This document shows positions 1 to 64,000 of a stretch of DNA of 64,000 nt, in pieces (positions within the stretch are counted from its first letter, which is position 1; every line of letters starts with the position of its first letter). The stretch covers positions 3,410,001 to 3,474,000 of the forward strand of contig NZ_AP024237.1 of assembly GCF_016592155.1 (NCBI RefSeq), written 5' to 3'. The DNA comes from Mycobacterium heckeshornense. GTDB taxonomy: Bacteria > Actinomycetota > Actinomycetes > Mycobacteriales > Mycobacteriaceae. The translations under genes were made by a program, and so were the position numbers. The notes under the pieces were generated by a model, which saw nothing but the letters and a program-made list of their open reading frames with translations, made no database searches and was not told the DNA's origin.

Positions 1-1
1 G

Positions 2-985
2 GGTTGGCACCTGTTGTCGGAGCTGGTCGCCGACGCGCCGCTGCTGGCGGCTGTGGTGGGCGGGGGCATCGGCCGACTCGACGAACTGGTCTGCGCATTT
101 CCCTCGACCACGCCGACGAGCCTGGTGTCGCTGGCGACCGGTGCGCAACCGGGTGAGCACGGCGTGTTGGGTTTCACGCTGAAGCTGCCGCACACCGACC
201 GGGTGCTCAACCACATCGACTGGCGTGACGACCCGCCGCCCGCCCGATGGCAGCCTGTGGCGACGTGGTTCGAACGACTCGACCGCGCCGGGGTCGGCAC
301 CCGCGCGGTCTTGCCGGCGGCGTTTGTCGGCAGCGGGCTCACCGACGCGGTGTATCGCGGAGCCCGGATTCGCCCGACGCCCCACGACGCGGACTACGGC
401 GAGCAACTGTGCGACGAGATCAACGCGGCACCGGGATTGGTCTACGGCTACACGGCGGCCCTGGACACCGCCGCGCACCTGTCCGGGATCGGGTCACCGC
501 AATGGCACGCCGCGGCAACCTACGTCGATACGCTGCTTCGGCGACTGGCCGAATCGCTGCCGGCCGATACAGTACTGCTGGTCACCGCCGACCACGGCGG
601 CGTGAACGTCGAACCGGACGCACGGATCGACCTCGACACCGACCCTCGGCTGGCCGCCGGAGTGCGGGTCGTCGCCGGTGATCCCCGGGTGCGTTACCTC
701 TACACCGAACCCGGTGCCGCTGCCGATGTGCTGGCGGCGTGGAGCGAAACGCTGGCCGGGCGGGCCGAGGTCTACAGCCGGGACGACGCCGTGGCGGCCG
801 GGTTGTTCGGCCCGGTGCGCCCGGAGCACCTGCCCCGACTCGGTGACGTCGTGGTGGTCTGCGCCGGACAGACGGCGGTGCTGGCCAGCGCCCACGAGCC
901 GCCCGAGGTGGCCGGCCTGATCGGCCTGCACGGTGGCGCAACTGCGGCCGAGATGGCGATTCCGCTGATTGTGTTGCGGGGCTGA
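2..985 (+). CDS. Alkaline phosphatase / nucleotide pyrophosphatase superfamily protein, 5' end outside window
   Basis: The reading frame is open from the left edge, so the true start lies upstream; a TTG at 14 is in frame but has no reason to be the start. The visible 320 or so residues carry the superfamily hallmarks: a Thr-containing segment FPSTTPTSL, where the metal-bound nucleophile sits, followed by the Gly-rich GEHGVLGF, and a C-terminal metal-binding TADHGGV with a later LHGG. Such proteins hydrolyse phosphodiesters or phosphomonoesters with two metal ions. The substrate cannot be read from the sequence. It ends 129 bp before nicT on the same strand. Superfamily membership is well supported; any specific function is not. 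Confidence 0.75.
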   Translation, partial: GWHLLSELVADAPLLAAVVGGGIGRLDELVCAFPSTTPTSLVSLATGAQPGEHGVLGFTLKLPHTDRVLNHIDWRDDPPPARWQPVATWFERLDRAGVGTRAVLPAAFVGSGLTDAVYRGARIRPTPHDADYGEQLCDEINAAPGLVYGYTAALDTAAHLSGIGSPQWHAAATYVDTLLRRLAESLPADTVLLVTADHGGVNVEPDARIDLDTDPRLAAGVRVVAGDPRVRYLYTEPGAAADVLAAWSETLAGRAEVYSRDDAVAAGLFGPVRPEHLPRLGDVVVVCAGQTAVLASAHEPPEVAGLIGLHGGATAAEMAIPLIVLRG

Positions 986-1022
986 TCCCAGCGGCAGCCG
1001 GCCCGTCGACACCTGCAAAACT

Positions 1023-1052
1023 CTTGCGGCGTTCCTGCGAATCACCCGCAAG
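1023..1052. promoter_or_regulatory. Inverted repeat in front of nicT
   Basis: CTTGCGG (1023-1029) and CCGCAAG (1046-1052) form a perfect 7-bp inverted repeat with a 16-bp spacer, 62 bp upstream of the nicT start. It is the only clear symmetry in this 129-bp gap. It could be an operator for a metal-responsive repressor or a weak transcript hairpin. There is no direct evidence for either. Confidence 0.35.
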
Positions 1053-1114
1053 ACACCGATGTCTGTTCTACCGTTCGGTCTGGGCTGGGGTTCACCGATT
1101 CGAGGGGACGCGAC

Positions 1115-2233
1115 ATGCTCGGGGGCGCGCTGGACAAGCGGCCGTCGACGTGGTCGAGGCTACGGGGCGCATTGATGCCCGACGAGTGGCTGCGGCTGGG
1201 AGCGATGTTCGCAGTGATCGTCGCGCTGCACCTGATCGGGTGGATCACCCTGGTGCTCATCGTCCAGCCAGCACATTTGAGCCTCGGCGACAAAGCATTC
1301 GGCCTCGGCATCGGGCTGACTGCCTACACGCTGGGGTTGCGGCATGCGTTCGACGCCGATCACATCGCCGCGATCGACAACACCACCCGCAAGCTGATGA
1401 ACGACGGCCAGCGGCCGCTTGGGGTCGGTTTCTTCTTCTCGCTGGGCCACTCGTCGGTTGTGTTCGGGTTGGCGGTGCTGCTGGCCATCGGGGTGAAGGC
1501 CATCATCGGCCCCGTGGAGCAGGGCTCCTCGGCACTGCACCACTACACGAGCTTGATCGGCACCAGCGTCTCGGGGGCGTTCCTGTACTTGATCGCGGTC
1601 ATCAACGTTGTCATCCTGGTCGGCATCCTGGGGGTGTTCGCGCGGATGCGCCGCGGCCACTATGACGAGGCCGAGCTCGAAGCACAGTTGAATAGCCGCG
1701 GATTGCTCAACCGGTTACTAGGTCGCTTTACCAAATCGATTACCAAGTCCTGGCACATGTACCCGGTTGGCCTGTTATTCGGGTTGGGTTTCGACACCGC
1801 AACCGAAGTCGCGCTGCTGGTGTTGGCGGGTAGCAGTGCTGCGGCGGGTGTGCCGTGGTATGCGATTTTGTGCCTGCCGGTGCTGTTCACCGCGGGCATG
1901 TGCCTGCTGGACACCATTGACGGGTCGTTCATGAACTTTGCCTACGGCTGGGCGTTTTCCAACCCAGTGCGAAAGGTCTACTACAACATCACCATTACCG
2001 GGCTGTCGGTAGCGGTCGCGCTGCTGGTGGGCAGCGTTGAACTCCTCGGGCTGCTTGCCGATCAGTTTGGCTGGACCGGCGCGTTCTGGAACTGGGTCGG
2101 CAGCGTCGACCTCAACATGATCGGCTTCGCGATTGTCGCGTTATTTGTCGTGACTTGGATTGTGGCCCTGCTTGTTTGGCGCTATGGCCGCATCGAGGAG
2201 AAGTGGAGCGTGCAAGCCGAGCGCGTTGGGTAA
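1115..2233 (+). CDS. nicT: Nickel/cobalt permease NicT (NiCoT family)
   Basis: A 372-residue integral membrane protein of the HoxN/NixA/NicT family, which imports Ni2+ and/or Co2+. The signature HAFDADHIAAIDN (HX4DH) lies in an early membrane segment, a second family motif LGHSSVVF follows, and GLGFDTATEV comes in the second half. Length is normal. The ATG at 1115 has GAGGGGA about 7 nt upstream. The position matches Rv2856 in M. tuberculosis, upstream of the Rv2859c-Rv2861c block. Metal supply for cobalamin synthesis is a reasonable inference because cobQ lies 5.5 kb away, but nickel for urease is equally possible. Confidence 0.93.
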   Translation: MLGGALDKRPSTWSRLRGALMPDEWLRLGAMFAVIVALHLIGWITLVLIVQPAHLSLGDKAFGLGIGLTAYTLGLRHAFDADHIAAIDNTTRKLMNDGQRPLGVGFFFSLGHSSVVFGLAVLLAIGVKAIIGPVEQGSSALHHYTSLIGTSVSGAFLYLIAVINVVILVGILGVFARMRRGHYDEAELEAQLNSRGLLNRLLGRFTKSITKSWHMYPVGLLFGLGFDTATEVALLVLAGSSAAAGVPWYAILCLPVLFTAGMCLLDTIDGSFMNFAYGWAFSNPVRKVYYNITITGLSVAVALLVGSVELLGLLADQFGWTGAFWNWVGSVDLNMIGFAIVALFVVTWIVALLVWRYGRIEEKWSVQAERVG

Positions 2234-2242
2234 AACGCGTCG

Positions 2243-2449
2243 ATGACAAGCTGGCTTGGATCAGCGCCAAGCCGCGGGCACCGCCCGCTGCCGGCGGCGC
2301 TGGGCAGCACTCCCCTTGCCGGTCCGCCGGGCCTCGCGGCCGGCGTGCCGGCGATGCCGCTGGTAGGCGGAATGGGCCACGGCCTCAGCGCTGCACCGAA
2401 ATACGGCTTCCGCCCGACCGTGGTGGCACGCCCACCAGCCGCGGGGTAA
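2243..2449 (+). pseudogene. C-terminal remnant of a PPE gene
   Basis: The 68-codon frame ends in PKYGFRPTVVARPPAAG, which is the typical C-terminal tail of mycobacterial PPE proteins, preceded by the usual Gly/Pro-rich VPAMPLVGGMGHG. The N-terminal PPE domain (about 180 residues) is missing; the fragment starts 9 bp after the nicT stop. I read it as what is left of a PPE gene after a deletion or recombination. The intact PPE gene at 4798 ends in a related tail, so the two could once have been tandem. Confidence 0.75.
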
Positions 2450-2624
2450 GCAACCGGATCCCGGTATCGGTGCGCCCGGTGCGCGATCTGCGTCGCGGAC
2501 GACTCGGACGGGTGTCCGGCCGGGTCGCGACCTACCCGTCGCGGACGGTGGTCCGGAAAAGTTAACGATGTCGTTTGCCGTCGGCCGCCGACCATCGGTT
2601 TTGCGCTGCTACAGTTGAGCCACC

Positions 2625-3026
2625 GTGACGCGAAACGACAGGCCGCCGCGGTCGCGATCGGTTATCGCGACCGTAGTCGCGCTGTGCGTGTTCGCCGCTG
2701 CCTTGGGCGGCTGGGTGCTGCAGTTCGAGCGTGCCGTATCTGTGCCGCCGCCCACCTCGCCGACGTCACTGGTCGCTGCGCATGCCGACCAGCCGAGTTT
2801 CGACCACAAAAAATCGCCGGTAAGCCAGACGGCGTTCAAATCTGCAGGCTTAAAACGCAATCGGCCCGAGCCGTCGCTACGCCTGGATCCCGCGCTGCGG
2901 GAAGTGCCGCTGCCCGGTCCCGCCGGCGCCTCGAGTTGGACGCCGGGCGGAGCCGATTCCGCAGCGCCTGCCATCGCCCTTGCCGGTCACGATCTCTTAA
3001 CACAGTTCTGCGTGGCTCGACGCTGA
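2625..3026 (+). CDS. Hypothetical membrane-anchored or secreted small protein
   Basis: A 133-residue frame from a GTG start. Residues 14-32 (IATVVALCVFAAALGGWVL) form one hydrophobic helix after a basic N-terminus (RNDRPPRSR), which fits a signal anchor or uncleaved signal peptide. The rest is Pro/Ser-rich and of low complexity, so most of the protein is predicted outside the membrane. I do not recognise a family. It lies between the PPE remnant and IS110 copy 1. Codon use is GC-rich like its surroundings. Confidence 0.5.
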   Translation: MTRNDRPPRSRSVIATVVALCVFAAALGGWVLQFERAVSVPPPTSPTSLVAAHADQPSFDHKKSPVSQTAFKSAGLKRNRPEPSLRLDPALREVPLPGPAGASSWTPGGADSAAPAIALAGHDLLTQFCVARR

Positions 3027-3218
3027 TCGCCCAGCGCTGCACCGTTGCCCTTCGCCGCGACGGCCGCTGAGCGCTGTCCACTTTGATTCGGCGCGCCGAA
3101 TCACCCTGTGCGCAGCCATGACGCGCGACAGTGTGGCACACACGCTCCGTCAGACGGCGTTCACCGCTCGCGCTATTTCGGTAAGCCCGTGCCTTTGAGG
3201 AGATTCTCAATGAAGTTG

Positions 3219-4418
3219 TCAAGCCGCCGCGGCGGTAGGTGCGGGCTGGTATGCCGTGCCGTCGCGGAGCATGGCCCATACCACGTTGAGGCGGCGGCGC
3301 GCCAAAGCGAGGACGGCTTGGGTGTGGGTTTTGCCTTCGGATCTTTTGCGGTCGTAGTAGGTGCGCGAGGCGGCGTCGGTGCGGATGGCGATTTGGGCGG
3401 ACAGGTAGCAGGCGCGCAGCAGGCGGCGGTGGTAGCGGCGGGGGCGTTTGAGGTTGCCGCTGATGCGCCCGGAGTCGCGGGGTACCGGGGCCAGTCCGGA
3501 CACGCCGGCGAGGCGGTCGACGGAGTCGAAGCCGCATATGTCGCCGCCGGTGGCGGCGAGGAACTCGGCGCCGAGCACGACACCGAAGCCGGGCATGCTC
3601 AAGATGATTTCAGCGTGGCGGTGGCGGCGAAATCGCTCCTCGATCATCGTCTCGGTGTCGTCGATTTCGATGTCGAGGGCCATCACCTCCTTAGCCAGGC
3701 GAGCCACCACGGTGGCAGCCAGGTGTTGTCCGGGCACGATGGTGTGCTGGGCGTTAGCGGCCGCAAGGGCTTTGGACGCGACAGCATCGGCATTGCGGGC
3801 CTTACGTTTTCGCAACCAGGCGGCCAGCTCAGCAGCACCGGCGCGGCGCAGCCCGTCAGGCGTTTGATAGCCGGTAAGCAAAATCAACGCGGCCTTGCTG
3901 GTGCTGTAGTCAAAGGCGCGTTCCAGGGCGGGGAAGTATTCCAGCAGCTGGGCCCGCAGCCGGTTGATCGCCCGGGTGCGATCGGCCACCAAATCAGCGC
4001 GCCGGCTGGTGAGGATGCGCAGTTCCACCGCGATCTCGTCGCCGGGTCGCAACGGCTGCAGGTCGCGGCGCATCCGGGCCTGATCGGCAATGATCGCGGC
4101 GTCTTTGGCGTCGGTCTTGCCATCGCCGCGGTAGCCGCCCGAGGCGTGATAGACGGTGCGCCCGGGGATATACAGCAGCCGCTGCCCGGCCCCGACCAGC
4201 AGAGCAATCAACACCGCAGCGCCACCACCGTTGAGATCGATCGCCCAGGTGATCTCAGCGCCATCAACCACAGTGCTGACCGTGCTGATCAACTCCAGCA
4301 GCGCAGTTTCGTCGTTAGCGACCCGCTGCGCCAGCAGCCGCTGCCCTTCGGCGTCGATGACCACACAGTAGTGATCAGATTTACCGGCGTCGACACCAGC
4401 CCACAACTGCTGCCCCAC
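3219..4418 (-). CDS. IS110-family DEDD transposase (copy 1)
   Basis: A 399-residue recombinase with an N-terminal RuvC-like DEDD domain (WAGVDAGKSDHY near residue 10, AIDLNGGG, KTDAKDAAIIAD) and a C-terminal Transposase_20 domain (ILSMPGFG, GLAPVPRDSG) that carries the catalytic Ser. I chose the GTG at 4418 rather than the upstream TTG at 4505 because GGAGG (4424-4428) precedes it by 5 nt and the family's conserved start VGQQLWAGVD follows directly. The protein is identical to copy 2. The long open frame on the opposite strand is a shadow. Confidence 0.93.
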   Translation of the reverse strand: MGQQLWAGVDAGKSDHYCVVIDAEGQRLLAQRVANDETALLELISTVSTVVDGAEITWAIDLNGGGAAVLIALLVGAGQRLLYIPGRTVYHASGGYRGDGKTDAKDAAIIADQARMRRDLQPLRPGDEIAVELRILTSRRADLVADRTRAINRLRAQLLEYFPALERAFDYSTSKAALILLTGYQTPDGLRRAGAAELAAWLRKRKARNADAVASKALAAANAQHTIVPGQHLAATVVARLAKEVMALDIEIDDTETMIEERFRRHRHAEIILSMPGFGVVLGAEFLAATGGDICGFDSVDRLAGVSGLAPVPRDSGRISGNLKRPRRYHRRLLRACYLSAQIAIRTDAASRTYYDRKRSEGKTHTQAVLALARRRLNVVWAMLRDGTAYQPAPTAAAA

Positions 4419-4460
4419 AACCACCTCCGTAATCGCCGTAACAATCGACCCAGCAGACGA

Positions 4461-4591
4461 CCACGCCGACGTGTCCTTACACAGCGATCGAATCGCATCT
4501 CTCAATTAGCGGTCGAGTCGTCGCGGGACGCCGGGCGGCCAATCTCCTTCGGCCATCACCGACGGCAAACCCATGAAAGCCATACCCGACG
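4461..4591 (-). ncRNA. Predicted IS110 bridge RNA (copy 1)
   Basis: Reverse-complement duplicate of the segment described under copy 2. The target guides are CATGGGTTT (4567-4575) and GAAGGA (4545-4550). The donor guides are ATTGAGA (4500-4506) and GTAAGGA (4474-4480). The ends of the RNA are only approximate. The basis is the known architecture of IS110 bridge RNAs plus base matching to the element's own ends and targets. Confidence 0.6.
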
Positions 4592-4657
4592 CCCCTGGGC
4601 AGTTCGAAGCCTACGGCCAACGGCAACGACCACCCTGCAAGAAAGGTAAGGATGCCC

Positions 4658-4795
4658 ATGTCTTTAGCAGCCATCCAACCGCAAATGTCGCCAGCCGGCC
4701 GCTTGGCTGCTGCGCGCCATCGCGTCAGCGCTCCCGGTTGGTATACATCCTGCCCAGCCGTCAACCCGATTGTGGTTCGCAAAGAAAAGGTATAG
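4658..4795 (+). pseudogene. Probable PE-gene remnant disconnected from its RBS by IS110
   Basis: A 45-codon frame starting [10 protein letters not shown], which resembles the PE N-terminus [10 protein letters not shown] (compare the intact PE at 54379), after which the similarity is lost. A normal PE protein is about 99 residues and precedes a PPE gene, which is exactly the position here (PPE start at 4798, 2 bp after the stop). I read this as a PE gene shortened by an internal deletion. Before IS110 arrived its ATG lay 5 nt downstream of GAGGA; the element now separates that context, although AGGA at the element's edge preserves part of the motif. Confidence 0.45.
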
Positions 4796-4797
4796 CA

Positions 4798-5982
4798 ATG
4801 GATTTCGGGATGCTTCCGCCGGAAGTCAATTCCTGGCGCATGTACTCCGGTCCCGGCTGTGGACCGATGCTCGCCGCCGCTGCGGCCTGGGACCAGGTGG
4901 CCGGTGAACTCAGATCCGCTGCCGTCGACTACGGCTCGGTGATCTCCGGTTTGACCAGCGGGCCGTGGCAGGGCGCGTCCGCGTCGTCGATGACGGCGGC
5001 TGCGGCACCGTTTGTGGCATGGTTGGCCGCCGCAGCCGGTCAAGCCGAAGAGGCCGCAGCCGGAGCCAAGGCGGCAGCGGCCGCCTTCGAGGCGGCTTAT
5101 GCGATGACGGTGCCTCCGCCGTTGATCGCCGCCAATCGCGCGCAACTGATGTCGTTGATCGCGACAAATGTTGTGGGCCAAAACAGTCCGGCGATTGCTG
5201 CCACCGAAGCCCACTACGACGAGATGTGGGCCCAGGATGCGGCGGCGATGTACGGCTACGCCGGCAGCGCGGCGGTGGCATCGAAGGTGAGTGCCTTCAC
5301 CTCACCGCCGATCACCGTCAATCCGGCTGGACTGGCCAGCCAGGGCGCGACGCTCGCACAAACCGCGAGTACGTCGAGCGCAACGGAGACCCAGACGGCT
5401 TTGACTCAGTTGACCTCCGCGGTACCGCAGGCGTTGCAGAGCCTCACCTCGCCCGGCTCGTCGACCTCGTCAACATCACTGATGTCGGCGGTGAACAGCC
5501 TCAATAGCCTGTCGACCCCGGTGCGGACTGCCGCGTATCTGGCGAATACACCGATCACGAGCGTCAACTCGCTGAACTCCATTGCGAAGTCTCTGGGGTC
5601 GACGACCACCACGGCGGCTTCCAGCGTCAAAGCGGGGGAATCGGCCTTCGCGGGCGGGTTGAGTTCGTTGCTGGGCGCGGTGGGTTCATCGGCCAGTCCG
5701 GGTTCTGGCGGGCCGGCGGTATCGGCGGGTATCGGCCAGGCAATTTCGATCGGCCCGTTGTCGGTGCCGCAGGCATGGACGGCGGCTCCACCAGCCGGCG
5801 GCGTCGGCCAGCCTGCTGGGGGTCTGGCAGGATCCGCCGCCGGCGCCGCACCGGCGACCGGATCGGCGAGCGTACCGCCCGTGATGCCGATCGGGTCGAT
5901 GGGCGGACGCGGTTTGAACGCTCCCCCGTCGCAATATGCCGTGCGGCCGACTGTGATTCCCCGTTCACCGTCGGCCGGGTGA
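4798..5982 (+). CDS. PPE family protein, PPE-SVP subgroup
   Basis: A 394-residue PPE protein. The N-terminal helical domain (about residues 1-175) opens with [20 protein letters not shown] and contains the W of the WxG turn (SGPWQGASA) and the AMTVPPP and [12 protein letters not shown] segments. The C-terminal half is Ser/Thr/Ala-rich and has the SVP signature [10 protein letters not shown] and the tail [15 protein letters not shown]. Such proteins pair with a PE partner and are secreted by ESX type VII systems. I placed the start at ATG 4798 because the conserved N-terminus begins there; the open frame extends upstream into IS110. Its PE partner appears degenerate. Confidence 0.93.
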
Positions 5983-6135
5983 CCGCCCCGCTTCTGGCGT
6001 CGTCGTGGTGGCATCCAGTCTCGGCGAGGTAGGCGTTTTGTCCTGCCCCGCAACCGCTGCACCAGGAGGCCGGCTGCTCCCCCACCAAAACACAGCCACG
6101 ACAACGTGATCCGTGCTGCACGCGTAAGTGGTCGG

Positions 6136-6894
6136 TCAGTCGCCCCCGATCGTGCTCACCCGCGCCTCGGCGTACGCCCGCGCGGCGTCCACCACCGCCG
6201 CGAAGAGCCGCAGATCCTCGAGGCTTTCCTCCGGATGCCACTGCACGGCCAGCACGAAGTTGTCGCCGGGTAGTTCGAGCGCCTCGACCACACCGTCGGC
6301 GTCCCACGCGCTGACCACCAGGCCTTCGCCGACTTGGGCAATGGCCTGGTGGTGGTAGCAGCGCGCCTGACAGGACTTGCCCATCAGGGCTGCCAGCCGG
6401 GTACCGGGCACGGTGCGCACCGGCAATGTGGTGAACACCGCGTTGCCGGCCCGGTGTCCGCTGTGCCCGATGACGTCGGGCAGATGCTGATGCAGCGTGC
6501 CGCCGAAGGCGACGTTGAGCACTTGGGCGCCGCGGCAGATGCCCAACACCGGCAGCCCGCGCCGCAGCGCCGCGTCGAGCAAGGCAAACTCCCAGGCGTC
6601 GCGCTCGCGCCCCGGCTCGTCGGTGGCCGGATGGGGCGCCTGGCCATAGGCGCCGGGGTCAATGTCGTTGCCCCCGGTGATCACCAGAGCGTCCAGGCTG
6701 TCGAGCACCCGATCGGCGATCTCGGCGTCGACCGGCTGCGGCGGCAATAACACCGCGATACCGCCGGCCCGCGTGACACCGTCGAAGTAGGCGGCGGGCA
6801 AAAATCCTGCACGCACGTCCCATATCCCACTCCGGGCCCGGTCCAGATAAGACGTCATGCCTACCACCGGCTTAGCGAATCGGAAGGGGTTCAC
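6136..6894 (-). CDS. Class I glutamine amidotransferase-like hydrolase (gamma-Glu-GABA hydrolase/PuuD type)
   Basis: A 252-residue peptidase C26 protein, orthologous by position and motifs to Rv2859c. The catalytic Cys is in LGICRGAQVLN and the His-Glu pair in VQWHPEESLED; GGNDIDP precedes the nucleophile. The family hydrolyses gamma-glutamyl amides such as gamma-glutamyl-GABA in polyamine use. The GTG at 6894 has GGGAG 6 nt upstream. In M. tuberculosis the next gene upstream is glnA4; here that gene is absent, so a complete glutamylated-polyamine pathway is not visible in the window. Confidence 0.88.
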   Translation of the reverse strand: MNPFRFAKPVVGMTSYLDRARSGIWDVRAGFLPAAYFDGVTRAGGIAVLLPPQPVDAEIADRVLDSLDALVITGGNDIDPGAYGQAPHPATDEPGRERDAWEFALLDAALRRGLPVLGICRGAQVLNVAFGGTLHQHLPDVIGHSGHRAGNAVFTTLPVRTVPGTRLAALMGKSCQARCYHHQAIAQVGEGLVVSAWDADGVVEALELPGDNFVLAVQWHPEESLEDLRLFAAVVDAARAYAEARVSTIGGD

Positions 6895-6993
6895 TGCCGC
6901 TCTCCCTGGTGACCAGCGCACCGCACGCAACCATCGTATTTGCCACCGGCCGATGGCCGGCCCGCAGCGCCGGGCCGAGTGCCTGAAAGGTGG

Positions 6994-7569
6994 CTAGAAG
7001 GTGTGGGTGCGCAGCACGATCTCGGCCGCCAGTTGCGCGGTCGCCTCATGCGCATTGCGCCGCCCGAGCAGCTCCACGATGCGGTAGTCGGCGTAGACAT
7101 ACCGCTGGCTGGCCCGCGCCACCGCGCGCGCCGCGGGGGTGCTGACCAGTGCCGTGGTGTTGACCTCCACCGGCGGGCAGTGCGCGTCGCGGATGACACC
7201 GGCCAGGTCGGCCACGCGGGGATGCCCCCGGTCGATGGCGACCAAACCGGTGAACCGGTCCAGCCGGGTCGCCGCCAGTTCCCAGGCGACGTCTCCGCCG
7301 GCGCGGTCGCCGACCACCACACCCCACTGGATGTCGAGCGCGTCGAGGATGCCGACCACCGACTTGGGCGTCAGCCTCGGATCCGGGCCGATGACGATGG
7401 TCCGCAGCGAGGCGGTGTGCAGGCGTTCGCAGACCGCGTCGTATGCGGCGACCGCGCGCTGCGCTGCGCCAAGCACCACCACGACGGAGCCCTTGTCCGG
7501 ACCGGTCACGCTGACCGGGACGGGGAAGCCGTCGACGGTGGTCATCATCGTCGAGGGCACTCGAAGCAA
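6994..7569 (-). CDS. Alpha/beta-hydrolase-fold protein with altered nucleophile elbow
   Basis: A 191-residue protein of the alpha/beta-hydrolase fold: an N-terminal strand-loop VVVLGAAQR, the elbow VVGDRAGGDVAW, and the following strand GLVAIDRGHP, in the arrangement of epoxide hydrolase and haloalkane dehalogenase relatives (GHDWGG at the elbow). The catalytic Asp or Ser is replaced by Arg (GDRAG). It is also shorter than the usual 270-300 residues. It is therefore probably not an active hydrolase. It starts at TTG 7569, or possibly ATG 7548. It lies downstream of cobQ on the same strand, with a 123-bp gap. Confidence 0.65.
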   Translation of the reverse strand: MLRVPSTMMTTVDGFPVPVSVTGPDKGSVVVVLGAAQRAVAAYDAVCERLHTASLRTIVIGPDPRLTPKSVVGILDALDIQWGVVVGDRAGGDVAWELAATRLDRFTGLVAIDRGHPRVADLAGVIRDAHCPPVEVNTTALVSTPAARAVARASQRYVYADYRIVELLGRRNAHEATAQLAAEIVLRTHTF

Positions 7570-7692
7570 GGTACGTCATTCGGCTCGTCCGCGGGCCGTT
7601 TCGCTCAGGTCTCTCAGGGCAATATCAGGATCCGGATTCGCCGGAGCCACCCACGCCTATACACCAGGGGCGTATTGGCTACTGCAGCACTG

Positions 7693-9195
7693 CTATTCGC
7701 CCAGCCGCGAAACGATGCGCGGACGCCTCGGTGGCCCCTCGTCAAGCAGGCCGGCAATCGCGTCGATGTTGACATGCGTGGCCAATAGATCTGCGATCAA
7801 GTCCAATTGGGCGTCCCGGCGGGCCACCACGTCGACATCGTCGGCGACCGCGAACCCATCGCGGCCGGCCACGGTCGCGGCGTCGGTCAACCACTGGCGG
7901 CGGAAGGCGTCGTTGTCGAACACGCCATGCCAATGGGTGCCGAACACGTGATCGCGCCGATAGCCCTGCGCGCATCCGTCAGCCTCGAACCACGTCGCCT
8001 CGCCGCAGCGCCGCACCCGGCCGTGGTGAATCTCGTAGCCGGTCAGCGGTGTGAGCCACCGGCGCAGCACCTTCTCCGCACCGAACACGATGTCGGCGTC
8101 GAGCAGGCCCAGCCCCTCGACGCGCCCGGAATGGGTTTCCACCCGGTCGTCGATGGTCCGGCACAGCATCTGAAAACCACCGCAGATACCCAGCACGACA
8201 CGGCCCGACCGGGCGTGGGCGACCACGGCTTGGGCCAGGCCACGGTCGTGCAGCCAGCGCAGATCGGCGACGGTGGCCTTGCTGCCCGGCACCACGATCA
8301 CGTCGACCTCGGCCACGTCGGCGGGTTCGGTGGCCCAATGCACCAGTACACCGGGTTCGCAGGCCAGCGCCTCGATGTCGGTGGAATTGGAGATTCGGGG
8401 CAGGCGCAGTGCGGCGACCCGCAACCATTGACGGCCGCGCGGCGGCGCCGGGATGCCCAGAACCCGGGTGGCCTGCACCGACACCGAGTCCTCGGCGTCG
8501 AGCCACAGCTCTTCGGCGTACGGCAGCACGCCGTAGGTGGGCCGACCGGTCAGTTCGTGCAGTTGCCGCAAGCCGGGCGCCAGCAGCGCGGGATCACCGC
8601 GGAATTTGTTGACGATGAAGCCGGCGACCAGTGCCTGGTCTTGCGGGTCGAGCACCGCGACCGTGCCGAACAGGTGGGCCAGCAGGCCGCCGCGGTCGAT
8701 GTCACCCACCAGGATTACCGGCAGATGTGCCGCCCGGGCCAGGCCCAGGTTAGCCAAATCCGTTGCGCGTAAGTTGATCTCCGCGGGCGACCCGGCGCCC
8801 TCGCAGATCACCGCGTCGAATTCGGCTCGCAGGCTTGACAACTCGTCGTTAACCACTGCGGCCAGTCGGTCGCGATGCGCCCAGTAGCCGGCCGCGGTGA
8901 CCGAGTCGGCCACCTGACCCCGGATCACCAGCTGCGACGTGCGCTCGCCGCCGGGTTTGAGCAGGATCGGGTTGAACCTGATGCTGGGTTGCAGGCCCGC
9001 GGCGCGGGCTTGCATGGCCTGGGCCCGGCCGATTTCGCCGCCCTCGACGGTGACCACGGAATTGTTGGACATGTTCTGCGCCTTGAACGGTGCGACTCGC
9101 AGCCCCTTGCGCGCCAGCAACCGGCACAGGCCGGCGACGACGATGGACTTGCCGGCGTCGGAGCTGGTGCCGGCCACCAGCAGTGCGCCGCTCAC
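7693..9195 (-). CDS. cobQ: Cobyric acid synthase
   Basis: A 500-residue enzyme that amidates the b, d, e and g side chains of adenosylcobyrinic a,c-diamide in cobalamin synthesis, using glutamine and ATP. The N-terminal dethiobiotin-synthetase-like domain has the P-loop GTSSDAGKS (residues 9-17) and the [12 protein letters not shown] motif. The C-terminal GATase domain has Cys in [11 protein letters not shown] and His in [10 protein letters not shown]. In M. tuberculosis the cobQ genes lie elsewhere; here it takes the place of glnA4 next to mapB. nicT nearby could supply cobalt. Confidence 0.95.
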
Positions 9196-9204
9196 GTGGC
9201 TGTG

Positions 9205-9264
9205 GCGAGCAGACGCAGAATCGCACGATTACCGTCTCGAACGTGCGATTCTGCGTCTGCTCGC
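9205..9264. terminator. 22-bp perfect inverted repeat between mapB and cobQ
   Basis: GCGAGCAGACGCAGAATCGC plus AC (9205-9226) is exactly complementary to 9243-9264, with a 16-nt loop. It sits 10 bp after the mapB stop, where a transcript terminator is expected, but has no T-run. From memory, close variants of this unit recur between genes in mycobacterial genomes, so it may be a dispersed repeat used as a bidirectional terminator. Confidence 0.6.
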
Positions 9265-9274
9265 GCGCGCAAAG

Positions 9275-10132
9275 TCACAGCTGGGTCAGGATTTCGGCGC
9301 CGGTGTCGGTGACGAGCAGCGTGTGCTCGAACTGAGCACTCCACTTGCGGTCCTTGGTAACCACCGTCCACCCGTCGTCCCAGATTTCGTAGTCCAGCGC
9401 ACCAAGGTTGATCATCGGCTCGATGGTGAACGTCATCCCTGGCTCGAGGATGGTGGTGACCGCGGGCTGGTCGTAGTGCAGCACGACCAGCCCGTTGTGA
9501 AACGTGGTGCCGATGCCATGCCCGGTGAAATCACGAACGACGTTGTAGCCGAACCGGTTTGCGTAGGACTCGATTACCCGGCCGATCACCGACAACGAAC
9601 GGCCCGGTTTGACCGCTTTGATCGCGCGCATCATCGCCTCGCGAGTGCGCTCCACCAGCAGCCGGTGCTCCTCGGAGACGTCACCGGCCAGAAACGTGGC
9701 ATTGGTGTCGCCGTGCACTCCGTGGATGTAGGCGGTGACATCGATGTTGACGATGTCGCCGTCCTCGATCACCGTCGAGTCCGGAATCCCGTGGCAGATC
9801 ACCTCATTCAACGAAGTGCAGCACGACTTCGGAAAACCCTTGTAGCCCAACGTCGACGGGTAGGCACCGTGGTCGATCATGTATTCGTGTGCGATCCGGT
9901 CGAGTTCGTCGGTGGTCACGCCAGGCGCGACCGCCTTTCCTGCCTCGGCGAGCGCGCCGGCCGCGATCCGGCCAGCGATGCGCATCTTCTCGATGACCTC
10001 GGGTGTCTGCACCCAGGGCTCACTGCCCTCCCGTGCGGTCGGCTTGCCCACGTATTCCGGACGAGGGATCGACTTGGGCACCGGCAGTGTCGGAGACAGC
10101 ACGCCAGGTGACAGCGCGGCTCGCACAGGCAT
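9275..10132 (-). CDS. mapB: Methionine aminopeptidase type I
   Basis: A 285-residue M24A peptidase that removes the initiator Met from new proteins in the cytosol. The five metal ligands are visible: two Asp in [16 protein letters not shown], His in GHGIGTTFH, Glu in FTIEPM and Glu in AQFEHTLLV. An N-terminal extension of about 30 residues, Pro-rich (PKSIPRPEY), is typical of the mycobacterial MapB (Rv2861c). ATG start at 10132. Confidence 0.95.
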
Positions 10133-10163
10133 GCCGCCAGCTTACTGGCGGTCCGGCAGGCAC

Positions 10164-10745
10164 TCAGGCCGAGCGGCGTTTCAGCCAGGACCGGCGCGGC
10201 CCGCGGATGACGACCGATCCACACACCACCCGACCGGTCAGCACCACGTGCGGAGTGCCTTCGGCCGGGGCGTTCTTGCGGCGGTCGGTGGCGCTGCCGA
10301 CGTAGACCTCGACGTCGTCGATCGAGGCGCTGGCACCGTCGGGCAGGCGGATGTCGACGCCGCCGAATTTCATGTCGAGCTCGATGACCACCACGGGTCC
10401 CGCGAATCGGGCCTTGACCAGGTCCAATTCGACCGGGCCCAGGCGGCGCACCAGCGCCAGCCGGGTTGGCACGATCCATTCGCCGTGGCGTTTGAGTGAT
10501 CCCAGCCAGCCGCGCAACTCCACACGGTCGGCAGCCGACGTGACGATCGCGCCGGGGCCGGGCAGGTCACCAACCAGGCCGTCAAGTTCGCCACGGGTCC
10601 GCGCGCAGGACACCTGCGACGAGCGTTGTTCGAACTCGTTGATGTCGATCAGCCCGAGCGCGACGGCGTTGTGCAGCCGCCGCAGGGTGCCGTTGCGGTC
10701 GGCATCCGAGATCCGCAGGCCTGCCAATTCGTCCGGGCGGGTCAT
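10164..10745 (-). CDS. DUF1707 (SHOCT-like) protein with a LiaF-like C-terminal domain
   Basis: A 193-residue cytosolic protein. Residues 7-58 match DUF1707, a short helical domain found near the N-terminus of many mycobacterial proteins (LRISDADRNGTLRRLHNA). The C-terminal half (about 110-180) is a beta-rich repeat with VVIELDMKFGGVDIRLP, like the cell-wall-active antibiotic response domain of LiaF. No membrane segment is present. The role is unknown; a link to envelope stress is inferred only from the domain. Confidence 0.75.
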   Translation of the reverse strand: MTRPDELAGLRISDADRNGTLRRLHNAVALGLIDINEFEQRSSQVSCARTRGELDGLVGDLPGPGAIVTSAADRVELRGWLGSLKRHGEWIVPTRLALVRRLGPVELDLVKARFAGPVVVIELDMKFGGVDIRLPDGASASIDDVEVYVGSATDRRKNAPAEGTPHVVLTGRVVCGSVVIRGPRRSWLKRRSA

Positions 10746-10802
10746 AGCGGTTTTAATGTACCGCTGCCCGGGTGTGCGGGCCGCCGCGGAAAATCGGGGC
10801 TA

Positions 10803-12611
10803 TCACGTCAGGTAGTCGCCCGGCAGCTGGTCGAACATAAACTTGGTCATCCGCACCGCGTACTCCGAACTGCCGCCCCCGACGATCAGCGACGCGAATG
10901 CCATATCGCCCCGATAGCCGGCGAACCAGGAATGCGACCCGCCGGGAAATTCGGCTTCCCCCGTCTTGCCGAACACCGCGCCGCAATCGGAGATGTCCGA
11001 CGCGGTGCCGTTGGTCACCACCAGCCGCATCATCGGGCGCAGCCCGTCGAGCATCTTGGGAGTGATCGGCGTGGCATCACCGGAGACCTTCGTCGGTCGT
11101 CCCTCGATGAGCTGCGGCAGTGGAGTCTTCCCGGCCGCCACCGTGGCCGCGACCAGGGCCATGCCAAACGGGCTGGTCAGCACCTTGCCCTGGCCGAACC
11201 CGTCCTCGGTGCGCTCGGCCAGGTCGACGGTCGGCGGAACGGACCCCGTCACGGTGGGGATGCCATCGACCTGGTAGTCGAGGCCCAGGCCGTACTGGGC
11301 GGCCGTCTGCGACAGGCCGCGTGGCGGCATCCGGCTGGCCAGCTCGGCGAACGTGGTGTTGCACGAACTGGCGAACGCGCGTGACATCGGCACCACGCCG
11401 AGGTCGAATCCGCCGTAGTTCGGAATCGTCCGATGCCCGATGTCGATCTCACCAGGGCAGCCCAACAGCGTGTTCGGCGTGGCCATGTCGCGCTCCAGCG
11501 CCGCGCCGGCGGTCACCATCTTGAAGGTCGATCCGGGTGGGTACAGGCCGGTGGTGGCGACCGGGCCGTCGGCGTCGGCGGCGGCGTTCTGCGCGACGGC
11601 GAGGATCTCCCCGGTCGACGGCTTGATCACCACGATCATGGCCTTGCGGGGCTGGTTGTCCACGGCGTGCTGGGCGGCGTTTTGCACCGTGCGGTCCAGG
11701 CTGATCGTGATCGACGGGGCGGGCGACGGCTCAACTTCGTGCAGCACGGCCACGTCGACACCATTCTGGTTGACGCTGACCACCCGCCAGCCCGCCTGGC
11801 CGTCGAGTCGATCGACGACGGCCTTCTTCACCTCGCTGATGACGGCCGGTGCGAACCGGTCATCGGTCGGCAGCAGTTCGGCCTGCGGCGTGATCACCAC
11901 CCCGGGCAAGTTGCCGATCGCGGGGGCGACGCGATTGTTGTCGTCGACGCGCAGCGTGATCAGGTCCAGCGGCTTGGGTGCGGAGCTGGCCCGCTCGGCC
12001 AGTTGCTGCGGATCCAGCGTGTCGTCGAACGGCCGCAACGCATCGGCCACCGCGCGGGCCGTGCTGGCCAGCTGGGTGCCGGCCCGGCTGGCGTCCAGCG
12101 CGTAGTGGTACAAGTAGCCCGGGACCAGCACGTCGGTGCCACCGGCCTCGTTGACCGAAGCGCGCCGCGGCGGGTCAGCGCGCAGCGCGAACGTCTGGTG
12201 GTCGCCGAGCTTGGGATGCAACCCGGTGGCGGTCCACCGGATCTGCCAGCGGCCCTCGTCGCGCGCCATCTTCAGCTGGCCCTCGTAGGTCCAGGTGCGG
12301 TTTTTGGGCAGATGCCAGGTGTAGCGGTAGGCGACCGCTCCGGTGTCCTCGGTGTACTTGGCGCCCAGCACCCGCGCATCCAGGTGGGTGGCCTGCAGCC
12401 CGGCCCAGGCCGCGTTGAGTGCTGCGCGGGCATCGCTGGGATCGTCGGTGAGCTGTGCCGCCGTCGCCGTGTCGCCGGTGGCCAGTGCGGCGAAGAAGCG
12501 CTCGGCGGCCGGACCGGGGCCGTCGGGACGCGGGGTGCAGCCCGGCGCGGTGAGCGCCGCAGCCAAACCCAGGCATGCGACCGCTGATACAAATGAGATT
12601 CCTGTTGCCAT
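10803..12611 (-). CDS. Penicillin-binding lipoprotein (Rv2864c ortholog)
   Basis: A 602-residue class B-type transpeptidase. A signal peptide ends in the lipobox LTAPGC (Cys at about 25), so the protein is anchored to the outer face of the membrane. An NTF2-like MecA_N domain (ERFFAALATGDTATAAQ) and a dimerisation region follow, then the transpeptidase with SxxK in PGSTFKMV, SxN in SSCNTTF and KTG in FGKTGEAEF. It cross-links peptidoglycan. I chose ATG 12611 because the signal peptide begins there and the length equals Rv2864c; the frame stays open upstream to 12713. Confidence 0.92.
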   Translation of the reverse strand: MATGISFVSAVACLGLAAALTAPGCTPRPDGPGPAAERFFAALATGDTATAAQLTDDPSDARAALNAAWAGLQATHLDARVLGAKYTEDTGAVAYRYTWHLPKNRTWTYEGQLKMARDEGRWQIRWTATGLHPKLGDHQTFALRADPPRRASVNEAGGTDVLVPGYLYHYALDASRAGTQLASTARAVADALRPFDDTLDPQQLAERASSAPKPLDLITLRVDDNNRVAPAIGNLPGVVITPQAELLPTDDRFAPAVISEVKKAVVDRLDGQAGWRVVSVNQNGVDVAVLHEVEPSPAPSITISLDRTVQNAAQHAVDNQPRKAMIVVIKPSTGEILAVAQNAAADADGPVATTGLYPPGSTFKMVTAGAALERDMATPNTLLGCPGEIDIGHRTIPNYGGFDLGVVPMSRAFASSCNTTFAELASRMPPRGLSQTAAQYGLGLDYQVDGIPTVTGSVPPTVDLAERTEDGFGQGKVLTSPFGMALVAATVAAGKTPLPQLIEGRPTKVSGDATPITPKMLDGLRPMMRLVVTNGTASDISDCGAVFGKTGEAEFPGGSHSWFAGYRGDMAFASLIVGGGSSEYAVRMTKFMFDQLPGDYLT

Positions 12612-12760
12612 TGAGGCTGATGTTAAGTGGCTTGCCGGCCTCGCGGGGAGCGCCACACCGAAACCGAACCGTGACGGCCACGCCTCGATCGGCCATGTGG
12701 CGAAGCAGTGCACGTGGCCACCGGCTTAAACGTCGACTTCGGTGCCGGGCACCGGCCGGG

Positions 12761-13615
12761 TCAGTCCAGCAGCACGGTGGCGAAGGTGCCAACCTCACGG
12801 AAGCCGACCCGGGCGTATGCGGCCCGGGCCACGGTGTTGAAGTCGTTGACGTACAGGCTGGCAATACGTCCGGTGCCCACGATCACCGCCGCCAGCGTGG
12901 CGGTGCCCGCGGCGCCCAAACCCCGCCCGCGGCGCTCGGGATGCACCCAGACCCCCTGAATCTGGCCCACCGCCGGCGACTGCGAGCCGACCTCAGCCTT
13001 GAAGATGACCTCGCCGTCCTCGAAGCGGGCCCACGCGCGCCCCGCCGAGATCAGGTTGGCGACCCGGCGGCGATAGCCCCGGCCGCCGTCACCGAGCCGG
13101 GGATCGACACCCACCTCGCCGATGAACATGTCGACGGCCGCGACCAGATACGCGTCGAGCTCGTCGGGGCGTACCTGGCGCACCTCGGGATCGATCGCGC
13201 AGGCGGGCATGCGGTCCAGCGCCATCAACGGCTGACGGTCGCGCACGTCGCGGGCCGGGCCCCAGGCGGATTCCAGCCGCCGCCACATCGGCATGACCAG
13301 TTCGGCCCGGCCGACCAGCGACGAGCAGCGCCGCGCCGCGCTCATCGCCTCGTCGGCGAACGCGTGCAGATCCTCGAGCGCGCCGCGCAGCGGTATCAGG
13401 TTGGCCCCCGCGTAGCACAGCGATTCGTCAGCGCCGCGGCGCGTCCACAGTTCGCCGCCGATCGAGCCGGGGTCGATGCCGTGGTCGGCGACCCGCGCGG
13501 CGACCATGCACGATCCGACGGGATCGGCGTCGAGAACCCGGCCCACGGCCGCGGCGTCGCGCACCACCGACACCCGTCGCTCGTCGACCAGGCGAAAGAT
13601 GGGCGGAGCCGACAT
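12761..13615 (-). CDS. GNAT-family acetyltransferase with N-terminal DUF4081 (Rv2867c ortholog)
   Basis: A 284-residue protein. The C-terminal GNAT domain has the acetyl-CoA loop VHPERRGRGLGAAGT (about 220-235) and a terminal VGFREVGTFATVLLD. The N-terminal 120 or so residues match DUF4081, a domain seen with GNATs in actinobacteria. The acceptor substrate is unknown. It follows ispG by 42 bp on the same strand and probably belongs to the dxr-rip1-ispG transcript. Confidence 0.85.
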   Translation of the reverse strand: MSAPPIFRLVDERRVSVVRDAAAVGRVLDADPVGSCMVAARVADHGIDPGSIGGELWTRRGADESLCYAGANLIPLRGALEDLHAFADEAMSAARRCSSLVGRAELVMPMWRRLESAWGPARDVRDRQPLMALDRMPACAIDPEVRQVRPDELDAYLVAAVDMFIGEVGVDPRLGDGGRGYRRRVANLISAGRAWARFEDGEVIFKAEVGSQSPAVGQIQGVWVHPERRGRGLGAAGTATLAAVIVGTGRIASLYVNDFNTVARAAYARVGFREVGTFATVLLD

Positions 13616-13657
13616 GGGAAGTCTTTCTGTGCGGCCGGGTGGCCCGAGTAGCCTTTA

Positions 13658-14818
13658 TTAGCTTACGGTCACAACGGGTGAACCGCTTGTAGTTGTGCCC
13701 GCTTCGGAGCCAAGCTGGGCAGCCAGCCGCATGGCTTCTTCGATCAGCGTCTCGACGATCTGCGATTCGGGGACGGTCTTGATCACTTCGCCCCGCACGA
13801 AAATCTGACCCTTGCCATTGCCCGACGCGACGCCCAGGTCGGCCTCGCGGGCCTCCCCCGGACCGTTGACCACACAGCCCATCACCGCCACCCGCAGCGG
13901 CACCTCAAGGCCCTCGAGCCCGGCGCTGACCTCGTTGGCCAGCGTGTAGACGTCGACCTGGGCGCGACCGCATGACGGGCAGGACACGATCTCCAGCGAA
14001 CGCGGCCGCAGGTTGAGCGACTCCAAGATCTGGTTGCCGACCTTGACCTCCTCGACCGGAGGCGCCGACAGCGAAACCCGGATGGTGTCGCCGATGCCCT
14101 TCGACAGCAGTGCGCCAAACGCCACCGCGGACTTGACGGTGCCCTGAAACGCCGGACCCGCCTCGGTGACGCCGAGGTGCAACGGGTAGTCACACCGGGC
14201 CGCCAGCAGCTGGTAGGCCTGGACCATGACGACGGGGTCGGTGTGTTTGACGCTGATCTTGATGTCGGAAAAACCGTGCTCCTCGAACAGCGAGGCCTCC
14301 CACAGCGCAGACTCGACCAGCGCCTCAGGGGTGGCCTTGCCGTGCTTCTCCAGGAACCGTTTGTCCAGTGATCCGGCATTGACCCCGATGCGGATCGGGA
14401 TGCCGGCCTCGCCGGCGGCCTTGGCGACCTCGGCGACCCGACCGTCGAATTCCTTGATATTGCCCGGGTTTACCCGCACCGCCGCGCAGCCCGCCTCGAT
14501 CGCGGCGAAGATGTAGCGCGGCTGGAAGTGGATGTCGGCGATCACCGGGATCTGGCTGTGGCGGGCGATTTCGGCCAGCGCGTCGGCGTCCTCCTGGCGC
14601 GGGCAGGCCACCCGCACGATGTCGCAGCCGGCCGCGGTCAGTTCGGCGATCTGCTGCAAGGTGGCGTTGACGTCGTGGGTTTTGGTGGTGCACATCGACT
14701 GCACCGAAATCGGATAGTCGCTGCCCACCCCGACGTTGCCGACCATCAGCTGACGCGTCTTGCGGCGCGGGGCCAAGACCGGTGCGGGCGATGCCGGCAT
14801 CCCTAGGCCGACGCTCAT
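13658..14818 (-). CDS. ispG: 4-hydroxy-3-methylbut-2-en-1-yl diphosphate synthase
   Basis: A 386-residue IspG (GcpE), the penultimate enzyme of the MEP isoprenoid pathway, which reductively converts MEcPP to HMBPP with a 4Fe-4S cluster. The cluster Cys residues are in IVSCPSCGR and [12 protein letters not shown], and the substrate-binding TIM barrel begins [15 protein letters not shown]. The ATG at 14818 gives the family length; the frame is open further upstream. Clustered with rip1 and dxr as in other mycobacteria. Confidence 0.96.
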
Positions 14819-14826
14819 CGTTTCTC

Positions 14827-16029
14827 CTACTGGAACAGCCTGATCGGGTTGACCAGATCGGCGGTCACGGTCAACAGCATGTAGCCGACCACCAGCACCA
14901 ACACTACGTAGGTTGCCGGCATGAGCTTGAGGTAGTTCACCGGCGCTGCCGCGACCATGCCGCGCGCCGAGCGGATCATGTTGCGGACCTTTTCGTACAC
15001 GGCGATCGCGATGTGCCCGCCGTCGAACGGCAGCAGCGGCACCAGGTTGATCGCGCCCAGGATGAAGTTCAGCTGGGCCAAAAAGAACCAGAACGCCACC
15101 CACAGCCCGTGGTTGACGGTGTCGCCGCCGATGATCGACGCGCCCACCACGCTGATCGGTGTCTCCGGATCGCGCTGGCCGCCGCCGATGGCATGCACCA
15201 GCGCGCCGACCTTGGTCGGGATCGCGGCCAGCGCCTTGCCCAGCTCGACGGACAGTTCACCGGTGAAGGTGACGGTGGCCGGCACGGCGGAGATCACGGT
15301 GTGCCGCGTCGGCGGGTAGGTCTTGGGTGCCACACCGATCATGCCGACATTCGACGGCGTGTCACCGTCGCCGACCCAACGCCGGGTGGGGACGACGGTC
15401 ACCGGCAAGGTGAGCGTCTTGCCGTCGCGCTCCACGACGAACGGGACGGTGCCGTGCAGCTTGCGCACCGCGGCCGCCATTTCGTCGAAGGTGTGCACGT
15501 CGGTGTCGCCGACCTTGACCACGACGTCACCGGCGCGGATGCCGGCCGCGGCCGCCGGACCCGGGCCAGTGCACTGCCCAAACTGGCCTTTACTCAATTC
15601 AGCTGGCACACAAGCGGTTTCGCCCACCACTGCCGCAGTGGGCGGATGCAGGTTGGGCAGGCCCCAGGCCACGGCGATGACGTAGACCAGCAGTAACCCG
15701 ATGAAAAAGTTCATCGCCGGACCGGCGAGCAGCACCGCGGCACGCTTCCAGGTTTTCTGCTTGTACATGGCGCGGTCGCGTTCGTCGGGGGTGAGGTCCT
15801 CGACCACCGTCATCCCGGCGATGTCGCAGAAACCGCCGGCCGGAATGGCCTTGACGCCGTATTCGGTCTCGCCGCGCCGCGTCGACCACAAGGTCGGGCC
15901 GAACCCAACGAAATACCGGCGAACCTTCATCCCGGTGGCGCGCGCCGCCCACATATGCCCGCATTCGTGCAGCGCCACCGAGATCAAGATGGCCAGCGCG
16001 AATGCCACGATGCCGAACACAAACATCAT
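14827..16029 (-). CDS. rip1: Site-2 protease Rip1 (M50 family zinc metalloprotease)
   Basis: A 400-residue membrane protease orthologous to Rv2869c. HECGH in the first membrane segment (about residues 20-24) binds zinc. A central PDZ domain (about 120-210) is followed by the second active-site motif LLPFDGGH in a C-terminal membrane segment. In M. tuberculosis Rip1 performs the second cut in several anti-sigma factors. Its start overlaps the dxr stop (ATGA), so translation is coupled. Confidence 0.95.
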
Positions 16030-17210
16030 CGGGTGGGCATGACCTCCTGGGTGGCTCGATCGATGAGGCGCCCGGCCTTCTCCCGGGCCCAGCGCTGCGC
16101 GGCGAGTACGTCATCCACGGTAGCGGGTGCATCCCTCAAATGAGGGGCCCGCTCTTCGGCGTCGGCTAGCACGTCGGCGATCGTGCGCACGATTGCCGGG
16201 AAGCTGATCCGCCCGGCCAGGAATGCCGCCGCGGCTTCTTCGTTGGCGGCGTTGTACACCGCGGTCATGCAGCCGCCGGCCCGGCCGGCGCGCCGGGCCA
16301 GCTCCACCGCCGGGAAGACCTCGGTGTCCAGCGGTTCGAACTCCCAGCACGAGGCCGTAGAAAAGTCGCAGGCGGCGGCAGCGCCGGGCACCCGGTCGGG
16401 CCAGCCCAGCGCCAGCGCGATCGGCAGCTTCATGTCCGGGGGGCTGGCCTGGGCGATGGTCGAGCCGTCGGTGAACGTGACCATCGAATGCACGATCGAC
16501 TGCGGGTGGACGACGACGTCGATGCGCTCGTAGGGAACACCGAACAGCAGATGTGTTTCGATCAGCTCGAGCCCCTTGTTGACCAGCGACGCCGAGTTCA
16601 GCGTGTTCATCGGCCCCATCGACCAGGTCGGATGTGCCCCGGCCTGCTGGGGTGTGACGTGCTCGAGGTCCGCCGCCGACCAGCCGCGGAACGGGCCACC
16701 GGAGGCGGTCAGCACGATTTTGGCGACCTCGTCGGGGGTGCCGCCGCGCAGGCATTGGGCCATCGCCGAGTGCTCGGAGTCGACGGGCACGATCTGCCCC
16801 GGCTTGGCCGCCCGCAGCACCAGCGGGCCGCCGGCCACCAGCGACTCCTTGTTGGCCAGCGCCAGCCTGGCGCCGGTGGCCAGCGCCGCCAGGGTGGGCT
16901 TCAAGCCGAGCGCGCCGACCAGGGCGTTGAGCACGACGTCGGCCTGCGTGTCTTCAATCAGCCGAAGAACGGCATCGGGTCCGCGGTAGGTGACGTCGCC
17001 GAGCGCCTCGGCGACGTCCTCGTCGGTGACCGCGACCTTGGTCACGCCGGTCTCGGCGCGCTGGCGCGCGAGCAGCTCCGGATGCCCGCCGCCGGCGGCC
17101 AGCCCGGCGACCTCGAAGCGATCCGGGTGAGCGGCGATGACCTCCAGGGCCTGGGTGCCGATCGAGCCGGTGCTGCCCAGCACCAAGACTTTGATGCGGC
17201 GGCTGGTCAC
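16026..17210 (-). CDS. dxr: 1-deoxy-D-xylulose 5-phosphate reductoisomerase
   Basis: A 394-residue NADPH-dependent enzyme for the second step of the MEP pathway, the target of fosmidomycin. The nucleotide-binding [12 protein letters not shown] is at the N-terminus, [12 protein letters not shown] marks the metal site and [13 protein letters not shown] the flexible loop. It overlaps the DUF4097 gene upstream by 4 nt and rip1 downstream by 4 nt, so the three form one translation-coupled unit. IS110 copy 2 now lies immediately upstream of this unit. Confidence 0.96.
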
Positions 17211-17968
17211 CCACTTATTGTGCCGTGTGCCTGCACGGCCCGGTAAATGTCGACGTCGCCGGAGCCGGTGCGCACCCGGATCAGCAGCGTCTCGTCCCCC
17301 TCAGCGGGTCCGTCGGACGGGCTCAGCCGGTTGGTGACGACGCCCGAGCCGGTCACGATGTCGAGCTGAGCGGCGGTGCCCTCGGGTATGCCGAGCCCGA
17401 TGTCTCCGCTGCTGGTGTGGGCGACCACCGCTCCGTAAACGGCGGCAGCGACATCGACCGCACCGGACGAGGTCTGCGCATTCACGTTGCCGCGCAGCCG
17501 GTCGACGGTCAGCGAGCCGCTGGCCGCCTGGAACTTCACGTCGCCGTCGAGCAGGCCCACGTCGACGTTGCCTGACGCGGTAGCCGCCTTGAGCCGGCCG
17601 ACGACCGACTGCACCGCCAGGTTGCCGCTGGACGAGGCAAATCGGAAGGAGGCGAATTCCCCCTCGGCGTGTACGTCGGCGGCGGCCACAGCCACCTGCA
17701 CACCGGACCGGGACGGCAGTTCGACGACGATGTCGACCGCGCCCATCCGGTAACCCAGGAAGCCCTGCTTGGCCGGCGCCACGGCCAGTTTGCCGTTGGC
17801 ATAGGAGATGCGGGCCTGTTCGGCGGATCGGACGTCGGCTTGGCGGGAGGGGTCGTGCGGGCGAACTTCCACGACGGTGTTGCCGCTGTCGGTGGCGACG
17901 AGGCGAATCGAGCCGCTACCGGCATGGAGGCTCGCGGTGATGGGTTGCGGGGTGGGAAAGCTCGGCAT
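17207..17968 (-). CDS. DUF4097 beta-repeat protein, RBS formed at the IS110 boundary
   Basis: A 253-residue protein dominated by short beta repeats ending in Gly/Ser turns ([24 protein letters not shown]), matching DUF4097 adhesin-like beta-helix proteins. It has no signal peptide or membrane segment, so it is probably cytosolic. Function unknown. The stop overlaps dxr. The ATG at 17968 is only 6 bp from the end of IS110 copy 2, whose terminal AGGA (minus strand) now serves as the Shine-Dalgarno, as it did before insertion. The ribbon-helix-helix gene beyond the IS was probably its operon partner. Confidence 0.82.
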
Positions 17969-18034
17969 CGGTTTCCTTACCTTTCTTGCAGGGTGGTCGT
18001 TGCCGTTGGCCGTAGGCTTCGAACTGCCCAGGGG

Positions 18035-18165
18035 CGTCGGGTATGGCTTTCATGGGTTTGCCGTCGGTGATGGCCGAAGGAGATTGGCCGCCCGGCGTCC
18101 CGCGACGACTCGACCGCTAATTGAGAGATGCGATTCGATCGCTGTGTAAGGACACGTCGGCGTGG
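18035..18165 (+). ncRNA. Predicted IS110 bridge RNA (copy 2)
   Basis: The 234-bp non-coding segment 5' of the transposase is where IS110-group elements encode their bridge RNA. Reading 5'-3': CATGGGTTT (18051-18059) resembles the left target of both insertions (CATCGGTTT here, CATGGGCAT at copy 1). GAAGGA (18076-18081) complements the right target TCCTTT. ATTGAGA (18120-18126) equals the element's right end CATTGAGAATC. GTAAGGA (18146-18152) is the exact complement of the left end TCCTTAC. The order target-left, target-right, donor-left, donor-right is that of the IS621 bridge RNA. Transcript ends are guesses. Confidence 0.65.
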
Positions 18166-18207
18166 TCGTCTGCTGGGTCGATTGTTACGGCGATTACGGA
18201 GGTGGTT

Positions 18208-19407
18208 GTGGGGCAGCAGTTGTGGGCTGGTGTCGACGCCGGTAAATCTGATCACTACTGTGTGGTCATCGACGCCGAAGGGCAGCGGCTGCTGGCGCAG
18301 CGGGTCGCTAACGACGAAACTGCGCTGCTGGAGTTGATCAGCACGGTCAGCACTGTGGTTGATGGCGCTGAGATCACCTGGGCGATCGATCTCAACGGTG
18401 GTGGCGCTGCGGTGTTGATTGCTCTGCTGGTCGGGGCCGGGCAGCGGCTGCTGTATATCCCCGGGCGCACCGTCTATCACGCCTCGGGCGGCTACCGCGG
18501 CGATGGCAAGACCGACGCCAAAGACGCCGCGATCATTGCCGATCAGGCCCGGATGCGCCGCGACCTGCAGCCGTTGCGACCCGGCGACGAGATCGCGGTG
18601 GAACTGCGCATCCTCACCAGCCGGCGCGCTGATTTGGTGGCCGATCGCACCCGGGCGATCAACCGGCTGCGGGCCCAGCTGCTGGAATACTTCCCCGCCC
18701 TGGAACGCGCCTTTGACTACAGCACCAGCAAGGCCGCGTTGATTTTGCTTACCGGCTATCAAACGCCTGACGGGCTGCGCCGCGCCGGTGCTGCTGAGCT
18801 GGCCGCCTGGTTGCGAAAACGTAAGGCCCGCAATGCCGATGCTGTCGCGTCCAAAGCCCTTGCGGCCGCTAACGCCCAGCACACCATCGTGCCCGGACAA
18901 CACCTGGCTGCCACCGTGGTGGCTCGCCTGGCTAAGGAGGTGATGGCCCTCGACATCGAAATCGACGACACCGAGACGATGATCGAGGAGCGATTTCGCC
19001 GCCACCGCCACGCTGAAATCATCTTGAGCATGCCCGGCTTCGGTGTCGTGCTCGGCGCCGAGTTCCTCGCCGCCACCGGCGGCGACATATGCGGCTTCGA
19101 CTCCGTCGACCGCCTCGCCGGCGTGTCCGGACTGGCCCCGGTACCCCGCGACTCCGGGCGCATCAGCGGCAACCTCAAACGCCCCCGCCGCTACCACCGC
19201 CGCCTGCTGCGCGCCTGCTACCTGTCCGCCCAAATCGCCATCCGCACCGACGCCGCCTCGCGCACCTACTACGACCGCAAAAGATCCGAAGGCAAAACCC
19301 ACACCCAAGCCGTCCTCGCTTTGGCGCGCCGCCGCCTCAACGTGGTATGGGCCATGCTCCGCGACGGCACGGCATACCAGCCCGCACCTACCGCCGCGGC
19401 GGCTTGA
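18208..19407 (+). CDS. IS110-family DEDD transposase (copy 2)
   Basis: Same 399-residue protein as copy 1, with no difference visible in the translation. The GTG at 18208 is preceded by GGAGG (18198-18202). The stop is 21 bp before the element's right end. Two intact, identical copies suggest recent activity. Confidence 0.93.
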   Translation: MGQQLWAGVDAGKSDHYCVVIDAEGQRLLAQRVANDETALLELISTVSTVVDGAEITWAIDLNGGGAAVLIALLVGAGQRLLYIPGRTVYHASGGYRGDGKTDAKDAAIIADQARMRRDLQPLRPGDEIAVELRILTSRRADLVADRTRAINRLRAQLLEYFPALERAFDYSTSKAALILLTGYQTPDGLRRAGAAELAAWLRKRKARNADAVASKALAAANAQHTIVPGQHLAATVVARLAKEVMALDIEIDDTETMIEERFRRHRHAEIILSMPGFGVVLGAEFLAATGGDICGFDSVDRLAGVSGLAPVPRDSGRISGNLKRPRRYHRRLLRACYLSAQIAIRTDAASRTYYDRKRSEGKTHTQAVLALARRRLNVVWAMLRDGTAYQPAPTAAAA

Positions 19408-19437
19408 CAACTTCATTGAGAATCTCCTTTGGTGGTT

Positions 19438-19923
19438 TCAGCGCACCCAGCCGCCGACGTGATGGCCGCCTGCGGTCGCAGGGTGGTTGCCGGCGGCGGA
19501 TCGCGCCGCGGCGGCCGCTGCGCGCACCAGCCAGGCGTTCAGCGACAACCCGTCGCGGCGAGCGGCGCCCTCGACAGCCGCACGCAGGCCTTCGGGCAGA
19601 CGCAGGGTGATCCGCCAGGTGCCGCCGCCGTCGTCGACAGCAACGAGCCGCTCTTCGGCGGGCTCGCCGAGCGGGGCGGACACGATGAACTCCGGGTCGC
19701 GGCCGCGCAGCCGGATTTCCACCGAGCGCGGGGCCAGTTCACGGGTGATTTCTTCGGCAGCCTCCGACAGGGCCTCCAGCAGTGCCAGCCGGATGGCGGA
19801 TTCCAGCGGAGCGCTGAGCCGCTCCGCGAGCGCGCGGGCATCCGGACCACCCGCTGCGGCGGCGACATGGAGCTGGGCTCGCACGGCGTCGACGTACGGC
19901 TGCACGTCCATGGGCGTCATCAT
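19438..19923 (-). CDS. Ribbon-helix-helix (HicB/Arc-like) protein
   Basis: A 161-residue protein. The C-terminal part has [20 protein letters not shown] followed by [17 protein letters not shown], a ribbon-helix-helix DNA-binding unit as in HicB-type antitoxins. The N-terminal 100 residues are Ala/Glu-rich and helical without a recognised domain. No toxin partner is adjacent. In the ancestral arrangement the DUF4097 gene followed within about 20 bp, so this protein may have regulated that gene and the dxr operon. Starts at ATG 19923 or the next ATG at 19920. Confidence 0.75.
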
Positions 19924-19941
19924 GACATCAATATGACATCA
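19923..19941. promoter_or_regulatory. TGACATCA direct repeats at the start of the RHH gene
   Basis: TGACATCA occurs at 19923-19930 and 19934-19941, 11 bp apart (about one helical turn), overlapping the start codon of the ribbon-helix-helix gene. Ribbon-helix-helix repressors typically bind such phased short repeats, so autoregulation is plausible. This is inference from spacing only. Confidence 0.4.
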
Positions 19942-20031
19942 TGGCAAGCGTCAATCTGGTGCGCGAGTGCGGGCGTCGCAGTATGCCACAATGGCGCGCG
20001 ACACCGCCCACACCCAACTGGAGGAGTCGCC

Positions 20032-20286
20032 GTGGTCAGTACTGAGGTCGAGCGCCGCGCCGAGGTCGACACCGCCGAGGTGCCATCCGCGGCGTGGGGG
20101 TGGAGCAAGATCAATCACCGGACCTGGCGCATCACCGGCCTGGCCATCGTCGTGTTTCTGCTGTGCATGCTGCGAGGCAATCACGTCGGCCACATTGAGG
20201 ACTGGTTCTTGGTCGGGTTTGCCGCCGTGACACTGGTTTTCGTTGTCCGCGACTGGTGGGGCCGCCGCCGGGGCTGGATCCGGTAG
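20032..20286 (+). CDS. DUF2631 membrane protein (Rv2876 ortholog)
   Basis: An 84-residue protein with a short polar N-terminus and two hydrophobic helices ([14 protein letters not shown] and [14 protein letters not shown]) followed by a basic tail [10 protein letters not shown]. The GTG at 20032 has GGAGG about 8 nt upstream. Position and size match Rv2876. Function unknown. Convergent with ccdA; the two stops are 3 bp apart. Confidence 0.8.
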
Positions 20287-20289
20287 CGC

Positions 20290-21153
20290 TCAGCGCCGCA
20301 GCCGGCGCCAGACAGTTCCGGCCAGCAGCCCGCCGCCGAGCACGGCGAGCGCCATAACCCAGGGCCAGCCGCCATGCTGGTGCACCCATCCGGCGAGCGC
20401 ACCCTGGATGCGGCCGGCGGCGGTGAGCACCGGGTCGCGCGGATTGGTGTGGGCGTGCAACAGGCGCACCTCGTAGAGGCCGTAGTAGCCGACATAGAGG
20501 CCGACCGCGATGAGCAGCGCGCCACCGATCCGGTTGACGAACGGCAGGATTGCCCGGATGCGGTCGGCCACTGCCGAACTCGCGGCTGCGGCGGCCACCG
20601 CCAGCACCCCGACCACCAATGTGAGGCCACAAACATAGGCGAGGTAGACCGACACCCGCGCGAGCACGGAGCCGCTGCGCAACGCCGCCGCCGTGACGGC
20701 CAGGAACGGCCCGATTGTGCACGACAGCGAGGCGATCGCATAGCTGACGCCGTAGCCATACATCGATCCGAGCCGCACGGTGGGCGCCCGTCGCCAACCC
20801 AGCGGTGCCAACATTTTCAGCTCGCGGCCCATCAGCAGCCAAACCCCCAGAGCGACAAGCACACTGCCGATCAGCACGGTCAGATAGGGCATGTATCGTT
20901 GCACCGCGGCCGCCGCAGAAACCGTCAGCGCCCCGAATAGCCCGAACACCGTCAGAAATCCCAGGGCCATGCCCACCGTGGCGACCAGCGCGCGACCCAG
21001 CGACGCCATCGGCGTGCCCGCAGCCGAGGATTCGCCACCCTCGCCGCGCACCACCAGCACCAGGTAGGCGGGCAGCATCGCGAAGCCACACGGGTTCAGC
21101 GCTGCCACCAACCCGGCGGCGAAGGCCAAGCTGACAAGGCCTTGGCTCACCAA
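20290..21153 (-). CDS. ccdA: Cytochrome c biogenesis / thiol-disulfide transporter CcdA
   Basis: A 287-residue DsbD-type membrane protein with about six hydrophobic segments and an extra C-terminal one. The two redox Cys are in LNPCGFAMLPAYL and SLSCTIGPFLAV. It moves electrons from cytosolic thioredoxin to extracytoplasmic thiol proteins. The gene for the thioredoxin-like partner is 9 bp upstream, as in Rv2877c-Rv2878c. Confidence 0.92.
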   Translation of the reverse strand: MVSQGLVSLAFAAGLVAALNPCGFAMLPAYLVLVVRGEGGESSAAGTPMASLGRALVATVGMALGFLTVFGLFGALTVSAAAAVQRYMPYLTVLIGSVLVALGVWLLMGRELKMLAPLGWRRAPTVRLGSMYGYGVSYAIASLSCTIGPFLAVTAAALRSGSVLARVSVYLAYVCGLTLVVGVLAVAAAAASSAVADRIRAILPFVNRIGGALLIAVGLYVGYYGLYEVRLLHAHTNPRDPVLTAAGRIQGALAGWVHQHGGWPWVMALAVLGGGLLAGTVWRRLRR

Positions 21154-21162
21154 TAACGCCCG

Positions 21163-21672
21163 CTACCGCGTCAGTGCGGCCACCCGGTCGGACAACTCCT
21201 GCTGTGGCATGGCCGCCGTGGGGTTGTTGACGAAGGTGGAGGAACCGTCCGCCCTATAGAAGACATACGCCGGCTGCCACGGCACGTTGTAGCGCGCCCA
21301 GATCGCGCCGTCGGCGTCATTGAGGTTGGTGAAGTTCAGGTTGTATTTGGCGACGAAGTCCTGCATCGCCCCCACATCAGAGCGGGCCGCCACGCCCACA
21401 AACGTGACCGCCGGGTTGGCGGCCGCCACGTGGCTGACGCCGGGAGCTTCGGCGTTGCAGAACGGGCACCAGGGCGTCCAGAACCACAGCACGGCCGGCT
21501 TGCCCCGCAGGCTGGCCCCGGTGAAGGGGGCTCCGCTGAGGGTGGTGGCGGTGAAGTTCAACCGATCGTCGTCTGCCCTGGCGCGCGGTGCGACGCCCAA
21601 CCCGAACGCCAGCGCGGCGGCGATGACACCGACGACCAACCCTTTGATCAAGACCGGACATTGAATTCTCAT
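21163..21672 (-). CDS. mpt53: Secreted thioredoxin-fold protein, Mpt53-like
   Basis: A 169-residue protein with a signal peptide (residues 1-33, core GLVVGVIAAALAFGLGV) and a thioredoxin fold with active site WTPWCPFCNAE. In M. tuberculosis Mpt53 (Rv2878c) is a secreted oxidase of extracytoplasmic thiols. The pairing with ccdA suggests redox recycling. ATG start. Confidence 0.9.
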   Translation of the reverse strand: MRIQCPVLIKGLVVGVIAAALAFGLGVAPRARADDDRLNFTATTLSGAPFTGASLRGKPAVLWFWTPWCPFCNAEAPGVSHVAAANPAVTFVGVAARSDVGAMQDFVAKYNLNFTNLNDADGAIWARYNVPWQPAYVFYRADGSSTFVNNPTAAMPQQELSDRVAALTR

Positions 21673-21783
21673 GGCAGACCTCTACTTTCATGCGCTGCTG
21701 CTGCCTTAACCACGCAAAGCTGGCCTGGTTTGTTCAAAAATTCGCCGATAATCCCGCTCGCTGTCACGACGTTTCGTCCCTGT

Positions 21784-22869
21784 TCAGCCGCCGGCGGCCA
21801 ATTGGCCGCAGGCGGCACTGATTTCGCGACCTCGGGTGTCGCGTACGGTGCAGGAGATGCCCGTCCTGCGCACCCGGCGCACGAATTCGCGCTGCGCAGC
21901 CTTGGGGCTGGCGTCCCACTGGCTGCCCGGCGTCGGGTTGAGCGGAATCACATTCACGTGGGCCCGCCGTCCGAGCGCCCCACGCAGCCGCTCGCTCAGC
22001 AAATCCGCGCGCCAGGGTTGGTCGTTGACGTCGCGGATCAGCGCATATTCGATTGACACCCGCCGCCCGGTTACCTCGGCGTAGTACCGGGCGGCGCCGA
22101 GCGCCTCGCCGACGTTCCACCGCGTGTTGACCGGAACCAGCGTGTCGCGCAGCTCGTCGTCGGGAGCGTGCAGGGACAGCGCCAATGTCACGGCGAGGCG
22201 TTCGTCGGCGAGTTTGCGGATCGCCGGTGCGACGCCCACCGTCGACACCGTCACCGACCGCGCCGAGATCCCGAAACCGGAGGGCTCGATGATGCGGCGC
22301 ACCGCGGCAACCACCCGCGCGTAGTTGGCCAGTGGCTCGCCCATGCCCATGAACACCACGTTGGACAACCGGTCCCCGAAGTCGTCGCGCAGCGCCGCGG
22401 CCGCGGCACGGACCTGTTCGAGGATTTCGGCGGTCGACAGGTTGCGGGTCAGGCCGGCCTGCCCGGTCGCGCAGAACGGGCACGCCATCCCGCAGCCGGC
22501 CTGCGAGGAGATGCAGACCGTATTGCGCTGCGGGTAACGCATCAGCACCGACTCGAATGTGGTGCCGTCGCCGGCGCGCCACAACGTCTTGCGGGTCTGG
22601 CCGGCATCACACGCGAGGACACGAACGGCGGTCAGCAGCTTCGGGAACATGGCGGCGGCCACCCGGTCGCGAACCGCTGCCGGCAGATCGGTCATCTGGT
22701 GCGGGTCGGCGGTCAGCCGGCCGAAGTACTGGTGCGCAAGCTGGTTGGCGCGAAACGCGGGCAGGCCCAGTGCCTCGACCGCGGCGATGCGCCCGGCCGC
22801 GTCGAAATCGGCCAGGTGCTGCGGCGGCACCTTGCGCCGGGGAGCCTCGAACACCAACTGTTGAGCCAT
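21784..22869 (-). CDS. rlmN: 23S rRNA/tRNA adenine-C2 methyltransferase RlmN
   Basis: A 361-residue radical SAM enzyme. The cluster motif CxxxCxxC is in [15 protein letters not shown]; the methyl-carrying Cys is near the C-terminus ([17 protein letters not shown]); [11 protein letters not shown] is the GGE-like SAM motif. It methylates A2503 of 23S rRNA and A37 of some tRNAs. In M. tuberculosis the region is annotated as Rv2879c and Rv2880c; here it is one intact gene. Confidence 0.95.
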
Positions 22870-22891
22870 GACGAGTCCAGTATCGGCGCGG

Positions 22892-23803
22892 CTAGGGCAG
22901 CAGCGTCAGCACGATCCAGGCCGCCACCGCTGAGGGCAGGAACCCGTCGAACCGATCCAGGATCCCGCCGTGACCGGGTAGCAGGCTGCCCATGTCCTTG
23001 ATGCCGAGGTCACGTTTCACCTGGGATTCCACCAGGTCGCCCAGCGTGGCCGTGACCACGAGGACCAGCCCCAGCACCAACCCCGTCCACCACGGCTTCC
23101 CGGTCAGATAGACCACGCTCACCGTGGTCACCGCCATCCCGAGGACCAGTGAGCCAGCCAGGCCTTCCCACGTTTTCTTCGGGCTGATGGCCGGCACCAT
23201 CGGGTGCCTGCCGAACAGCACGCCCGCCGCGTACCCGCCGACGTCGGAGGCGACGACACCGACCGCCAGCGAAAATGCCCGCCCGGCGCCGTCGTGCTGG
23301 TAAACGAGCAGAGCAGCAAACGAGGCGAACAGCGGAACCCAGGCGGCCAGCAACACGGTCGCCGACACGTCGCGCAGGTAATTCGCCGGGGCCGCATCGG
23401 GGCCGGGCGCCGTCGTGCGGCCGTGGCGGGTCAGCAACCGCCACATCATGCAGACCACCACCGTTCCGCCGAAGCCGGCCAGAACGCCGCGTGTGCCGAA
23501 CGGCCAGCTCAGCCACAGCGTGGCCTGGCCGCCAACGACCAGCGGAACCAGCGGTAACACGTATCCGGCGACCCGCAGCTGCCGCGCCACCTCGAGCGTG
23601 CCCAGCAGCACACCGGCCGCGAGTATGCCGACGAACGCGTACCGGGCCCACACCAGGCTGGCGACCACACCGCCACCCAAAAGAACGCCCACGAGGATCG
23701 CGATGGGCAGATTGCGGCCGGCCCGAGAGGTCGTCTGCGCTGGCGGCGGCGCCGGCTCCTGGCGCGGACTGCCTGCACCTGTATCAGTGTCTGCCACGGA
23801 CAT
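22892..23803 (-). CDS. cdsA: Phosphatidate cytidylyltransferase
   Basis: A 303-residue membrane enzyme making CDP-diacylglycerol for phosphatidylinositol, cardiolipin and PE synthesis. It has about eight hydrophobic segments and the signature [18 protein letters not shown] followed by LDRFDG near the C-terminus. The N-terminal 35 residues are polar and Pro-rich. It follows frr by 17 bp in the pyrH-frr-cdsA-rlmN order usual in actinobacteria. Confidence 0.95.
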
Positions 23804-23820
23804 GGTTTGCTGCTCGGCCG

Positions 23821-24378
23821 CTAGACCTCCAGCAGCTCGCCTTCCTTGTGTTTGACCAGTTCATCGATCTGGTTGACGTACTGGTGCGTCGTCTTCTCCA
23901 GGTCTTTCTCGGCTCGACCGACTTCGTCTTCGCCGGCCTCCCCGTCCTTGCGGATACGGTGCAGCTCCTCCATTGCCTTGCGACGGATGTTGCGCACCGA
24001 GACCCGCGCTTCTTCACCTTTGTGCCGTGCTTGTTTGACGAGGTCGCGGCGGCGTTCCTCGGTCAGCTGCGGCACGGCCACCCGGATCAGGGTGCCGTCG
24101 TTGGTGGGGTTCACGCCCAGGTCGGAGTTCCTGATGGCGGTCTCGATGGCATGAAGCTGGTTGGCCTCGTACGGCTTGATGACAACGAGCCGGGCCTCGG
24201 GCACGTTGATGCTGGCCAACTGGGTAATCGGGGTGGGCGCACCGTAGTAGTCGATGACGATCTTGGAAAACATGCCGGGATTGGCCCGGCCGGTCCGGAT
24301 GGTTGCCAGATCGTCGCGGGCCACCGAAACGGCTTTTTCCATTCTCTCCTCGGCGTCCAGAAGAACCTCGTCGATCAT
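23821..24378 (-). CDS. frr: Ribosome recycling factor
   Basis: A 185-residue RRF of normal length that splits post-termination ribosomes together with EF-G. The N-terminal [17 protein letters not shown] and the central [18 protein letters not shown] are diagnostic. It lies 18 bp after pyrH on the same strand. Confidence 0.97.
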
Positions 24379-24396
24379 CTCCGCCGCTCCTCCTCG

Positions 24397-25176
24397 TCAG
24401 GTGGTGACCAGCGTTCCGATCTTCTCACCCGCGACCGCACGGGCGATATTGCCGTCGGTCAGCAGGTTGAACACCAGGATCGGCATGCCGTTGTCCATGC
24501 ACAGGCTGAACGCGGTGGCGTCGGCCACTCGCAGTCCGCGGTCGATGACCTCGCGGTGACTGATCACGGTGAGCAGTTCGGCGTTGGGGTTGACCCGTGG
24601 ATCCTCGGCGAACACTCCGTCGACCGCTTTGGCCATCAGCACCACGTCCGCGCCAATCTCCAGCGCTCGCTGGGCGGCCGTGGTGTCGGTGGAAAAGTAA
24701 GGCAACCCCATGCCGGCGCCGAAGATCACCACTCGCCCCTTCTCCAGGTGACGGCGTGCCCGCAGCGGGATGTACGGCTCGGCGACCTGCCCCATGGTGA
24801 TGGCGGTCTGAACGCGGGTGACAATGCCTTCTTTTTCCAGAAAGTCTTGCAGTGCAAGGCTATTCATTACAGTGCCCAGCATCCCCATGTAGTCGGAGCG
24901 GGTGCGTTCCATGCCCCGCTGCTGCAGCTGGGCGCCGCGGAAGAAGTTGCCGCCACCGATGACCACTGCGACCTGCACGCCATGGCGGACCACCTCGGCG
25001 ATCTGGCGAGCCACCTGCGCCACCACGTCAGGATCGAGGCCGACTTGCCCGCCGCCGAACATCTCGCCACCGAGCTTGAGCAGCACGCGCGAGTACTTGG
25101 GCCGGTTCGACAGGTCGCCGCCCTCCGGTGGGACTGCCTGTATGCCGTTGGTGCCCGTCGGTTGCGGCTCGATCAT
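24397..25176 (-). CDS. pyrH: Uridylate kinase
   Basis: A 259-residue UMP kinase of the amino-acid-kinase fold: [16 protein letters not shown] at the N-terminus, [14 protein letters not shown], and FFSTDT-like [15 protein letters not shown]. It phosphorylates UMP to UDP. ATG 25176 gives the known mycobacterial N-terminus (MIEPQPTG); the open frame extends upstream to 25335 without support. Confidence 0.95.
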
Positions 25177-25659
25177 CAGACTCCTCGTACCAGAGCGCCA
25201 TCCCGGCGACCACACCCAGGACGGCAACCCGATCCTCCCGTATGGCCGTTCCCCGGGAGGTAATTGTGCGCCGAACGTGAAACCAGGGCGAAAATTGTGC
25301 CGATATTTCGCGGTGGCTGCACGCTCGCCGTCCAACTTAATACCCGTGGGCTGTGCCGTTGGCCCGGCGAAGCAGCGCCGACGCGGTCAGGGCCGCCCGG
25401 TCGAGGACGTGGCGAGTGTCGCGCACGACTTCGCGCGGCGGCCACCGGCAGCCACGTCCCCGCTATCACTGGCGTCCGACGACCCAGCGGGCGCAACAGC
25501 GAGCAAACTCACGGTCGAAGGCAGATACAAACGGGGACAAAAGCTTTGACCGCATCGGGTGAATAGGGCCCAAGAACGGCGGCCACCTCGCCGAGAGCCG
25601 CTGCGCAACAGCCCGACCGGCACCTGAACGCGCCGTCGGCCTACACCGCCTCGGCACAT
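25177..25659. other. Intergenic stretch without a supported gene
   Basis: Between pyrH and the CsbD promoter I see no reading frame with a ribosome-binding site or family resemblance. The genes found here in M. tuberculosis (Rv2884-Rv2887) are absent. It should hold the pyrH promoter on the minus strand. Confidence 0.5.
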
Positions 25660-25685
25660 GTTTGAGTCCCCGGCGACGCGGGAAT
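25660..25685 (+). promoter_or_regulatory. Candidate SigF promoter for the CsbD gene
   Basis: GTTT (25660-25663), 16-bp spacer, GGGAAT (25680-25685) fits the mycobacterial SigF consensus GTTT-N15-17-GGGTAT with one mismatch. It lies about 80 bp upstream of the csbD start. Stress control of CsbD proteins by alternative sigma factors is known in other Gram-positive bacteria. Confidence 0.45.
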
Positions 25686-25766
25686 GCGGCCCTTGCGGCG
25701 GGGAAATCCATGAGCTCAACGACATGGCCTCGCGGTGCCGATTAGCAGCCAACGAGGAGGAAATCC

Positions 25767-26009
25767 ATGGCGGAAGAAAACCGGAGCGGACCCGCAGAAG
25801 CCGTGAAGGGCGTCGTCGAAGACGTCAAGGGCAAGGCCAAGGAAGCGGTGGGGAACCTGGCCGGCCAAGACGAGCTGGCCCGTGAGGGCAAGGCCCAGCA
25901 GGAAAAGGCCCAAGCGCAGCGCGACGCCGCGAAGAAGGAAGCCGAAGCCGAGGCGGCCCGCGGCGGCGCGGAGGCTGCGGAGAAAAAGCAGCAAGCCCAC
26001 CAGGATTAA
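25767..26009 (+). CDS. CsbD-family stress protein
   Basis: An 80-residue, highly charged, Cys-free helical protein. EAVKGVVEDVKGKAKEAVGN is the CsbD motif; the C-terminal half is a Lys/Glu/Ala/Gln-rich helix. Members are small general-stress proteins of unknown biochemical role. AGGAGG about 8 nt upstream supports ATG 25767. A strong terminator follows. Confidence 0.85.
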   Translation: MAEENRSGPAEAVKGVVEDVKGKAKEAVGNLAGQDELAREGKAQQEKAQAQRDAAKKEAEAEAARGGAEAAEKKQQAHQD

Positions 26010-26021
26010 CCCGGTAGAAAA

Positions 26022-26058
26022 GACGGGCCCGGTCCCTGACAAAGGGACCGGGCCCGTC
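26022..26058 (+). terminator. Strong hairpin terminator after csbD
   Basis: A 16-bp perfect stem: GACGGGCCCGGTCCCT (26022-26037) pairs with 26043-26058 around a GACAA loop, 12 bp after the csbD stop. No T-run, as is usual in mycobacteria. Confidence 0.8.
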
Positions 26059-26305
26059 GGCTGCGCGGCGGCTCGCTGACGCGCCGCTCCCCCGATGTGG
26101 CAAAGGTCACCGTGTCGGTTCATCACCGGTTCACGATCGCCATGTTCAATCGGTTGGTGCCGGATCATCCCACCGGCGCGGGCGCAAAAGGTCAGCTAGG
26201 CGACAAGCGGCCTTTTCGGCGGTGCGGCCGCGCTCAGTTTTCACGCAAACTCGGTCGTTCAACCAACGATGGCGTGTCGTAGCGATGAGATATGCGGGGA
26301 TCATC

Positions 26306-26833
26306 ATGGACACACCAACGCGTTTGCTGCGCTGTGACGACGGCGGCGTACAGTCCGCGCGGACGCCGCTCACCGCGGGGTGGTCTGACCACCTGGGCTG
26401 GTTCAGTTTCTGTGCCGACGGCCGCTGGGTGTGGTCACCGCAGGTCGAGCAAATGCATGGGTATCCTCCCGGGACCGTTATTCCAACCACGGAATTGGTG
26501 CTGTCCCATGTTCATCCCGACGATTTCGCGCAGGTGGCCGACACTCTGCACGCGCTGCAGCGCACACCGCGTCCGTTCGGCTCGCAGCACCGGATCGTCG
26601 ACGTCCGCCACCGCGTCCATGACGTGGTGGTCAGCGGGGCACCGTTCTACGACGAACGCGGATCGCTTCAAGGCATACACGGCTCGTATGTCGACATGAC
26701 ACCGGCGACAGACGGTTTCGGAGCTGGCAACCGATCCGAATACGCCCGGATGGCGGCACGCCTTCGTGTGGTGTCCAGAGACGGCCATACCGACGAGCAG
26801 CGGCAACGGGTTCGCGCGGCCACGCGCTGCTGA
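26306..26833 (+). CDS. PAS-domain protein lacking an output domain
   Basis: A 175-residue protein with a PAS_3-type fold at about residues 30-135 (FSFCADGRWVWSPQVEQMHG, then LSHVHPDDFAQVADTL and SLQGIHGSYVDMT). Mycobacterial proteins with this PAS usually continue into an ANTAR RNA-binding domain; here the chain ends 40 residues later in a basic tail (DEQRQRVRAATRC) with no ANTAR helices. It may be a truncated regulator or a stand-alone sensor. GGGGA is 5 nt before ATG 26306. Confidence 0.65.
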   Translation: MDTPTRLLRCDDGGVQSARTPLTAGWSDHLGWFSFCADGRWVWSPQVEQMHGYPPGTVIPTTELVLSHVHPDDFAQVADTLHALQRTPRPFGSQHRIVDVRHRVHDVVVSGAPFYDERGSLQGIHGSYVDMTPATDGFGAGNRSEYARMAARLRVVSRDGHTDEQRQRVRAATRC

Positions 26834-27036
26834 GCCGCCGGCAGTTTCGCTGCCCCTGTGCGACCGCTTGCCGATGCCGCGACACGGTGTGCTTGGCGGA
26901 CTGGTTCGCCAAGGCCCCGAGATTGCCGCTTGTCGGCGCGAAATCCTTATCCGCCGCAAGCGGGTTCGTGATCACTGAACCACCGGACCGCGGCGCAGCC
27001 CAGGGCTGCGCCGCCGAGCCATCACGCAAGACGCAA

Positions 27037-27064
27037 CCTCCCCGCGTCGATTGACGCGGGGAGG
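27037..27064 (-). terminator. Hairpin terminator of the MPT63-like gene
   Basis: CCTCCCCGCGTC (27037-27048) pairs perfectly with 27053-27064 around a GATT loop, 13 bp beyond the stop of the minus-strand gene. Confidence 0.75.
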
Positions 27065-27077
27065 CGCCTTCAGCCGG

Positions 27078-27563
27078 TTATGTGTTGGTGGTCCAGATCA
27101 GCACGTCTTCGACTCCGTCGTTGTAGACGACGCCATCCGGCGGAGCGCCGGTCACGTCGAAGTAGATCTTCCCGCTGGCCTGCTGGCCCTGCGCGAGCGG
27201 CGCATCGGATAGGCCGTTTGGTGCCGGCTGCGGCGGAATGATCACCCGGTAGTTCTGACCGTTGCCTGCCCGGGCGTTGAAGTCTGCGACCAGCGGGGTG
27301 ACGGTGCCGCTTTGCGCCACCGCGGTCACGTCGGCCTGCCAGATCTTCCCAGCGGGGGTGTAGCCCGGGATCACCACGTTGCTCGGTTGCAGGTTGCTGA
27401 CCGTATAGGCGGTGACCAGCGGTCCATCCACCAACTGTTCGGTCGTGCCAAATCGCTGGATCGTCGGGTTGACGGCAGAAGCCGTTGCAGCAGTGAATAC
27501 TGTGGCGGTCGATATTGCGGCAGCGCCGATTGCCGCCTTCAGGGCGGTCCTGGTGAACTTCAC
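27078..27563 (-). CDS. Secreted MPT63-like protein (DUF1942)
   Basis: A 161-residue secreted protein. The signal peptide (about residues 1-30, AAIGAAAISTATVFTAATAS) is followed by a beta-sandwich domain of the MPT63/DUF1942 family (VTAYTVSNLQPSN, IWQADVTAVAQSGTVTPLV, GKIYFDVTG). MPT63 is an abundant mycobacterial culture-filtrate antigen with unknown activity. The GTG at 27563 has AGGAG 6 nt upstream. Confidence 0.85.
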   Translation of the reverse strand: MKFTRTALKAAIGAAAISTATVFTAATASAVNPTIQRFGTTEQLVDGPLVTAYTVSNLQPSNVVIPGYTPAGKIWQADVTAVAQSGTVTPLVADFNARAGNGQNYRVIIPPQPAPNGLSDAPLAQGQQASGKIYFDVTGAPPDGVVYNDGVEDVLIWTTNT

Positions 27564-28433
27564 GCTATCTCCTCTCGATGGAGCCCAGCCTTTTGTTCGG
27601 GTTGTGAACGCGCTCAGGGCGAGGGCCACCGCGCGCTCAACTGTCCATAACCGGTCCGCAGCATCCTCAAACACCGACGGTCGAGGTTCCGTGCCAAACA
27701 GATCTCCGCGGTAAGCGCCCCGGCGTGGTCTCCGGACAAACGGTGATCACTCCCCAAAGCCGCCGCCGGGAGACGCGACCGTCACCGGTGCACCGGAACC
27801 TCCGCCGAGCCGACTGGCTGCGAAGTCCGCTCCCTTGTCGATGACGCCACCGTCTTGGGCGTATGCGTCGTGCGCGGCGAAATTCATCCCGTCAGAGCAC
27901 ACCGGATCCTCGGGAGCGCACACCTTTATGGTCTTGCCCTGAAACGCCGGGCCGATGACGACGGGCGGTTGGCCGAGGAAGTTCATGGCCCGCACGTTCG
28001 GCATGCCGAACAAGACGACCGCGGCGACGTGGTCAGCCACGCTGGGCGCCAGCGGTTTCGGCACGGTCGCCGGATCGACGCCATCGGGCACAGCCGGCGA
28101 GGTGGTGAAGCCCATCACCGCGGCGCCTTGGGAATAACCGCTGAGCACCATCTTGGTCTGCGGGCAGTTCGCCGCCATGGAGACAACGTGGGCGCCGGCG
28201 TCTCTGATGCCGTCGAGACCCGATGTGGCCCAATCGTCGCTGGCGGGGTAGTTGACCGGGTACACGTCGAGCGGCCTTCCGACACGGGAATTGAGAGCGT
28301 TGACGAAGGCCTCGCCGGTGGGACCGAGACCAGGAGGCTCGCCGGTGCCGCGGGCGAATACCACTTGTGTATCGGGGCATGGCTGTGCCGACGCGGATGG
28401 AGCGGACACAGCGGAAAGGGCGTATGCGCTAAG

Positions 28434-30117
28434 CCTGAATCCGTGGAAGGTCGGTCTTTGGTGATCGGCGTGTGAACAGTGAAAACGCCTTCCGAGCTGG
28501 GACAATAACGATTGTCGAAGTCGAAACAGTCCCTGCTCGGGAAGGCATTTCCAGTGCAATCAGCATACACGTTTAGCACCGAGTCCGCCGTGTTCGACGA
28601 GCAGAATTTGGTGTCGGCGGCGGGTTTGGTGCCGGTGCTGGAATTGGCTGAGCAGAGCGGTCTTTCGCGGTTGATCGGCGAGCACATCGATCTGCCCAGC
28701 ACCCGGGTGGCCTCGGGCGCGGTCAATGCGGCCGGCAAGCTGACCACGATCATCGCGGGCATGATGTGCGGGGCGGACAGCATCGACGATGTGAATGTGC
28801 TGCGCGCCGGCGGCACGCCGCGGGTCTTCGATGAGGTGTATGCGCCCTCGACGCTGGGGATCTTCCTGCGCGAGTTCAGCTTCGGGCATTCCAACCAGCT
28901 CGCCGCGGTGGCCCGCGAGCATCTGGTGGCACTCGCGGCGCACACCCCGCTTTTGCCCGGCATCGAGCAGCGCGCGTTTTTAGACATCGACTCGCTGCTG
29001 CGCCCGGTCTACGGACACCACAAGCAGGGCGCCTCGTTCGGGCACGCCAAGATCGCCAGCCGCGCGCTGCTGCGATTGGGCCTTTCACCGCAGATCACCA
29101 CGCTGTCGACCGCGCAGGCGCCGCCGGTGATTGCCGAGGCGCGGCTACGCAGCGGGCGGGCCGGCTCCGGGCGTGCGGCGGCCCGCCAAGTCAAGCAGGC
29201 CATCACCACCGCCCGCCGGTGCGGCGCGGGCACCATCATGCTGCGCGGCGACTCGGCGTTCGGCACCAAGAAGGTGATGGCCACCTGCGTTGCCGAAGGT
29301 ATCGAATTCTCCGTGTCGGTGGCCCGAAACAAGCGCATCAGCACCGCCATCGCCGGCATCGGCGAGCACGCCTACACCCCGGTGCACTACCCGGGCGCGG
29401 TGGCTGACCCCGACACCGGCGCGCTGATCTCTGATGCCCAGGTCGCCGAAACGCCCTACACGCTGCGCCTGGGCGGCGGGCGCACGCTCACCGTCCGGCT
29501 GATCGTGCGCCGTGTCAAAGATGCCCGCTACCCCGACGCGCTGTTTGCGGTGTGGCGCTATCACCCATTTGTGACCAACTCCGATTTGCCCACCGCCCAG
29601 GCCGACATCACCCACCGCCGCCATGCCATCATCGAGACCACCTTCGCCGACCTCATCGACGGCCCATTGGCTCATATCCCCTCTGGGCTGTTTGCAGCCA
29701 ATTGCGCCTGGCTGGCCTGCACGGTGATCGCGCACAACCTGCTACGCGCCACCGGCACCCTCGCCAGCGGTGAGCACGTCGTCGCGCGCGGTGCGACCCT
29801 GCGCCGCGACCTGGTCAACATCCCAGCCCGCTTCGCCGCGCCCGCCCGTAAGCCGATGTTGCACCTGCCCGCGCACTGGCCATGGCAGATCGGGTGGAAA
29901 ACCCTGTGGAACAACATCATCGGTCACAGTCCGGCGATCCCACGAGCAGGGTGAACGCCACCTCCCGTGCCCAACTGCCATCCCAGGCCCGACCCCGAAG
30001 ACACAGGAAAGCTGGTGCAGGCCAGCGGCTCAATTATGCCCACCCCATTCCCAACCGCCCCAATCGTGCAGAAACCAGCCCCGCGACGACACCAAATCAC
30101 TCATCCACGGATTCAGG
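28434..30117 (+). mobile_element. IS1380-family element, copy A (1684 bp)
   Basis: The inverted ends CCTGAATCCGTGGA (28434-28447, and inverted at 30104-30117) are perfect over 14 bp. Flanking 5-bp duplications CTAAG lie at 28429-28433 and 30118-30122. The same 1684 bp occurs at 52678-54361. Assigned to IS1380 by its transposase and ends. It is inserted into the signal-peptide codons of a cutinase gene. Confidence 0.93.
28554..29954 (+). CDS. IS1380-family DDE transposase (copy A)
   Basis: A 466-residue transposase: first Asp region FLDIDSLLRPVYGHHK, second MLRGDSAFGTKK, and the Glu in RRHAIIETTFADL, with the family insertion between them. I prefer GTG 28554 (VQSAYTFSTES), which has GGGAAGG 8 nt upstream and the common family N-terminus, over the TTG at 28512. 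Intact and identical to copy B in translation. Confidence 0.92.
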   Translation: MQSAYTFSTESAVFDEQNLVSAAGLVPVLELAEQSGLSRLIGEHIDLPSTRVASGAVNAAGKLTTIIAGMMCGADSIDDVNVLRAGGTPRVFDEVYAPSTLGIFLREFSFGHSNQLAAVAREHLVALAAHTPLLPGIEQRAFLDIDSLLRPVYGHHKQGASFGHAKIASRALLRLGLSPQITTLSTAQAPPVIAEARLRSGRAGSGRAAARQVKQAITTARRCGAGTIMLRGDSAFGTKKVMATCVAEGIEFSVSVARNKRISTAIAGIGEHAYTPVHYPGAVADPDTGALISDAQVAETPYTLRLGGGRTLTVRLIVRRVKDARYPDALFAVWRYHPFVTNSDLPTAQADITHRRHAIIETTFADLIDGPLAHIPSGLFAANCAWLACTVIAHNLLRATGTLASGEHVVARGATLRRDLVNIPARFAAPARKPMLHLPAHWPWQIGWKTLWNNIIGHSPAIPRAG

Positions 30118-30182
30118 CTAAGGCCCGCCGCGGCGGCTGCCAGCGCGTAACCCGGGAAACGAAGCGGGGGACGTACATTCAT

Positions 30183-30725
30183 GCCGCAGAGGTGCCCGGG
30201 CGAGTGCCGGGTTAAACGCGAATTTTCACCGAGATCGAAGCGGGCCGCGCAGGTTACCTCCCCTCGGCAAGCCGCGGTTTGGCGGACGAGTCGACGGGCG
30301 CACACATTGGCAGTTCGCCTCCGGTGGGCCCGCCGGCTCGTCACGGAAACGCTGCGAATGTGCGTCGATCTCATCACAGTTGCCCGAATCGTTTTCAGGG
30401 TACCTTTCATATTCATCTCGCGTGTTTGCTGTCATCGGGAAGGCGGTGCCGCTCTCTTCGCCGACTTCTGCTGTCAAACTGAGGTAGATGAATGGGTTTC
30501 GCAGTACGTCTGCTTCGTTTGCAGTTTGCTCCACCTGATTTGATAATTCCCTTGATCCGCGGGTTATCCGACCGGCTGAGCGTTTTGTTGTGTCTCGTTT
30601 CGGGTAGAGACTTGATCACAGACGTGCTGCGCCGGGCCACGCGCGCGCAGGCTGACCATCCCGGGCGTCGGGCGAGCCCAGCACTAGCGCACGACACGCG
30701 TTCGGCTGGTGGGGAGGTGGCCAGC
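30183..30725. other. Intergenic stretch, no supported gene
   Basis: Should contain the promoter of the disrupted cutinase gene (minus strand) and of the small gene at 30726 (plus strand). Frames present on both strands have no ribosome-binding site and no recognisable sequence. Confidence 0.5.
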
Positions 30726-31004
30726 ATGGGAACTGCCGTCGATCACAGCGTCATGTCAACTGAGCCGCGGACTCTGCCGGAGCTTCTCCGGTTGCTCGGT
30801 GTAAACGATGAACCGGTGGCCAAACAGTGGGAGCCGATCACCACGTGGCTTGCCGAGAACCAGGCCAGTCCGCAGTTGTGGATGAGCCTGCTGGCCAACG
30901 GTTACGGTCTATTGCTTGAGCAGATGATTCCGACTTTCCATCGTCCAATTCCGCACCGGCGCATCACAACGGCCTCTGGCACGAAGGAGACGTTGCTCAT
31001 CTGA
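30726..31004 (+). CDS. Hypothetical protein
   Basis: A 92-residue frame from ATG 30726 with GGGGAGG about 9 nt upstream. The middle (LPELLRLLGVNDEPVAKQWE and WLAENQASPQLWMSLLAN) is amphipathic and looks like real coding sequence; the last 20 residues are of lower quality. I do not recognise a family. It borders a decay zone, so the 3' end may be altered. Confidence 0.45.
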   Translation: MGTAVDHSVMSTEPRTLPELLRLLGVNDEPVAKQWEPITTWLAENQASPQLWMSLLANGYGLLLEQMIPTFHRPIPHRRITTASGTKETLLI

Positions 31005-31066
31005 AGTTCGTCGGGGCCGGACCGTCCCGCAAGTCGACATCCGACTTTGCATGCGCCGGCATGCTT

Positions 31067-31350
31067 CTAGATTTCTAACGGATGACTCCAGCGCAACCGG
31101 GCGAAGCGCGAAGCCGCGGTCCGCGCTAAGCCAAGTCGCATTGTTCTCAACGGCATAGGCGGCCGGATATGCGTCGGCGACGTCGTTGCCGCGCGGTGGT
31201 GTCAATCGCGAGCTGTCGACATAGCGCTCAATGCCGCCCGCCCGGCCTGAGCAGCTTGGCCGCGGGAGCGGCAAGCAAGGCATCGATCGCTTCCCACGCT
31301 TCAGCGACACCGGCTCGTGCGACGAAGATTCGACGACAAAGCACGACGGC
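31067..31350 (-). pseudogene. vapC (PIN-domain toxin) pseudogene with frameshifts
   Basis: Three pieces in different frames line up as one VapC C-terminal half: IFVARAGVAEAWEAIDALLA, then RGNDVADAYPAAYAVENNAT with WLSADRGFA, then RFARLRWSHPL. NDVADAYxAAxAVE and SADRGFARF are typical of the last acidic cluster of PIN toxins. At least two frameshifts separate them and the N-terminal catalytic Asp region is missing. No VapB frame is seen. Confidence 0.7.
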
Positions 31351-31450
31351 GCCAGATCAGCGCTGACGGTAGCCGCGGTGCTCGGCCCGCCGGTCGGGCT
31401 ATGTCCTGCCTCGGGTTGATCCGGTCGACGGACCGGCGTGGGCGCGCCAC

Positions 31451-31864
31451 TTAGCGCGCACGGGCGCGACGGTTGGCCTTCTTGATCGCGTCGACGAGTT
31501 CGGACTTGCTCATCGATGACCGCCCGCGCACATCCAGTCGGCGCGCCACGTCGAGCAGATGCTTTTTGCTGGCGTTAGCGTCAACGCCTTCCGCCGACGG
31601 GGCCGTGTTCCGCGGGCCGCCGCGTTCGGCGGCCTTGTCAAAGGGGCCCTTCCGCGCCTTGGGCTCCCAGTGATCGCCGACTTTTTCGAACTCGTGCTTG
31701 AGTGCGGCATAGCCCACCCGGTGGGCCCGCTGCTCGCTGCCGTACTGTTTGGCGGCGGCGTCGTGCGCTTTTGCGAATGTCCGTTGCGCCTTGGCGCCGG
31801 AGCGCTGCAAGGTAGCGGGCAGCTCGCTCTTTTTGACCCCGCCGCCTTTGGTGGTCTTGGGCAT
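31451..31864 (-). CDS. ChaB-like protein with C-terminal Rho N-terminal-like domain
   Basis: A 137-residue basic protein. Residues 10-65 match the ChaB domain (ELPATLQRSGAKAQRTFAKA, AHRVGYAALKHEFEKVGDHW). The C-terminal 35 residues (KKHLLDVARRLDVRGRSSMS KSELVDAIKKA) resemble the Rho N-terminal/SAP-like helix-extended-helix, a nucleic-acid-binding unit. ChaB is named a cation-transport regulator in E. coli, but the mycobacterial role is unknown. ATG 31864. Confidence 0.8.
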   Translation of the reverse strand: MPKTTKGGGVKKSELPATLQRSGAKAQRTFAKAHDAAAKQYGSEQRAHRVGYAALKHEFEKVGDHWEPKARKGPFDKAAERGGPRNTAPSAEGVDANASKKHLLDVARRLDVRGRSSMSKSELVDAIKKANRRARAR

Positions 31865-31891
31865 GAAACCTCCGATCGTTGTGTGGTTACC

Positions 31892-32429
31892 TCATCCCGC
31901 CGCAGACTGCTGCGCCCTGGCGCAGGCCAGTTGGAGAAAATCGGCGCCGGCCAAAGCGGTAAAGCTGCGCGCAACCAACCGGGTCAGCCGCGGGGCAAAA
32001 ATCAGGCCGGTGACCAATGCGCTGGCCACCCACATGTCTAGGCAGAACGGGCAGGTCATCAGCTCGCCCAGGCTGTGGCGCAGCCGGCTGCCGTGACAGG
32101 TTTCTTCTAGCACCTCGGCGGGACCGGCAGTGCCCGCGTAGCGGAGCAAACGGCGCCCGTAACGGGCTGGTCACCGCGTCCTTGGCCATCGTCCGCGAGA
32201 GTTTGTGAGTACCAAACGTGACCGTGATCAGGTCTTGACCATGCCACCGGTCGGGCAGCCTGCGACCGGTCGCGGCGGCGACGATCGCCGTCACGGCCGC
32301 CAGCATGGCGTCGAGGCCCAGGACTGCCAGGTATCCGCTCAACGGCTGCGGGTTGTTCCCGCGATAGGCGTCGGCTTCCTGCCGCGCACGCTCGGCCGCC
32401 GCCGCGGTGGCTTGGCGTAACTCACTCAC
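31892..32429 (-). pseudogene. DUF1360 membrane protein gene with a single-base frameshift
   Basis: The first part, from GTG 32429 (AGGAG 5 nt upstream), encodes GYLAVLGLDAMLAAVTAIVA and TVTFGTHKLSRTMAKDAVTS; after about 32150 the homologous continuation LRYAGTAGPAEVLEE, ELMTCPFCLDMWVASAL is in another frame. TCPFCLDMW and THKLSR are DUF1360 hallmarks. One extra base in the stretch encoding APF explains the shift. It is either a real inactivation or a sequencing error; neighbouring genes are also decayed, which favours the former. Confidence 0.75.
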
Positions 32430-32578
32430 CGGCACTCCTTCGTCGGCGCCCGCTCCCGCACGCCGGTTACCCGAAGTCGACCCCCGGCAATCCAGCGCCG
32501 GCTGCCGCCCGGCCCGGGGCGGCTGATTTCGGGGACGTCGCCGGGGTATCCAATGAGCCGGCGCAACGAGAGGACAGG

Positions 32579-32713
32579 TTGTCGTGGCCGCATCCACCGC
32601 CGACGGGCACGAGTGTGCTGTTCGACCTCGACGGCACGTTGGTCGATTCCAACGTTCACCTTGCGGTAGACCCCGCCGGATGCGTGCGGCGACGAAGCCC
32701 AGCAAGCGCCTAA
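32579..32713 (+). pseudogene. HAD-family hydrolase remnant
   Basis: A 44-codon frame contains SVLFDLDGTLVDSNVHLAV, the first motif of haloacid-dehalogenase-type phosphatases with the nucleophile Asp, then loses similarity and stops. Full HAD proteins are 200 residues or more. The following 150 bp to 32860 contain no continuing frame. Confidence 0.65.
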
Positions 32714-32860
32714 CCGCTATTTCGGCGACGTCGAGCCGGTTCAGCGCACCTCGCCGGTACCCGCGACTTGCTCGAGGCCATCGCTTCGCGGTGACGGCTG
32801 CCTGAATGGTCAGGTGGGCGGCTCCCCGCAGTGGTACCACTTGGAGGTTCGGCCGGTGGA

Positions 32861-34294
32861 CTAGCGGTGTTTTCCACGGGGCTTGTCGGCCGCGGCCTGA
32901 ATGCGGCGCCATGGCTGCGCCTCTTCGAGTTCGTAAGCCAGTGCCAAGAGCCTCGCTTCGCACCCGATGTCGGCCGAGATCATCATGCCCACCGGCATGC
33001 CGGTCGCGGACTCGGCCAGCGGTAGCGAGATCGCCGGCTCGCCCGTGACATTGTGCAGCGGCGTGAACGCGACCCAGTCGCGCATCCGGCCCATGATCTG
33101 CTCGTAGTCCCCGGTTGGGTCAAGGTGGCCGATTCGCGGCGTCTCCTCGGCCAGCGTTGGCGTCAGCACTGCGTCATAGGTTTCGGCGAAGCGGGCAGTG
33201 TGCCGCCGCACGCCCCGCAGCCGCAGTACTGCCAACGGGAGCCGATGCAGGTTGCGCCGCGCGTGGCGGGCCAGACCCAGCGTCAGGTTGTCCAACCGGG
33301 CGGGATCGAACGTGTCGCCGAACCGGCGCCGGCTGATGTACAGCTGCCCAAGCGCCAGCAGCGCCCAATACAGCACGAAGTCGTCGGCGAAAGTCGAAGG
33401 CACTGGCGGGTTTTCGACATGCTCCACGCGGTGACCCAGTTCCTCGAGCAGTCGCGCCGACTTCAGGGTCAGCTCGCGGATCTCGGGGCTGCATTCACGA
33501 TCCACCGAACGCGTCAGCACGGCGATCTTCAGCCGCTGCCTGCCGGGATGGGTGACGTCGCCGATCGGCGGCAGGTTGGGCTGACGCCACATGCGCTCGG
33601 CTTCCCGGTGAAAAGCCGCGGTGTCGCGCACCGATCGGGTCAGCACACCGTTGGCGACCAGGCGTATCGGCATGCGGCGCAGGTCCTTGTCCACCGGAAG
33701 CCGGCCGCGTGACGGCTTGAGGCCCACCAGCCCGTTGCAGGCGGCGGGGATCCGGATCGAGCCGCCGCCGTCGTTGGCGTGGGCGATCGGCACCGCGCCA
33801 GCGGCGACGAACGCGGCCGAACCCGACGACGAGGCACCCGCGGTGTAGTCGGTGTTCCACGGGTTGCGGACCGGTCCGAGCCGAGGGTGCTCGGCGGATG
33901 CGCTGAAGCCGTACTCGGACATCTGCGTTTTTCCCAGCGCGACGAGGCCGGTCCCCAAATACAGCCGGGTGAACTCGCCGTCCCTGGCAGCCCGGCGCGG
34001 CACCCACGCGTCGGTGCCCTCCATCGTCGGCAACCCGGCGACGTCGACGTTGTCTTTGACGAAGGTCGGCACCCCGCTGAAGAAACCGGCCCGCGGGGCT
34101 GCCGCGACGGCTCGCGCCTGGTCGAACGCTTGGTAAGCCAGGCCGTTGAGGGCGGGGTTGACGGCCTCGGTGCGGGCGATCGCCGCCTCGATCACGTCCG
34201 CCCGCGCAAGCTGCCCGGTTCTGATCGCCTCGGCGAGGGCGACCGCGTCGAGATCCCCGAGGGCGTCGTCGCCGAAGGCGTGCACATGTCGCAT
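32861..34294 (-). CDS. amiC: Amidase (amidase-signature family), AmiC
   Basis: A 477-residue serine amidase, orthologous to Rv2888c by position next to tsf. The Ser-cisSer-Lys triad is visible: Lys in TFVKDNVDVAGLP, cis-Ser in AGASSSGSAAFVAAG, nucleophile Ser in NDGGGSIRIPAACNGL. The natural substrate is unknown; members hydrolyse aryl or aliphatic amides. ATG 34294, 10 bp downstream of tsf. Confidence 0.9.
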   Translation of the reverse strand: MRHVHAFGDDALGDLDAVALAEAIRTGQLARADVIEAAIARTEAVNPALNGLAYQAFDQARAVAAAPRAGFFSGVPTFVKDNVDVAGLPTMEGTDAWVPRRAARDGEFTRLYLGTGLVALGKTQMSEYGFSASAEHPRLGPVRNPWNTDYTAGASSSGSAAFVAAGAVPIAHANDGGGSIRIPAACNGLVGLKPSRGRLPVDKDLRRMPIRLVANGVLTRSVRDTAAFHREAERMWRQPNLPPIGDVTHPGRQRLKIAVLTRSVDRECSPEIRELTLKSARLLEELGHRVEHVENPPVPSTFADDFVLYWALLALGQLYISRRRFGDTFDPARLDNLTLGLARHARRNLHRLPLAVLRLRGVRRHTARFAETYDAVLTPTLAEETPRIGHLDPTGDYEQIMGRMRDWVAFTPLHNVTGEPAISLPLAESATGMPVGMMISADIGCEARLLALAYELEEAQPWRRIQAAADKPRGKHR

Positions 34295-34303
34295 ACGCCG
34301 ACG

Positions 34304-35128
34304 CTACTGCTGACCCACCTCGAATCGGACGAAACGTGTCACGGTCACGCCGGCCTCGTCAAGCAGCGCCTTGACGGTCTTTTTGCTGTCCGACACCGAC
34401 ACCTGGTCAAGCAGCACGGCATCCCTGAAGAAGCCGCCCAGCCGGCCCTCGACGATCTTGGGCAGCGCCTGCTCGGGTTTGCCTTCGGCCTTGGCGGTCT
34501 CCTCGGCGATGCGGCGCTCGCTGGCCACCACGTCGTCGGGCACGTCGTCGCGGCTGAGGTAACGGGCCCGCAGCGCGGCGATCTGCAAGGCCACCGTGTG
34601 CGCAGCCTCCTTGGCCTGGTCTCCCGTGCCGGTGTATTCGACCAGGACCCCCACCGCGGGCGGCAGGTCGGCGGCCCGCTTGTGCAGATAGGTCTCGACG
34701 GTGCCGTCGAAGTAGGCGACCCGGCGCAGCTCGAGCTTTTCACCGATCTTGGCCGACAGGTCCGCGATGGCCTGCTCGACGGTCTTCCCGCCGATTTTGG
34801 CCGCCTTGAGCGTGTCAACGTCGGTTGTCTTGGACGCCGCCGCGGCCGCCACGATCTGATCGGCCAGCGCACCGAATTCGGCGTTTTTGGCGACGAAATC
34901 GGTTTCGCAGTTGAGCTCGATCAGTGCGCCGTCCGTGGCGGCGACGAGACCTTCGGCGGTGGCCCGCTGCGCGCGTTTGCCGACATCCTTGGCACCCTTG
35001 ATGCGCAGCGCCTCGACGGCCTTGTCGAAGTCACCGTTGGCGTCGGCCAGCGCGTTCTTGCAGTCGAGCATGCCTGCGCCGGTCAGCTCCCGAAGCCGCT
35101 TGACGTCGGCAGCGGTGTAGTTCGCCAA
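34304..35128 (-). CDS. tsf: Elongation factor Ts
   Basis: A 274-residue EF-Ts, the GDP exchange factor of EF-Tu. The UBA-like N-terminus [20 protein letters not shown] and the core [13 protein letters not shown] are diagnostic. It follows rpsB by 13 bp, the conserved rpsB-tsf pair. Confidence 0.97.
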
Positions 35129-35141
35129 TGCTCAGCCTTTC

Positions 35142-35975
35142 CTAGGAGGGGTCGGTGGTCTGTTCGGTTGCGGTGTCGGCGGCGATCGGTTCCGGGGCCG
35201 GCGTTGTTGCGGCCAGGAGTTCCTGCTCCCATTCCGGCAGCGGCTCGGCAGCTTCGGCCTCGGGCTTGCCGTCGCCGCGGCCCAGGCCGGCACGGGCCTG
35301 CAGGCCTTCGGCCACCGCGGAGGCAATCACCCTGGTCAGCAGCGCGGCCGAGCGGATCGCGTCGTCGTTGCCGGGGATCGGGTAGTCGACCAGGTCGGGA
35401 TCGCAATTGGTGTCGAGGATCGCGATCACCGGGATGCCCAGCTTGCGGGCCTCGCCGACGGCGATGTGCTCCTTGTTGGTGTCGACGACCCAGATCGCCG
35501 ACGGCACCTTGTTCATGTCGCGGATACCGCCCAGGCTGCGTTCCAGCTTGTTCTTCTCCCGGACCAGGCCCAGCACCTCCTTCTTGGTGCGGCCCTCAAA
35601 ACCCCCGGTTTGTTCCATCGCCTCGAGCTCTTTGAGGCGCTGCAACCGCTTGTGCACGGTGGCGAAGTTGGTGAGCATGCCGCCCAGCCAGCGCTGGTTG
35701 ACATATGGCATGCCGACCCGGGTGGCTTCGGCGGCGATCGATTCCTGTGCCTGCTTTTTGGTGCCGACGAACAGGATGGTCCCGCCGTGCGCCACCGTCT
35801 CTTTGACGAACTCGTACGCCTTGTCGATGTAGGTCAGCGTCTGCTGCAGGTCGATGATGTAGATGCCGTTGCGGTCGGTGAAGATGAACCGCTTCATCTT
35901 GGGGTTCCAGCGACGGGTCTGATGCCCGAAGTGGGTGCCGCTGTCGAGCAGCTGCTTCATGGTTACAACAGCCAT
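35142..35975 (-). CDS. rpsB: 30S ribosomal protein S2
   Basis: A 277-residue S2. [19 protein letters not shown] at the N-terminus and [12 protein letters not shown] in the middle are diagnostic. The C-terminal 45 residues are an acidic Ala/Pro/Thr-rich extension usual in mycobacteria. ATG 35975. Confidence 0.97.
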
Positions 35976-36163
35976 GGCCGGCCAATGTCCTTATGTGTCG
36001 GTTGTCGCCCGGCGTCGGGTGAAGCCGGGCCCTGGCGTCTGCACGATGCCGCACCCACCTGACTTTTGGCGGGACCGCGCGGCATCCGGTTGGCGGCAGA
36101 CACGCGAAGTCAGCCCGCTGCTGCGGGCTGCGCCGACGAGTTTACACGCCGGTACCTGGTGGT

Positions 36164-36700
36164 TTGTCCACAGCCTGCCTGGCGCGCGGGTTCGCACCGA
36201 GGTGCACTGGGCGCGTGCGATGCGTTGCGATGCTGGCGGTGGCGTTACTGTGCGCAGCCCGGGCCGTTGCCGACGACACCCGGCTGGACTGGCCACTGCG
36301 GCCGCCGCCGGCCGTCGTGCGCGTGTTCGATGCGCCGTCGCCCAACTGGCATCCGGGGCATCGCGGGGTCGACCTGGCCGGTGTGCCGGGCCAGCCCGTC
36401 TATGCGGTCGGCGCGGCGACCGTGGTGTTCGCCGGTCTGTTGGCGGGACGACCGGTAGTGTCGCTGGCCCACCCGGGTGGTTTGCACACCAGCTACGAGC
36501 CGGTGCAGGCCATTGTGCGCGTCGGCCAACCGGTGGCCGCGGCGACCGTGATCGGCCGGCTGGCGGCGGGCCACCCCGGCTGCGGCGCGGCGGCGTGTCT
36601 GCACTGGGGTGCGATGTGGGGGCCGGCGGCCCGCGCCGACTATGTCGACCCGCTGGGGTTGCTGGCCTCGACGCCGATCCGGCTCAAGCCGCTGCGCTAG
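36164..36700 (+). CDS. Secreted M23-type peptidase-like protein (Rv2891 ortholog)
   Basis: About 178 residues with an N-terminal signal sequence (CVAMLAVALLCAARAVA). The LytM/M23 core has HPGHRGVDLAG, supplying the first zinc His and Asp. The usual HxH motif reads CLHW, so the first His of that motif is Cys. Activity is therefore uncertain; it may be a non-catalytic peptidoglycan-binding regulator. Divergent from rpsB, as in M. tuberculosis. The start is TTG 36164 by extent, with alternatives downstream. Confidence 0.75.
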   Translation: MSTACLARGFAPRCTGRVRCVAMLAVALLCAARAVADDTRLDWPLRPPPAVVRVFDAPSPNWHPGHRGVDLAGVPGQPVYAVGAATVVFAGLLAGRPVVSLAHPGGLHTSYEPVQAIVRVGQPVAAATVIGRLAAGHPGCGAAACLHWGAMWGPAARADYVDPLGLLASTPIRLKPLR

Positions 36701-36712
36701 CTGCGGCGCCGG

Positions 36713-37627
36713 TCACGCGCGCGGATGGGCTTGATCGTGGACCTTGCGCAGTCGCGCCACCGAGACATGGGTGTAGAGCTGGGTGGTGGCGAGACTGGAA
36801 TGCCCGAGCAATTCCTGCACGACGCGCAGGTCGGCCCCGCCTTCGAGCAGGTGGGTGGCCGCGCTGTGCCGCAGTCCGTGCGGGCCGATGTCAGGCGCGC
36901 CGGTGACCGCGGCGACGCTCTGGTGCACCACCGTGCGAGCCTGGCGCACGTCGAGTCGTCGACCCCGGGCACCGAGCAGCAGCGCGGGCCCGGATTCGGC
37001 GGTGGCCAGGGCTGGGCGTCCGTCGGCCATCCACGCGCGCAGCGCCTCGGCCGCCGGCTCACCGAACGGAACGGTGCGCTGCTTGTCGCCTTTCCCGAGT
37101 ACCCGCACCAACCGGTGCCCGAGGTCGACGTCGTCAATGTCCAGGCCGCACAATTCGCTGACCCGGATACCGGTGGCGTAGAGCAACTCGACGATCAACC
37201 GGTCTCGCAGAGCAAGCGGATCACCTTGCTGCGAAGCAGATTTCGCAGCAGCCATGGCAGCCAGCGCCTGATCTTGGCGCAGCACCGCCGGGAGCGTACG
37301 GCGCGCCTTCGGCACTTGCAGCCGCACAGCCGGATCGCTACCGAGCAGGCCGCACCGCAACGCCCATGCGGTGAACGCCTTGACCGCCGAGGTGCGGCGG
37401 GCCAGCGTGGTGCGGGCCGCACCGGCGGTGGCTTCGGCCGCCAGCCAGGACCGCAGCACCGCCAGGTTCAGCGCCTCCAGGCCCGAGCCGGGGGCCTGCT
37501 CGGCCAAAAACGCGAACAGCGAGCGCAAGTCGCTTAAGTATGCGCGACGGGTGTGGGCCGACCGGCCCCGTTGCAGCGCGAGATACTCGGCGAACTCGTC
37601 GAGGATGGCTTCGATGTCAACCGCCAC
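36713..37627 (-). CDS. xerC: Tyrosine recombinase XerC
   Basis: A 304-residue site-specific recombinase that resolves chromosome dimers at dif with XerD. Catalytic residues are visible: Arg in [11 protein letters not shown], His-Arg in [12 protein letters not shown], His in [10 protein letters not shown] and Tyr in QLYTHVS. The N-terminal SAM-like core-binding domain spans about 1-100. Convergent with the M23 gene; position equals Rv2894c. Confidence 0.96.
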
Positions 37628-37696
37628 CCCCTTACCGTCGCAGACTTATCCGGGCGACCTGGCCAGGCGCGGCGTGTGTCGCGATCAGAGAACCGG

Positions 37697-38857
37697 CTAG
37701 CTGACCGGTCGCAGCGCAGCCGGGGTGAGATCACTCAACGCGGGATAGCCGTCGACGGCCATGATGAGGTCGGCTTCGGCCAGCAGCGCGCGCAGCACGT
37801 GAACGACGCCGTCGATTCCGCCGAGGGCCAGCCCGTAGGCGTACGGACGCCCGATGCCGACTGCGGTCGCGCCCAGCGCCAGGGCCTTGATGATGTCCGC
37901 GCCGCTGCGCACGCCCGAGTCGAACAGCACCGGCAGCCCGTCTGCGGCCTCCACCACGCCCGGCAGACAGTCCAGCGCCGGCAGACCGCCGTTGGCTTGG
38001 CGCCCGCCGTGGTTGGAGCAGTAGATGGCGTCGACGCCACCATCCTTGGCGCGCCGGGCGTCGTCGGGGTGGCAGATGCCCTTGACGATCAGCGGCAGCT
38101 TGGTCAGCGACCGCAGCCACGGCAGGTCATCCCACGTCAGCGCATTGCCGAACAGTTGAACCCAGCGCAGCACGGCGCCCTGGGGATCTTCCTCCGGCGG
38201 GCGTTTCAGGCCGGCGCGAAAAACCGGATCGCCGGTGTAGTTGCTCAGGCAATGCCCCCGCAGTTGCGGGAAGTTCGCCGTGCTCAGATCCCGCGGCCGC
38301 CACCCGGGCACCCAGGTATCCAGTGTGACCACGATGCCCTTGTAGCCCGCGGCTTCGGCGCGGTGCACGAAGCTGGCCGCCAACTCCCGATCCGTGGGTG
38401 TGTACAGCTGAAAAAAACCTGGGGTGTCGCCGAATTCGGCGGCCACCTGTTCGAGCGGGTCGGCGGTCAGGGTCGACACCATCATGGGAACACCGGTGCG
38501 GGCGGCCGCGCGGGCGGTCGCCAGGTCGCCGTGACCGTCTTGGGCACAGATGCCGATGACCCCGATGGGCGCCATGAACACCGGTGACGGCAACGACAGC
38601 CCGAACAACTCGACGGATAGGTCGCGGTCCTGGGCACCGACGAACATCCGCGGGATCAGGCCCCAGCGCTCAAATGCGGTGCAGTTCGCCCGCTGGGTGC
38701 GCTCGTCGCCGGCGCCGCCCGCGACATACGACCACACCCATGGCGGCATCGCGGCCCGGGCGTTGGCCTCCAGCTCGGCGAAGGCCATGGGCAGCGACGG
38801 GACGACGCCCGCTAGACCCTGGAGGTAGATCTCGTTCTGGTAATCGGAGAACGCCAC
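37697..38857 (-). CDS. Lactate 2-monooxygenase (FMN alpha-hydroxy-acid oxidase family)
   Basis: A 386-residue FMN enzyme resembling M. smegmatis lactate 2-monooxygenase in length and along its sequence (YENEIYxQGLxGV-like start, [32 protein letters not shown]). The active-site His-Arg is in [11 protein letters not shown] and the phosphate-binding loop in [19 protein letters not shown]. It converts lactate to acetate, CO2 and water; related members act on other 2-hydroxy acids. The GTG at 38857 is chosen from the conserved N-terminus. It is not at this place in M. tuberculosis, so it is an insertion between xerC and viuB. Confidence 0.88.
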
Positions 38858-38880
38858 AACATTGAGGATGCCAGGCGCGA

Positions 38881-39735
38881 TCAGTCCGCGACCCCGGCCG
38901 CCTCGGCTTCGGCGAGTTCCTTCTTCCACTGCCGAAACGTTTCTTCGGTGCGGCCGCGCCGCCAGTAACCGGAGATCGACGCCCATTCCGCGTCGACTGC
39001 ACGGTCCTTGCGGATGTAGGGGCGAAGATTGTGCATGACAGCCTGGGCTTCTCCGTGGATGAAGACGTGCACCTGACCGGGCAACCATTGGGTGGTCTTG
39101 ACCGCCTCGATCAGCGGCGCGTGGTCGCCGGCGCGATCCTCGGGCACCAGATCGGCGCGCCCACCACGGTATATCCAATTCACCTGTACCGATTTCGGTG
39201 CGGCCAGCGCGATCTCGTCTTCGGGTCCGGAGATCTCGATGAATGCCTTACCAACCGCGTTGTCCGGCAACGCTTCTAGAGCAGCGGCGATGGCGGGAAG
39301 GGCGGATTCATCGCCGGCCAGCAGATGCCAGTCGGCGGAGGGGTCTGGGGCATAGGCGCCGCCGGGGCCCATCAAATACATCGGCTGACCGGGCTGCGCC
39401 GTGTCCGCCCAAGGCCCGGCGACCCCGTGCTCGCCGTGCACCACGACGTCGATGGTCAGCTCGCCGACCACCGGGTCTGCACGGCGAACGGTCATCGTGC
39501 GGATCAGCGGCTGCTTGTCGGCAGGCAGACCGGCGAAGCTGTCCAGCGTCAACGGACGCGGCAGCTCGGCCACATCGACGTCGTCGGCGACGAATACCAG
39601 CTTGACATACGAATCGGTGAATTCGTTCGGTGCGAACGTGTCGAAGCCGCTGCCGCCGAGCACTACCCGCACGAGATGCGGCGCGAGTTGTTCACGCCGC
39701 ACCACTTCGAAGGTGTGCACTGGTCGACCCGCCAC
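38881..39735 (-). CDS. viuB: Siderophore-interacting FAD protein, ViuB-like
   Basis: A 284-residue protein of the SIP family, orthologous by position to Rv2895c. The FAD-binding barrel ([20 protein letters not shown] with [11 protein letters not shown]) is followed by the SIP domain ([28 protein letters not shown]). It reduces ferric siderophores in the cytosol with NAD(P)H. ATG 39735. Confidence 0.92.
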
Positions 39736-39768
39736 ATCGCCTCCCTCCAGAGCGGACCGTCTGCCCGA

Positions 39769-40941
39769 CTATACGAGCCGGCCAGTTCGCGCTGGCTGCT
39801 GTGTACCCACCCGGACGATCCTCCAACGACCCTCGCGCTGCTCGGCTAAACCGGCAACCTCAAGCATCGCCAACGGCCCGAACACCTGAGCCGGCGCCAG
39901 TCCCGACCCGACGGCAATCTCGTCGATCGTGGCGCCGCCGCGGCCCGGCAACGCCTCATACACCTGCCGCTCGGTGTCGCTGAGCGCGTCCAACGCCGTC
40001 GCGGGCCGCGGGTCGCCGGGCGCCAGTTCCCCGATGCGACCGACCAACTCGACGACATCGCCGGAGCGGGTAACCACCTCCGCACCCGCACGCAGCAGCG
40101 CGTGACAGCCCGCCGACGCCGACGACGTGACCGGCCCGGGAACCGCGCCCACCACCCGCCCCAAGGCCCGTGCCCACGCCGCGGTGTTCGCCGCGCCGCT
40201 GCGCAGCCCGGCCTCCACCACCACCGCCGCGCCCGCGAACGCGGCGACCAACCGGTTGCGCGTCAAAAACCGGTGGCGGGCCGGCCGCACACCAGGAGGG
40301 TATTCGGTGACGAGCAGACCGTGCCCGCCGATCCGATGCAGCAGCGCCGAATGACCTGCCGGGTACGGAATGTCGATCCCACCGGCAAGCACGGCCAGGG
40401 TAATCCCGTCGGCTGCCAGCGCGGCGCGGTGGGCCATGCCGTCGATGCCATAGGCGCCCCCGGAGACAACCGCGACGCCTTTCTCGGACAGTCCCGCGGC
40501 GAGCTCGGCCGCCACGTGCTCGCCGTAGGCGGTCGCAGCGCGGGTTCCGACGATGGCCGCGGCGCGTTGGGCGGTTTCGTCGAGGCGCGCGGGTCCCTGC
40601 GCCCACAGCACCATCGGTGTCCTGCCCTGTGGTTTAGCCTGGACCGCAGCGCTGCCGAACGCGGCGAACGCGAGCATCGGCCACTCGTCGTCGCCGGGCG
40701 TGATCAGCCGCCCGCCACGGCGACGCAGAAGCTCCAGATCGGCTGTTGCATAGTCGATTTCGCGTCTGGCTTCGGTACGCCGGGCAAGCATGTGGTCGAC
40801 CTGCCCGCGCCGAACCCGTTCGGCCGCCTCGACCGCACCGACGCGTTGGACCAACGCCGCCAGCTCGACGCACGGCGGTTCAGCCACCCGCGACAGATAC
40901 GCCCAGGCCCGCATCGTCGGATCGTTGGCCGACTCGGTCAT
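39769..40941 (-). CDS. dprA: DNA-processing protein DprA
   Basis: A 390-residue DprA/Smf. The Rossmann-like domain has IVGTRAATAYGE, SGGAYGIDGMAHRAAL and FLTRNRLVAAF; a C-terminal winged-helix (ATIDEIAVGSGLAPAQVFGP) follows. It loads RecA on single-stranded DNA in transformation. The ATG at 40941 overlaps the comM stop (ATGA). The frame is open much further upstream inside comM, which is spurious. Confidence 0.94.
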   Translation of the reverse strand: MTESANDPTMRAWAYLSRVAEPPCVELAALVQRVGAVEAAERVRRGQVDHMLARRTEARREIDYATADLELLRRRGGRLITPGDDEWPMLAFAAFGSAAVQAKPQGRTPMVLWAQGPARLDETAQRAAAIVGTRAATAYGEHVAAELAAGLSEKGVAVVSGGAYGIDGMAHRAALAADGITLAVLAGGIDIPYPAGHSALLHRIGGHGLLVTEYPPGVRPARHRFLTRNRLVAAFAGAAVVVEAGLRSGAANTAAWARALGRVVGAVPGPVTSSASAGCHALLRAGAEVVTRSGDVVELVGRIGELAPGDPRPATALDALSDTERQVYEALPGRGGATIDEIAVGSGLAPAQVFGPLAMLEVAGLAEQREGRWRIVRVGTQQPARTGRLV

Positions 40942-42449
40942 CGCGACGCTCCCGGTTGGCGAAAGCTCAGCGCGGCCGCGACCTCGTCGACACCGGGTGC
41001 TGAGCGACCGGCCAAGTCGGCGAGCGTCCATGCGACACGCATGGTCCGATGAACCCCGCGGATGCTGAGCAGGCCGCGGTCCAGTGCGGCGCGCAGCGGT
41101 GCCATCGCCACGCTGTCCAGCCGGAACCTCCGCCGCAGCAGCGCACCGCCGACCTCGGCATTGGTACGGAATCCGTATGGTCGCCACCGATCGGCGGCCG
41201 CGTCTCGGGCCTGAGCGACCCGGCGGCGCACCTGCGCCGTCGACTCGCCCCGAGTAGCCGAGAACGCGCCGGCCCGCACTGCGTGCATCTCCACCCGCAG
41301 GTCGACCCGATCCAGCAGGGGACCCGACAGCCTGCCCAGATAGCGCCGTTTCGCCGCGGCGGGACAGATGCAGTCCTGCGGATCCGCTGGCGCGCACGGA
41401 CACGGGTTCGCCGCCAGCACCAACTGAAAGCGCGCCGGGTAGCGCGCCACGCCGTCGCGGCGTGCGATGCGAATCTCTCCTTCTTCCAACGGTGTTCGCA
41501 AAGCCTCCAGGGCACTGACACCGATTTCGGCGCACTCGTCAAGAAACAGCACTCCGCGGTGGGCGCAGCTGACCGCGCCCGGGCGCGCCATCCCCGAGCC
41601 GCCCCCGACGAGCGCGGCGACGCTGGAGCTGTGATGCGGCGCGACGAACGGCGGCCTGGTGATCAGCGGCGTCGCGTCCGACAACAGCCCGGCCACCGAG
41701 TGAATCGCGGTCACTTCCAGCGACTCGCTTTCCGACAGCGGTGGCAGCAAGCCCGGAAGACGTTGCGCCAGCATGGTTTTGCCTACTCCGGGCGGGCCGG
41801 TCAGCATGAGGTGATGCCCTCCGGCGGCCGCCACCTCCACCGCGAAGCGGGCCTGCGCCTGCCCCACCACGTCAGCGAGGTCGGCCGCCGGCTCGGGCGC
41901 AGCGGATGTCGCGCTGATCCGGTCTTCCAGCGACGCCGCACCGCTCAGCCAGGTTTGCAGTTGTCCCAGGGTGCGCACACCCCAGACGTCGATGCCGTCG
42001 ACAAGGCTGGCCTCCGCCAGGTTGCCGACCGGCACCACGGCGGCCGACCAACCGTCAGCCTTGGCGGCCACCACTGCCGGCAGCACCCCCCGCACCGGGC
42101 GTACCCGCCCGTCCAGTGCCAGTTCCCCCAGCAGCACCGTGGTTTCCAGCCGCCGCCACGGCTTTCTTCGCTGCGCGCTCAGCACCGCCGCCGCCAGGGC
42201 CAGGTCGTAGACCGACCCCATCTTGGGCAGCGTGGCCGGCGACAACGCCAGGGTCAGCCGGCTCATCGGCCACTGGTTGCCACAGTTGGTGATGGCCGCA
42301 CGGACCCGGTCCCGGGATTCCTGCAGGGCGGCGTCGGGCAGGCCCACCAGGTGCACGCCCGGCAGTCCCGAGGTGATGTCGGCTTCGATTTCGACGATCT
42401 CACCGTCCAAGCCACGCACCGCGACCGAGAACGCCCGCCCCAAGGCCAT
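40938..42449 (-). CDS. comM: ComM-like AAA+ helicase (Mg chelatase-related)
   Basis: A 503-residue YifB/ComM protein. An N-terminal Lon-like fold domain (MALGRAFSVAVRGLDGEIVE) is followed by an AAA+ core with Walker A GPPGVGKTMLA and Walker B GVLFLDECAE, and a Cys-rich insert ANPCPCAPADPQDCICP. ComM promotes branch migration during integration of transforming DNA in other bacteria. It shares one base with the UPF0102 gene stop and overlaps dprA. Confidence 0.94.
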   Translation of the reverse strand: MALGRAFSVAVRGLDGEIVEIEADITSGLPGVHLVGLPDAALQESRDRVRAAITNCGNQWPMSRLTLALSPATLPKMGSVYDLALAAAVLSAQRRKPWRRLETTVLLGELALDGRVRPVRGVLPAVVAAKADGWSAAVVPVGNLAEASLVDGIDVWGVRTLGQLQTWLSGAASLEDRISATSAAPEPAADLADVVGQAQARFAVEVAAAGGHHLMLTGPPGVGKTMLAQRLPGLLPPLSESESLEVTAIHSVAGLLSDATPLITRPPFVAPHHSSSVAALVGGGSGMARPGAVSCAHRGVLFLDECAEIGVSALEALRTPLEEGEIRIARRDGVARYPARFQLVLAANPCPCAPADPQDCICPAAAKRRYLGRLSGPLLDRVDLRVEMHAVRAGAFSATRGESTAQVRRRVAQARDAAADRWRPYGFRTNAEVGGALLRRRFRLDSVAMAPLRAALDRGLLSIRGVHRTMRVAWTLADLAGRSAPGVDEVAAALSFRQPGASR

Positions 42450-42817
42450 CAGCCGATCCCTTGCAGATGGATGATCTCGGGCGCGCGACAGCGCCCGATT
42501 CGCACGCCGACGACGTCGATGCGGATCGCCGCCCACCCGCGGTCCTGACCGGCCAGCCACAGCCCGGCCAGCCGGCGCAGCCGGCGCGCCTTCTGCGGGG
42601 TCACCGCGTTCGCCAGGCCGCCGAAACCGTCGCCGGTACGGGTCTTGACCTCAACGAACACCACTGTGCGCGAAGCGGCGTCGACGGCGATCACGTCTAT
42701 TTCGCCATACCGGCACCGCCAGTTGCGGGTCAAAATCCGCAGCCCCGACCGGGTCAGGTGATCGACGGCCAGTTGTTCGCCCAGTGCTCCCAGCTCGGCC
42801 CGCGTCAACGTCGTCAT
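42449..42817 (-). CDS. UPF0102/YraN-family nuclease-like protein
   Basis: A 122-residue protein of the endonuclease-like YraN family (Rv2898c). RNWRCRYGEIDVIA and VVFVEVKTRTGDGFG give the E-x-D-ExK nuclease-type site. The start is ATG 42817, where the conserved TLTRAELGALGEQLAVDHL begins. First gene of the UPF0102-comM-dprA unit. Confidence 0.9.
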   Translation of the reverse strand: MTTLTRAELGALGEQLAVDHLTRSGLRILTRNWRCRYGEIDVIAVDAASRTVVFVEVKTRTGDGFGGLANAVTPQKARRLRRLAGLWLAGQDRGWAAIRIDVVGVRIGRCRAPEIIHLQGIG

Positions 42818-42948
42818 GCCGTCACAGTGCCTTTCAGCGCCGACACGGCAAGCCGACACCAATGCGGCCACCACATCGCGGCGCCCGGTTATCCCCAGTT
42901 ACGCATCGATGCACAGCAGGGCATCGCGGGGCCAGCGCTGCGAGTTCG

Positions 42949-43656
42949 CTACGACGGGGTGAACTGGGCCAGCTCGTAGATGCCGAGGCTTTTTTCGATG
43001 TCGGCAACGTGGTCGACGATCCCTTCGAAGCCGGCGTGCCCGAAACGGCGGTGCTCCTCGTCTTCGAATGTGTCGGCCAGCTCGAGAAACTCCCTGGCGG
43101 GCATGGTGTCACGCAATGCCGGGAACACGACGGTGTCCTCGCGCGCCTCGTGGGGCTCGTACATGCGCACAAAAGCCGACAGGTCGCGCATCAACCGCTC
43201 CCGGCTTTGTGGATCCGGGGCAGCCGGGGCGCTGGTCGCAGCGAGCACCCGATCCGTCAGCGCGCGGCCCCGCTGGTGCTGGGTGCGCAAAATCGCAGTG
43301 ACGTCGGTGAGCTTGCCGGCCTGTTCGAGTCGGGGAAACACGTACTGCTCTTCGAGGTGCTCGTGATAATCCTCGATGAAATTGCGAATGATGCCCGCCC
43401 CGGCGGCCAGCGGCTTGACCGGTATCGGCTCGCCCGCTTCAAGACGGCGGATGGCTTCGCGGTAGATCAACAGCACCCGTTTAAGCACCCCGTGCTCGCG
43501 CATCAAGTCTTCGGGCGGCGTGACTGACGGCTCTTGCTGGGGCGCATGCGGTTTCGGTGACGGGCCGCCACAAGCGGCCGAAGCTAAGCCGCCTGCGACG
43601 ACCGGGATCGCCAGCAGCTCACGCCGGCCAAGCCTCGAGGCAATTCGTTCAGACAT
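42949..43656 (-). CDS. Exported hemerythrin-domain protein, last gene of the fluoride-riboswitch operon
   Basis: A 235-residue protein. The N-terminus has RLGRRELLAIPVVAGG, a twin-Arg-like signal, then LASAACGG, possibly a lipidated Cys. The rest is a hemerythrin HHE bundle with metal-ligand candidates: MREHGVLKRV, DYHEHLEEQYVFP, RTQHQRGR and MYEPHEAREDTVVFP. Hemerythrins bind O2 or NO at a di-iron site. It starts 40 bp after hyfB (ATG 43656, AAGGA upstream) on the same strand, so it is probably cotranscribed with the Hyc-like complex. Confidence 0.82.
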   Translation of the reverse strand: MSERIASRLGRRELLAIPVVAGGLASAACGGPSPKPHAPQQEPSVTPPEDLMREHGVLKRVLLIYREAIRRLEAGEPIPVKPLAAGAGIIRNFIEDYHEHLEEQYVFPRLEQAGKLTDVTAILRTQHQRGRALTDRVLAATSAPAAPDPQSRERLMRDLSAFVRMYEPHEAREDTVVFPALRDTMPAREFLELADTFEDEEHRRFGHAGFEGIVDHVADIEKSLGIYELAQFTPS

Positions 43657-43696
43657 GCTCGGCAATCCTTCCTTGGCACTCGCTGATCGACGGGCC

Positions 43697-45724
43697 TCAG
43701 GCGGTCGCGATCACCACGGCGAGAACGGCCAGCACCGCGATGAGCATGTAGGTCATGTAGGCGTCCAGGCGGCCGGACTGGAGCAGCTTGGCGGATCGCG
43801 ACAAAAATATCAGTGCCTGTGCCAGCGGCCGATAGAAGTATCGTTCGACCACATCGACGACGTCCACGCGGTAGGTGCGCGGCACAGCTGTGCGACCGGC
43901 AGGGCCGTCTGCGGTGTCGACCAATTCGGATCGGGTCAGCAGCAGCGTCGAGAGGACGGTGCGAACCGGGTTGGCATAACCGAATGACGTGTAGCCGACT
44001 CCCCGGTCGACGCCCGGCGACGCCGACGACCATGGAACGACTCGACGGGTTCGGAACGGGTTACGGCCGGCGAACATCGCCGTAAACCCGGCGATCACCA
44101 CCGCCATCGCGGGAAGCACGATCCATAGCCAACTCGGCGAAAGCGCTGAGAAGTCTGCGTAAACCGGCTGGAGCACCCACGGTTTGGCGTTTGCCCCCGC
44201 CGCGTTAGTGCCCACCAACGGCAATAGGCCAGCTCCGATCACACGTACCTGCATCGGTGCGAACGCGCCGATTCCCAGGCAGCCGGCCACCAACACGCCG
44301 ACGCCGAAGCGGTACGGCCATTGGCGGTCTGGGCGCGCGAGACCGGGATCGAGCGGCGGCTCTCCGATGCGCACCGGTCCGAAAGCCGTCAGCGCGACGA
44401 CCCGAACGAACGTCACCGCCGCGATGCCGACCGTCAGCGCGATCAATGCTCCGGCCGCGGCGGTCGACAGTTGCAGGGCAAGGCTGGACACCCGGAACTG
44501 CTGCATCAACGACTCGAGCGTGAACCATTCCGAGGCGAATCCGGCAGTCAACGGCAATCCGGCCAGGGTCAGCGACCCGACCACCAAACCCGTTCCCGCC
44601 CAAGGTAGGCGACGCGCCACCCCGCCCAGCCGGTCCAGATCGGTGGTTCCGGTTGCCTGCTCGATCGTCGAGGCCGACACGAACAGCAGTGTCTTGCCCA
44701 AAGCGTGGGCCATCACTTGGGCGGTACCGGCCACCAGCCCGGCGGCGACCAACCCCGGCTCGCCCGCCGATGCCCCCATCAACGCCACCCCGTAACCGGC
44801 CGTGATCAACCCGGCATTTTCCACGCTCGACCAGGAGATCAACGCCGCCAGGTCCGCATTGACGGCGGCGTGGGCAATGCCCAGGATGGCCGTCGCTCCC
44901 CCGACCACTAGCACCACGCAGGCCAGCCAGACCGGCGGCGGTCCCAGCGCGTTCAGTGTGCGCCACATTCCGTAGAAGCCGACGTTGACGGCCACACCGG
45001 CCATCACGGCGCGTGCCGGGCCCGGGGCCGCCGCATAACCACGCGGCATCCAGATGTGGGCGGGCACGAGCCCAACTTTGATACCAAACCCCAAGAGCAG
45101 CAGCGCATACGCCGCCTGGCCGGCGACGCTGCGGGGATCCACCGCGCTCGCGGTGAAAACGAATGTATGCGTGCGCCCGGCCAGCAGCAGAGCCCCTAGC
45201 AGCACCGCAGCACCGCTAGCCTTTCCGAAAACCCCGGTGATCACCGACGCCTCCATCCGGCCCGGCAACCCGCGGTCGTAGCCGGCCAACAGGTAGAAGG
45301 CGATCGTCAGTGTTTCCCAACCGAACAGCAGCACGAAGAAGTTGTCGGTGGTGATGATCACCGCGACTGCGGCCAGCGCAGCGCCGACCGCGGCCGGCAG
45401 CCGGGGACGATTGCGGTTGGCCGACGCTGCCGCGGCCGCCAGCACCGGGACCGCAACCCCGAACGAAACGATCAAGAACAATCCCGACAGCGCATCAACG
45501 CTCAGACTGGCCGGGCCGAGTCCAGCCAACCCACCAAGCTCCAAACGCCCGGTATGACCGGATAATCCGCGGGCACCGGCGATCACGAACACCGATGCAG
45601 CGGCGATGTTCACCCCCCACGCGCTAAGGCCCAGGCGCAGCCGTGCCCGGTCGGTGCCGCCCATCGCCGCGCACCAGCCGATCGATACCGCCGCTGCCGC
45701 CAAGGCCAACCCCACGGCGATCAC
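43697..45724 (-). CDS. HyfB/Rv0083-like proton-translocating membrane subunit
   Basis: A 675-residue membrane protein of the NuoL/HyfB class (proton_antipo_M) with about 15 hydrophobic segments. FFVLLFGWETLTIAFYLLAG carries the conserved Glu and KVGLVPAHIWMPRGYAAAPG the conserved Lys/His of the discontinuous helix. Its GTG start overlaps the stop of the ferredoxin/NuoB-like gene (GTGA). The M. tuberculosis homolog Rv0083 stands at the head of its cluster; here the gene is near the end. Confidence 0.9.
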   Translation of the reverse strand: MIAVGLALAAAAVSIGWCAAMGGTDRARLRLGLSAWGVNIAAASVFVIAGARGLSGHTGRLELGGLAGLGPASLSVDALSGLFLIVSFGVAVPVLAAAAASANRNRPRLPAAVGAALAAVAVIITTDNFFVLLFGWETLTIAFYLLAGYDRGLPGRMEASVITGVFGKASGAAVLLGALLLAGRTHTFVFTASAVDPRSVAGQAAYALLLLGFGIKVGLVPAHIWMPRGYAAAPGPARAVMAGVAVNVGFYGMWRTLNALGPPPVWLACVVLVVGGATAILGIAHAAVNADLAALISWSSVENAGLITAGYGVALMGASAGEPGLVAAGLVAGTAQVMAHALGKTLLFVSASTIEQATGTTDLDRLGGVARRLPWAGTGLVVGSLTLAGLPLTAGFASEWFTLESLMQQFRVSSLALQLSTAAAGALIALTVGIAAVTFVRVVALTAFGPVRIGEPPLDPGLARPDRQWPYRFGVGVLVAGCLGIGAFAPMQVRVIGAGLLPLVGTNAAGANAKPWVLQPVYADFSALSPSWLWIVLPAMAVVIAGFTAMFAGRNPFRTRRVVPWSSASPGVDRGVGYTSFGYANPVRTVLSTLLLTRSELVDTADGPAGRTAVPRTYRVDVVDVVERYFYRPLAQALIFLSRSAKLLQSGRLDAYMTYMLIAVLAVLAVVIATA

Positions 45725-46518
45725 TGCGCGCTCCTCTTCTGGCGCGACGGAACCCGACCCAGCGCGAGCAGGATGCCGTGCAACACACTGAATGGCGAGG
45801 CCGGCGCGCCGGGCACCCACACGTCGACAGGCACCAGGTCGGAGACTCCGGTACCGCCGATGTATCCACCGCCGAGGACCCCTCCGCTGATGGCATCGGT
45901 ACCCACGGCGATGACCACGGTGGGTGCGGGCATCGCGTCGAGCGTGCGGCGCAGCGGCTCGACCATCCCGGACACACCGATGCCTGTCACCAGCAAGATG
46001 TCGGCATGACGAGGGCTGGCGGTGAAGAAGATTCCGAGGCGGTGCACGTCGTAGACCGGGTTGGTCAGCGCCTGGATCTCCCATTCGTCGCTGCCGTTGG
46101 ACCCGGCGTCGACGTGACGAATATGCACCGAGCGCCGCAGCCTGCGCACCCGGCGGGCCAGGCTCGCGCGCAGCTCGCCGAGTGCCTCGTCGCTTTCGTC
46201 GACTTCTCCCACCACCAGCGCTGACCGAGTCAGTTGTGCGGTGGCGCAGCCTTTTTCCCAGGCAAACCAGGCAGGGGCCAGGTTGACGCAACGCCCGCAC
46301 ATTATGCAGCGGCCCCGGTCCAGCCTTGGTCGTGGTTGCACCGAGATCGCATCGGTCGGACATGCGGCGGCCGCCCGGGCAACCTCGTCCGGCACCGTCG
46401 CGGCCGGATCGCCCACCACGCCCACCGCAGCCGGGAATTGGTCGAAGTACCCGTCTGCCTGCTTGGGCCATCGAGTGGTGACGACTCCGTCGCGTAATCC
46501 TCTGAACACCCACGGCAT
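45721..46518 (-). CDS. Ferredoxin-NuoB/HycG-like fusion lacking the proximal-cluster cysteines
   Basis: A 265-residue protein with two domains. Residues 40-90 form a ferredoxin-like unit whose ACPTDAI and CIMCGRC Cys can bind one 4Fe-4S cluster. Residues 140-260 match NuoB/HycG (ALTNPVYDVHRLGIFFTASP, HADILLVTG, VPVDVWVPG). The cluster ligands of that domain are gone: GSNGSDEWEI where a GxCxGC-type motif is normal, GTDAISGG for GxCAxxGG, VPGAPASP for VPGCPPxP. It resembles Rv0082 in position within such clusters. Electron transfer through this domain by the usual cluster is not possible. Confidence 0.85.
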   Translation of the reverse strand: MPWVFRGLRDGVVTTRWPKQADGYFDQFPAAVGVVGDPAATVPDEVARAAAACPTDAISVQPRPRLDRGRCIMCGRCVNLAPAWFAWEKGCATAQLTRSALVVGEVDESDEALGELRASLARRVRRLRRSVHIRHVDAGSNGSDEWEIQALTNPVYDVHRLGIFFTASPRHADILLVTGIGVSGMVEPLRRTLDAMPAPTVVIAVGTDAISGGVLGGGYIGGTGVSDLVPVDVWVPGAPASPFSVLHGILLALGRVPSRQKRSAQ

Positions 46519-48039
46519 CTACATCGCCACCCCGGCATAGCACAGGCCGAAACTTGCTTCGATAAATGGAAAGTCGGTGAAAACATCGCCGCCGAACACG
46601 TCGTGGAAAAGCAGCATGTTGTGTAGCGATGCTGTGCGCGCAAAACAACGCCGGATCACCCCGTCGCGCACCTCGAGGCCGTAGAGCACCTCGCCCTGCG
46701 GCGCCTCGGCCCAGCCCAGTGCGAAGCCGTCGACGGTTGGTACCGGTGTGGCGATCTGTGGGTCGGAAATTGTTTCGAGCGTTTCGCAGGCTCGCGCGAT
46801 GAGCCCAGCGGCAACGTCGATTTCAGTCCACCGCACCCGTAATCGCGCGAGCGCGTCACCGCGGTCGTCGACCGCGGCCGCGTCGATGGGCGGAAGTTCG
46901 GTGTAGCCGTCGTAGGTACGGCGGCGAGCATCGTCGTCGCAACCGGACCCGCGGCCCACCGGGCCCACCGCGCCGTGCGAGCGGGCCAGCATCGGGTCGA
47001 GATGTCCCGTGCCCCTTAGCCGGTCGAGGAAAGATGCGTCCACCATCAACGCGTCCCGATCGCCGCGGATGCGGCGAAGGAGGGCACCGACGTGTTCGGA
47101 GATCGCAGCCGGCGTCAATCGCGGCTCGGCGTTGACGCCGCCGGGGCAGACGACCGAGCGGCCAAACCTGTTGCCGCACAGCGCCGAGACCAGTCGCAGC
47201 ACCCGCTCCTTGTGCCAGCCGAACCTCGCGGTCGGTACGGCGATCCCGGCCGCATCGCAGAGTCGCATCACCACGTCGAGGTGGTTGGCGATGCGCTCCA
47301 GCTCGGCATGGATCACTCGTGTCATACGTGCGCGCGGCGGCGGGGTCACATCAGCGAGCGTCTCGACGGCGTGGGCGAACGCCAGCGCGTGGGCGATCGA
47401 CGCGACGCCCTCCACCCGTTCGGCGACCAAGATCCCGTCGGTCACCGGCAGCGATTCGAACCGCTTGGCGATACCGCGATGCTTGTAGTACGGCCGAATG
47501 TTCAGATGCGGGATGTCCTCGCCGGGCGTTTCGATGAGGAATTCGATCGATTCGAACACCCCTGAGCGCACCGGGCCGAGCGGTAGCGTGAACACGCCGC
47601 CACCCCTGACGTCGACGGGCCCATGCTGCTCTGCCGCACGGGAGTGGACATGCCCTTCCAGTGTCGCCTGTTCGGTGTGCCCGGGGCGTGGTGTGGGTTG
47701 GCCGGGTTCGCGGGGCAGCAGCAGCGGGTCGAGCCGCGGATGCCCGATCGGGACCACACCGGACAGATCGTGCAGCGCGCGTTCATACCAAAACGCCGCG
47801 GGCACATCGGGTGTCAGCGAAGGGTAGGACAACGAGCCGTCTGTCTGCGGTGACAGCTCGGTCCGCAGGCAGGCCAGCGAGGCAGCGCCGACGAGCAAGG
47901 CGTGCAGTTGCGCCACATCGCCGCGATGGGTGCTGTAGACCCCGGCGAATCGCTCACCCCGCGCGACGAGATCGACGACCCGCGTGCGCCATTCATCCAG
48001 GACCAGGTCAATGACTGTGGTGGTCGTCGTGGTGTTCAC
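46519..48039 (-). CDS. HycE/NuoCD-like large subunit lacking the NiFe ligands
   Basis: A 506-residue protein. The N-terminal 150 residues are NuoC-like; the rest is the NuoD/HycE fold (HLNIRPYYKHRGIAKRFE, RMTRVIHAELERIANHLDVV). In NiFe hydrogenases the L1 motif is RxCGxC; here it reads ERVEGVAS. The C-terminal L2 DPCxxC is replaced by FIEASFGLCYAGV. All four metal-binding Cys are missing, so no NiFe centre can form. The GTG start overlaps the hycQ-like stop, and the stop abuts the next gene. Confidence 0.9.
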   Translation of the reverse strand: MNTTTTTTVIDLVLDEWRTRVVDLVARGERFAGVYSTHRGDVAQLHALLVGAASLACLRTELSPQTDGSLSYPSLTPDVPAAFWYERALHDLSGVVPIGHPRLDPLLLPREPGQPTPRPGHTEQATLEGHVHSRAAEQHGPVDVRGGGVFTLPLGPVRSGVFESIEFLIETPGEDIPHLNIRPYYKHRGIAKRFESLPVTDGILVAERVEGVASIAHALAFAHAVETLADVTPPPRARMTRVIHAELERIANHLDVVMRLCDAAGIAVPTARFGWHKERVLRLVSALCGNRFGRSVVCPGGVNAEPRLTPAAISEHVGALLRRIRGDRDALMVDASFLDRLRGTGHLDPMLARSHGAVGPVGRGSGCDDDARRRTYDGYTELPPIDAAAVDDRGDALARLRVRWTEIDVAAGLIARACETLETISDPQIATPVPTVDGFALGWAEAPQGEVLYGLEVRDGVIRRCFARTASLHNMLLFHDVFGGDVFTDFPFIEASFGLCYAGVAM

Positions 48040-49547
48040 CGCACACCTGCCCCGAGTTCAGCGGCGCCGCGGTTGAGCAGGTCGACCAGATCCGACGGCG
48101 GTGCCAACCCCAACACCACGAGGACCAACACGCCCACCACCACCGGTGCCACCATCCATCGGCTGGGTTCACCGCGACGCAATGGCGCCTGGCCGGTGGC
48201 CGATGCCTCCGGCGCAGGCCCGAACAAGATCTGCGTCGTCGCCAGCGTCAGGCCGAGGAACGCCAGATTGACCAGGATGACCAGCGCGACCGTGGCGATG
48301 TTGCGGCTCTGCGTGAAGCCGCCGGCAACGATCTGGAATTCGCTGCGAAACAAGCCGAATGGCGGCATCGCTGACAATGCCAGAACGGCAATTAAGAACA
48401 TCGGCCCCGACCACGGTAGCAGCGCGATGCCCTGTGTCATCCGGCCGAGCTCCTTGGTGCCGAACTTGCGCACGAGCACACCGGCGCCCATGAACGCGTT
48501 GGCCTTGGCGGCGGCGTGCGCGAGGACATGCAACAGCACCCCGGAAAACGCGATCGGTGCCCCGAAGCTGACACCGATCGCAATGATGCCCATATGTTCG
48601 ACGCTCGAATAGGCAAGCAGCCGTTTGATATCCCGCTGCTCGAGCAGATACAGCGCTGCCAGGAGCAGTGACAGCACGCCGAAGACCATCAAAACGGTTT
48701 GCGGGAACCGTGATCCCAGCGCTGCCGTGGCGATCTGGTAGTAACGCAGGATCGCGTAGAAGCTAACCGCCAGCAGCGATCCCGACAGCAGCGCCGAAAC
48801 CGGTGTGGGTGCCTCGGCGTGGGCATCCGGAAGCCAGGTATGCACCGGAAACAGACCGACCTTTGTGCCGAACCCCACCACGGCCAGGACGAACGCCAAT
48901 CGTACTGGGGTGGCGGGTAGTTGACTGCCGGCAGCGACCAACGGGTCGAGCGCCAGGTCGTAGGACTCGCCGAGCACCTGTGCACCTGAGTAGTACATGA
49001 AAATAGTTGCCAGCAGTGCGATTCCCAGTCCGGAGGAAGCGATCAGCACATACTTCCATGCGGCCTCGGTGGCCCCCTCTGTGTTATCCAGTGCCACCAG
49101 CAGCGCCGACACCACCGTGGTGATTTCGACGGCGATCCACAGTACGGTCAAGCTGTTCACCAGCGGCGCACAGATCATCGACCAAGCAAACGCATTCAGC
49201 CCAAGGAAAAAACGAGTGCTGTAGCGAGCGAATAGCTCCTGCTCTTCGGCGGTGTCGGAACGCACGGCCCGCTCCTCGTCCGCGAAATAGCCGATGGAGT
49301 AGACCCCTACGGTCGCATACAGAAAACAGGTGCCCAACAAAAAGATCACCGATAGCGCGTCTGCACGCAGGTAGTGCCCCGCACTGATGGTGCCCTCGAG
49401 GCTTTGCGGCACCAACGCGGCCGCGAGCAGCAGGGCAACGATCCCGGTCAGCGCAGTCGTCGCCGCGGCGACCCGATGCGGCGCCCGGACACAGACGAGC
49501 ATGCTGACCAGTGGCAAGGCAACGAGCAACACCATCAAAGCGGACAT
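48036..49547 (-). CDS. HycQ/HyfF-like proton-translocating membrane subunit
   Basis: A 503-residue NuoN/NuoL-type protein with about 14 hydrophobic segments. SLTVLWIAVEITTVVSALLV holds the conserved Glu, KVGLFPVHTWLPDAHAEAPT the Lys/His, and KRLLAYSSVEHMGIIAIG the second Lys. Homolog of Rv0086. A second pump-type subunit beside HyfB implies that the complex can move several protons or other cations. Confidence 0.92.
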   Translation of the reverse strand: MSALMVLLVALPLVSMLVCVRAPHRVAAATTALTGIVALLLAAALVPQSLEGTISAGHYLRADALSVIFLLGTCFLYATVGVYSIGYFADEERAVRSDTAEEQELFARYSTRFFLGLNAFAWSMICAPLVNSLTVLWIAVEITTVVSALLVALDNTEGATEAAWKYVLIASSGLGIALLATIFMYYSGAQVLGESYDLALDPLVAAGSQLPATPVRLAFVLAVVGFGTKVGLFPVHTWLPDAHAEAPTPVSALLSGSLLAVSFYAILRYYQIATAALGSRFPQTVLMVFGVLSLLLAALYLLEQRDIKRLLAYSSVEHMGIIAIGVSFGAPIAFSGVLLHVLAHAAAKANAFMGAGVLVRKFGTKELGRMTQGIALLPWSGPMFLIAVLALSAMPPFGLFRSEFQIVAGGFTQSRNIATVALVILVNLAFLGLTLATTQILFGPAPEASATGQAPLRRGEPSRWMVAPVVVGVLVLVVLGLAPPSDLVDLLNRGAAELGAGVR

Positions 49548-49550
49548 CGG

Positions 49551-50231
49551 CTACCCCCTGAGCCGGTCGAGGGTCTCGGTGGATAGTGACAAGGTCCGCC
49601 GTTGATGGGTGCGTATCAGCACTCCGAACACCACCACGGCTACCAGCAGATCGAACAGGAAGGCCACCTCCAGGATCAACGGCATCCCGGCAGCGACCAC
49701 CAGACTGGCCAGCGACGCGCCGTTTTCCAGGGAGAAGAATCCAATGGCCTGGCTGACGACGTCGCGGCGAACGATCATCAAGACGAACGCGACCAGCACC
49801 ACCGCCACCGACAGGCTCAGCGCAGTCGTGGGCAGCACCTCGGAATGGATGCCGAGCACGCCGACCGCGAAAAACCCGGACGCGCCAATGCCGATCGAGA
49901 TCAGCACTTGGCCTGCAACTCCGACCACGCCACTGCCGGCAATCTCCTCAGGGGCTTCTCGAAGCAGACGCAACACCAGCAGCGGCACAACGATCACCTT
50001 GAGCAAGAACGATAGGAGGGCCAGCGCGTACAACTCGGGAACGTGATGATGGAAGGCCACGACGGCGGCCAGCACGCTGACAGCCAGGGACTGTCCTGTG
50101 TACAGCCGTACTTGGCCACGCAGCAGCGCCTGCCGCAACATCCCGAATTCCAGTAGCAGCACGATCAGCGCGACCGTATTCGCGGTTCCGTCGTAGACGG
50201 TGGGCACGAACTGGTTACCCGCTAACGCCAT
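49551..50231 (-). CDS. HycP/HyfE-like membrane subunit
   Basis: A 226-residue membrane protein with about seven hydrophobic segments, homologous to Rv0085 and HyfE (NuoK-like in its first half). DVVSQAIGFFSLENGASLAS is the conserved segment. It starts one base into the hycD-like stop and ends 3 bp before the hycQ-like gene. Confidence 0.85.
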   Translation of the reverse strand: MALAGNQFVPTVYDGTANTVALIVLLLEFGMLRQALLRGQVRLYTGQSLAVSVLAAVVAFHHHVPELYALALLSFLLKVIVVPLLVLRLLREAPEEIAGSGVVGVAGQVLISIGIGASGFFAVGVLGIHSEVLPTTALSLSVAVVLVAFVLMIVRRDVVSQAIGFFSLENGASLASLVVAAGMPLILEVAFLFDLLVAVVVFGVLIRTHQRRTLSLSTETLDRLRG

Positions 50232-51190
50232 CAGCCGCCTCCTAGGTAGAGGGTGAAGACCGCGAGGACGGCGAGCAGTAATGCGGCCGCGACGAATTCG
50301 GTGATCTTATAGAGCCGCAGTTTGGCGTAGCTGTTATCCAGCACCGCGATCACGCAGCCCAGTAGGACAGCCTTACCCACAATGGCGAGGATCGCCAACC
50401 CAACCTCCATCGGCGAGGGGCCCTCGGCCATCCCCCATGGGGCGACGAAGACATTGAGCAAAATGATGTACAGCACGAACTGTTTGGCCGCCGACCCCCA
50501 GTGCAGCAGGGCCAGGTCTGGCCCGGAATACTCGAATGTGCGGCCGGTTTCAATCATTCCAAATTCGATTGTGCCGGTGTGTGTTTCGACAGGGATCCGC
50601 GCAGTCTCATAAAGAATCACCATGAACAGCGCGGCTGAGGCGAGCAGGTGCGCGGGCCGCACAATCTGATCGGGTCCGCTGCGGACCGTCGCACCCAGCA
50701 CATACGGCAGGTCGGTGGTGGTGATCATCGCGACCGTGAAAACGACCAACAGCATGACCGGCTCGGTGATCGCAGCGAATGTCTTGGCCCGGCTGGAAGC
50801 CAATTGTGCGTATGCGTCACCGGTTTCGGCTGCGCCGACGGCGACCAGGAAGCTCGCAAACGCGAGAATCAATCCCCCACCGAGGATGTCACCCATGTAT
50901 CCCAGTGGCAGCGCGTAACTGGTGAGCACCGGAATCAACATCGGAACGGTCAGGTAGCAAGCAAAAGATGCGACCGGCGCCAGGCGAAAGAAGGGACCCG
51001 CGCCGTTTGGTGTCAGCGACTCTTTGCCGAAGAGCTTGACTAAGTCGAAGTAGGGCTGCAATATCCGTGGACCGCGGCGGCCCTGCAACCGCGCTTCCAA
51101 CCAGGAGATGAAGCCGCTAATGCCTGGCGCACCAGCAGCAACGGTCACCACCTGCAAACCCTGGATCAGTGGGAGCGGCAACGCTGTCAT
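50231..51190 (-). CDS. HycD/HyfC-like (NuoH-type) membrane subunit
   Basis: A 319-residue membrane protein with about eight helices. WLEARLQGRRGPRILQPYFD and LVKLFGKESLTPNGAG match the NuoH/HycD N-terminal loop, and ETHTGTIEFGMIETGRTFEYSG, split over a membrane edge, the conserved acidic loop that couples to the soluble subunits. Overlaps the Nudix stop by ATGA. First Hyc-like gene of the operon. Confidence 0.92.
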   Translation of the reverse strand: MTALPLPLIQGLQVVTVAAGAPGISGFISWLEARLQGRRGPRILQPYFDLVKLFGKESLTPNGAGPFFRLAPVASFACYLTVPMLIPVLTSYALPLGYMGDILGGGLILAFASFLVAVGAAETGDAYAQLASSRAKTFAAITEPVMLLVVFTVAMITTTDLPYVLGATVRSGPDQIVRPAHLLASAALFMVILYETARIPVETHTGTIEFGMIETGRTFEYSGPDLALLHWGSAAKQFVLYIILLNVFVAPWGMAEGPSPMEVGLAILAIVGKAVLLGCVIAVLDNSYAKLRLYKITEFVAAALLLAVLAVFTLYLGGG

Positions 51191-51567
51191 CGATCACCCG
51201 GTTCCGGGCGCCACAGGTTGCCGACGTAGCGGGCGTATCCACCGCGGCGCAGGTCCGGCTCGCGGGCAGCGGGCGTGGCAGCAGTGTCGAAGTCCTCCGC
51301 GATGAAGACCAGCTCGACAATCCGCCGATGCGCGACGGGGTCATTGACTACGAGGACGAGGGCACACCTGTTGGGGTACACGTCAAGACCGGTCTCCTCG
51401 CGTGTCTCCCGCCGCGCGCCGGATGCCATGCCTTCGTGCGGGTGCGGGCGCCCGCCGGGCAGCACCCAATCGCCGCGGTCGGGACGCTGCAGCAGCAGCA
51501 CCGCATCGCCGCGGACCACCGCCACCGCGCAACGCAATTCGACCAATGACTCGTCCACGGAAATCAT
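51187..51567 (-). CDS. Nudix hydrolase, first gene after the fluoride riboswitch
   Basis: A 126-residue Nudix protein with the box GRPHPHEGMASGARRETREE continuing TGL (GX5EX7REUXEEXGU). The family hydrolyses nucleoside diphosphates linked to another moiety; the substrate here is unknown. The frame is open to 51690, but that ATG lies inside the riboswitch aptamer, so I place the start at ATG 51567 (MISVDESLVELRCAV), just after a CCGCC/GGCGG hairpin and AAGG. Its stop overlaps hycD, so it belongs to the same transcript. Confidence 0.87.
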   Translation of the reverse strand: MISVDESLVELRCAVAVVRGDAVLLLQRPDRGDWVLPGGRPHPHEGMASGARRETREETGLDVYPNRCALVLVVNDPVAHRRIVELVFIAEDFDTAATPAAREPDLRRGGYARYVGNLWRPEPGDR

Positions 51568-51633
51568 CGCCTTACCGCCGTGGACATCGACCGGCGGTGA
51601 AAATGAGCACACGCCACCTACGACCCCTTTGTT

Positions 51634-51696
51634 CGTAGAAGCCATCAGCCTTGTGGCGGTTCGGAAGTCATGCTTCCGGACGGGCTCCATCGCCGG
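51634..51696 (-). promoter_or_regulatory. Fluoride riboswitch (crcB motif) before the Nudix-Hyc operon
   Basis: Read on the minus strand: P1 GGCG/CGUC around the loop AUGGAGCC, a side hairpin CGGAAG-CAUGA-CUUCCG (51662-51678), then ACCGCC, GGCUGAUGGCUUCUACG. GGAGCC of the loop pairs with GGCUUC, the aptamer pseudoknot. These are the conserved elements of the structurally solved Thermotoga aptamer (GGCGAUGAGGCC...GGCUGAUGGCCUCUAC). Downstream CUACG can instead pair with CGUAG, a plausible switch. The extra side hairpin is unusual. Confidence 0.88.
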
Positions 51697-51699
51697 TGC

Positions 51700-51729
51700 A
51701 AGTTAACCAATGGCAACGCCGTGGGTCAA
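51700..51729 (-). promoter_or_regulatory. Sigma-A-like promoter of the Nudix-Hyc operon
   Basis: Minus strand TTGACC (51724-51729), 18 bp, TAACTT (51700-51705, TANNNT type). The predicted start about 51693-51694 coincides with the first G of the aptamer stem. Confidence 0.65.
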
Positions 51730-51785
51730 GCCGAGCGTGATCGCTGCGTGATCCCATGATGCGGGCGATCGCCGACAGCGAACGG

Positions 51786-52094
51786 TCAGGACCGATCTCG
51801 AGTGTGCAGATAGGTCACGAGCACGTCTTCAGCCCGGTGATATTGCAGTGAATCCACCCACAGGCGCCGGATTGCCGCCTGCCCGGGCCGCCAACGACCA
51901 CCCGGGGTAGCCACGTAACCGCCAATACCGGCCCCGGCGAGCAAACTAAGCACGGGGTCGATATCGTCGGGCCCAAGGTCGGCGAGCTCCGCCCATGCGC
52001 TGGCAAAGACGCCGTTGTCGGTGCCGCCCGGTGGTAGCCAGAACATGACATCGAGCCGAGTGGGATTTCTGATTGGGCGAATCGGGGAACTCAC
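51786..52094 (-). CDS. Conserved-looking hypothetical protein
   Basis: A 102-residue protein. AGGAG lies 5 nt before GTG 52094 and fixes the start. WLPPGGTDNGVFASAWAELA and DDIDPVLSLLAGAGIGGYVA are well-formed coding sequence; a Trp/Arg-rich patch RWRPGQAAIRRLWVD follows. No signal peptide or membrane helix. I do not recognise the family. It lies between two fluoride riboswitches but is transcribed away from the one at 52270 and is upstream of the promoter of the one at 51696. Confidence 0.6.
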   Translation of the reverse strand: MSSPIRPIRNPTRLDVMFWLPPGGTDNGVFASAWAELADLGPDDIDPVLSLLAGAGIGGYVATPGGRWRPGQAAIRRLWVDSLQYHRAEDVLVTYLHTRDRS

Positions 52095-52232
52095 GACGGC
52101 TCCTGCGCTGTTGTCGTCAACATCCGTCTTCCCTGGTAGGACATTCAGGGACTGTCGGCGCCGTCCGCGGTTACGGCGAGCCCCACCACCGGGTTCCATC
52201 ATCGCGCGCCGGCGTGGCGCGCGTGTCTTCAC

Positions 52233-52262
52233 TTGCACGTCCGGTTAACCGTGAGCTAACAT
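52233..52262 (+). promoter_or_regulatory. Sigma-A-like promoter of the second fluoride riboswitch
   Basis: TTGCAC (52233-52238), 18 bp, TAACAT (52257-52262). The predicted start at 52269-52270 is the first base of the aptamer, the same geometry as at 51700-51729. Confidence 0.6.
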
Positions 52263-52269
52263 CGCGGAC

Positions 52270-52318
52270 AGGCGATGAGGCTCGCCTTGAACTGCCACAC
52301 CGGCTAATGGCTTCTACC
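52270..52318 (+). promoter_or_regulatory. Fluoride riboswitch (crcB motif) pointing toward the PE/PPE pair
   Basis: P1 AGGCG/CGCCU encloses AUGAGGCU; then AACUGCC, GGCUAAUGGCUUCUACC. GAGGC of the loop pairs with GCUUC downstream, with one G-U pair. Compared with the copy at 56489, the loop differs (GAGGC versus GAAGC) but pairing is kept. CUUCUACCC can alternatively pair with GGG-TCGA-GUAGAAG at 52332-52345, disrupting the pseudoknot. The gene originally controlled is unclear; IS1380 copy B is now 360 bp downstream. Confidence 0.87.
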
Positions 52319-52360
52319 CGTGACTGACCAAGGGTCGAGTAGAAGTTAGGTGAGCGGCTG

Positions 52361-52627
52361 GTGGCATTCCTTGTTCAGGTCCTACTGTGGTGTTTCCGAT
52401 GTGCCGGTGGCACTCGGCGGATAGGCGGAATCGGGCTGTGTGAACGTCCGTTACCCGCACCCGATTACACCGTAATGCACGTGCGGCAGGTGCTCGGCCG
52501 ACCGCGGCGACGCACTGCGGTGCATGCGGCACAAGCCCAATCGACGCTTCGTAAGTGCTTCTGCCACAGCGTGTTTGTAGGCAACGCCGCGCACAGAACC
52601 ATAGAGGCTCGGGGGAGTCCTCCGTAG
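52361..52627 (+). CDS. Doubtful small frame directly after the riboswitch
   Basis: An 88-codon frame from GTG 52361 with AGGTGAG about 7 nt upstream, directly downstream of the switch hairpin. The product starts hydrophobic (AFLVQVLLWCF) and is Cys/Arg-rich with no family resemblance, and third-position GC is lower than in neighbours. It is not a Fluc/CrcB channel. It may be a remnant, a leader peptide or chance. The rest of 52319-52672 shows nothing better. Confidence 0.25.
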   Translation: MAFLVQVLLWCFRCAGGTRRIGGIGLCERPLPAPDYTVMHVRQVLGRPRRRTAVHAAQAQSTLRKCFCHSVFVGNAAHRTIEARGSPP

Positions 52628-52677
52628 CACGGCGCTCTGCATCACCCTCACCCGCCGGTCCTCGGCATATCTCTAAG

Positions 52678-54361
52678 CCTGAATCCGTGGAAGGTCGGTC
52701 TTTGGTGATCGGCGTGTGAACAGTGAAAACGCCTTCCGAGCTGGGACAATAACGATTGTCGAAGTCGAAACAGTCCCTGCTCGGGAAGGCATTTCCAGTG
52801 CAATCAGCATACACGTTTAGCACCGAGTCCGCCGTGTTCGACGAGCAGAATTTGGTGTCGGCGGCGGGTTTGGTGCCGGTGCTGGAATTGGCTGAGCAGA
52901 GCGGTCTTTCGCGGTTGATCGGCGAGCACATCGATCTGCCCAGCACCCGGGTGGCCTCGGGCGCGGTCAATGCGGCCGGCAAGCTGACCACGATCATCGC
53001 GGGCATGATGTGCGGGGCGGACAGCATCGACGATGTGAATGTGCTGCGCGCCGGCGGCACGCCGCGGGTCTTCGATGAGGTGTATGCGCCCTCGACGCTG
53101 GGGATCTTCCTGCGCGAGTTCAGCTTCGGGCATTCCAACCAGCTCGCCGCGGTGGCCCGCGAGCATCTGGTGGCACTCGCGGCGCACACCCCGCTTTTGC
53201 CCGGCATCGAGCAGCGCGCGTTTTTAGACATCGACTCGCTGCTGCGCCCGGTCTACGGACACCACAAGCAGGGCGCCTCGTTCGGGCACGCCAAGATCGC
53301 CAGCCGCGCGCTGCTGCGATTGGGCCTTTCACCGCAGATCACCACGCTGTCGACCGCGCAGGCGCCGCCGGTGATTGCCGAGGCGCGGCTACGCAGCGGG
53401 CGGGCCGGCTCCGGGCGTGCGGCGGCCCGCCAAGTCAAGCAGGCCATCACCACCGCCCGCCGGTGCGGCGCGGGCACCATCATGCTGCGCGGCGACTCGG
53501 CGTTCGGCACCAAGAAGGTGATGGCCACCTGCGTTGCCGAAGGTATCGAATTCTCCGTGTCGGTGGCCCGAAACAAGCGCATCAGCACCGCCATCGCCGG
53601 CATCGGCGAGCACGCCTACACCCCGGTGCACTACCCGGGCGCGGTGGCTGACCCCGACACCGGCGCGCTGATCTCTGATGCCCAGGTCGCCGAAACGCCC
53701 TACACGCTGCGCCTGGGCGGCGGGCGCACGCTCACCGTCCGGCTGATCGTGCGCCGTGTCAAAGATGCCCGCTACCCCGACGCGCTGTTTGCGGTGTGGC
53801 GCTATCACCCATTTGTGACCAACTCCGATTTGCCCACCGCCCAGGCCGACATCACCCACCGCCGCCATGCCATCATCGAGACCACCTTCGCCGACCTCAT
53901 CGACGGCCCATTGGCTCATATCCCCTCTGGGCTGTTTGCAGCCAATTGCGCCTGGCTGGCCTGCACGGTGATCGCGCACAACCTGCTACGCGCCACCGGC
54001 ACCCTCGCCAGCGGTGAGCACGTCGTCGCGCGCGGTGCGACCCTGCGCCGCGACCTGGTCAACATCCCAGCCCGCTTCGCCGCGCCCGCCCGTAAGCCGA
54101 TGTTGCACCTGCCCGCGCACTGGCCATGGCAGATCGGGTGGAAAACCCTGTGGAACAACATCATCGGTCACAGTCCGGCGATCCCACGAGCAGGGTGAAC
54201 GCCACCTCCCGTGCCCAACTGCCATCCCAGGCCCGACCCCGAAGACACAGGAAAGCTGGTGCAGGCCAGCGGCTCAATTATGCCCACCCCATTCCCAACC
54301 GCCCCAATCGTGCAGAAACCAGCCCCGCGACGACACCAAATCACTCATCCACGGATTCAGG
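52678..54361 (+). mobile_element. IS1380-family element, copy B (1684 bp)
   Basis: Same sequence and length as copy A. 14-bp inverted ends at 52678-52691 and 54348-54361; CTAAG duplications at 52673-52677 and 54362-54366. The empty site reads CTAAG-GGAGGTAGAGCC-ATG, so the element landed directly in front of the Shine-Dalgarno of the PE gene, cutting it off from upstream promoters including the fluoride-riboswitch promoter. Confidence 0.93.
52798..54198 (+). CDS. IS1380-family DDE transposase (copy B)
   Basis: The 466-residue product is identical to copy A (motifs LDIDSLLRPV, LRGDSAFG, IIETTFADL). GTG start as argued for copy A. Transcribed toward the PE/PPE genes, so read-through from the element could express them. 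Confidence 0.92.
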   Translation: MQSAYTFSTESAVFDEQNLVSAAGLVPVLELAEQSGLSRLIGEHIDLPSTRVASGAVNAAGKLTTIIAGMMCGADSIDDVNVLRAGGTPRVFDEVYAPSTLGIFLREFSFGHSNQLAAVAREHLVALAAHTPLLPGIEQRAFLDIDSLLRPVYGHHKQGASFGHAKIASRALLRLGLSPQITTLSTAQAPPVIAEARLRSGRAGSGRAAARQVKQAITTARRCGAGTIMLRGDSAFGTKKVMATCVAEGIEFSVSVARNKRISTAIAGIGEHAYTPVHYPGAVADPDTGALISDAQVAETPYTLRLGGGRTLTVRLIVRRVKDARYPDALFAVWRYHPFVTNSDLPTAQADITHRRHAIIETTFADLIDGPLAHIPSGLFAANCAWLACTVIAHNLLRATGTLASGEHVVARGATLRRDLVNIPARFAAPARKPMLHLPAHWPWQIGWKTLWNNIIGHSPAIPRAG

Positions 54362-54378
54362 CTAAGGGAGGTAGAGCC

Positions 54379-54678
54379 ATGTCTTTTGTCACCACACAGC
54401 CGGAAATGCTGGCTGCTGCGGCCGCCGATTTCCGGGGAATCGGCACGGCGATGGCCGCCCACAACGCGGCTGCGGCCGCGCCCACGACCGGGGTAATCCC
54501 CGCCGCCGCCGATGAGGTCTCGGCGCTCACCGCAATGCAATTCGCCATGCACGCCCAGATGTATCAGGCTGTCGCCACCCAAGCCGAGACCATTCACGAG
54601 CTGTTCGCGACCACGCTTAATACCAGTGCCGCATCGTATGCGGCCACCGAGGCTGCTAACGCCATCGCGGCCAGGTGA
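54379..54678 (+). CDS. PE family protein
   Basis: A 99-residue PE domain protein with no extension: [20 protein letters not shown] at the start, [17 protein letters not shown] in the middle, [13 protein letters not shown] at the end. GGAGG lies 8 nt upstream of ATG 54379. It forms a helical-hairpin pair with the PPE protein encoded 10 bp downstream, and such pairs are exported by ESX systems. In M. tuberculosis some PE/PPE pairs act in outer-membrane solute uptake. Confidence 0.93.
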
Positions 54679-54688
54679 GAGGTGCGGC

Positions 54689-56035
54689 ATGGACTTTGGG
54701 GCGTTACCGCCGGAGATCAACTCCGGCAGAATGTATAGCGGCCCGGGGTCGGGGCCGATGCTGGCTGCCGCGGCCGCCTGGGATGCGCTGGCCGCCAACC
54801 TGCACTCTGCCGCGGACGCACATGGCGCGGTAGTCGCGGGGCTGACCGGCGGGCCCTGGCTGGGCCCGGCCTCGGCGTCGATGGCCGCTGCGGCCGCACC
54901 CTACGCGGCGTGGTTGACCGCCACGGCCACCCAGGCGGAACAAGTCGCCACCCAGGCCAAGGCTGCCGTGGTCGCCTACGAGGCAGCGTTTGCGATGACC
55001 GTGCCCCCGCCGGTGATCGAGGCCAACCGCAGCCTGCTGATGTCGCTGATCGCGACCAACTTCCTGGGTCAAAACACCCCGGCGATCGCGGCCACGGAAG
55101 CCCAGTACCTACAGATGTGGGCCCAGGATGCCGCCGCGATGTACGGGTATGCCGCCGCTTCGGCGCACGCTGCGACGCTGACGCCGTTCGCCCCGCCGCC
55201 GATCACCACGAACCCGGCCGGGTTAGGCGCCCAGGCCGCTGCGGTCGGCCACCCGGTCGGCACGTCGTCCGCGGCCCACGCGTCGTCGCTCATGTCGGCC
55301 GTGTCCGGGGCGTTGCAGAGTCTCGCAGCGCCCACAGCGGCCGACCCGCCGTCAGCGCCGTCGCCACTGTCGTTGCTGTCGTTGCTGTCGATCCCCAGTG
55401 CCACCGCGTCCACGACCAGCACTGCCGCGTCGTCGACGAGCGCGCCGGCCTCTTTCCTGTCGACCGCGGTGGCGTCACGCAACATCGCGCTGCAGGAGCA
55501 GCGCGAAAGATCCGAGGCCGCCGAAGGCATCATCCGGGGCGGCGTGCCAGGCGGGCCGTTCCCGCCGCCCCCACCGCTTCCGGAGGGCCCGGCGGGGGCC
55601 GGCTTCAAGACCACACCGCCGGTATCGGCCAGCATTGGCCAGGCGTCTTCGCTCGGAGCGCTGTCCGTGCCGCGGGGCTGGGCCACTGCGGCCCCCGCGA
55701 TACGCGCCGCCGCCTTGGCGCTGCCATTCACCAGCACCGCCGCCGCTTCGGCGGTGATGGCCCCGGAAGGCATAGTCAGCGGCACGGCCCTGGCCGGTAT
55801 GGCCGGGAGCGCCATCGGCAACACCGTCAGCCCTGCCCGCCAGCAGCGTGCGCCTACGATGGCGCCTGCAACGCGTGTGGAGCCACAAACGCCGGGCAAT
55901 CCCGCGACGGCGATCTCTGCCGAACTACGGGACCTCGCCCTTGCCGTCTTGCGCGAATCTGGAGATCTCACCGACGAAGAATTCACCGAGAAACAACGTC
56001 TTTCCGGTGTCACAACGCCGCGCCGTCAGCTATGA
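54689..56035 (+). CDS. PPE-SVP protein with a SHOCT-like C-terminal tail
   Basis: A 448-residue PPE protein. The PPE domain ([31 protein letters not shown]) is followed by a Ser/Ala-rich linker, a poly-Pro stretch [11 protein letters not shown] and the SVP signature [10 protein letters not shown]. The last 45 residues differ from the usual PPE tail: [20 protein letters not shown] with EFTEKQRL resembles a SHOCT motif. ATG 54689 is set by the conserved N-terminus; the frame is open upstream. Partner of the PE protein. Confidence 0.92.
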
Positions 56036-56083
56036 CGACGCGCCACGAATTCGATGAGCAACAAAACCTAATTAAGGAGAATG

Positions 56084-56416
56084 ATGTTCCGAACACTAAC
56101 TCTCACAAGTGGACTCGCCGTCGCCGGTGTTTGTCTGGCAGCGCCCGCCAGCCCCGACCACGCTGGATATCTCGCACGACTGGACAGAAACCACGTGAGC
56201 TACGTGTCGCAACCCGACGCCGTGCATTGGGGCGCCTCGGCGTGCGACGAGCTGCGCAACGGGGCCGATGTCCCAGCGGTGGTCTCGACACTGAAGAACA
56301 ACGGCGGCTTCACCACTCGTGATGCCGGGGCGATCATCGGGGCAGCGACCAGCGAACTATGCCCTGACCAACATCAGACGGCGATGCAATGGGCCTACGG
56401 CCAAACTGCCAGCTAG
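56084..56416 (+). CDS. DUF732-like small secreted protein
   Basis: A 110-residue protein with a signal peptide (MFRTLTLTSGLAVAGVCLAA) and a DUF732-type domain with two Cys (SACDELRNGADVPAVV, ELCPDQ) and the usual YLARLDRNHVSY start. AAGGAG (56074-56079) is 4 nt before ATG 56084, so I prefer it to the ATG at 56081. The role of the family is unknown. It may be cotranscribed with PE/PPE (49-bp gap). Confidence 0.82.
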   Translation: MFRTLTLTSGLAVAGVCLAAPASPDHAGYLARLDRNHVSYVSQPDAVHWGASACDELRNGADVPAVVSTLKNNGGFTTRDAGAIIGAATSELCPDQHQTAMQWAYGQTAS

Positions 56417-56451
56417 TGGCTCGGCACACCCGACGACCCGCCAACTGTCGA

Positions 56452-56482
56452 TTGGCACGGCGAAACCGGCGCCGGGTAGCAT
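56452..56482 (+). promoter_or_regulatory. Sigma-A-like promoter of the MutS-like operon
   Basis: TTGGCA (56452-56457), 19 bp, TAGCAT (56477-56482). The predicted start at 56489 is the first base of the aptamer, as at the other two riboswitches. Confidence 0.55.
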
Positions 56483-56488
56483 CAAGCC

Positions 56489-56537
56489 AGGCGATGAAGC
56501 TCGCCTCGACCGCCACCCCAGGCTGATGGCTTCTACC
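56489..56537 (+). promoter_or_regulatory. Fluoride riboswitch (crcB motif) before the MutS-like genes
   Basis: P1 AGGCG/CGCCU encloses AUGAAGCU; then GACCGCC, GGCUGAUGGCUUCUACC. Loop GAAGC pairs perfectly with GCUUC. The Shine-Dalgarno GGAGG (56550-56554) is only 12 nt downstream. CACG-GATA-CGTG lies between aptamer and Shine-Dalgarno and could hide the latter, so translational control is likely. Confidence 0.88.
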
Positions 56538-56563
56538 ACGGATACGTGCGGAGGTCAGTGCCA

Positions 56564-58096
56564 ATGGCGGGCTTTACCAGCATCCTTTCCCCTTATCCCG
56601 ATGCGGTCGTCGCTAGCGACGTGGCTCCGAGTTGCTTTTTCGATCTGCACCTCGACGACATCATCGCCGCGGTAACCGGCGGCCACTCCGACGATCGTCT
56701 GGAGAACTTCTTTTACGCCCCGTTGCGCGACGTTTCCGCAGTCGACTACCGCCATCGGGTATTCCGCGATCTCGACCGCGACCAGACGCGACGGGCTATC
56801 CAAAACTTCGTCGACGGCATGCGCACGATGCGGCGCCGTCTCGACCGGGCCCAGCACCTGTGGCATCCACTGCAACGGCAAGGCTGGTTTGTCGACGCAG
56901 TCGAAGCCTACCGCGCCGCGGTGGAATCGCTGCGGGACGATCTGACCCGGGCCGAGCCGGCTTCTCCCGGACTGCGCGCCTTCGCCGACCATGTGAACCA
57001 GTACGTCGACAGCGACGCCTTCAAAGCACTGGTGGCTGACACCCAATCGGTACGAGCCGAGTTACGCAACGTTCGTTACACCGTGCACATCCAGGGCTTG
57101 CGGGTGCATGTCGACAAATTCGAGGGCCAAAGCGACTACAGCAATGCAGTACTCGCAACCTTCGACCGGTTCGCCACCGAGGCAACCAAGGACTATCGTG
57201 TGCCGCTCAAGGACTTTCCCGACATGAACCACGTCGAGGAGCAGATCCTCGAATGCGTCGCCGAACTCTATCCGGATGTCTTCGCACTGCTCGACGAATA
57301 CTGCCGGCGCAATCAGCACTTCGTCGAACGCACCATCGCTCGCTTCGACCGTGAAATCCGCTTTTATCTGGCCTATTTGGCCTTCGTGCACCGCTTCACC
57401 GCGGCCGGGCTTGCTTTCACTTTTCCGGAAGTCACCACAGATACCACCGCGGTCGATGTGGACGACGCCTTCGACCTGGCACTGGCGATCAAGTCGGTTG
57501 AGGAAGACAAACCCGTCGTATGTAACGGCTTTCGCCTGTCGGGACCCGAACGCATTTTCGTAGTGACGGGTCCCAACCAGGGCGGCAAGACAACGTTCGC
57601 CAGAACAATCGGGCAGTGCGCCTATCTGGCCGCACTGGGCTGTCCGATACCCGCAAGACGGGCCAAGCTCATGCTGCCCGACCACATCTACACCCACTTC
57701 GAGCGACAGGAGTCTTTGTCGAGCTTGCATGGAAAGCTCGACGACGAGCTGGTGCGAATTCACGACATCCTTTGCCGCGCCACGAAGTCGAGCATCGTCA
57801 TCATGAACGAAAGCTTCTCGTCCACCACCGCCGACGACGCACTGCTGATCGGCACCGAAGTTCTCCAACGCATCATCAAGCTGGGCTGCGTGGCCGTCTA
57901 TGTCACCTTCTTCGACGAACTGTCCACCCTCGGTCCGGCATGCGCCAGCATGGTCGGTGAAGTCGCGCACGACGACCCGACCCGTCGGACTTTCAAGTTC
58001 ACCCGGCGGCCGGCGGACGGCCTGGCCTACGCCGCGGCGTTAGCCGATAAATACGCACTGAACCCTGAGGTACTGCGACAAAGGATCGGGCGATGA
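56564..58096 (+). CDS. MutS-like ATPase, first of a pair
   Basis: A 510-residue protein with the clamp/lever helical region (about 1-330) and the MutS ATPase domain. Walker A is VTGPNQGGKTTFAR (MutS: TGPNMGGKST). The Walker B region SIVIMNESFSSTTADDA has Asn in place of the Asp before the catalytic Glu. The mismatch-recognition domain I of MutS1 (Phe-x-Glu) and the MutS2 Smr nuclease are absent, so it is neither a mismatch-repair MutS nor MutS2. Starts at ATG 56564 with GGAGG 9 nt upstream and overlaps the second gene by ATGA. Confidence 0.87.
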   Translation: MAGFTSILSPYPDAVVASDVAPSCFFDLHLDDIIAAVTGGHSDDRLENFFYAPLRDVSAVDYRHRVFRDLDRDQTRRAIQNFVDGMRTMRRRLDRAQHLWHPLQRQGWFVDAVEAYRAAVESLRDDLTRAEPASPGLRAFADHVNQYVDSDAFKALVADTQSVRAELRNVRYTVHIQGLRVHVDKFEGQSDYSNAVLATFDRFATEATKDYRVPLKDFPDMNHVEEQILECVAELYPDVFALLDEYCRRNQHFVERTIARFDREIRFYLAYLAFVHRFTAAGLAFTFPEVTTDTTAVDVDDAFDLALAIKSVEEDKPVVCNGFRLSGPERIFVVTGPNQGGKTTFARTIGQCAYLAALGCPIPARRAKLMLPDHIYTHFERQESLSSLHGKLDDELVRIHDILCRATKSSIVIMNESFSSTTADDALLIGTEVLQRIIKLGCVAVYVTFFDELSTLGPACASMVGEVAHDDPTRRTFKFTRRPADGLAYAAALADKYALNPEVLRQRIGR

Positions 58097-59622
58097 GAGT
58101 TCGTCTGCTGCATCCCGAATGTGATCCCGAACTCAAACCGACGCTGCCGTGGCAGTTGCAGGACATCATCGACGACGACCTCGAGCTGCGGCGGGTCTAC
58201 GAAGCCATGGCGGGTGGTGACGAGTTTCTGCTCGAAACCGCAAAGCGGGTGGTGCCGCTGGGCGTCGCCGACCCGGACGTCATCGTCTACCGCCAACGGG
58301 TGTTGGCCGACTGTCTCGCCAACCGTCCTGTGGTGCAGCAGATATATGACATCGCGGTGGACGGCGCCGAAGTGCGGCGCAAGGTTTTTCTCGGCGGGTT
58401 GATGTCTCGCAATCCCGAGTCAATCCTGCGCCGCTCGGTCCGTGTCCTCGAACTGCTCACCGAGAACCTCAAACAGCTACGCAGCGTCTGCGATGAGCAC
58501 GGTAGCCAGTTCCGCTCCGCAGGCTTTCGGCAGTTGGTGGCGATGATCGCCGAACAGCTTTCCGATGACTACCTGCGCCGCCTCGACGAGCACCTCAGCG
58601 AGTTAGCGCTGCCTCGCGGCGTTTTGCTCAGCGCTCAGCTGGGGCTCGGCAACAAAGGCGAACGCTACATGCTTCACCAACCGCCCCGGCGGAGCTGGTG
58701 GGAACGGTTGACCGGAAACCGCAGCGACACATGCGGGTTCACGGTGGACGAGCGCGACGACGCGGGCGCGCAGGCCCTCACCGAATTGGCCGGGCGTGCC
58801 ATCAACGACGTCGCCAACGTCGTCACTCAATCCGCTGACCACGTCCAGGGATTCTTCGAGCGATTGCGTACCGAGGTCGGCTTCTACCTCGGGTGCCTGA
58901 ACCTGCGCGATGAGCTCACCAAGTTCGGTGTCCCGACGTGTTTTCCGATGCCAACACCGGCCGATGTGCAAGAGCTTCAGTGTCGCGATCTGCGGGATGT
59001 GGGGCTGTGTCTGACCACCGTCAAGAAGGTCGTCGGCAACGACATCGACGCCGGCGGCAAGTCGCTGATCGTGATCACCGGCGCAAACGAAGGTGGCAAG
59101 TCCACGTTTTTGCGCAGTGTGGGCGCGGCCCAGGTGATGATGCAGGCCGGTATGTTCGTCACCGCTCAATCGTTTCGCGCCAATGTCCGCGACGGCGTGT
59201 TCACGCATTTCAAACGCGAAGAAGACGTCACCCTGACGCGCGGCAAGCTTGACGAGGAACTCGCCCGGATGAGTGAGATCGCCGAGTACATCAGGCCGAC
59301 ATCGTTGTTGTTGTGTAACGAATCCTTTGCCTCGACCAATGAACGCGAGGGTTCGCAAATCGCCCGCGGAATCGTTTACGCCATGGTGGACGGCGGCGTC
59401 AAAGTCGTGTTCGTCACCCATCTCTACGACCTCGCCCACAGCCTGTACATACGCCATAACCCGGCGGACTTGTTCTTGCGCGCCCAGCGCCGACCCGATG
59501 GTGTACGCACCTTCCGGCTACTGCCCGGAGAGCCCAAACCGACGAGCCACGGCGAGGACTCGTTCCACCGGATCTTCGGCGTGCCCGCCTGCGCCAGTCA
59601 GAAGGGTGTTGAAACTGGTTGA
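58093..59622 (+). CDS. MutS-like ATPase, second of a pair
   Basis: A 509-residue paralogue of the preceding protein: Walker A VITGANEGGKSTFLRS, Walker B-like TSLLLCNESFASTNEREG again with Asn-Glu, and FVTHLYDLAH as the following His-containing motif. Domain I and Smr are also missing. Translation is coupled to the first gene, so the two probably form a heterodimer, as MutS-type ATPases need two subunits for composite active sites. No Cas, nuclease or methylase gene is adjacent. Confidence 0.87.
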   Translation: MRVRLLHPECDPELKPTLPWQLQDIIDDDLELRRVYEAMAGGDEFLLETAKRVVPLGVADPDVIVYRQRVLADCLANRPVVQQIYDIAVDGAEVRRKVFLGGLMSRNPESILRRSVRVLELLTENLKQLRSVCDEHGSQFRSAGFRQLVAMIAEQLSDDYLRRLDEHLSELALPRGVLLSAQLGLGNKGERYMLHQPPRRSWWERLTGNRSDTCGFTVDERDDAGAQALTELAGRAINDVANVVTQSADHVQGFFERLRTEVGFYLGCLNLRDELTKFGVPTCFPMPTPADVQELQCRDLRDVGLCLTTVKKVVGNDIDAGGKSLIVITGANEGGKSTFLRSVGAAQVMMQAGMFVTAQSFRANVRDGVFTHFKREEDVTLTRGKLDEELARMSEIAEYIRPTSLLLCNESFASTNEREGSQIARGIVYAMVDGGVKVVFVTHLYDLAHSLYIRHNPADLFLRAQRRPDGVRTFRLLPGEPKPTSHGEDSFHRIFGVPACASQKGVETG

Positions 59623-59785
59623 AACCGCGCCCGCCATCCCCGCGCAGGACGGCCCCGGTGGCGGGAGCCCGCAACAGCAGCATCGCTTGCAGCCAGTGGG
59701 ACCGAGTTGACGCCCGCCCGGCACATGACAATAGTGAAGGACTTAGACCATCGAGCGGGCAGCCGATATAAATAAGTCCTGCTGA

Positions 59786-59801
59786 CCCGGCCGTTGCCGG
59801 G
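59786..59801 (+). terminator. Short GC-rich hairpin after the MutS-like pair
   Basis: CCCGGC-CGTT-GCCGGG forms a 6-bp stem in the 233-bp gap before the next gene. Weak by itself; possibly the operon terminator. Confidence 0.35.
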
Positions 59802-59855
59802 CAATAACCGCCGCTGACATTTCAGGCCCGGGAATTACCGAAGTGAGGGGATGAC

Positions 59856-60617
59856 GTGGCAAACGAGCCTGACGTTGGCTCCGGTGCGTCATCATCAGGC
59901 GCCGCGGCACCGGATCCTGCGACCGTGTTCGCTGCCCTCGCCGAGATCATCTACCAGGGCTCGGACCCCAGTGACGTGTACGCGGCGATCTGCGTCGCCG
60001 CCACCCTGATCGTCCCCGGATGCGACCACGCCAGCCTGCTGCTCCGCCGTAACGGCGGCTACGTCACCGTCGGCGCCAGTGACCGGATCGCGCAGCAGAT
60101 CGACGACCTCGAGCTCAGCGTCGGCGACGGGCCGTGTCTGGACGCCATCGAGGAGGAAACCCCGCAGATCGAACCGGACCTGACCACGCCGTCGCAGTGG
60201 CCCGAGCTTGCGGCGCGGCTCGTCGCGGAAACACCGGTGCGCGGCGCGATGGGGTTTCGGATCCTGGTCGATCGCCGCAAAACCGGTGCGCTCAACCTGT
60301 TTAGCGACACCGCTAACCGTTTCAACACCGAGTCGGCCGGACGGGCCATCGTGCTGGCCGCGTTCGCCAGTGTGGCCATCAACGCCATCGCTCAGGGAGA
60401 AGACGCGGCCACCTTGCGACGCGGGCTGCTCAGCAACCGCGAGATCGGCAAGGCCATCGGCATGCTGATGTTGCTGCACAAGTTCTCCGAGCGGGAGGCA
60501 TTCGATTTGCTGCGCCGCTACTCCCAGGACCTGAACATCAAACTGGCCGACGTAGCCCGGGCGGTCATCGAAAACCGCGGCCAGTTGCCCTCCCACAAGT
60601 TGAACCCGGGCGCCTAA
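59856..60617 (+). CDS. GAF-ANTAR transcription antitermination regulator
   Basis: A 253-residue protein. GAF domain at about 30-180 (IVPGCDHASLLLRRNGGYVT, LSVGDGPCLDAIEE, GFRILVDRRKTGALNLFS). ANTAR domain at about 185-240 (LLSNREIGKAIGMLMLLHKF, AFDLLRRYSQDLNIKLADVA), which binds paired hexaloop hairpins in RNA. The N-terminus is a Ser/Gly/Ala-rich linker. GTG 59856 has GAGGGGA 7 nt upstream. The signal sensed by the GAF domain is unknown. Confidence 0.9.
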   Translation: MANEPDVGSGASSSGAAAPDPATVFAALAEIIYQGSDPSDVYAAICVAATLIVPGCDHASLLLRRNGGYVTVGASDRIAQQIDDLELSVGDGPCLDAIEEETPQIEPDLTTPSQWPELAARLVAETPVRGAMGFRILVDRRKTGALNLFSDTANRFNTESAGRAIVLAAFASVAINAIAQGEDAATLRRGLLSNREIGKAIGMLMLLHKFSEREAFDLLRRYSQDLNIKLADVARAVIENRGQLPSHKLNPGA

Positions 60618-60630
60618 CCGTAGCCGGCAG

Positions 60631-61611
60631 TCACAGCGCGGCGGCCAGGGCCGCGAGCGTCTCCGCCGAGCTGTAGGTCGGCTGCCAGCCGAGCTCTTTT
60701 TTGGCTTTCGTGGTGTCCATCACCACCGACGCGCGCGCCACGTGCAGCCATTCCAGCGCCGACGGGATGAACGGTAACCGTGAAAGTGCCGCGGACGCCG
60801 CCGAGGCAGCCGCCGCAGGCACCCGCACCGCACGGCCGCCTAGCGCCTTGGCCACATCTGACACGGTGACCAACCCGTCGCCGGCGATGTTGTACGCGCC
60901 GGGCGGTGCCGGAGCCGTCGCCGCCAATGCGATCGCCGCGGCGACGTCGTCGTGGTGGACCAGCTGCAGCGGAAACCCCGGATCGGGCAACACCGGCTTC
61001 AACACCGGCAGCAGACCCGTGACCGCGCGCAGGGGGGCGGGCAGCTGGTTCCACGGCATCGCGTCGGCGAGCGCGCGGGCTTTCGGGCCGGCGACGATGC
61101 ATGGCCGCAGGACGAACACCTCCAGCGACGAGCCGGCCGTGATTTCCGAGAGCGCGGCCTCACAGGCGGCCTTCTGCTCGGAGTAGTAATGCTCCGGTGA
61201 TCCACGTGCCGGCACGTCCTCGGTCAGCGGGACCGGGTTGTCGGCGTGGTAACCGTACGCCGCCACCGAGGAGGTGTAGACCAGGCGCCTCGGCCGCTGA
61301 GCGGTGACAGTCGCCTCGAACACATTGCGGGTGCCCTGCAGACTGATTCGGGCGCTCTCTTCCCGCGAGCCCATGATGATGAACGCCAGGTGGAGGACCA
61401 CATCAGCGTCGGCGACCAGCGCGTCGACCGCCTCACGCTCCACGATGTCGCCCTGTCGGTAGGTGGTCTTTTCCCACCCCAGCGTCGCGGGGTCGAAGGG
61501 GCGACGCGCCATCCCGATGATCTTCTCCACCGCGGGTTCGTGTTCCAGCGCCGTCACCGCTGCGATTCCGATTTCTCCGGTCGGACCGGTGACAGAGACG
61601 GTCAATCCCAT
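60631..61611 (-). CDS. NAD(P)-dependent epimerase/dehydratase family protein
   Basis: A 326-residue extended SDR protein. The dinucleotide motif TGPTGEIG is at residues 8-15, YTSSVAAYG holds the catalytic Ser, and HYYSEQKAACE the YxxxK. The substrate is unknown; similar mycobacterial proteins are annotated as nucleotide-sugar or steroid-type dehydrogenases. ATG 61611 starts the Rossmann strand; the frame extends upstream without support. Convergent with the GAF-ANTAR gene (13-bp gap). Confidence 0.87.
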   Translation of the reverse strand: MGLTVSVTGPTGEIGIAAVTALEHEPAVEKIIGMARRPFDPATLGWEKTTYRQGDIVEREAVDALVADADVVLHLAFIIMGSREESARISLQGTRNVFEATVTAQRPRRLVYTSSVAAYGYHADNPVPLTEDVPARGSPEHYYSEQKAACEAALSEITAGSSLEVFVLRPCIVAGPKARALADAMPWNQLPAPLRAVTGLLPVLKPVLPDPGFPLQLVHHDDVAAAIALAATAPAPPGAYNIAGDGLVTVSDVAKALGGRAVRVPAAAASAASAALSRLPFIPSALEWLHVARASVVMDTTKAKKELGWQPTYSSAETLAALAAAL

Positions 61612-61720
61612 CCGGCCATTGTTCCCGGGGAGCTCAGAGCGCAAACACGCGATTCCCCAACGAGTATGACCCGCATGTGCTGCAGTGACAAAGTAGGTAG
61701 ACACCCGGCGTGGGAGAAGG

Positions 61721-63085
61721 ATGATGAAGCTGATATCACCGACCGATTCGATGTTTCTGCTCGGCGAATCGCGCGAGCATCCCATGCACGTCGGCAGTTT
61801 GCAGCTTTTCCAACCGCCCGCCGACGCAGGAACGGAGTTCGTGCGGGAGGCCTACGAGGCGATGCTGGGGTGTACTGACGTGCAGCCCACCTTCCGCAAG
61901 CATCCGGCTTTCTTCGGTCCGGTCACCAACCTGGCATGGTCTTTCGACGACGACGTCGACCTCGAATACCACTTCCGGCGATCCGCGCTGGCCAGTCCGG
62001 GCCGGGTACGGGAGTTGTTGGAATTAGTCTCGCGCCTGCATGGCAGTCTGCTCGACCGGCATCGTCCGCTGTGGGAAGCCCACCTCGTGGAAGGACTGAA
62101 CGACGGGCGCTATGCGGTCTACGTCAAATTCCATCACTCGCTGCTCGACGGCGTGTCGGCCGCGCGGTTGATGCAGCGGGCCTTCACCACGGATCCCCAC
62201 GACGACGAGGTCAGGGTGCCGTGGGCGCTAAAGCCGCGGCGTCGCCAAAGCGGCGGCCCGGGACGCTCTCCCCTGCAGCTGCTGACCGGAGCAATGGGAT
62301 CGCTTACCACGCTTGGCCCTTCGACGGCGGCGCTGGCACGGGCAGCATTGCTCGAGCAACAACTGACGTTGCCGTTCCAAGCCCCCAAGACGATGTTCAA
62401 CGTCCGCATCGGCGGTGCCCGGCGCGTCGCGGCTCAATCGTGGTCATTGGACCGGATCAATCGCATCAAGACCGCCACGGGCGTCACCGTCAACGACATC
62501 GTGCTGGCGATGTCGGCCGGTGCGCTGCGGGCCTACCTGATCGAACAGGACGCTCTGCCCGAGGCCCCGCTGGTCGCGATGGTCCCGGTGAACCTGCGGA
62601 AGGAGGACCAGGGTGACGGCGGCGGCAACATGGTGGGCACTGTGCTGTGCAATTTGAACACCCACATCGAAGATGCGGCGAAACGCCTTGAGGCGATCAA
62701 TGTTTCGATGTGTGACAGCAAGACCGTGTTCAAGCAGCTACCACAGGTGCAGCAATTGGCGTTGTCTGCCTTCATGACCGGGGGCCTGGTCTTCGCGTTG
62801 ATTCCCGGTTTCGTCCGCGCCGCCCCGCCACCGTTTAACATCGTGATCTCGAACGTGCCGGGAGCGCGGGAGCCGTTGTACTGGCGTGGCGCGCGGATGG
62901 TCGGCAATTACCCGCTGTCAATCGCCCTGGACGGTCAGGCGATGAACATCACCGTCACCACCAACGCCGAGAACCTGGACGTCGGGCTGGTGGGCTGCCG
63001 GCGCAGCGTGCCGCATCTCCAGCGCATGCTCGGGCATCTGGAGACTTCGCTAAGCCGAAGTTCCCCCCTTCTGAGAGGGGGCTGA
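61721..63085 (+). CDS. Wax ester synthase/diacylglycerol acyltransferase (WS/DGAT)
   Basis: A 454-residue acyltransferase of the mycobacterial triacylglycerol synthase family. The catalytic motif HHxxxDG is in VKFHHSLLDGVSAARL (about 137-143). The N-terminal ISPTDSMFLLGESREHPMHV and the C-terminal NIVISNVPGAREPLYWRGAR are conserved. It esterifies acyl-CoA to diacylglycerol or long-chain alcohols. I cannot say which of the roughly 15 tgs paralogues it matches. Confidence 0.92.
   Translation: MMKLISPTDSMFLLGESREHPMHVGSLQLFQPPADAGTEFVREAYEAMLGCTDVQPTFRKHPAFFGPVTNLAWSFDDDVDLEYHFRRSALASPGRVRELLELVSRLHGSLLDRHRPLWEAHLVEGLNDGRYAVYVKFHHSLLDGVSAARLMQRAFTTDPHDDEVRVPWALKPRRRQSGGPGRSPLQLLTGAMGSLTTLGPSTAALARAALLEQQLTLPFQAPKTMFNVRIGGARRVAAQSWSLDRINRIKTATGVTVNDIVLAMSAGALRAYLIEQDALPEAPLVAMVPVNLRKEDQGDGGGNMVGTVLCNLNTHIEDAAKRLEAINVSMCDSKTVFKQLPQVQQLALSAFMTGGLVFALIPGFVRAAPPPFNIVISNVPGAREPLYWRGARMVGNYPLSIALDGQAMNITVTTNAENLDVGLVGCRRSVPHLQRMLGHLETSLSRSSPLLRGG
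63064..63081 (+). terminator. Hairpin overlapping the 3' end of the WS/DGAT gene
   Basis: CCCCCTT pairs with GAGGGGG around CTGA, within the last codons, followed by CTGATTTCC. Possible terminator; the overlap with the coding end makes it uncertain. Confidence 0.35.
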
Positions 63086-63221
63086 TTTCCTTTCTGCTTT
63101 GTGAGCAGGTGTTTCAGTGTTCATGTGCCGGCAAGGCGTAATCATGTATTCGCAAGACTTGTTCGGCGTGTCATTTTCTAAATTCGCTACTCTCGTACTG
63201 CTGTTGTGCTAGAAAGTAATC

Positions 63222-64000
63222 ATGTACGTGACGCGGGTGCCCAACCGTGGATCACCGCCGGCGGTGCTGTTGCGCGAAAGTTACCGCGAGAACGGCAAGG
63301 TGAAAACCCGCACGCTGGCCAACCTGTCGCGCTGGCCCGAGCACAAGGTGGACAAACTGCAGCGCGCGCTCAAGGGCCTGCCGGGGACGGGCGATCTGGC
63401 CGGGGCGTTTGACATCACCCGCAGCCTGCCGCACGGGCATGTGGCCGCGGTGTTGGGCACCGCCGCCAAGCTGGGCATGGCCGAGCTGATCGACCCCGCC
63501 CCGTCGCGTAACCGGGACTTGGTGTGCGCCATGCTGGCCGCGTCGGTGATCGAGCCGGGCTCCAAGCTGGCGATGGCGCGCGGGCTGCGCATCGAGACCG
63601 CCACCAGCACCCTGGGTGCGGTGCTGGGCGTGGCGGGTGCCGATGAGGATGACCTGTATGACGCGATGGACTGGGTGGTCGAGCGCCAGGATGCCATCGA
63701 AAACTCGTTGGCCGCACGGCATCTGGCCAACGGAACCCTGGTGCTCTATGACGTGTCCTCGGCGGCGTTCGAGGGCCACACCTGCCCGTTAGGGAAAATC
63801 GGGCATGCCCGCGACGGGGTCAAAGGCCGGTTGCAGATCGTCTACGGGCTGCTGTGCTCACCAGCCGGGGTGCCGATCGCCATTGAGGTGTTCGACGGCA
63901 ACACCGCCGACCCGAAAACCCTGGGCGCCCAGATCACCAAGCTCAAGACCCGGTTCGGGCTGACCACCATCGCCCTGGTGGGGGATCGGGGCATGCTCAC
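63222..64000 (+). CDS. IS1634-type (IS4 superfamily) transposase, 3' end outside window
   Basis: Starts at ATG 63222 (MYVTRVPNRGSPPAVLLRES) and is open to the window edge (259 residues). ESYRENGKVKTRTLANLSRW is the typical N-terminus of IS1634/ISH-type transposases, DVSSAAFEGHTCPLGKIGHA carries the first catalytic Asp region, and ALVGDRGMLT the second. The element's left end must lie in 63086-63221, but its inverted repeat cannot be defined without the other end. Base composition just upstream is more AT-rich than in the flanking genes. Confidence 0.88.
   Translation, partial: MYVTRVPNRGSPPAVLLRESYRENGKVKTRTLANLSRWPEHKVDKLQRALKGLPGTGDLAGAFDITRSLPHGHVAAVLGTAAKLGMAELIDPAPSRNRDLVCAMLAASVIEPGSKLAMARGLRIETATSTLGAVLGVAGADEDDLYDAMDWVVERQDAIENSLAARHLANGTLVLYDVSSAAFEGHTCPLGKIGHARDGVKGRLQIVYGLLCSPAGVPIAIEVFDGNTADPKTLGAQITKLKTRFGLTTIALVGDRGML

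Follow-up and report, generated by a model that had tools for sequence, protein, structure and literature searches.

The window is the whole 64-kb stretch of Mycobacterium heckeshornense DNA that was analysed, and it carries four fluoride aptamers within 5 kb. These were identified with Rfam RF01734 (cmscan over the whole window, gathering cut-off 34 bits) and with R1, a model trained on 41 aptamers from other genomes and none from the window; the training set includes homologues of aptamer 4 from three other species. The aptamers and the genes beside them are:

43697..45724, minus: HyfB-like antiporter-like subunit (Pfam Proton_antipo_M on the longer ORF; gene call; alignment to formate hydrogenlyase [FHL] subunit 3)
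45721..46518, minus: HycG/NuoB-like subunit without proximal-cluster cysteines (Pfam Oxidored_q6 and, at the N-terminus, the ferredoxin-like Fer4_15; alignment to FHL subunit 7)
46519..48039, minus: HycE-like subunit without N-terminal Ni-Fe cysteines (Pfam 49 kDa and 30 kDa; alignment to FHL subunit 5)
48036..49547, minus: HyfF-like antiporter-like subunit (Pfam Proton_antipo_M; core charged residues in alignments)
49551..50231, minus: HyfE-like membrane subunit (no Pfam match; NCBIfam hydrogenase 4 membrane subunit, under its cut-off)
50231..51190, minus: HycD/NuoH-like membrane subunit (Pfam NADHdh)
51187..51612, minus: Nudix hydrolase, the operon's first gene (Pfam NUDIX; GTG start chosen, as the longer ORF would start inside aptamer 1)
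51629..51703, minus: aptamer 1, leader of the Nudix/complex I-like operon (RF01734 44.3 bits, E 5.1e-9; R1 50.6 bits)
51786..52094, minus: small protein of 102 aa behind aptamer 4 (no Pfam match, also in a relative; five sequences aligned)
52091..52123, minus: upstream ORF of 10 codons, placed between aptamer 4 and the small gene (MLTTTAQEPS*; equal length in three relatives)
52139..52199, minus: aptamer 4, leader of the small-protein gene (RF01734 19.3 bits; R1 37.9 bits, E 1e-12)
52262..52323, plus: aptamer 2, which heads PE/PPE in relatives (RF01734 49.1 bits, E 1.4e-10; R1 60.9 bits)
52664..54367, plus: insertion sequence lying after aptamer 2 and before the PE gene (a second copy, 99.8% identical, at 28419-30123; transposase at 52798-54198, plus, Pfam DDE_Tnp_1_4)
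54379..54678, plus: PE protein (Pfam PE)
54689..56035, plus: PPE protein, PPE-SVP (Pfam PPE and PPE-SVP)
56481..56542, plus: aptamer 3, leader of the MutS-like pair (RF01734 40.9 bits, E 6.9e-8; R1 61.5 bits)
56564..58096, plus: MutS-like ATPase 1 (Pfam MutS_V, ORF from 56546; KamC-like; Walker A)
58093..59622, plus: MutS-like ATPase 2 (Pfam MutS_V; KamC-like; Walker A)

An earlier note on this DNA had claimed three fluoride aptamers, and the Infernal search with RF01734 matched all three places above the gathering cut-off. Its count was one short: aptamer 4, which falls below the cut-off, had been missed. This aptamer is divergent from aptamer 2 and is kept upstream of the same small-protein gene in relatives. 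The loop had been said to vary while its pairing with the 3' strand is kept, and this is the case, since GGAGC, GAGGC and GAAGC in aptamers 1 to 3 each form 5/5 pairs with GCTTC. The pseudoknot of aptamer 4 joins GGGGC to GTCCC, also with 5/5 pairs. The rest of the 4,957,188-base genome gave no RF01734 match at E ≤ 0.001 beyond aptamers 1 to 3 (150 of 808 first-look candidates scored).

These RNAs resemble the known fluoride (crcB) riboswitch in their two stems and loop-3' strand pseudoknot, which are kept through compensatory change in sets of 41 and 69 sequences. With the window left out, 94.0% of cells in the set of 41 are paired, against 85.0% (sd 0.8) after shuffling, and 53 cells are changed on both sides, against 18.1 (sd 3.1); none of 500 shuffles matched either figure. 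The RNAs differ from the known riboswitch in their number (4–10 strong copies in each of six mycobacterial genomes searched), in their divergent pairs (23 back to back among 98 matches), in the occurrence of a GGYGGTG/AGTCCC variant with Rfam scores under the cut-off, and in the predicted translational platforms discussed below. They sit in 5' leaders of fluoride-stress genes, namely the Nudix/complex I-like operon, the MutS-like ATPase pair, PE/PPE, a phosphatase of the His_Phos_1 superfamily, a universal stress protein, EttA and, in relatives, enolase (L033) and CrcB (L046). Other mycobacteria have the same set of genes, again with several aptamers, and related loci occur in other Actinomycetota, which agrees with the dedicated fluoride-response island suggested by the earlier note. 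The note's statement on the literature is also borne out: crcB RNAs before mutS and "formate hydrogen lyase" genes have been in print since 2010, with no clear reason (PMC2864571).

A TANNNT box ends 5, 8 and 7 nt upstream of the first aptamer G in aptamers 1, 2 and 3, whereas aptamer 4 has none at that spacing. Among 68 related aptamers the box ends 5–9 nt before the aptamer in 43 and is absent from that spacing in 25; each of 14 other 5-nt bins contains it in 0–3 of the 68. Transcription from most promoters would start at or beside the aptamer. The box claimed upstream of the three aptamers is therefore present, but a start at the first aptamer base is predicted to within a base or two and not always exactly.

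Downstream of the aptamers, a stretch at or close to the ribosome-binding site can pair with the aptamer 3' strand, and the aptamers are thus probably translational ON switches. Across the 68 aptamers the duplex of each 3' strand with its own downstream partner has a mean energy of -14.06 kcal/mol, against -11.63 (sd 0.28) for permuted partners and -12.73 for the lowest of 10,000 permutations. The hairpin between these strands appears in the predicted folds of window leaders 1 to 3; such folds cannot show pseudoknots, so the two switch states are not weighed against each other. Only 7 of the 68 leaders have their own partner in first or joint first place, and 18 have it among the best tenth, an outcome due in part to pairing between related leaders; for several HisP leaders (L034:488, L038:13578, L040, L058:5591) the own partner comes 42nd or lower among the 68. 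We infer that binding of fluoride (with Mg2+) would let the loop-3' strand pseudoknot form. Without fluoride the 3' strand would pair with the downstream strand, which includes or borders the Shine-Dalgarno/start region, and translation would be blocked, so that each operon would be under its own translational ON switch. In the aptamer 4 transcript the first translated frame is probably the conserved upstream ORF, whose stop overlaps the gene start.

The aptamers might instead control transcription, by intrinsic or Rho-dependent termination. Many crcB RNAs overlap predicted transcription terminators (PMC2864571), and a mycobacterial Mbox acts through both translation and Rho termination (PMC12810186). 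Against this, inspection of leaders by eye showed no T-run after the hairpins, and the Shine-Dalgarno often lies within or next to the downstream strand. We consider purely transcriptional control rather doubtful, and the two kinds of control may be combined. Translational platforms and upstream ORFs have mycobacterial precedent in two PE/PPE systems of Mycobacterium tuberculosis under riboswitch control, Mbox-pe20 (PMC12810186) and B12-ppe2 (PMC11260477). The loci described here share with these an ion or cofactor riboswitch upstream of PE/PPE, a predicted translational platform and a small upstream ORF, but both M. tuberculosis RNAs act as OFF switches, and the aptamer here is of the fluoride class. 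Judging by titles and abstract openings, no fluoride-riboswitch PE/PPE case was found among the papers listed in the literature search. The tentative link of a PE/PPE pair to the island has gained ground, as both Pfam domains are found and the aptamer link is seen in relatives; in this genome the insertion sequence now parts the pair from aptamer 2.

The large operon encodes a membrane arm of HycD, HyfE, HyfF and HyfB types. A protein search blind to aptamers returned 15 loci, 14 of them with HycD, and an aptamer is present in 14/14 of these, in 9 of them 50–143 nt ahead of HycD and in 5 immediately upstream of the Nudix gene preceding HycD; of nine more distant genomes, 6 have one no more than about 0.4 kb upstream of HycD. 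The proposal of a complex I-like machine under a fluoride aptamer is therefore supported, but the complex is not a formate hydrogenlyase, because the ligands are missing. The subunit types of the membrane and peripheral parts are those of formate hydrogenlyase/hydrogenase-4 (PDB 7z0s), whereas the N-terminal Ni-Fe and proximal-cluster cysteines are lost. The alignments have 21 rows each, of which two per set come from a genome already represented, and L070 carries a frameshift. The two columns of N-terminal Ni-Fe cysteines in HycE are non-Cys in 21/21 rows covering them, and so are all five tested cysteine columns of HycG, 21/21. The HycE motif RVCGIC reads RVEGVA in the window copy; in the C-terminal CxxC the second Cys is lost, whereas the first is kept in 12 of the 21 rows and is Ser in the other 9. 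The ligands of the N2 cluster of respiratory complex I are missing from the HycG/NuoB-like subunit. HyfF and HyfB retain most core charged residues in alignments, with the TM8 lysine substituted in both.

We accordingly rejected the complex as a formate hydrogenlyase or hydrogenase. A true enzyme, with fluoride control reflecting a fermentation shift under enolase inhibition, as a review suggests for fluoride-riboswitch FHL, would agree with the resemblance of the operon subunits to those of FHL. FHL is listed among common fluoride-riboswitch enzymes in a source that mentions anaerobic fermentation (PMC11139923). The argument from ligand loss is weakened by the seven distant relatives, of which three retain two of the cysteines in the first motif of HycG, and by L099, which keeps one at the GTD column. 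Still, the N-terminal HycE pair is absent in 7/7 of the more distant copies, as in the aligned rows, and we regard a catalytic complex as very improbable. The MutS-like pair has a MutS domain V ATPase with Walker A, and mismatch-recognition and connector domains gave no match; the best stretch of ATPase 1 covers MutS positions 358–737 of 793 only. Like KamC-type MutS-related ATPases, these proteins combine the MutS core and ATPase with no mismatch-recognition domain, but they score 53–70 against a cut-off of 300 bits. The labels "formate hydrogenlyase" and "MutS" both mislead, because the complex is without hydrogenase ligands and the MutS-like proteins are without mismatch recognition.

Our main reading, to which we give a probability of about 0.78 from these sequence comparisons, is of a fluoride-response regulon arranged as an island in the chromosome, with a predicted translational ON switch per operon and centred on a putative redox-silent ion-transport complex. 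The products of the regulon would deal with fluoride stress. The largest, the complex I/hydrogenase-4-like membrane complex, would neither make nor use hydrogen and would move ions (H+, Na+ or possibly F-), so that cytoplasmic pH would be restored or fluoride exported. Homology to antiporters is no proof of ion transport, and the TM8 lysine is replaced in HyfF and HyfB. In the Enterobacter cloacae FRM strain one riboswitch drives a six-gene fluoride-resistance operon (PMC5533749). Universal stress protein, enolase, phosphoglycerate mutase and CrcB are under fluoride control there, and the predicted regulon is alike in these genes, its phosphatase being of the His_Phos_1 superfamily. It differs in the separate switch predicted for every unit and in the addition of the complex I-like machine, the MutS pair and PE/PPE. 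Multi-switch islands with a predicted sensor for each operon, often back to back, offer a natural system for fluoride dose-response.

The earlier note had found no Fluc/CrcB or CLC-F gene in the window, and this absence extends to the whole genome, where PF02537 and PF00654 (CLC) each gave 0 matches and a CrcB protein search gave 0 at E ≤ 1. Four predicted fluoride switches without either exporter family make the way in which fluoride is removed or tolerated directly testable. The redox-silent relative of complex I might itself be a fluoride exporter able to replace Fluc/CLC-F. Consistent with this are its association with an aptamer in 14/14 assessable loci and the lack of both CrcB and CLC from the complete M. 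heckeshornense genome and from three distant genomes of a single genus in which an aptamer heads the operon. Within the genus, CrcB is absent in 2/7 genomes with at least three aptamers and in 5/241 others (Fisher p 0.013, post hoc and uncorrected for kinship). On the other hand, CrcB is retained in 5/7 island genomes; phylum-wide it is absent in 180/396 genomes and present in 3/10 operon genomes against 213/386 others, which is not significant (p 0.20); and G083, without CrcB, has two CLC genes. Anion transport is not known in this superfamily. Replacement of the exporters is hence improbable. We give a similarly small chance to the broader proposal that the Actinomycetota "formate hydrogenlyase" is a redox-silent relative of complex I that has become an antiporter or ion pump serving in fluoride stress, perhaps a third exporter type alongside Fluc and CLC-F, with conserved acids (HycG Asp, HycE Glu) at former Fe-S/Ni-Fe ligand sites and mycobacterial fluoride-induced PE/PPE providing outer-membrane passage.

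Comparison with a sister genome indicates that the island in M. heckeshornense is shrinking, because a 3.2-kb segment with DUF190, enolase and one aptamer and an 8.6-kb segment with three aptamers are missing here, and the insertion sequence splits PE/PPE from its aptamer. The CrcB pair is also missing, between flanks retained in the sister genome. These losses, with the lack of CLC, would fit a relic left as fluoride tolerance is being lost. We think this unlikely, as the pseudoknot is intact in all four aptamers, the operon reading frames are open, and substitutions against the sister fall mostly at codon position 3 in the seven genes compared (15/8/70 over the three positions in HyfB).

The three segments that the earlier note took for fluoride aptamers proved to be so by the Rfam criterion (RF01734). 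At E ≤ 0.001, they are the sole matches to this model in the 4.96-Mb genome (150 of 808 first-look candidates scored), and chance matches were ruled out because the strong hits of the genome all lie inside 5 kb. The count of three did not stand, as a relaxed RF01734 scan gave a fourth, weak match (19.3 bits) on the minus strand, divergent from aptamer 2. The features concerned are as follows:

51629-51703, minus: aptamer 1, heading the Nudix/HycD complex I-like operon
52262-52323, plus: aptamer 2, linked to PE/PPE genes in relatives
56481-56542, plus: aptamer 3, before the MutS-like pair
52139-52199, minus: aptamer 4, before the gene of a 102-aa protein
52091-52123, minus: 10-codon upstream ORF (MLTTTAQEPS), conserved, located between aptamer 4 and the gene of the 102-aa protein
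28419-30123 and 52664-54367: insertion sequence copies, each with a match to Ms_IGR-7

We built a covariance model (R1) from 41 aligned aptamers of other genomes, none from the window, whose training set included the aptamer 4 homologues of loci L042, L057, and L065 and left out that of the sister genome. It scored 61.5, 60.9, 50.6, and 37.9 bits in the window, with the next match at 12.4. Genome-wide, the same four came out on top and the fifth reached 22.3 bits (150 of 6,133 candidates scored); this best match outside the island (G000:C1:3591761-3591857, minus strand) is probably background. The position of aptamer 4 before the same small gene is kept in L036, L042, L057, and L065; in L034, a clear aptamer of the RF01734 type stands in front of that gene. 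In the upstream ORF, which has equal length in L036, L042, and L057, the stop and the start codon of the gene that follows share a four-base overlap, an arrangement like that of the M. tuberculosis ppe2 leader (PMC11260477). A predicted structure of the 102-aa protein, based on five sequences, has a mean pLDDT of 72; Foldseek returned nothing for it at E ≤ 0.001.

The alignment of the 41 aptamers supports their shared fold. Standard pairs fill 94.0% of the pair cells versus 85.0% (sd 0.8) after shuffling, two-sided changes number 53 cells versus 18.1 (sd 3.1), and a shift of the partner by 1-3 columns lowers pairing to 34-61%; the shuffles overstate significance because the sequences are related. 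The pseudoknot was analysed in 69 aptamers (68 without window aptamer 4), namely the hits of the window, L033-L052, and L057-L071, some of them under the Rfam cut-off. This set omits L049:9258 (24.9 bits), L059 (same genome as L043), L060 (same genome as L033/L034), L065, L067, and the single-aptamer loci among L004-L032. Paired cells number 313 of 345 in the correct register; shuffling gives 285.7 on average (sd 3.2, at most 296), and an excess of that order is absent from the four alternative registers. With window aptamer 4 set aside, 43 of 68 aptamers are preceded by a TANNNT hexamer whose end lies 5-9 nt upstream of the first aptamer G; every one of the 14 other 5-nt bins between 0 and 74 nt contains 0-3. 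Transcription should therefore begin at the aptamer or within a few bases of it. The spacings for window aptamers 1-3 are 5, 8, and 7 nt; aptamer 4 has no TANNNT box at such spacing.

Instead of forming the pseudoknot, the aptamer's 3' strand is able to pair with a strand inside the next 55 nt. Across 68 aptamers, the duplex with the own partner averages -14.06 kcal/mol versus -11.63 (sd 0.28) with permuted partners, a mean that none of 10,000 permutations reached (minimum -12.73); in only 7 of the 68 leaders does the own partner rank first, ties included. By eye, the downstream partner often includes a GAAGG/GGAGG-type Shine-Dalgarno sequence in MutS leaders, and in Nudix/HycD leaders it flanks the Shine-Dalgarno and abuts the GTG start. 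Folded alone, window leaders 1-3 give a predicted hairpin between the 3' strand and the downstream strand, in a program that cannot show pseudoknots. We infer from these sequence features that the fluoride leaders would act as translational ON switches.

The operon behind aptamer 1 comprises HycD, HyfE, HyfF, HycE, HycG, and HyfB gene types. When proteins were searched with the HycE alignment, with no reference to aptamers, 15 loci came back, of which L067 lacks HycD in the stretch examined. All 14 others have an aptamer, either 50-143 nt before HycD (nine) or 5-18 nt before a preceding Nudix gene (five). Three of these aptamers were detected by R1 alone; the count includes the repeat genomes L059 and L060 and leaves out the copies reached via aptamers (window, L036, L038, L040, L042, and L047). 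The nearest named HycE homologue, at 84%, is from Mycobacterium kyorinense, in a search from which records very close to the window may be missing.

Certain cysteines of HycE and HycG are known to bind the Ni-Fe site and the proximal cluster, and we compared these positions with the formate hydrogenlyase structure 7z0s over 21 rows, of which L062 and L065 are partial, L070 is frameshifted (unreliable in part), and L059/L060 are repeat genomes. Where the structure has RVCGIC, HycE of the window reads RVEGVA, the two cysteine columns being Glu and Ala/Ser/His throughout the 21 rows. In the C-terminal CxxC, Gly replaces the second cysteine in 21 of 21 rows, and the first is retained in 12 and replaced by Ser in 9. 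In HycG, CGGCNGC reads AGSNGSD in the window; over the 21 rows, the three first-motif columns are occupied by Ala/Thr/Val, Asp/Asn, and Asp/Glu, Asp fills the GAC column in 19, and the PGC column is Ala or Ser. One ferredoxin-like domain is left, at the HycG N-terminus. Of four core charged residues in the complex I antiporter subunits, HyfF and HyfB keep those aligned to TM5 Glu, TM7 Lys, and TM12 Glu and do not keep the one aligned to TM8 Lys.

We identified a HycD-like protein at E ≤ 1e-60 in 10 of 396 sampled genomes of the phylum, nine besides this one (38-61% identity). Six of the nine carry an aptamer no more than about 0.4 kb upstream of HycD, with a small ORF between in three of one genus; one has it before the preceding gene, and two have none in the stretch examined. 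The N-terminal Ni-Fe pair is absent from all seven distant HycE copies read. Distant HycG copies include two that lack these cysteines, as in the window, three (two genera) that keep two of the first motif, and one that keeps a single cysteine, at the GTD column. Loss of the proximal cluster is therefore complete in the main group and partial in distant copies. The aptamer link in 14 of 14 loci and the cysteines kept in distant copies shift the odds in opposite directions, each by a small amount.

The lost Ni-Fe and proximal-cluster ligands led us to reject a formate hydrogenlyase function. Fluoride control of formate hydrogenlyase has been explained via fermentation (PMC11139923); given these losses, this explanation is unlikely to be right for this family. 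That the complex is itself a fluoride exporter is possible and not supported. Of 248 genomes in the genus, 241 have CrcB; the seven exceptions are this genome, G083 (Mycobacterium sp. SM1), and five of 1.9-3.3 Mb. The sister genome, G186, has a crcB pair between genes that adjoin here, where about 0.8 kb is replaced by 70 bases. CrcB is missing from 2 of 7 genomes with three or more aptamers versus 5 of 241 others (p 0.013, post hoc, kinship not accounted for). In the phylum sample, the association fails (CrcB in 3 of 10 operon genomes versus 213 of 386 others, p 0.20), leaving the absence of CrcB unsupported as a general mark of the operon. We found no CLC protein in this genome; seven of 15 aptamer genomes have one, and G083 has two. 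The best CrcB match in G022 (L072) contains one in-frame TAG.

Across the genus, 44 of 248 sampled genomes have RF01734 matches at E ≤ 0.001, and 31 exceed the gathering score. In six genomes picked for their aptamers, R1 hits of at least 30 bits number 4 (this genome), 8 (G186), 6 (G083), 10 (G063, Mycobacterium sp. 141, two contigs), 5 (G022), and 5 (G117). Among the 98 such hits in the window and 33 loci, 23 pairs less than 450 nt apart are divergent, no pair is convergent, and one pair of neighbours shares a strand. These counts are descriptions, not rates, because the loci, some of them closely related, were picked for carrying aptamers or the operon. Aptamers head the Nudix/HycD operon, the MutS pair, and genes for PE or PPE, a histidine phosphatase, a universal stress protein, an EttA-like ABC-F protein, enolase, CrcB, an Sbt-like transporter, and two small proteins of no assigned family. 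In the set of 69, all but 12 aptamers were given a next gene, and the one given to L058:5591 is wrong, as a phosphatase gene call overlaps that aptamer. The PE/PPE link, tentative in the earlier note, is borne out in relatives: PPE starts 26-27 nt after the aptamer in L046 and L062 and 359 nt after it in L040, and PE lies 158-362 nt downstream in L042, L043, L048, L050, L051, and L057. R1 aptamers of 38-41.5 bits adjoin island enolase genes (L036 3529-3599, L038 3506-3575, L043 13168-13237, L041 6757-6837); they are absent from the RF01734 genus search, and the L036 one is in the R1 training set.

In the parts of the sources covered, the aptamer class and its association with mutS and formate hydrogenlyase genes, which the earlier note mentions, are found in PMC2864571, a multi-gene fluoride operon in PMC5533749, and a list of fluoride-riboswitch species, with no mycobacterium, in PMC9495176. 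Within the open-licence PMC literature, as far as covered, we came across no description of PE/PPE genes under fluoride control, of divergent islands with several aptamers, or of lost redox ligands.

Relative to G186, this genome lacks two segments: one of 3.2 kb that carries DUF190, enolase, and an aptamer, and one of 8.6 kb that carries EttA and three aptamers. Substitutions in the retained complex genes are mostly third-position, e.g., 15/8/70 in HyfB (counts, not formal dN/dS), which argues against a dead relic. A misaligned comparison of MutS2 (406/386/393 substitutions) was set aside. An insertion sequence separates aptamer 2 from PE in this genome and in the sister. Those at 52664-54367 and at L036 14005-15707 are related, 80% identical, and in opposite orientation in this gap, which suggests independent insertions at one site. 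The Rfam Ms_IGR-7 (RF02469) "sRNA" matches (28435-28553 and 52679-52797) both fall within insertion sequence copies and were treated as part of them; the family may describe the end of an insertion sequence, not a free sRNA. A perfect 1,455-base inverted repeat (3198-4652/17974-19428) probably represents two copies of another mobile element. Part of the island PPE gene, at 54689-55207, has 74% DNA identity to 4798-5316 over about 0.5 kb.
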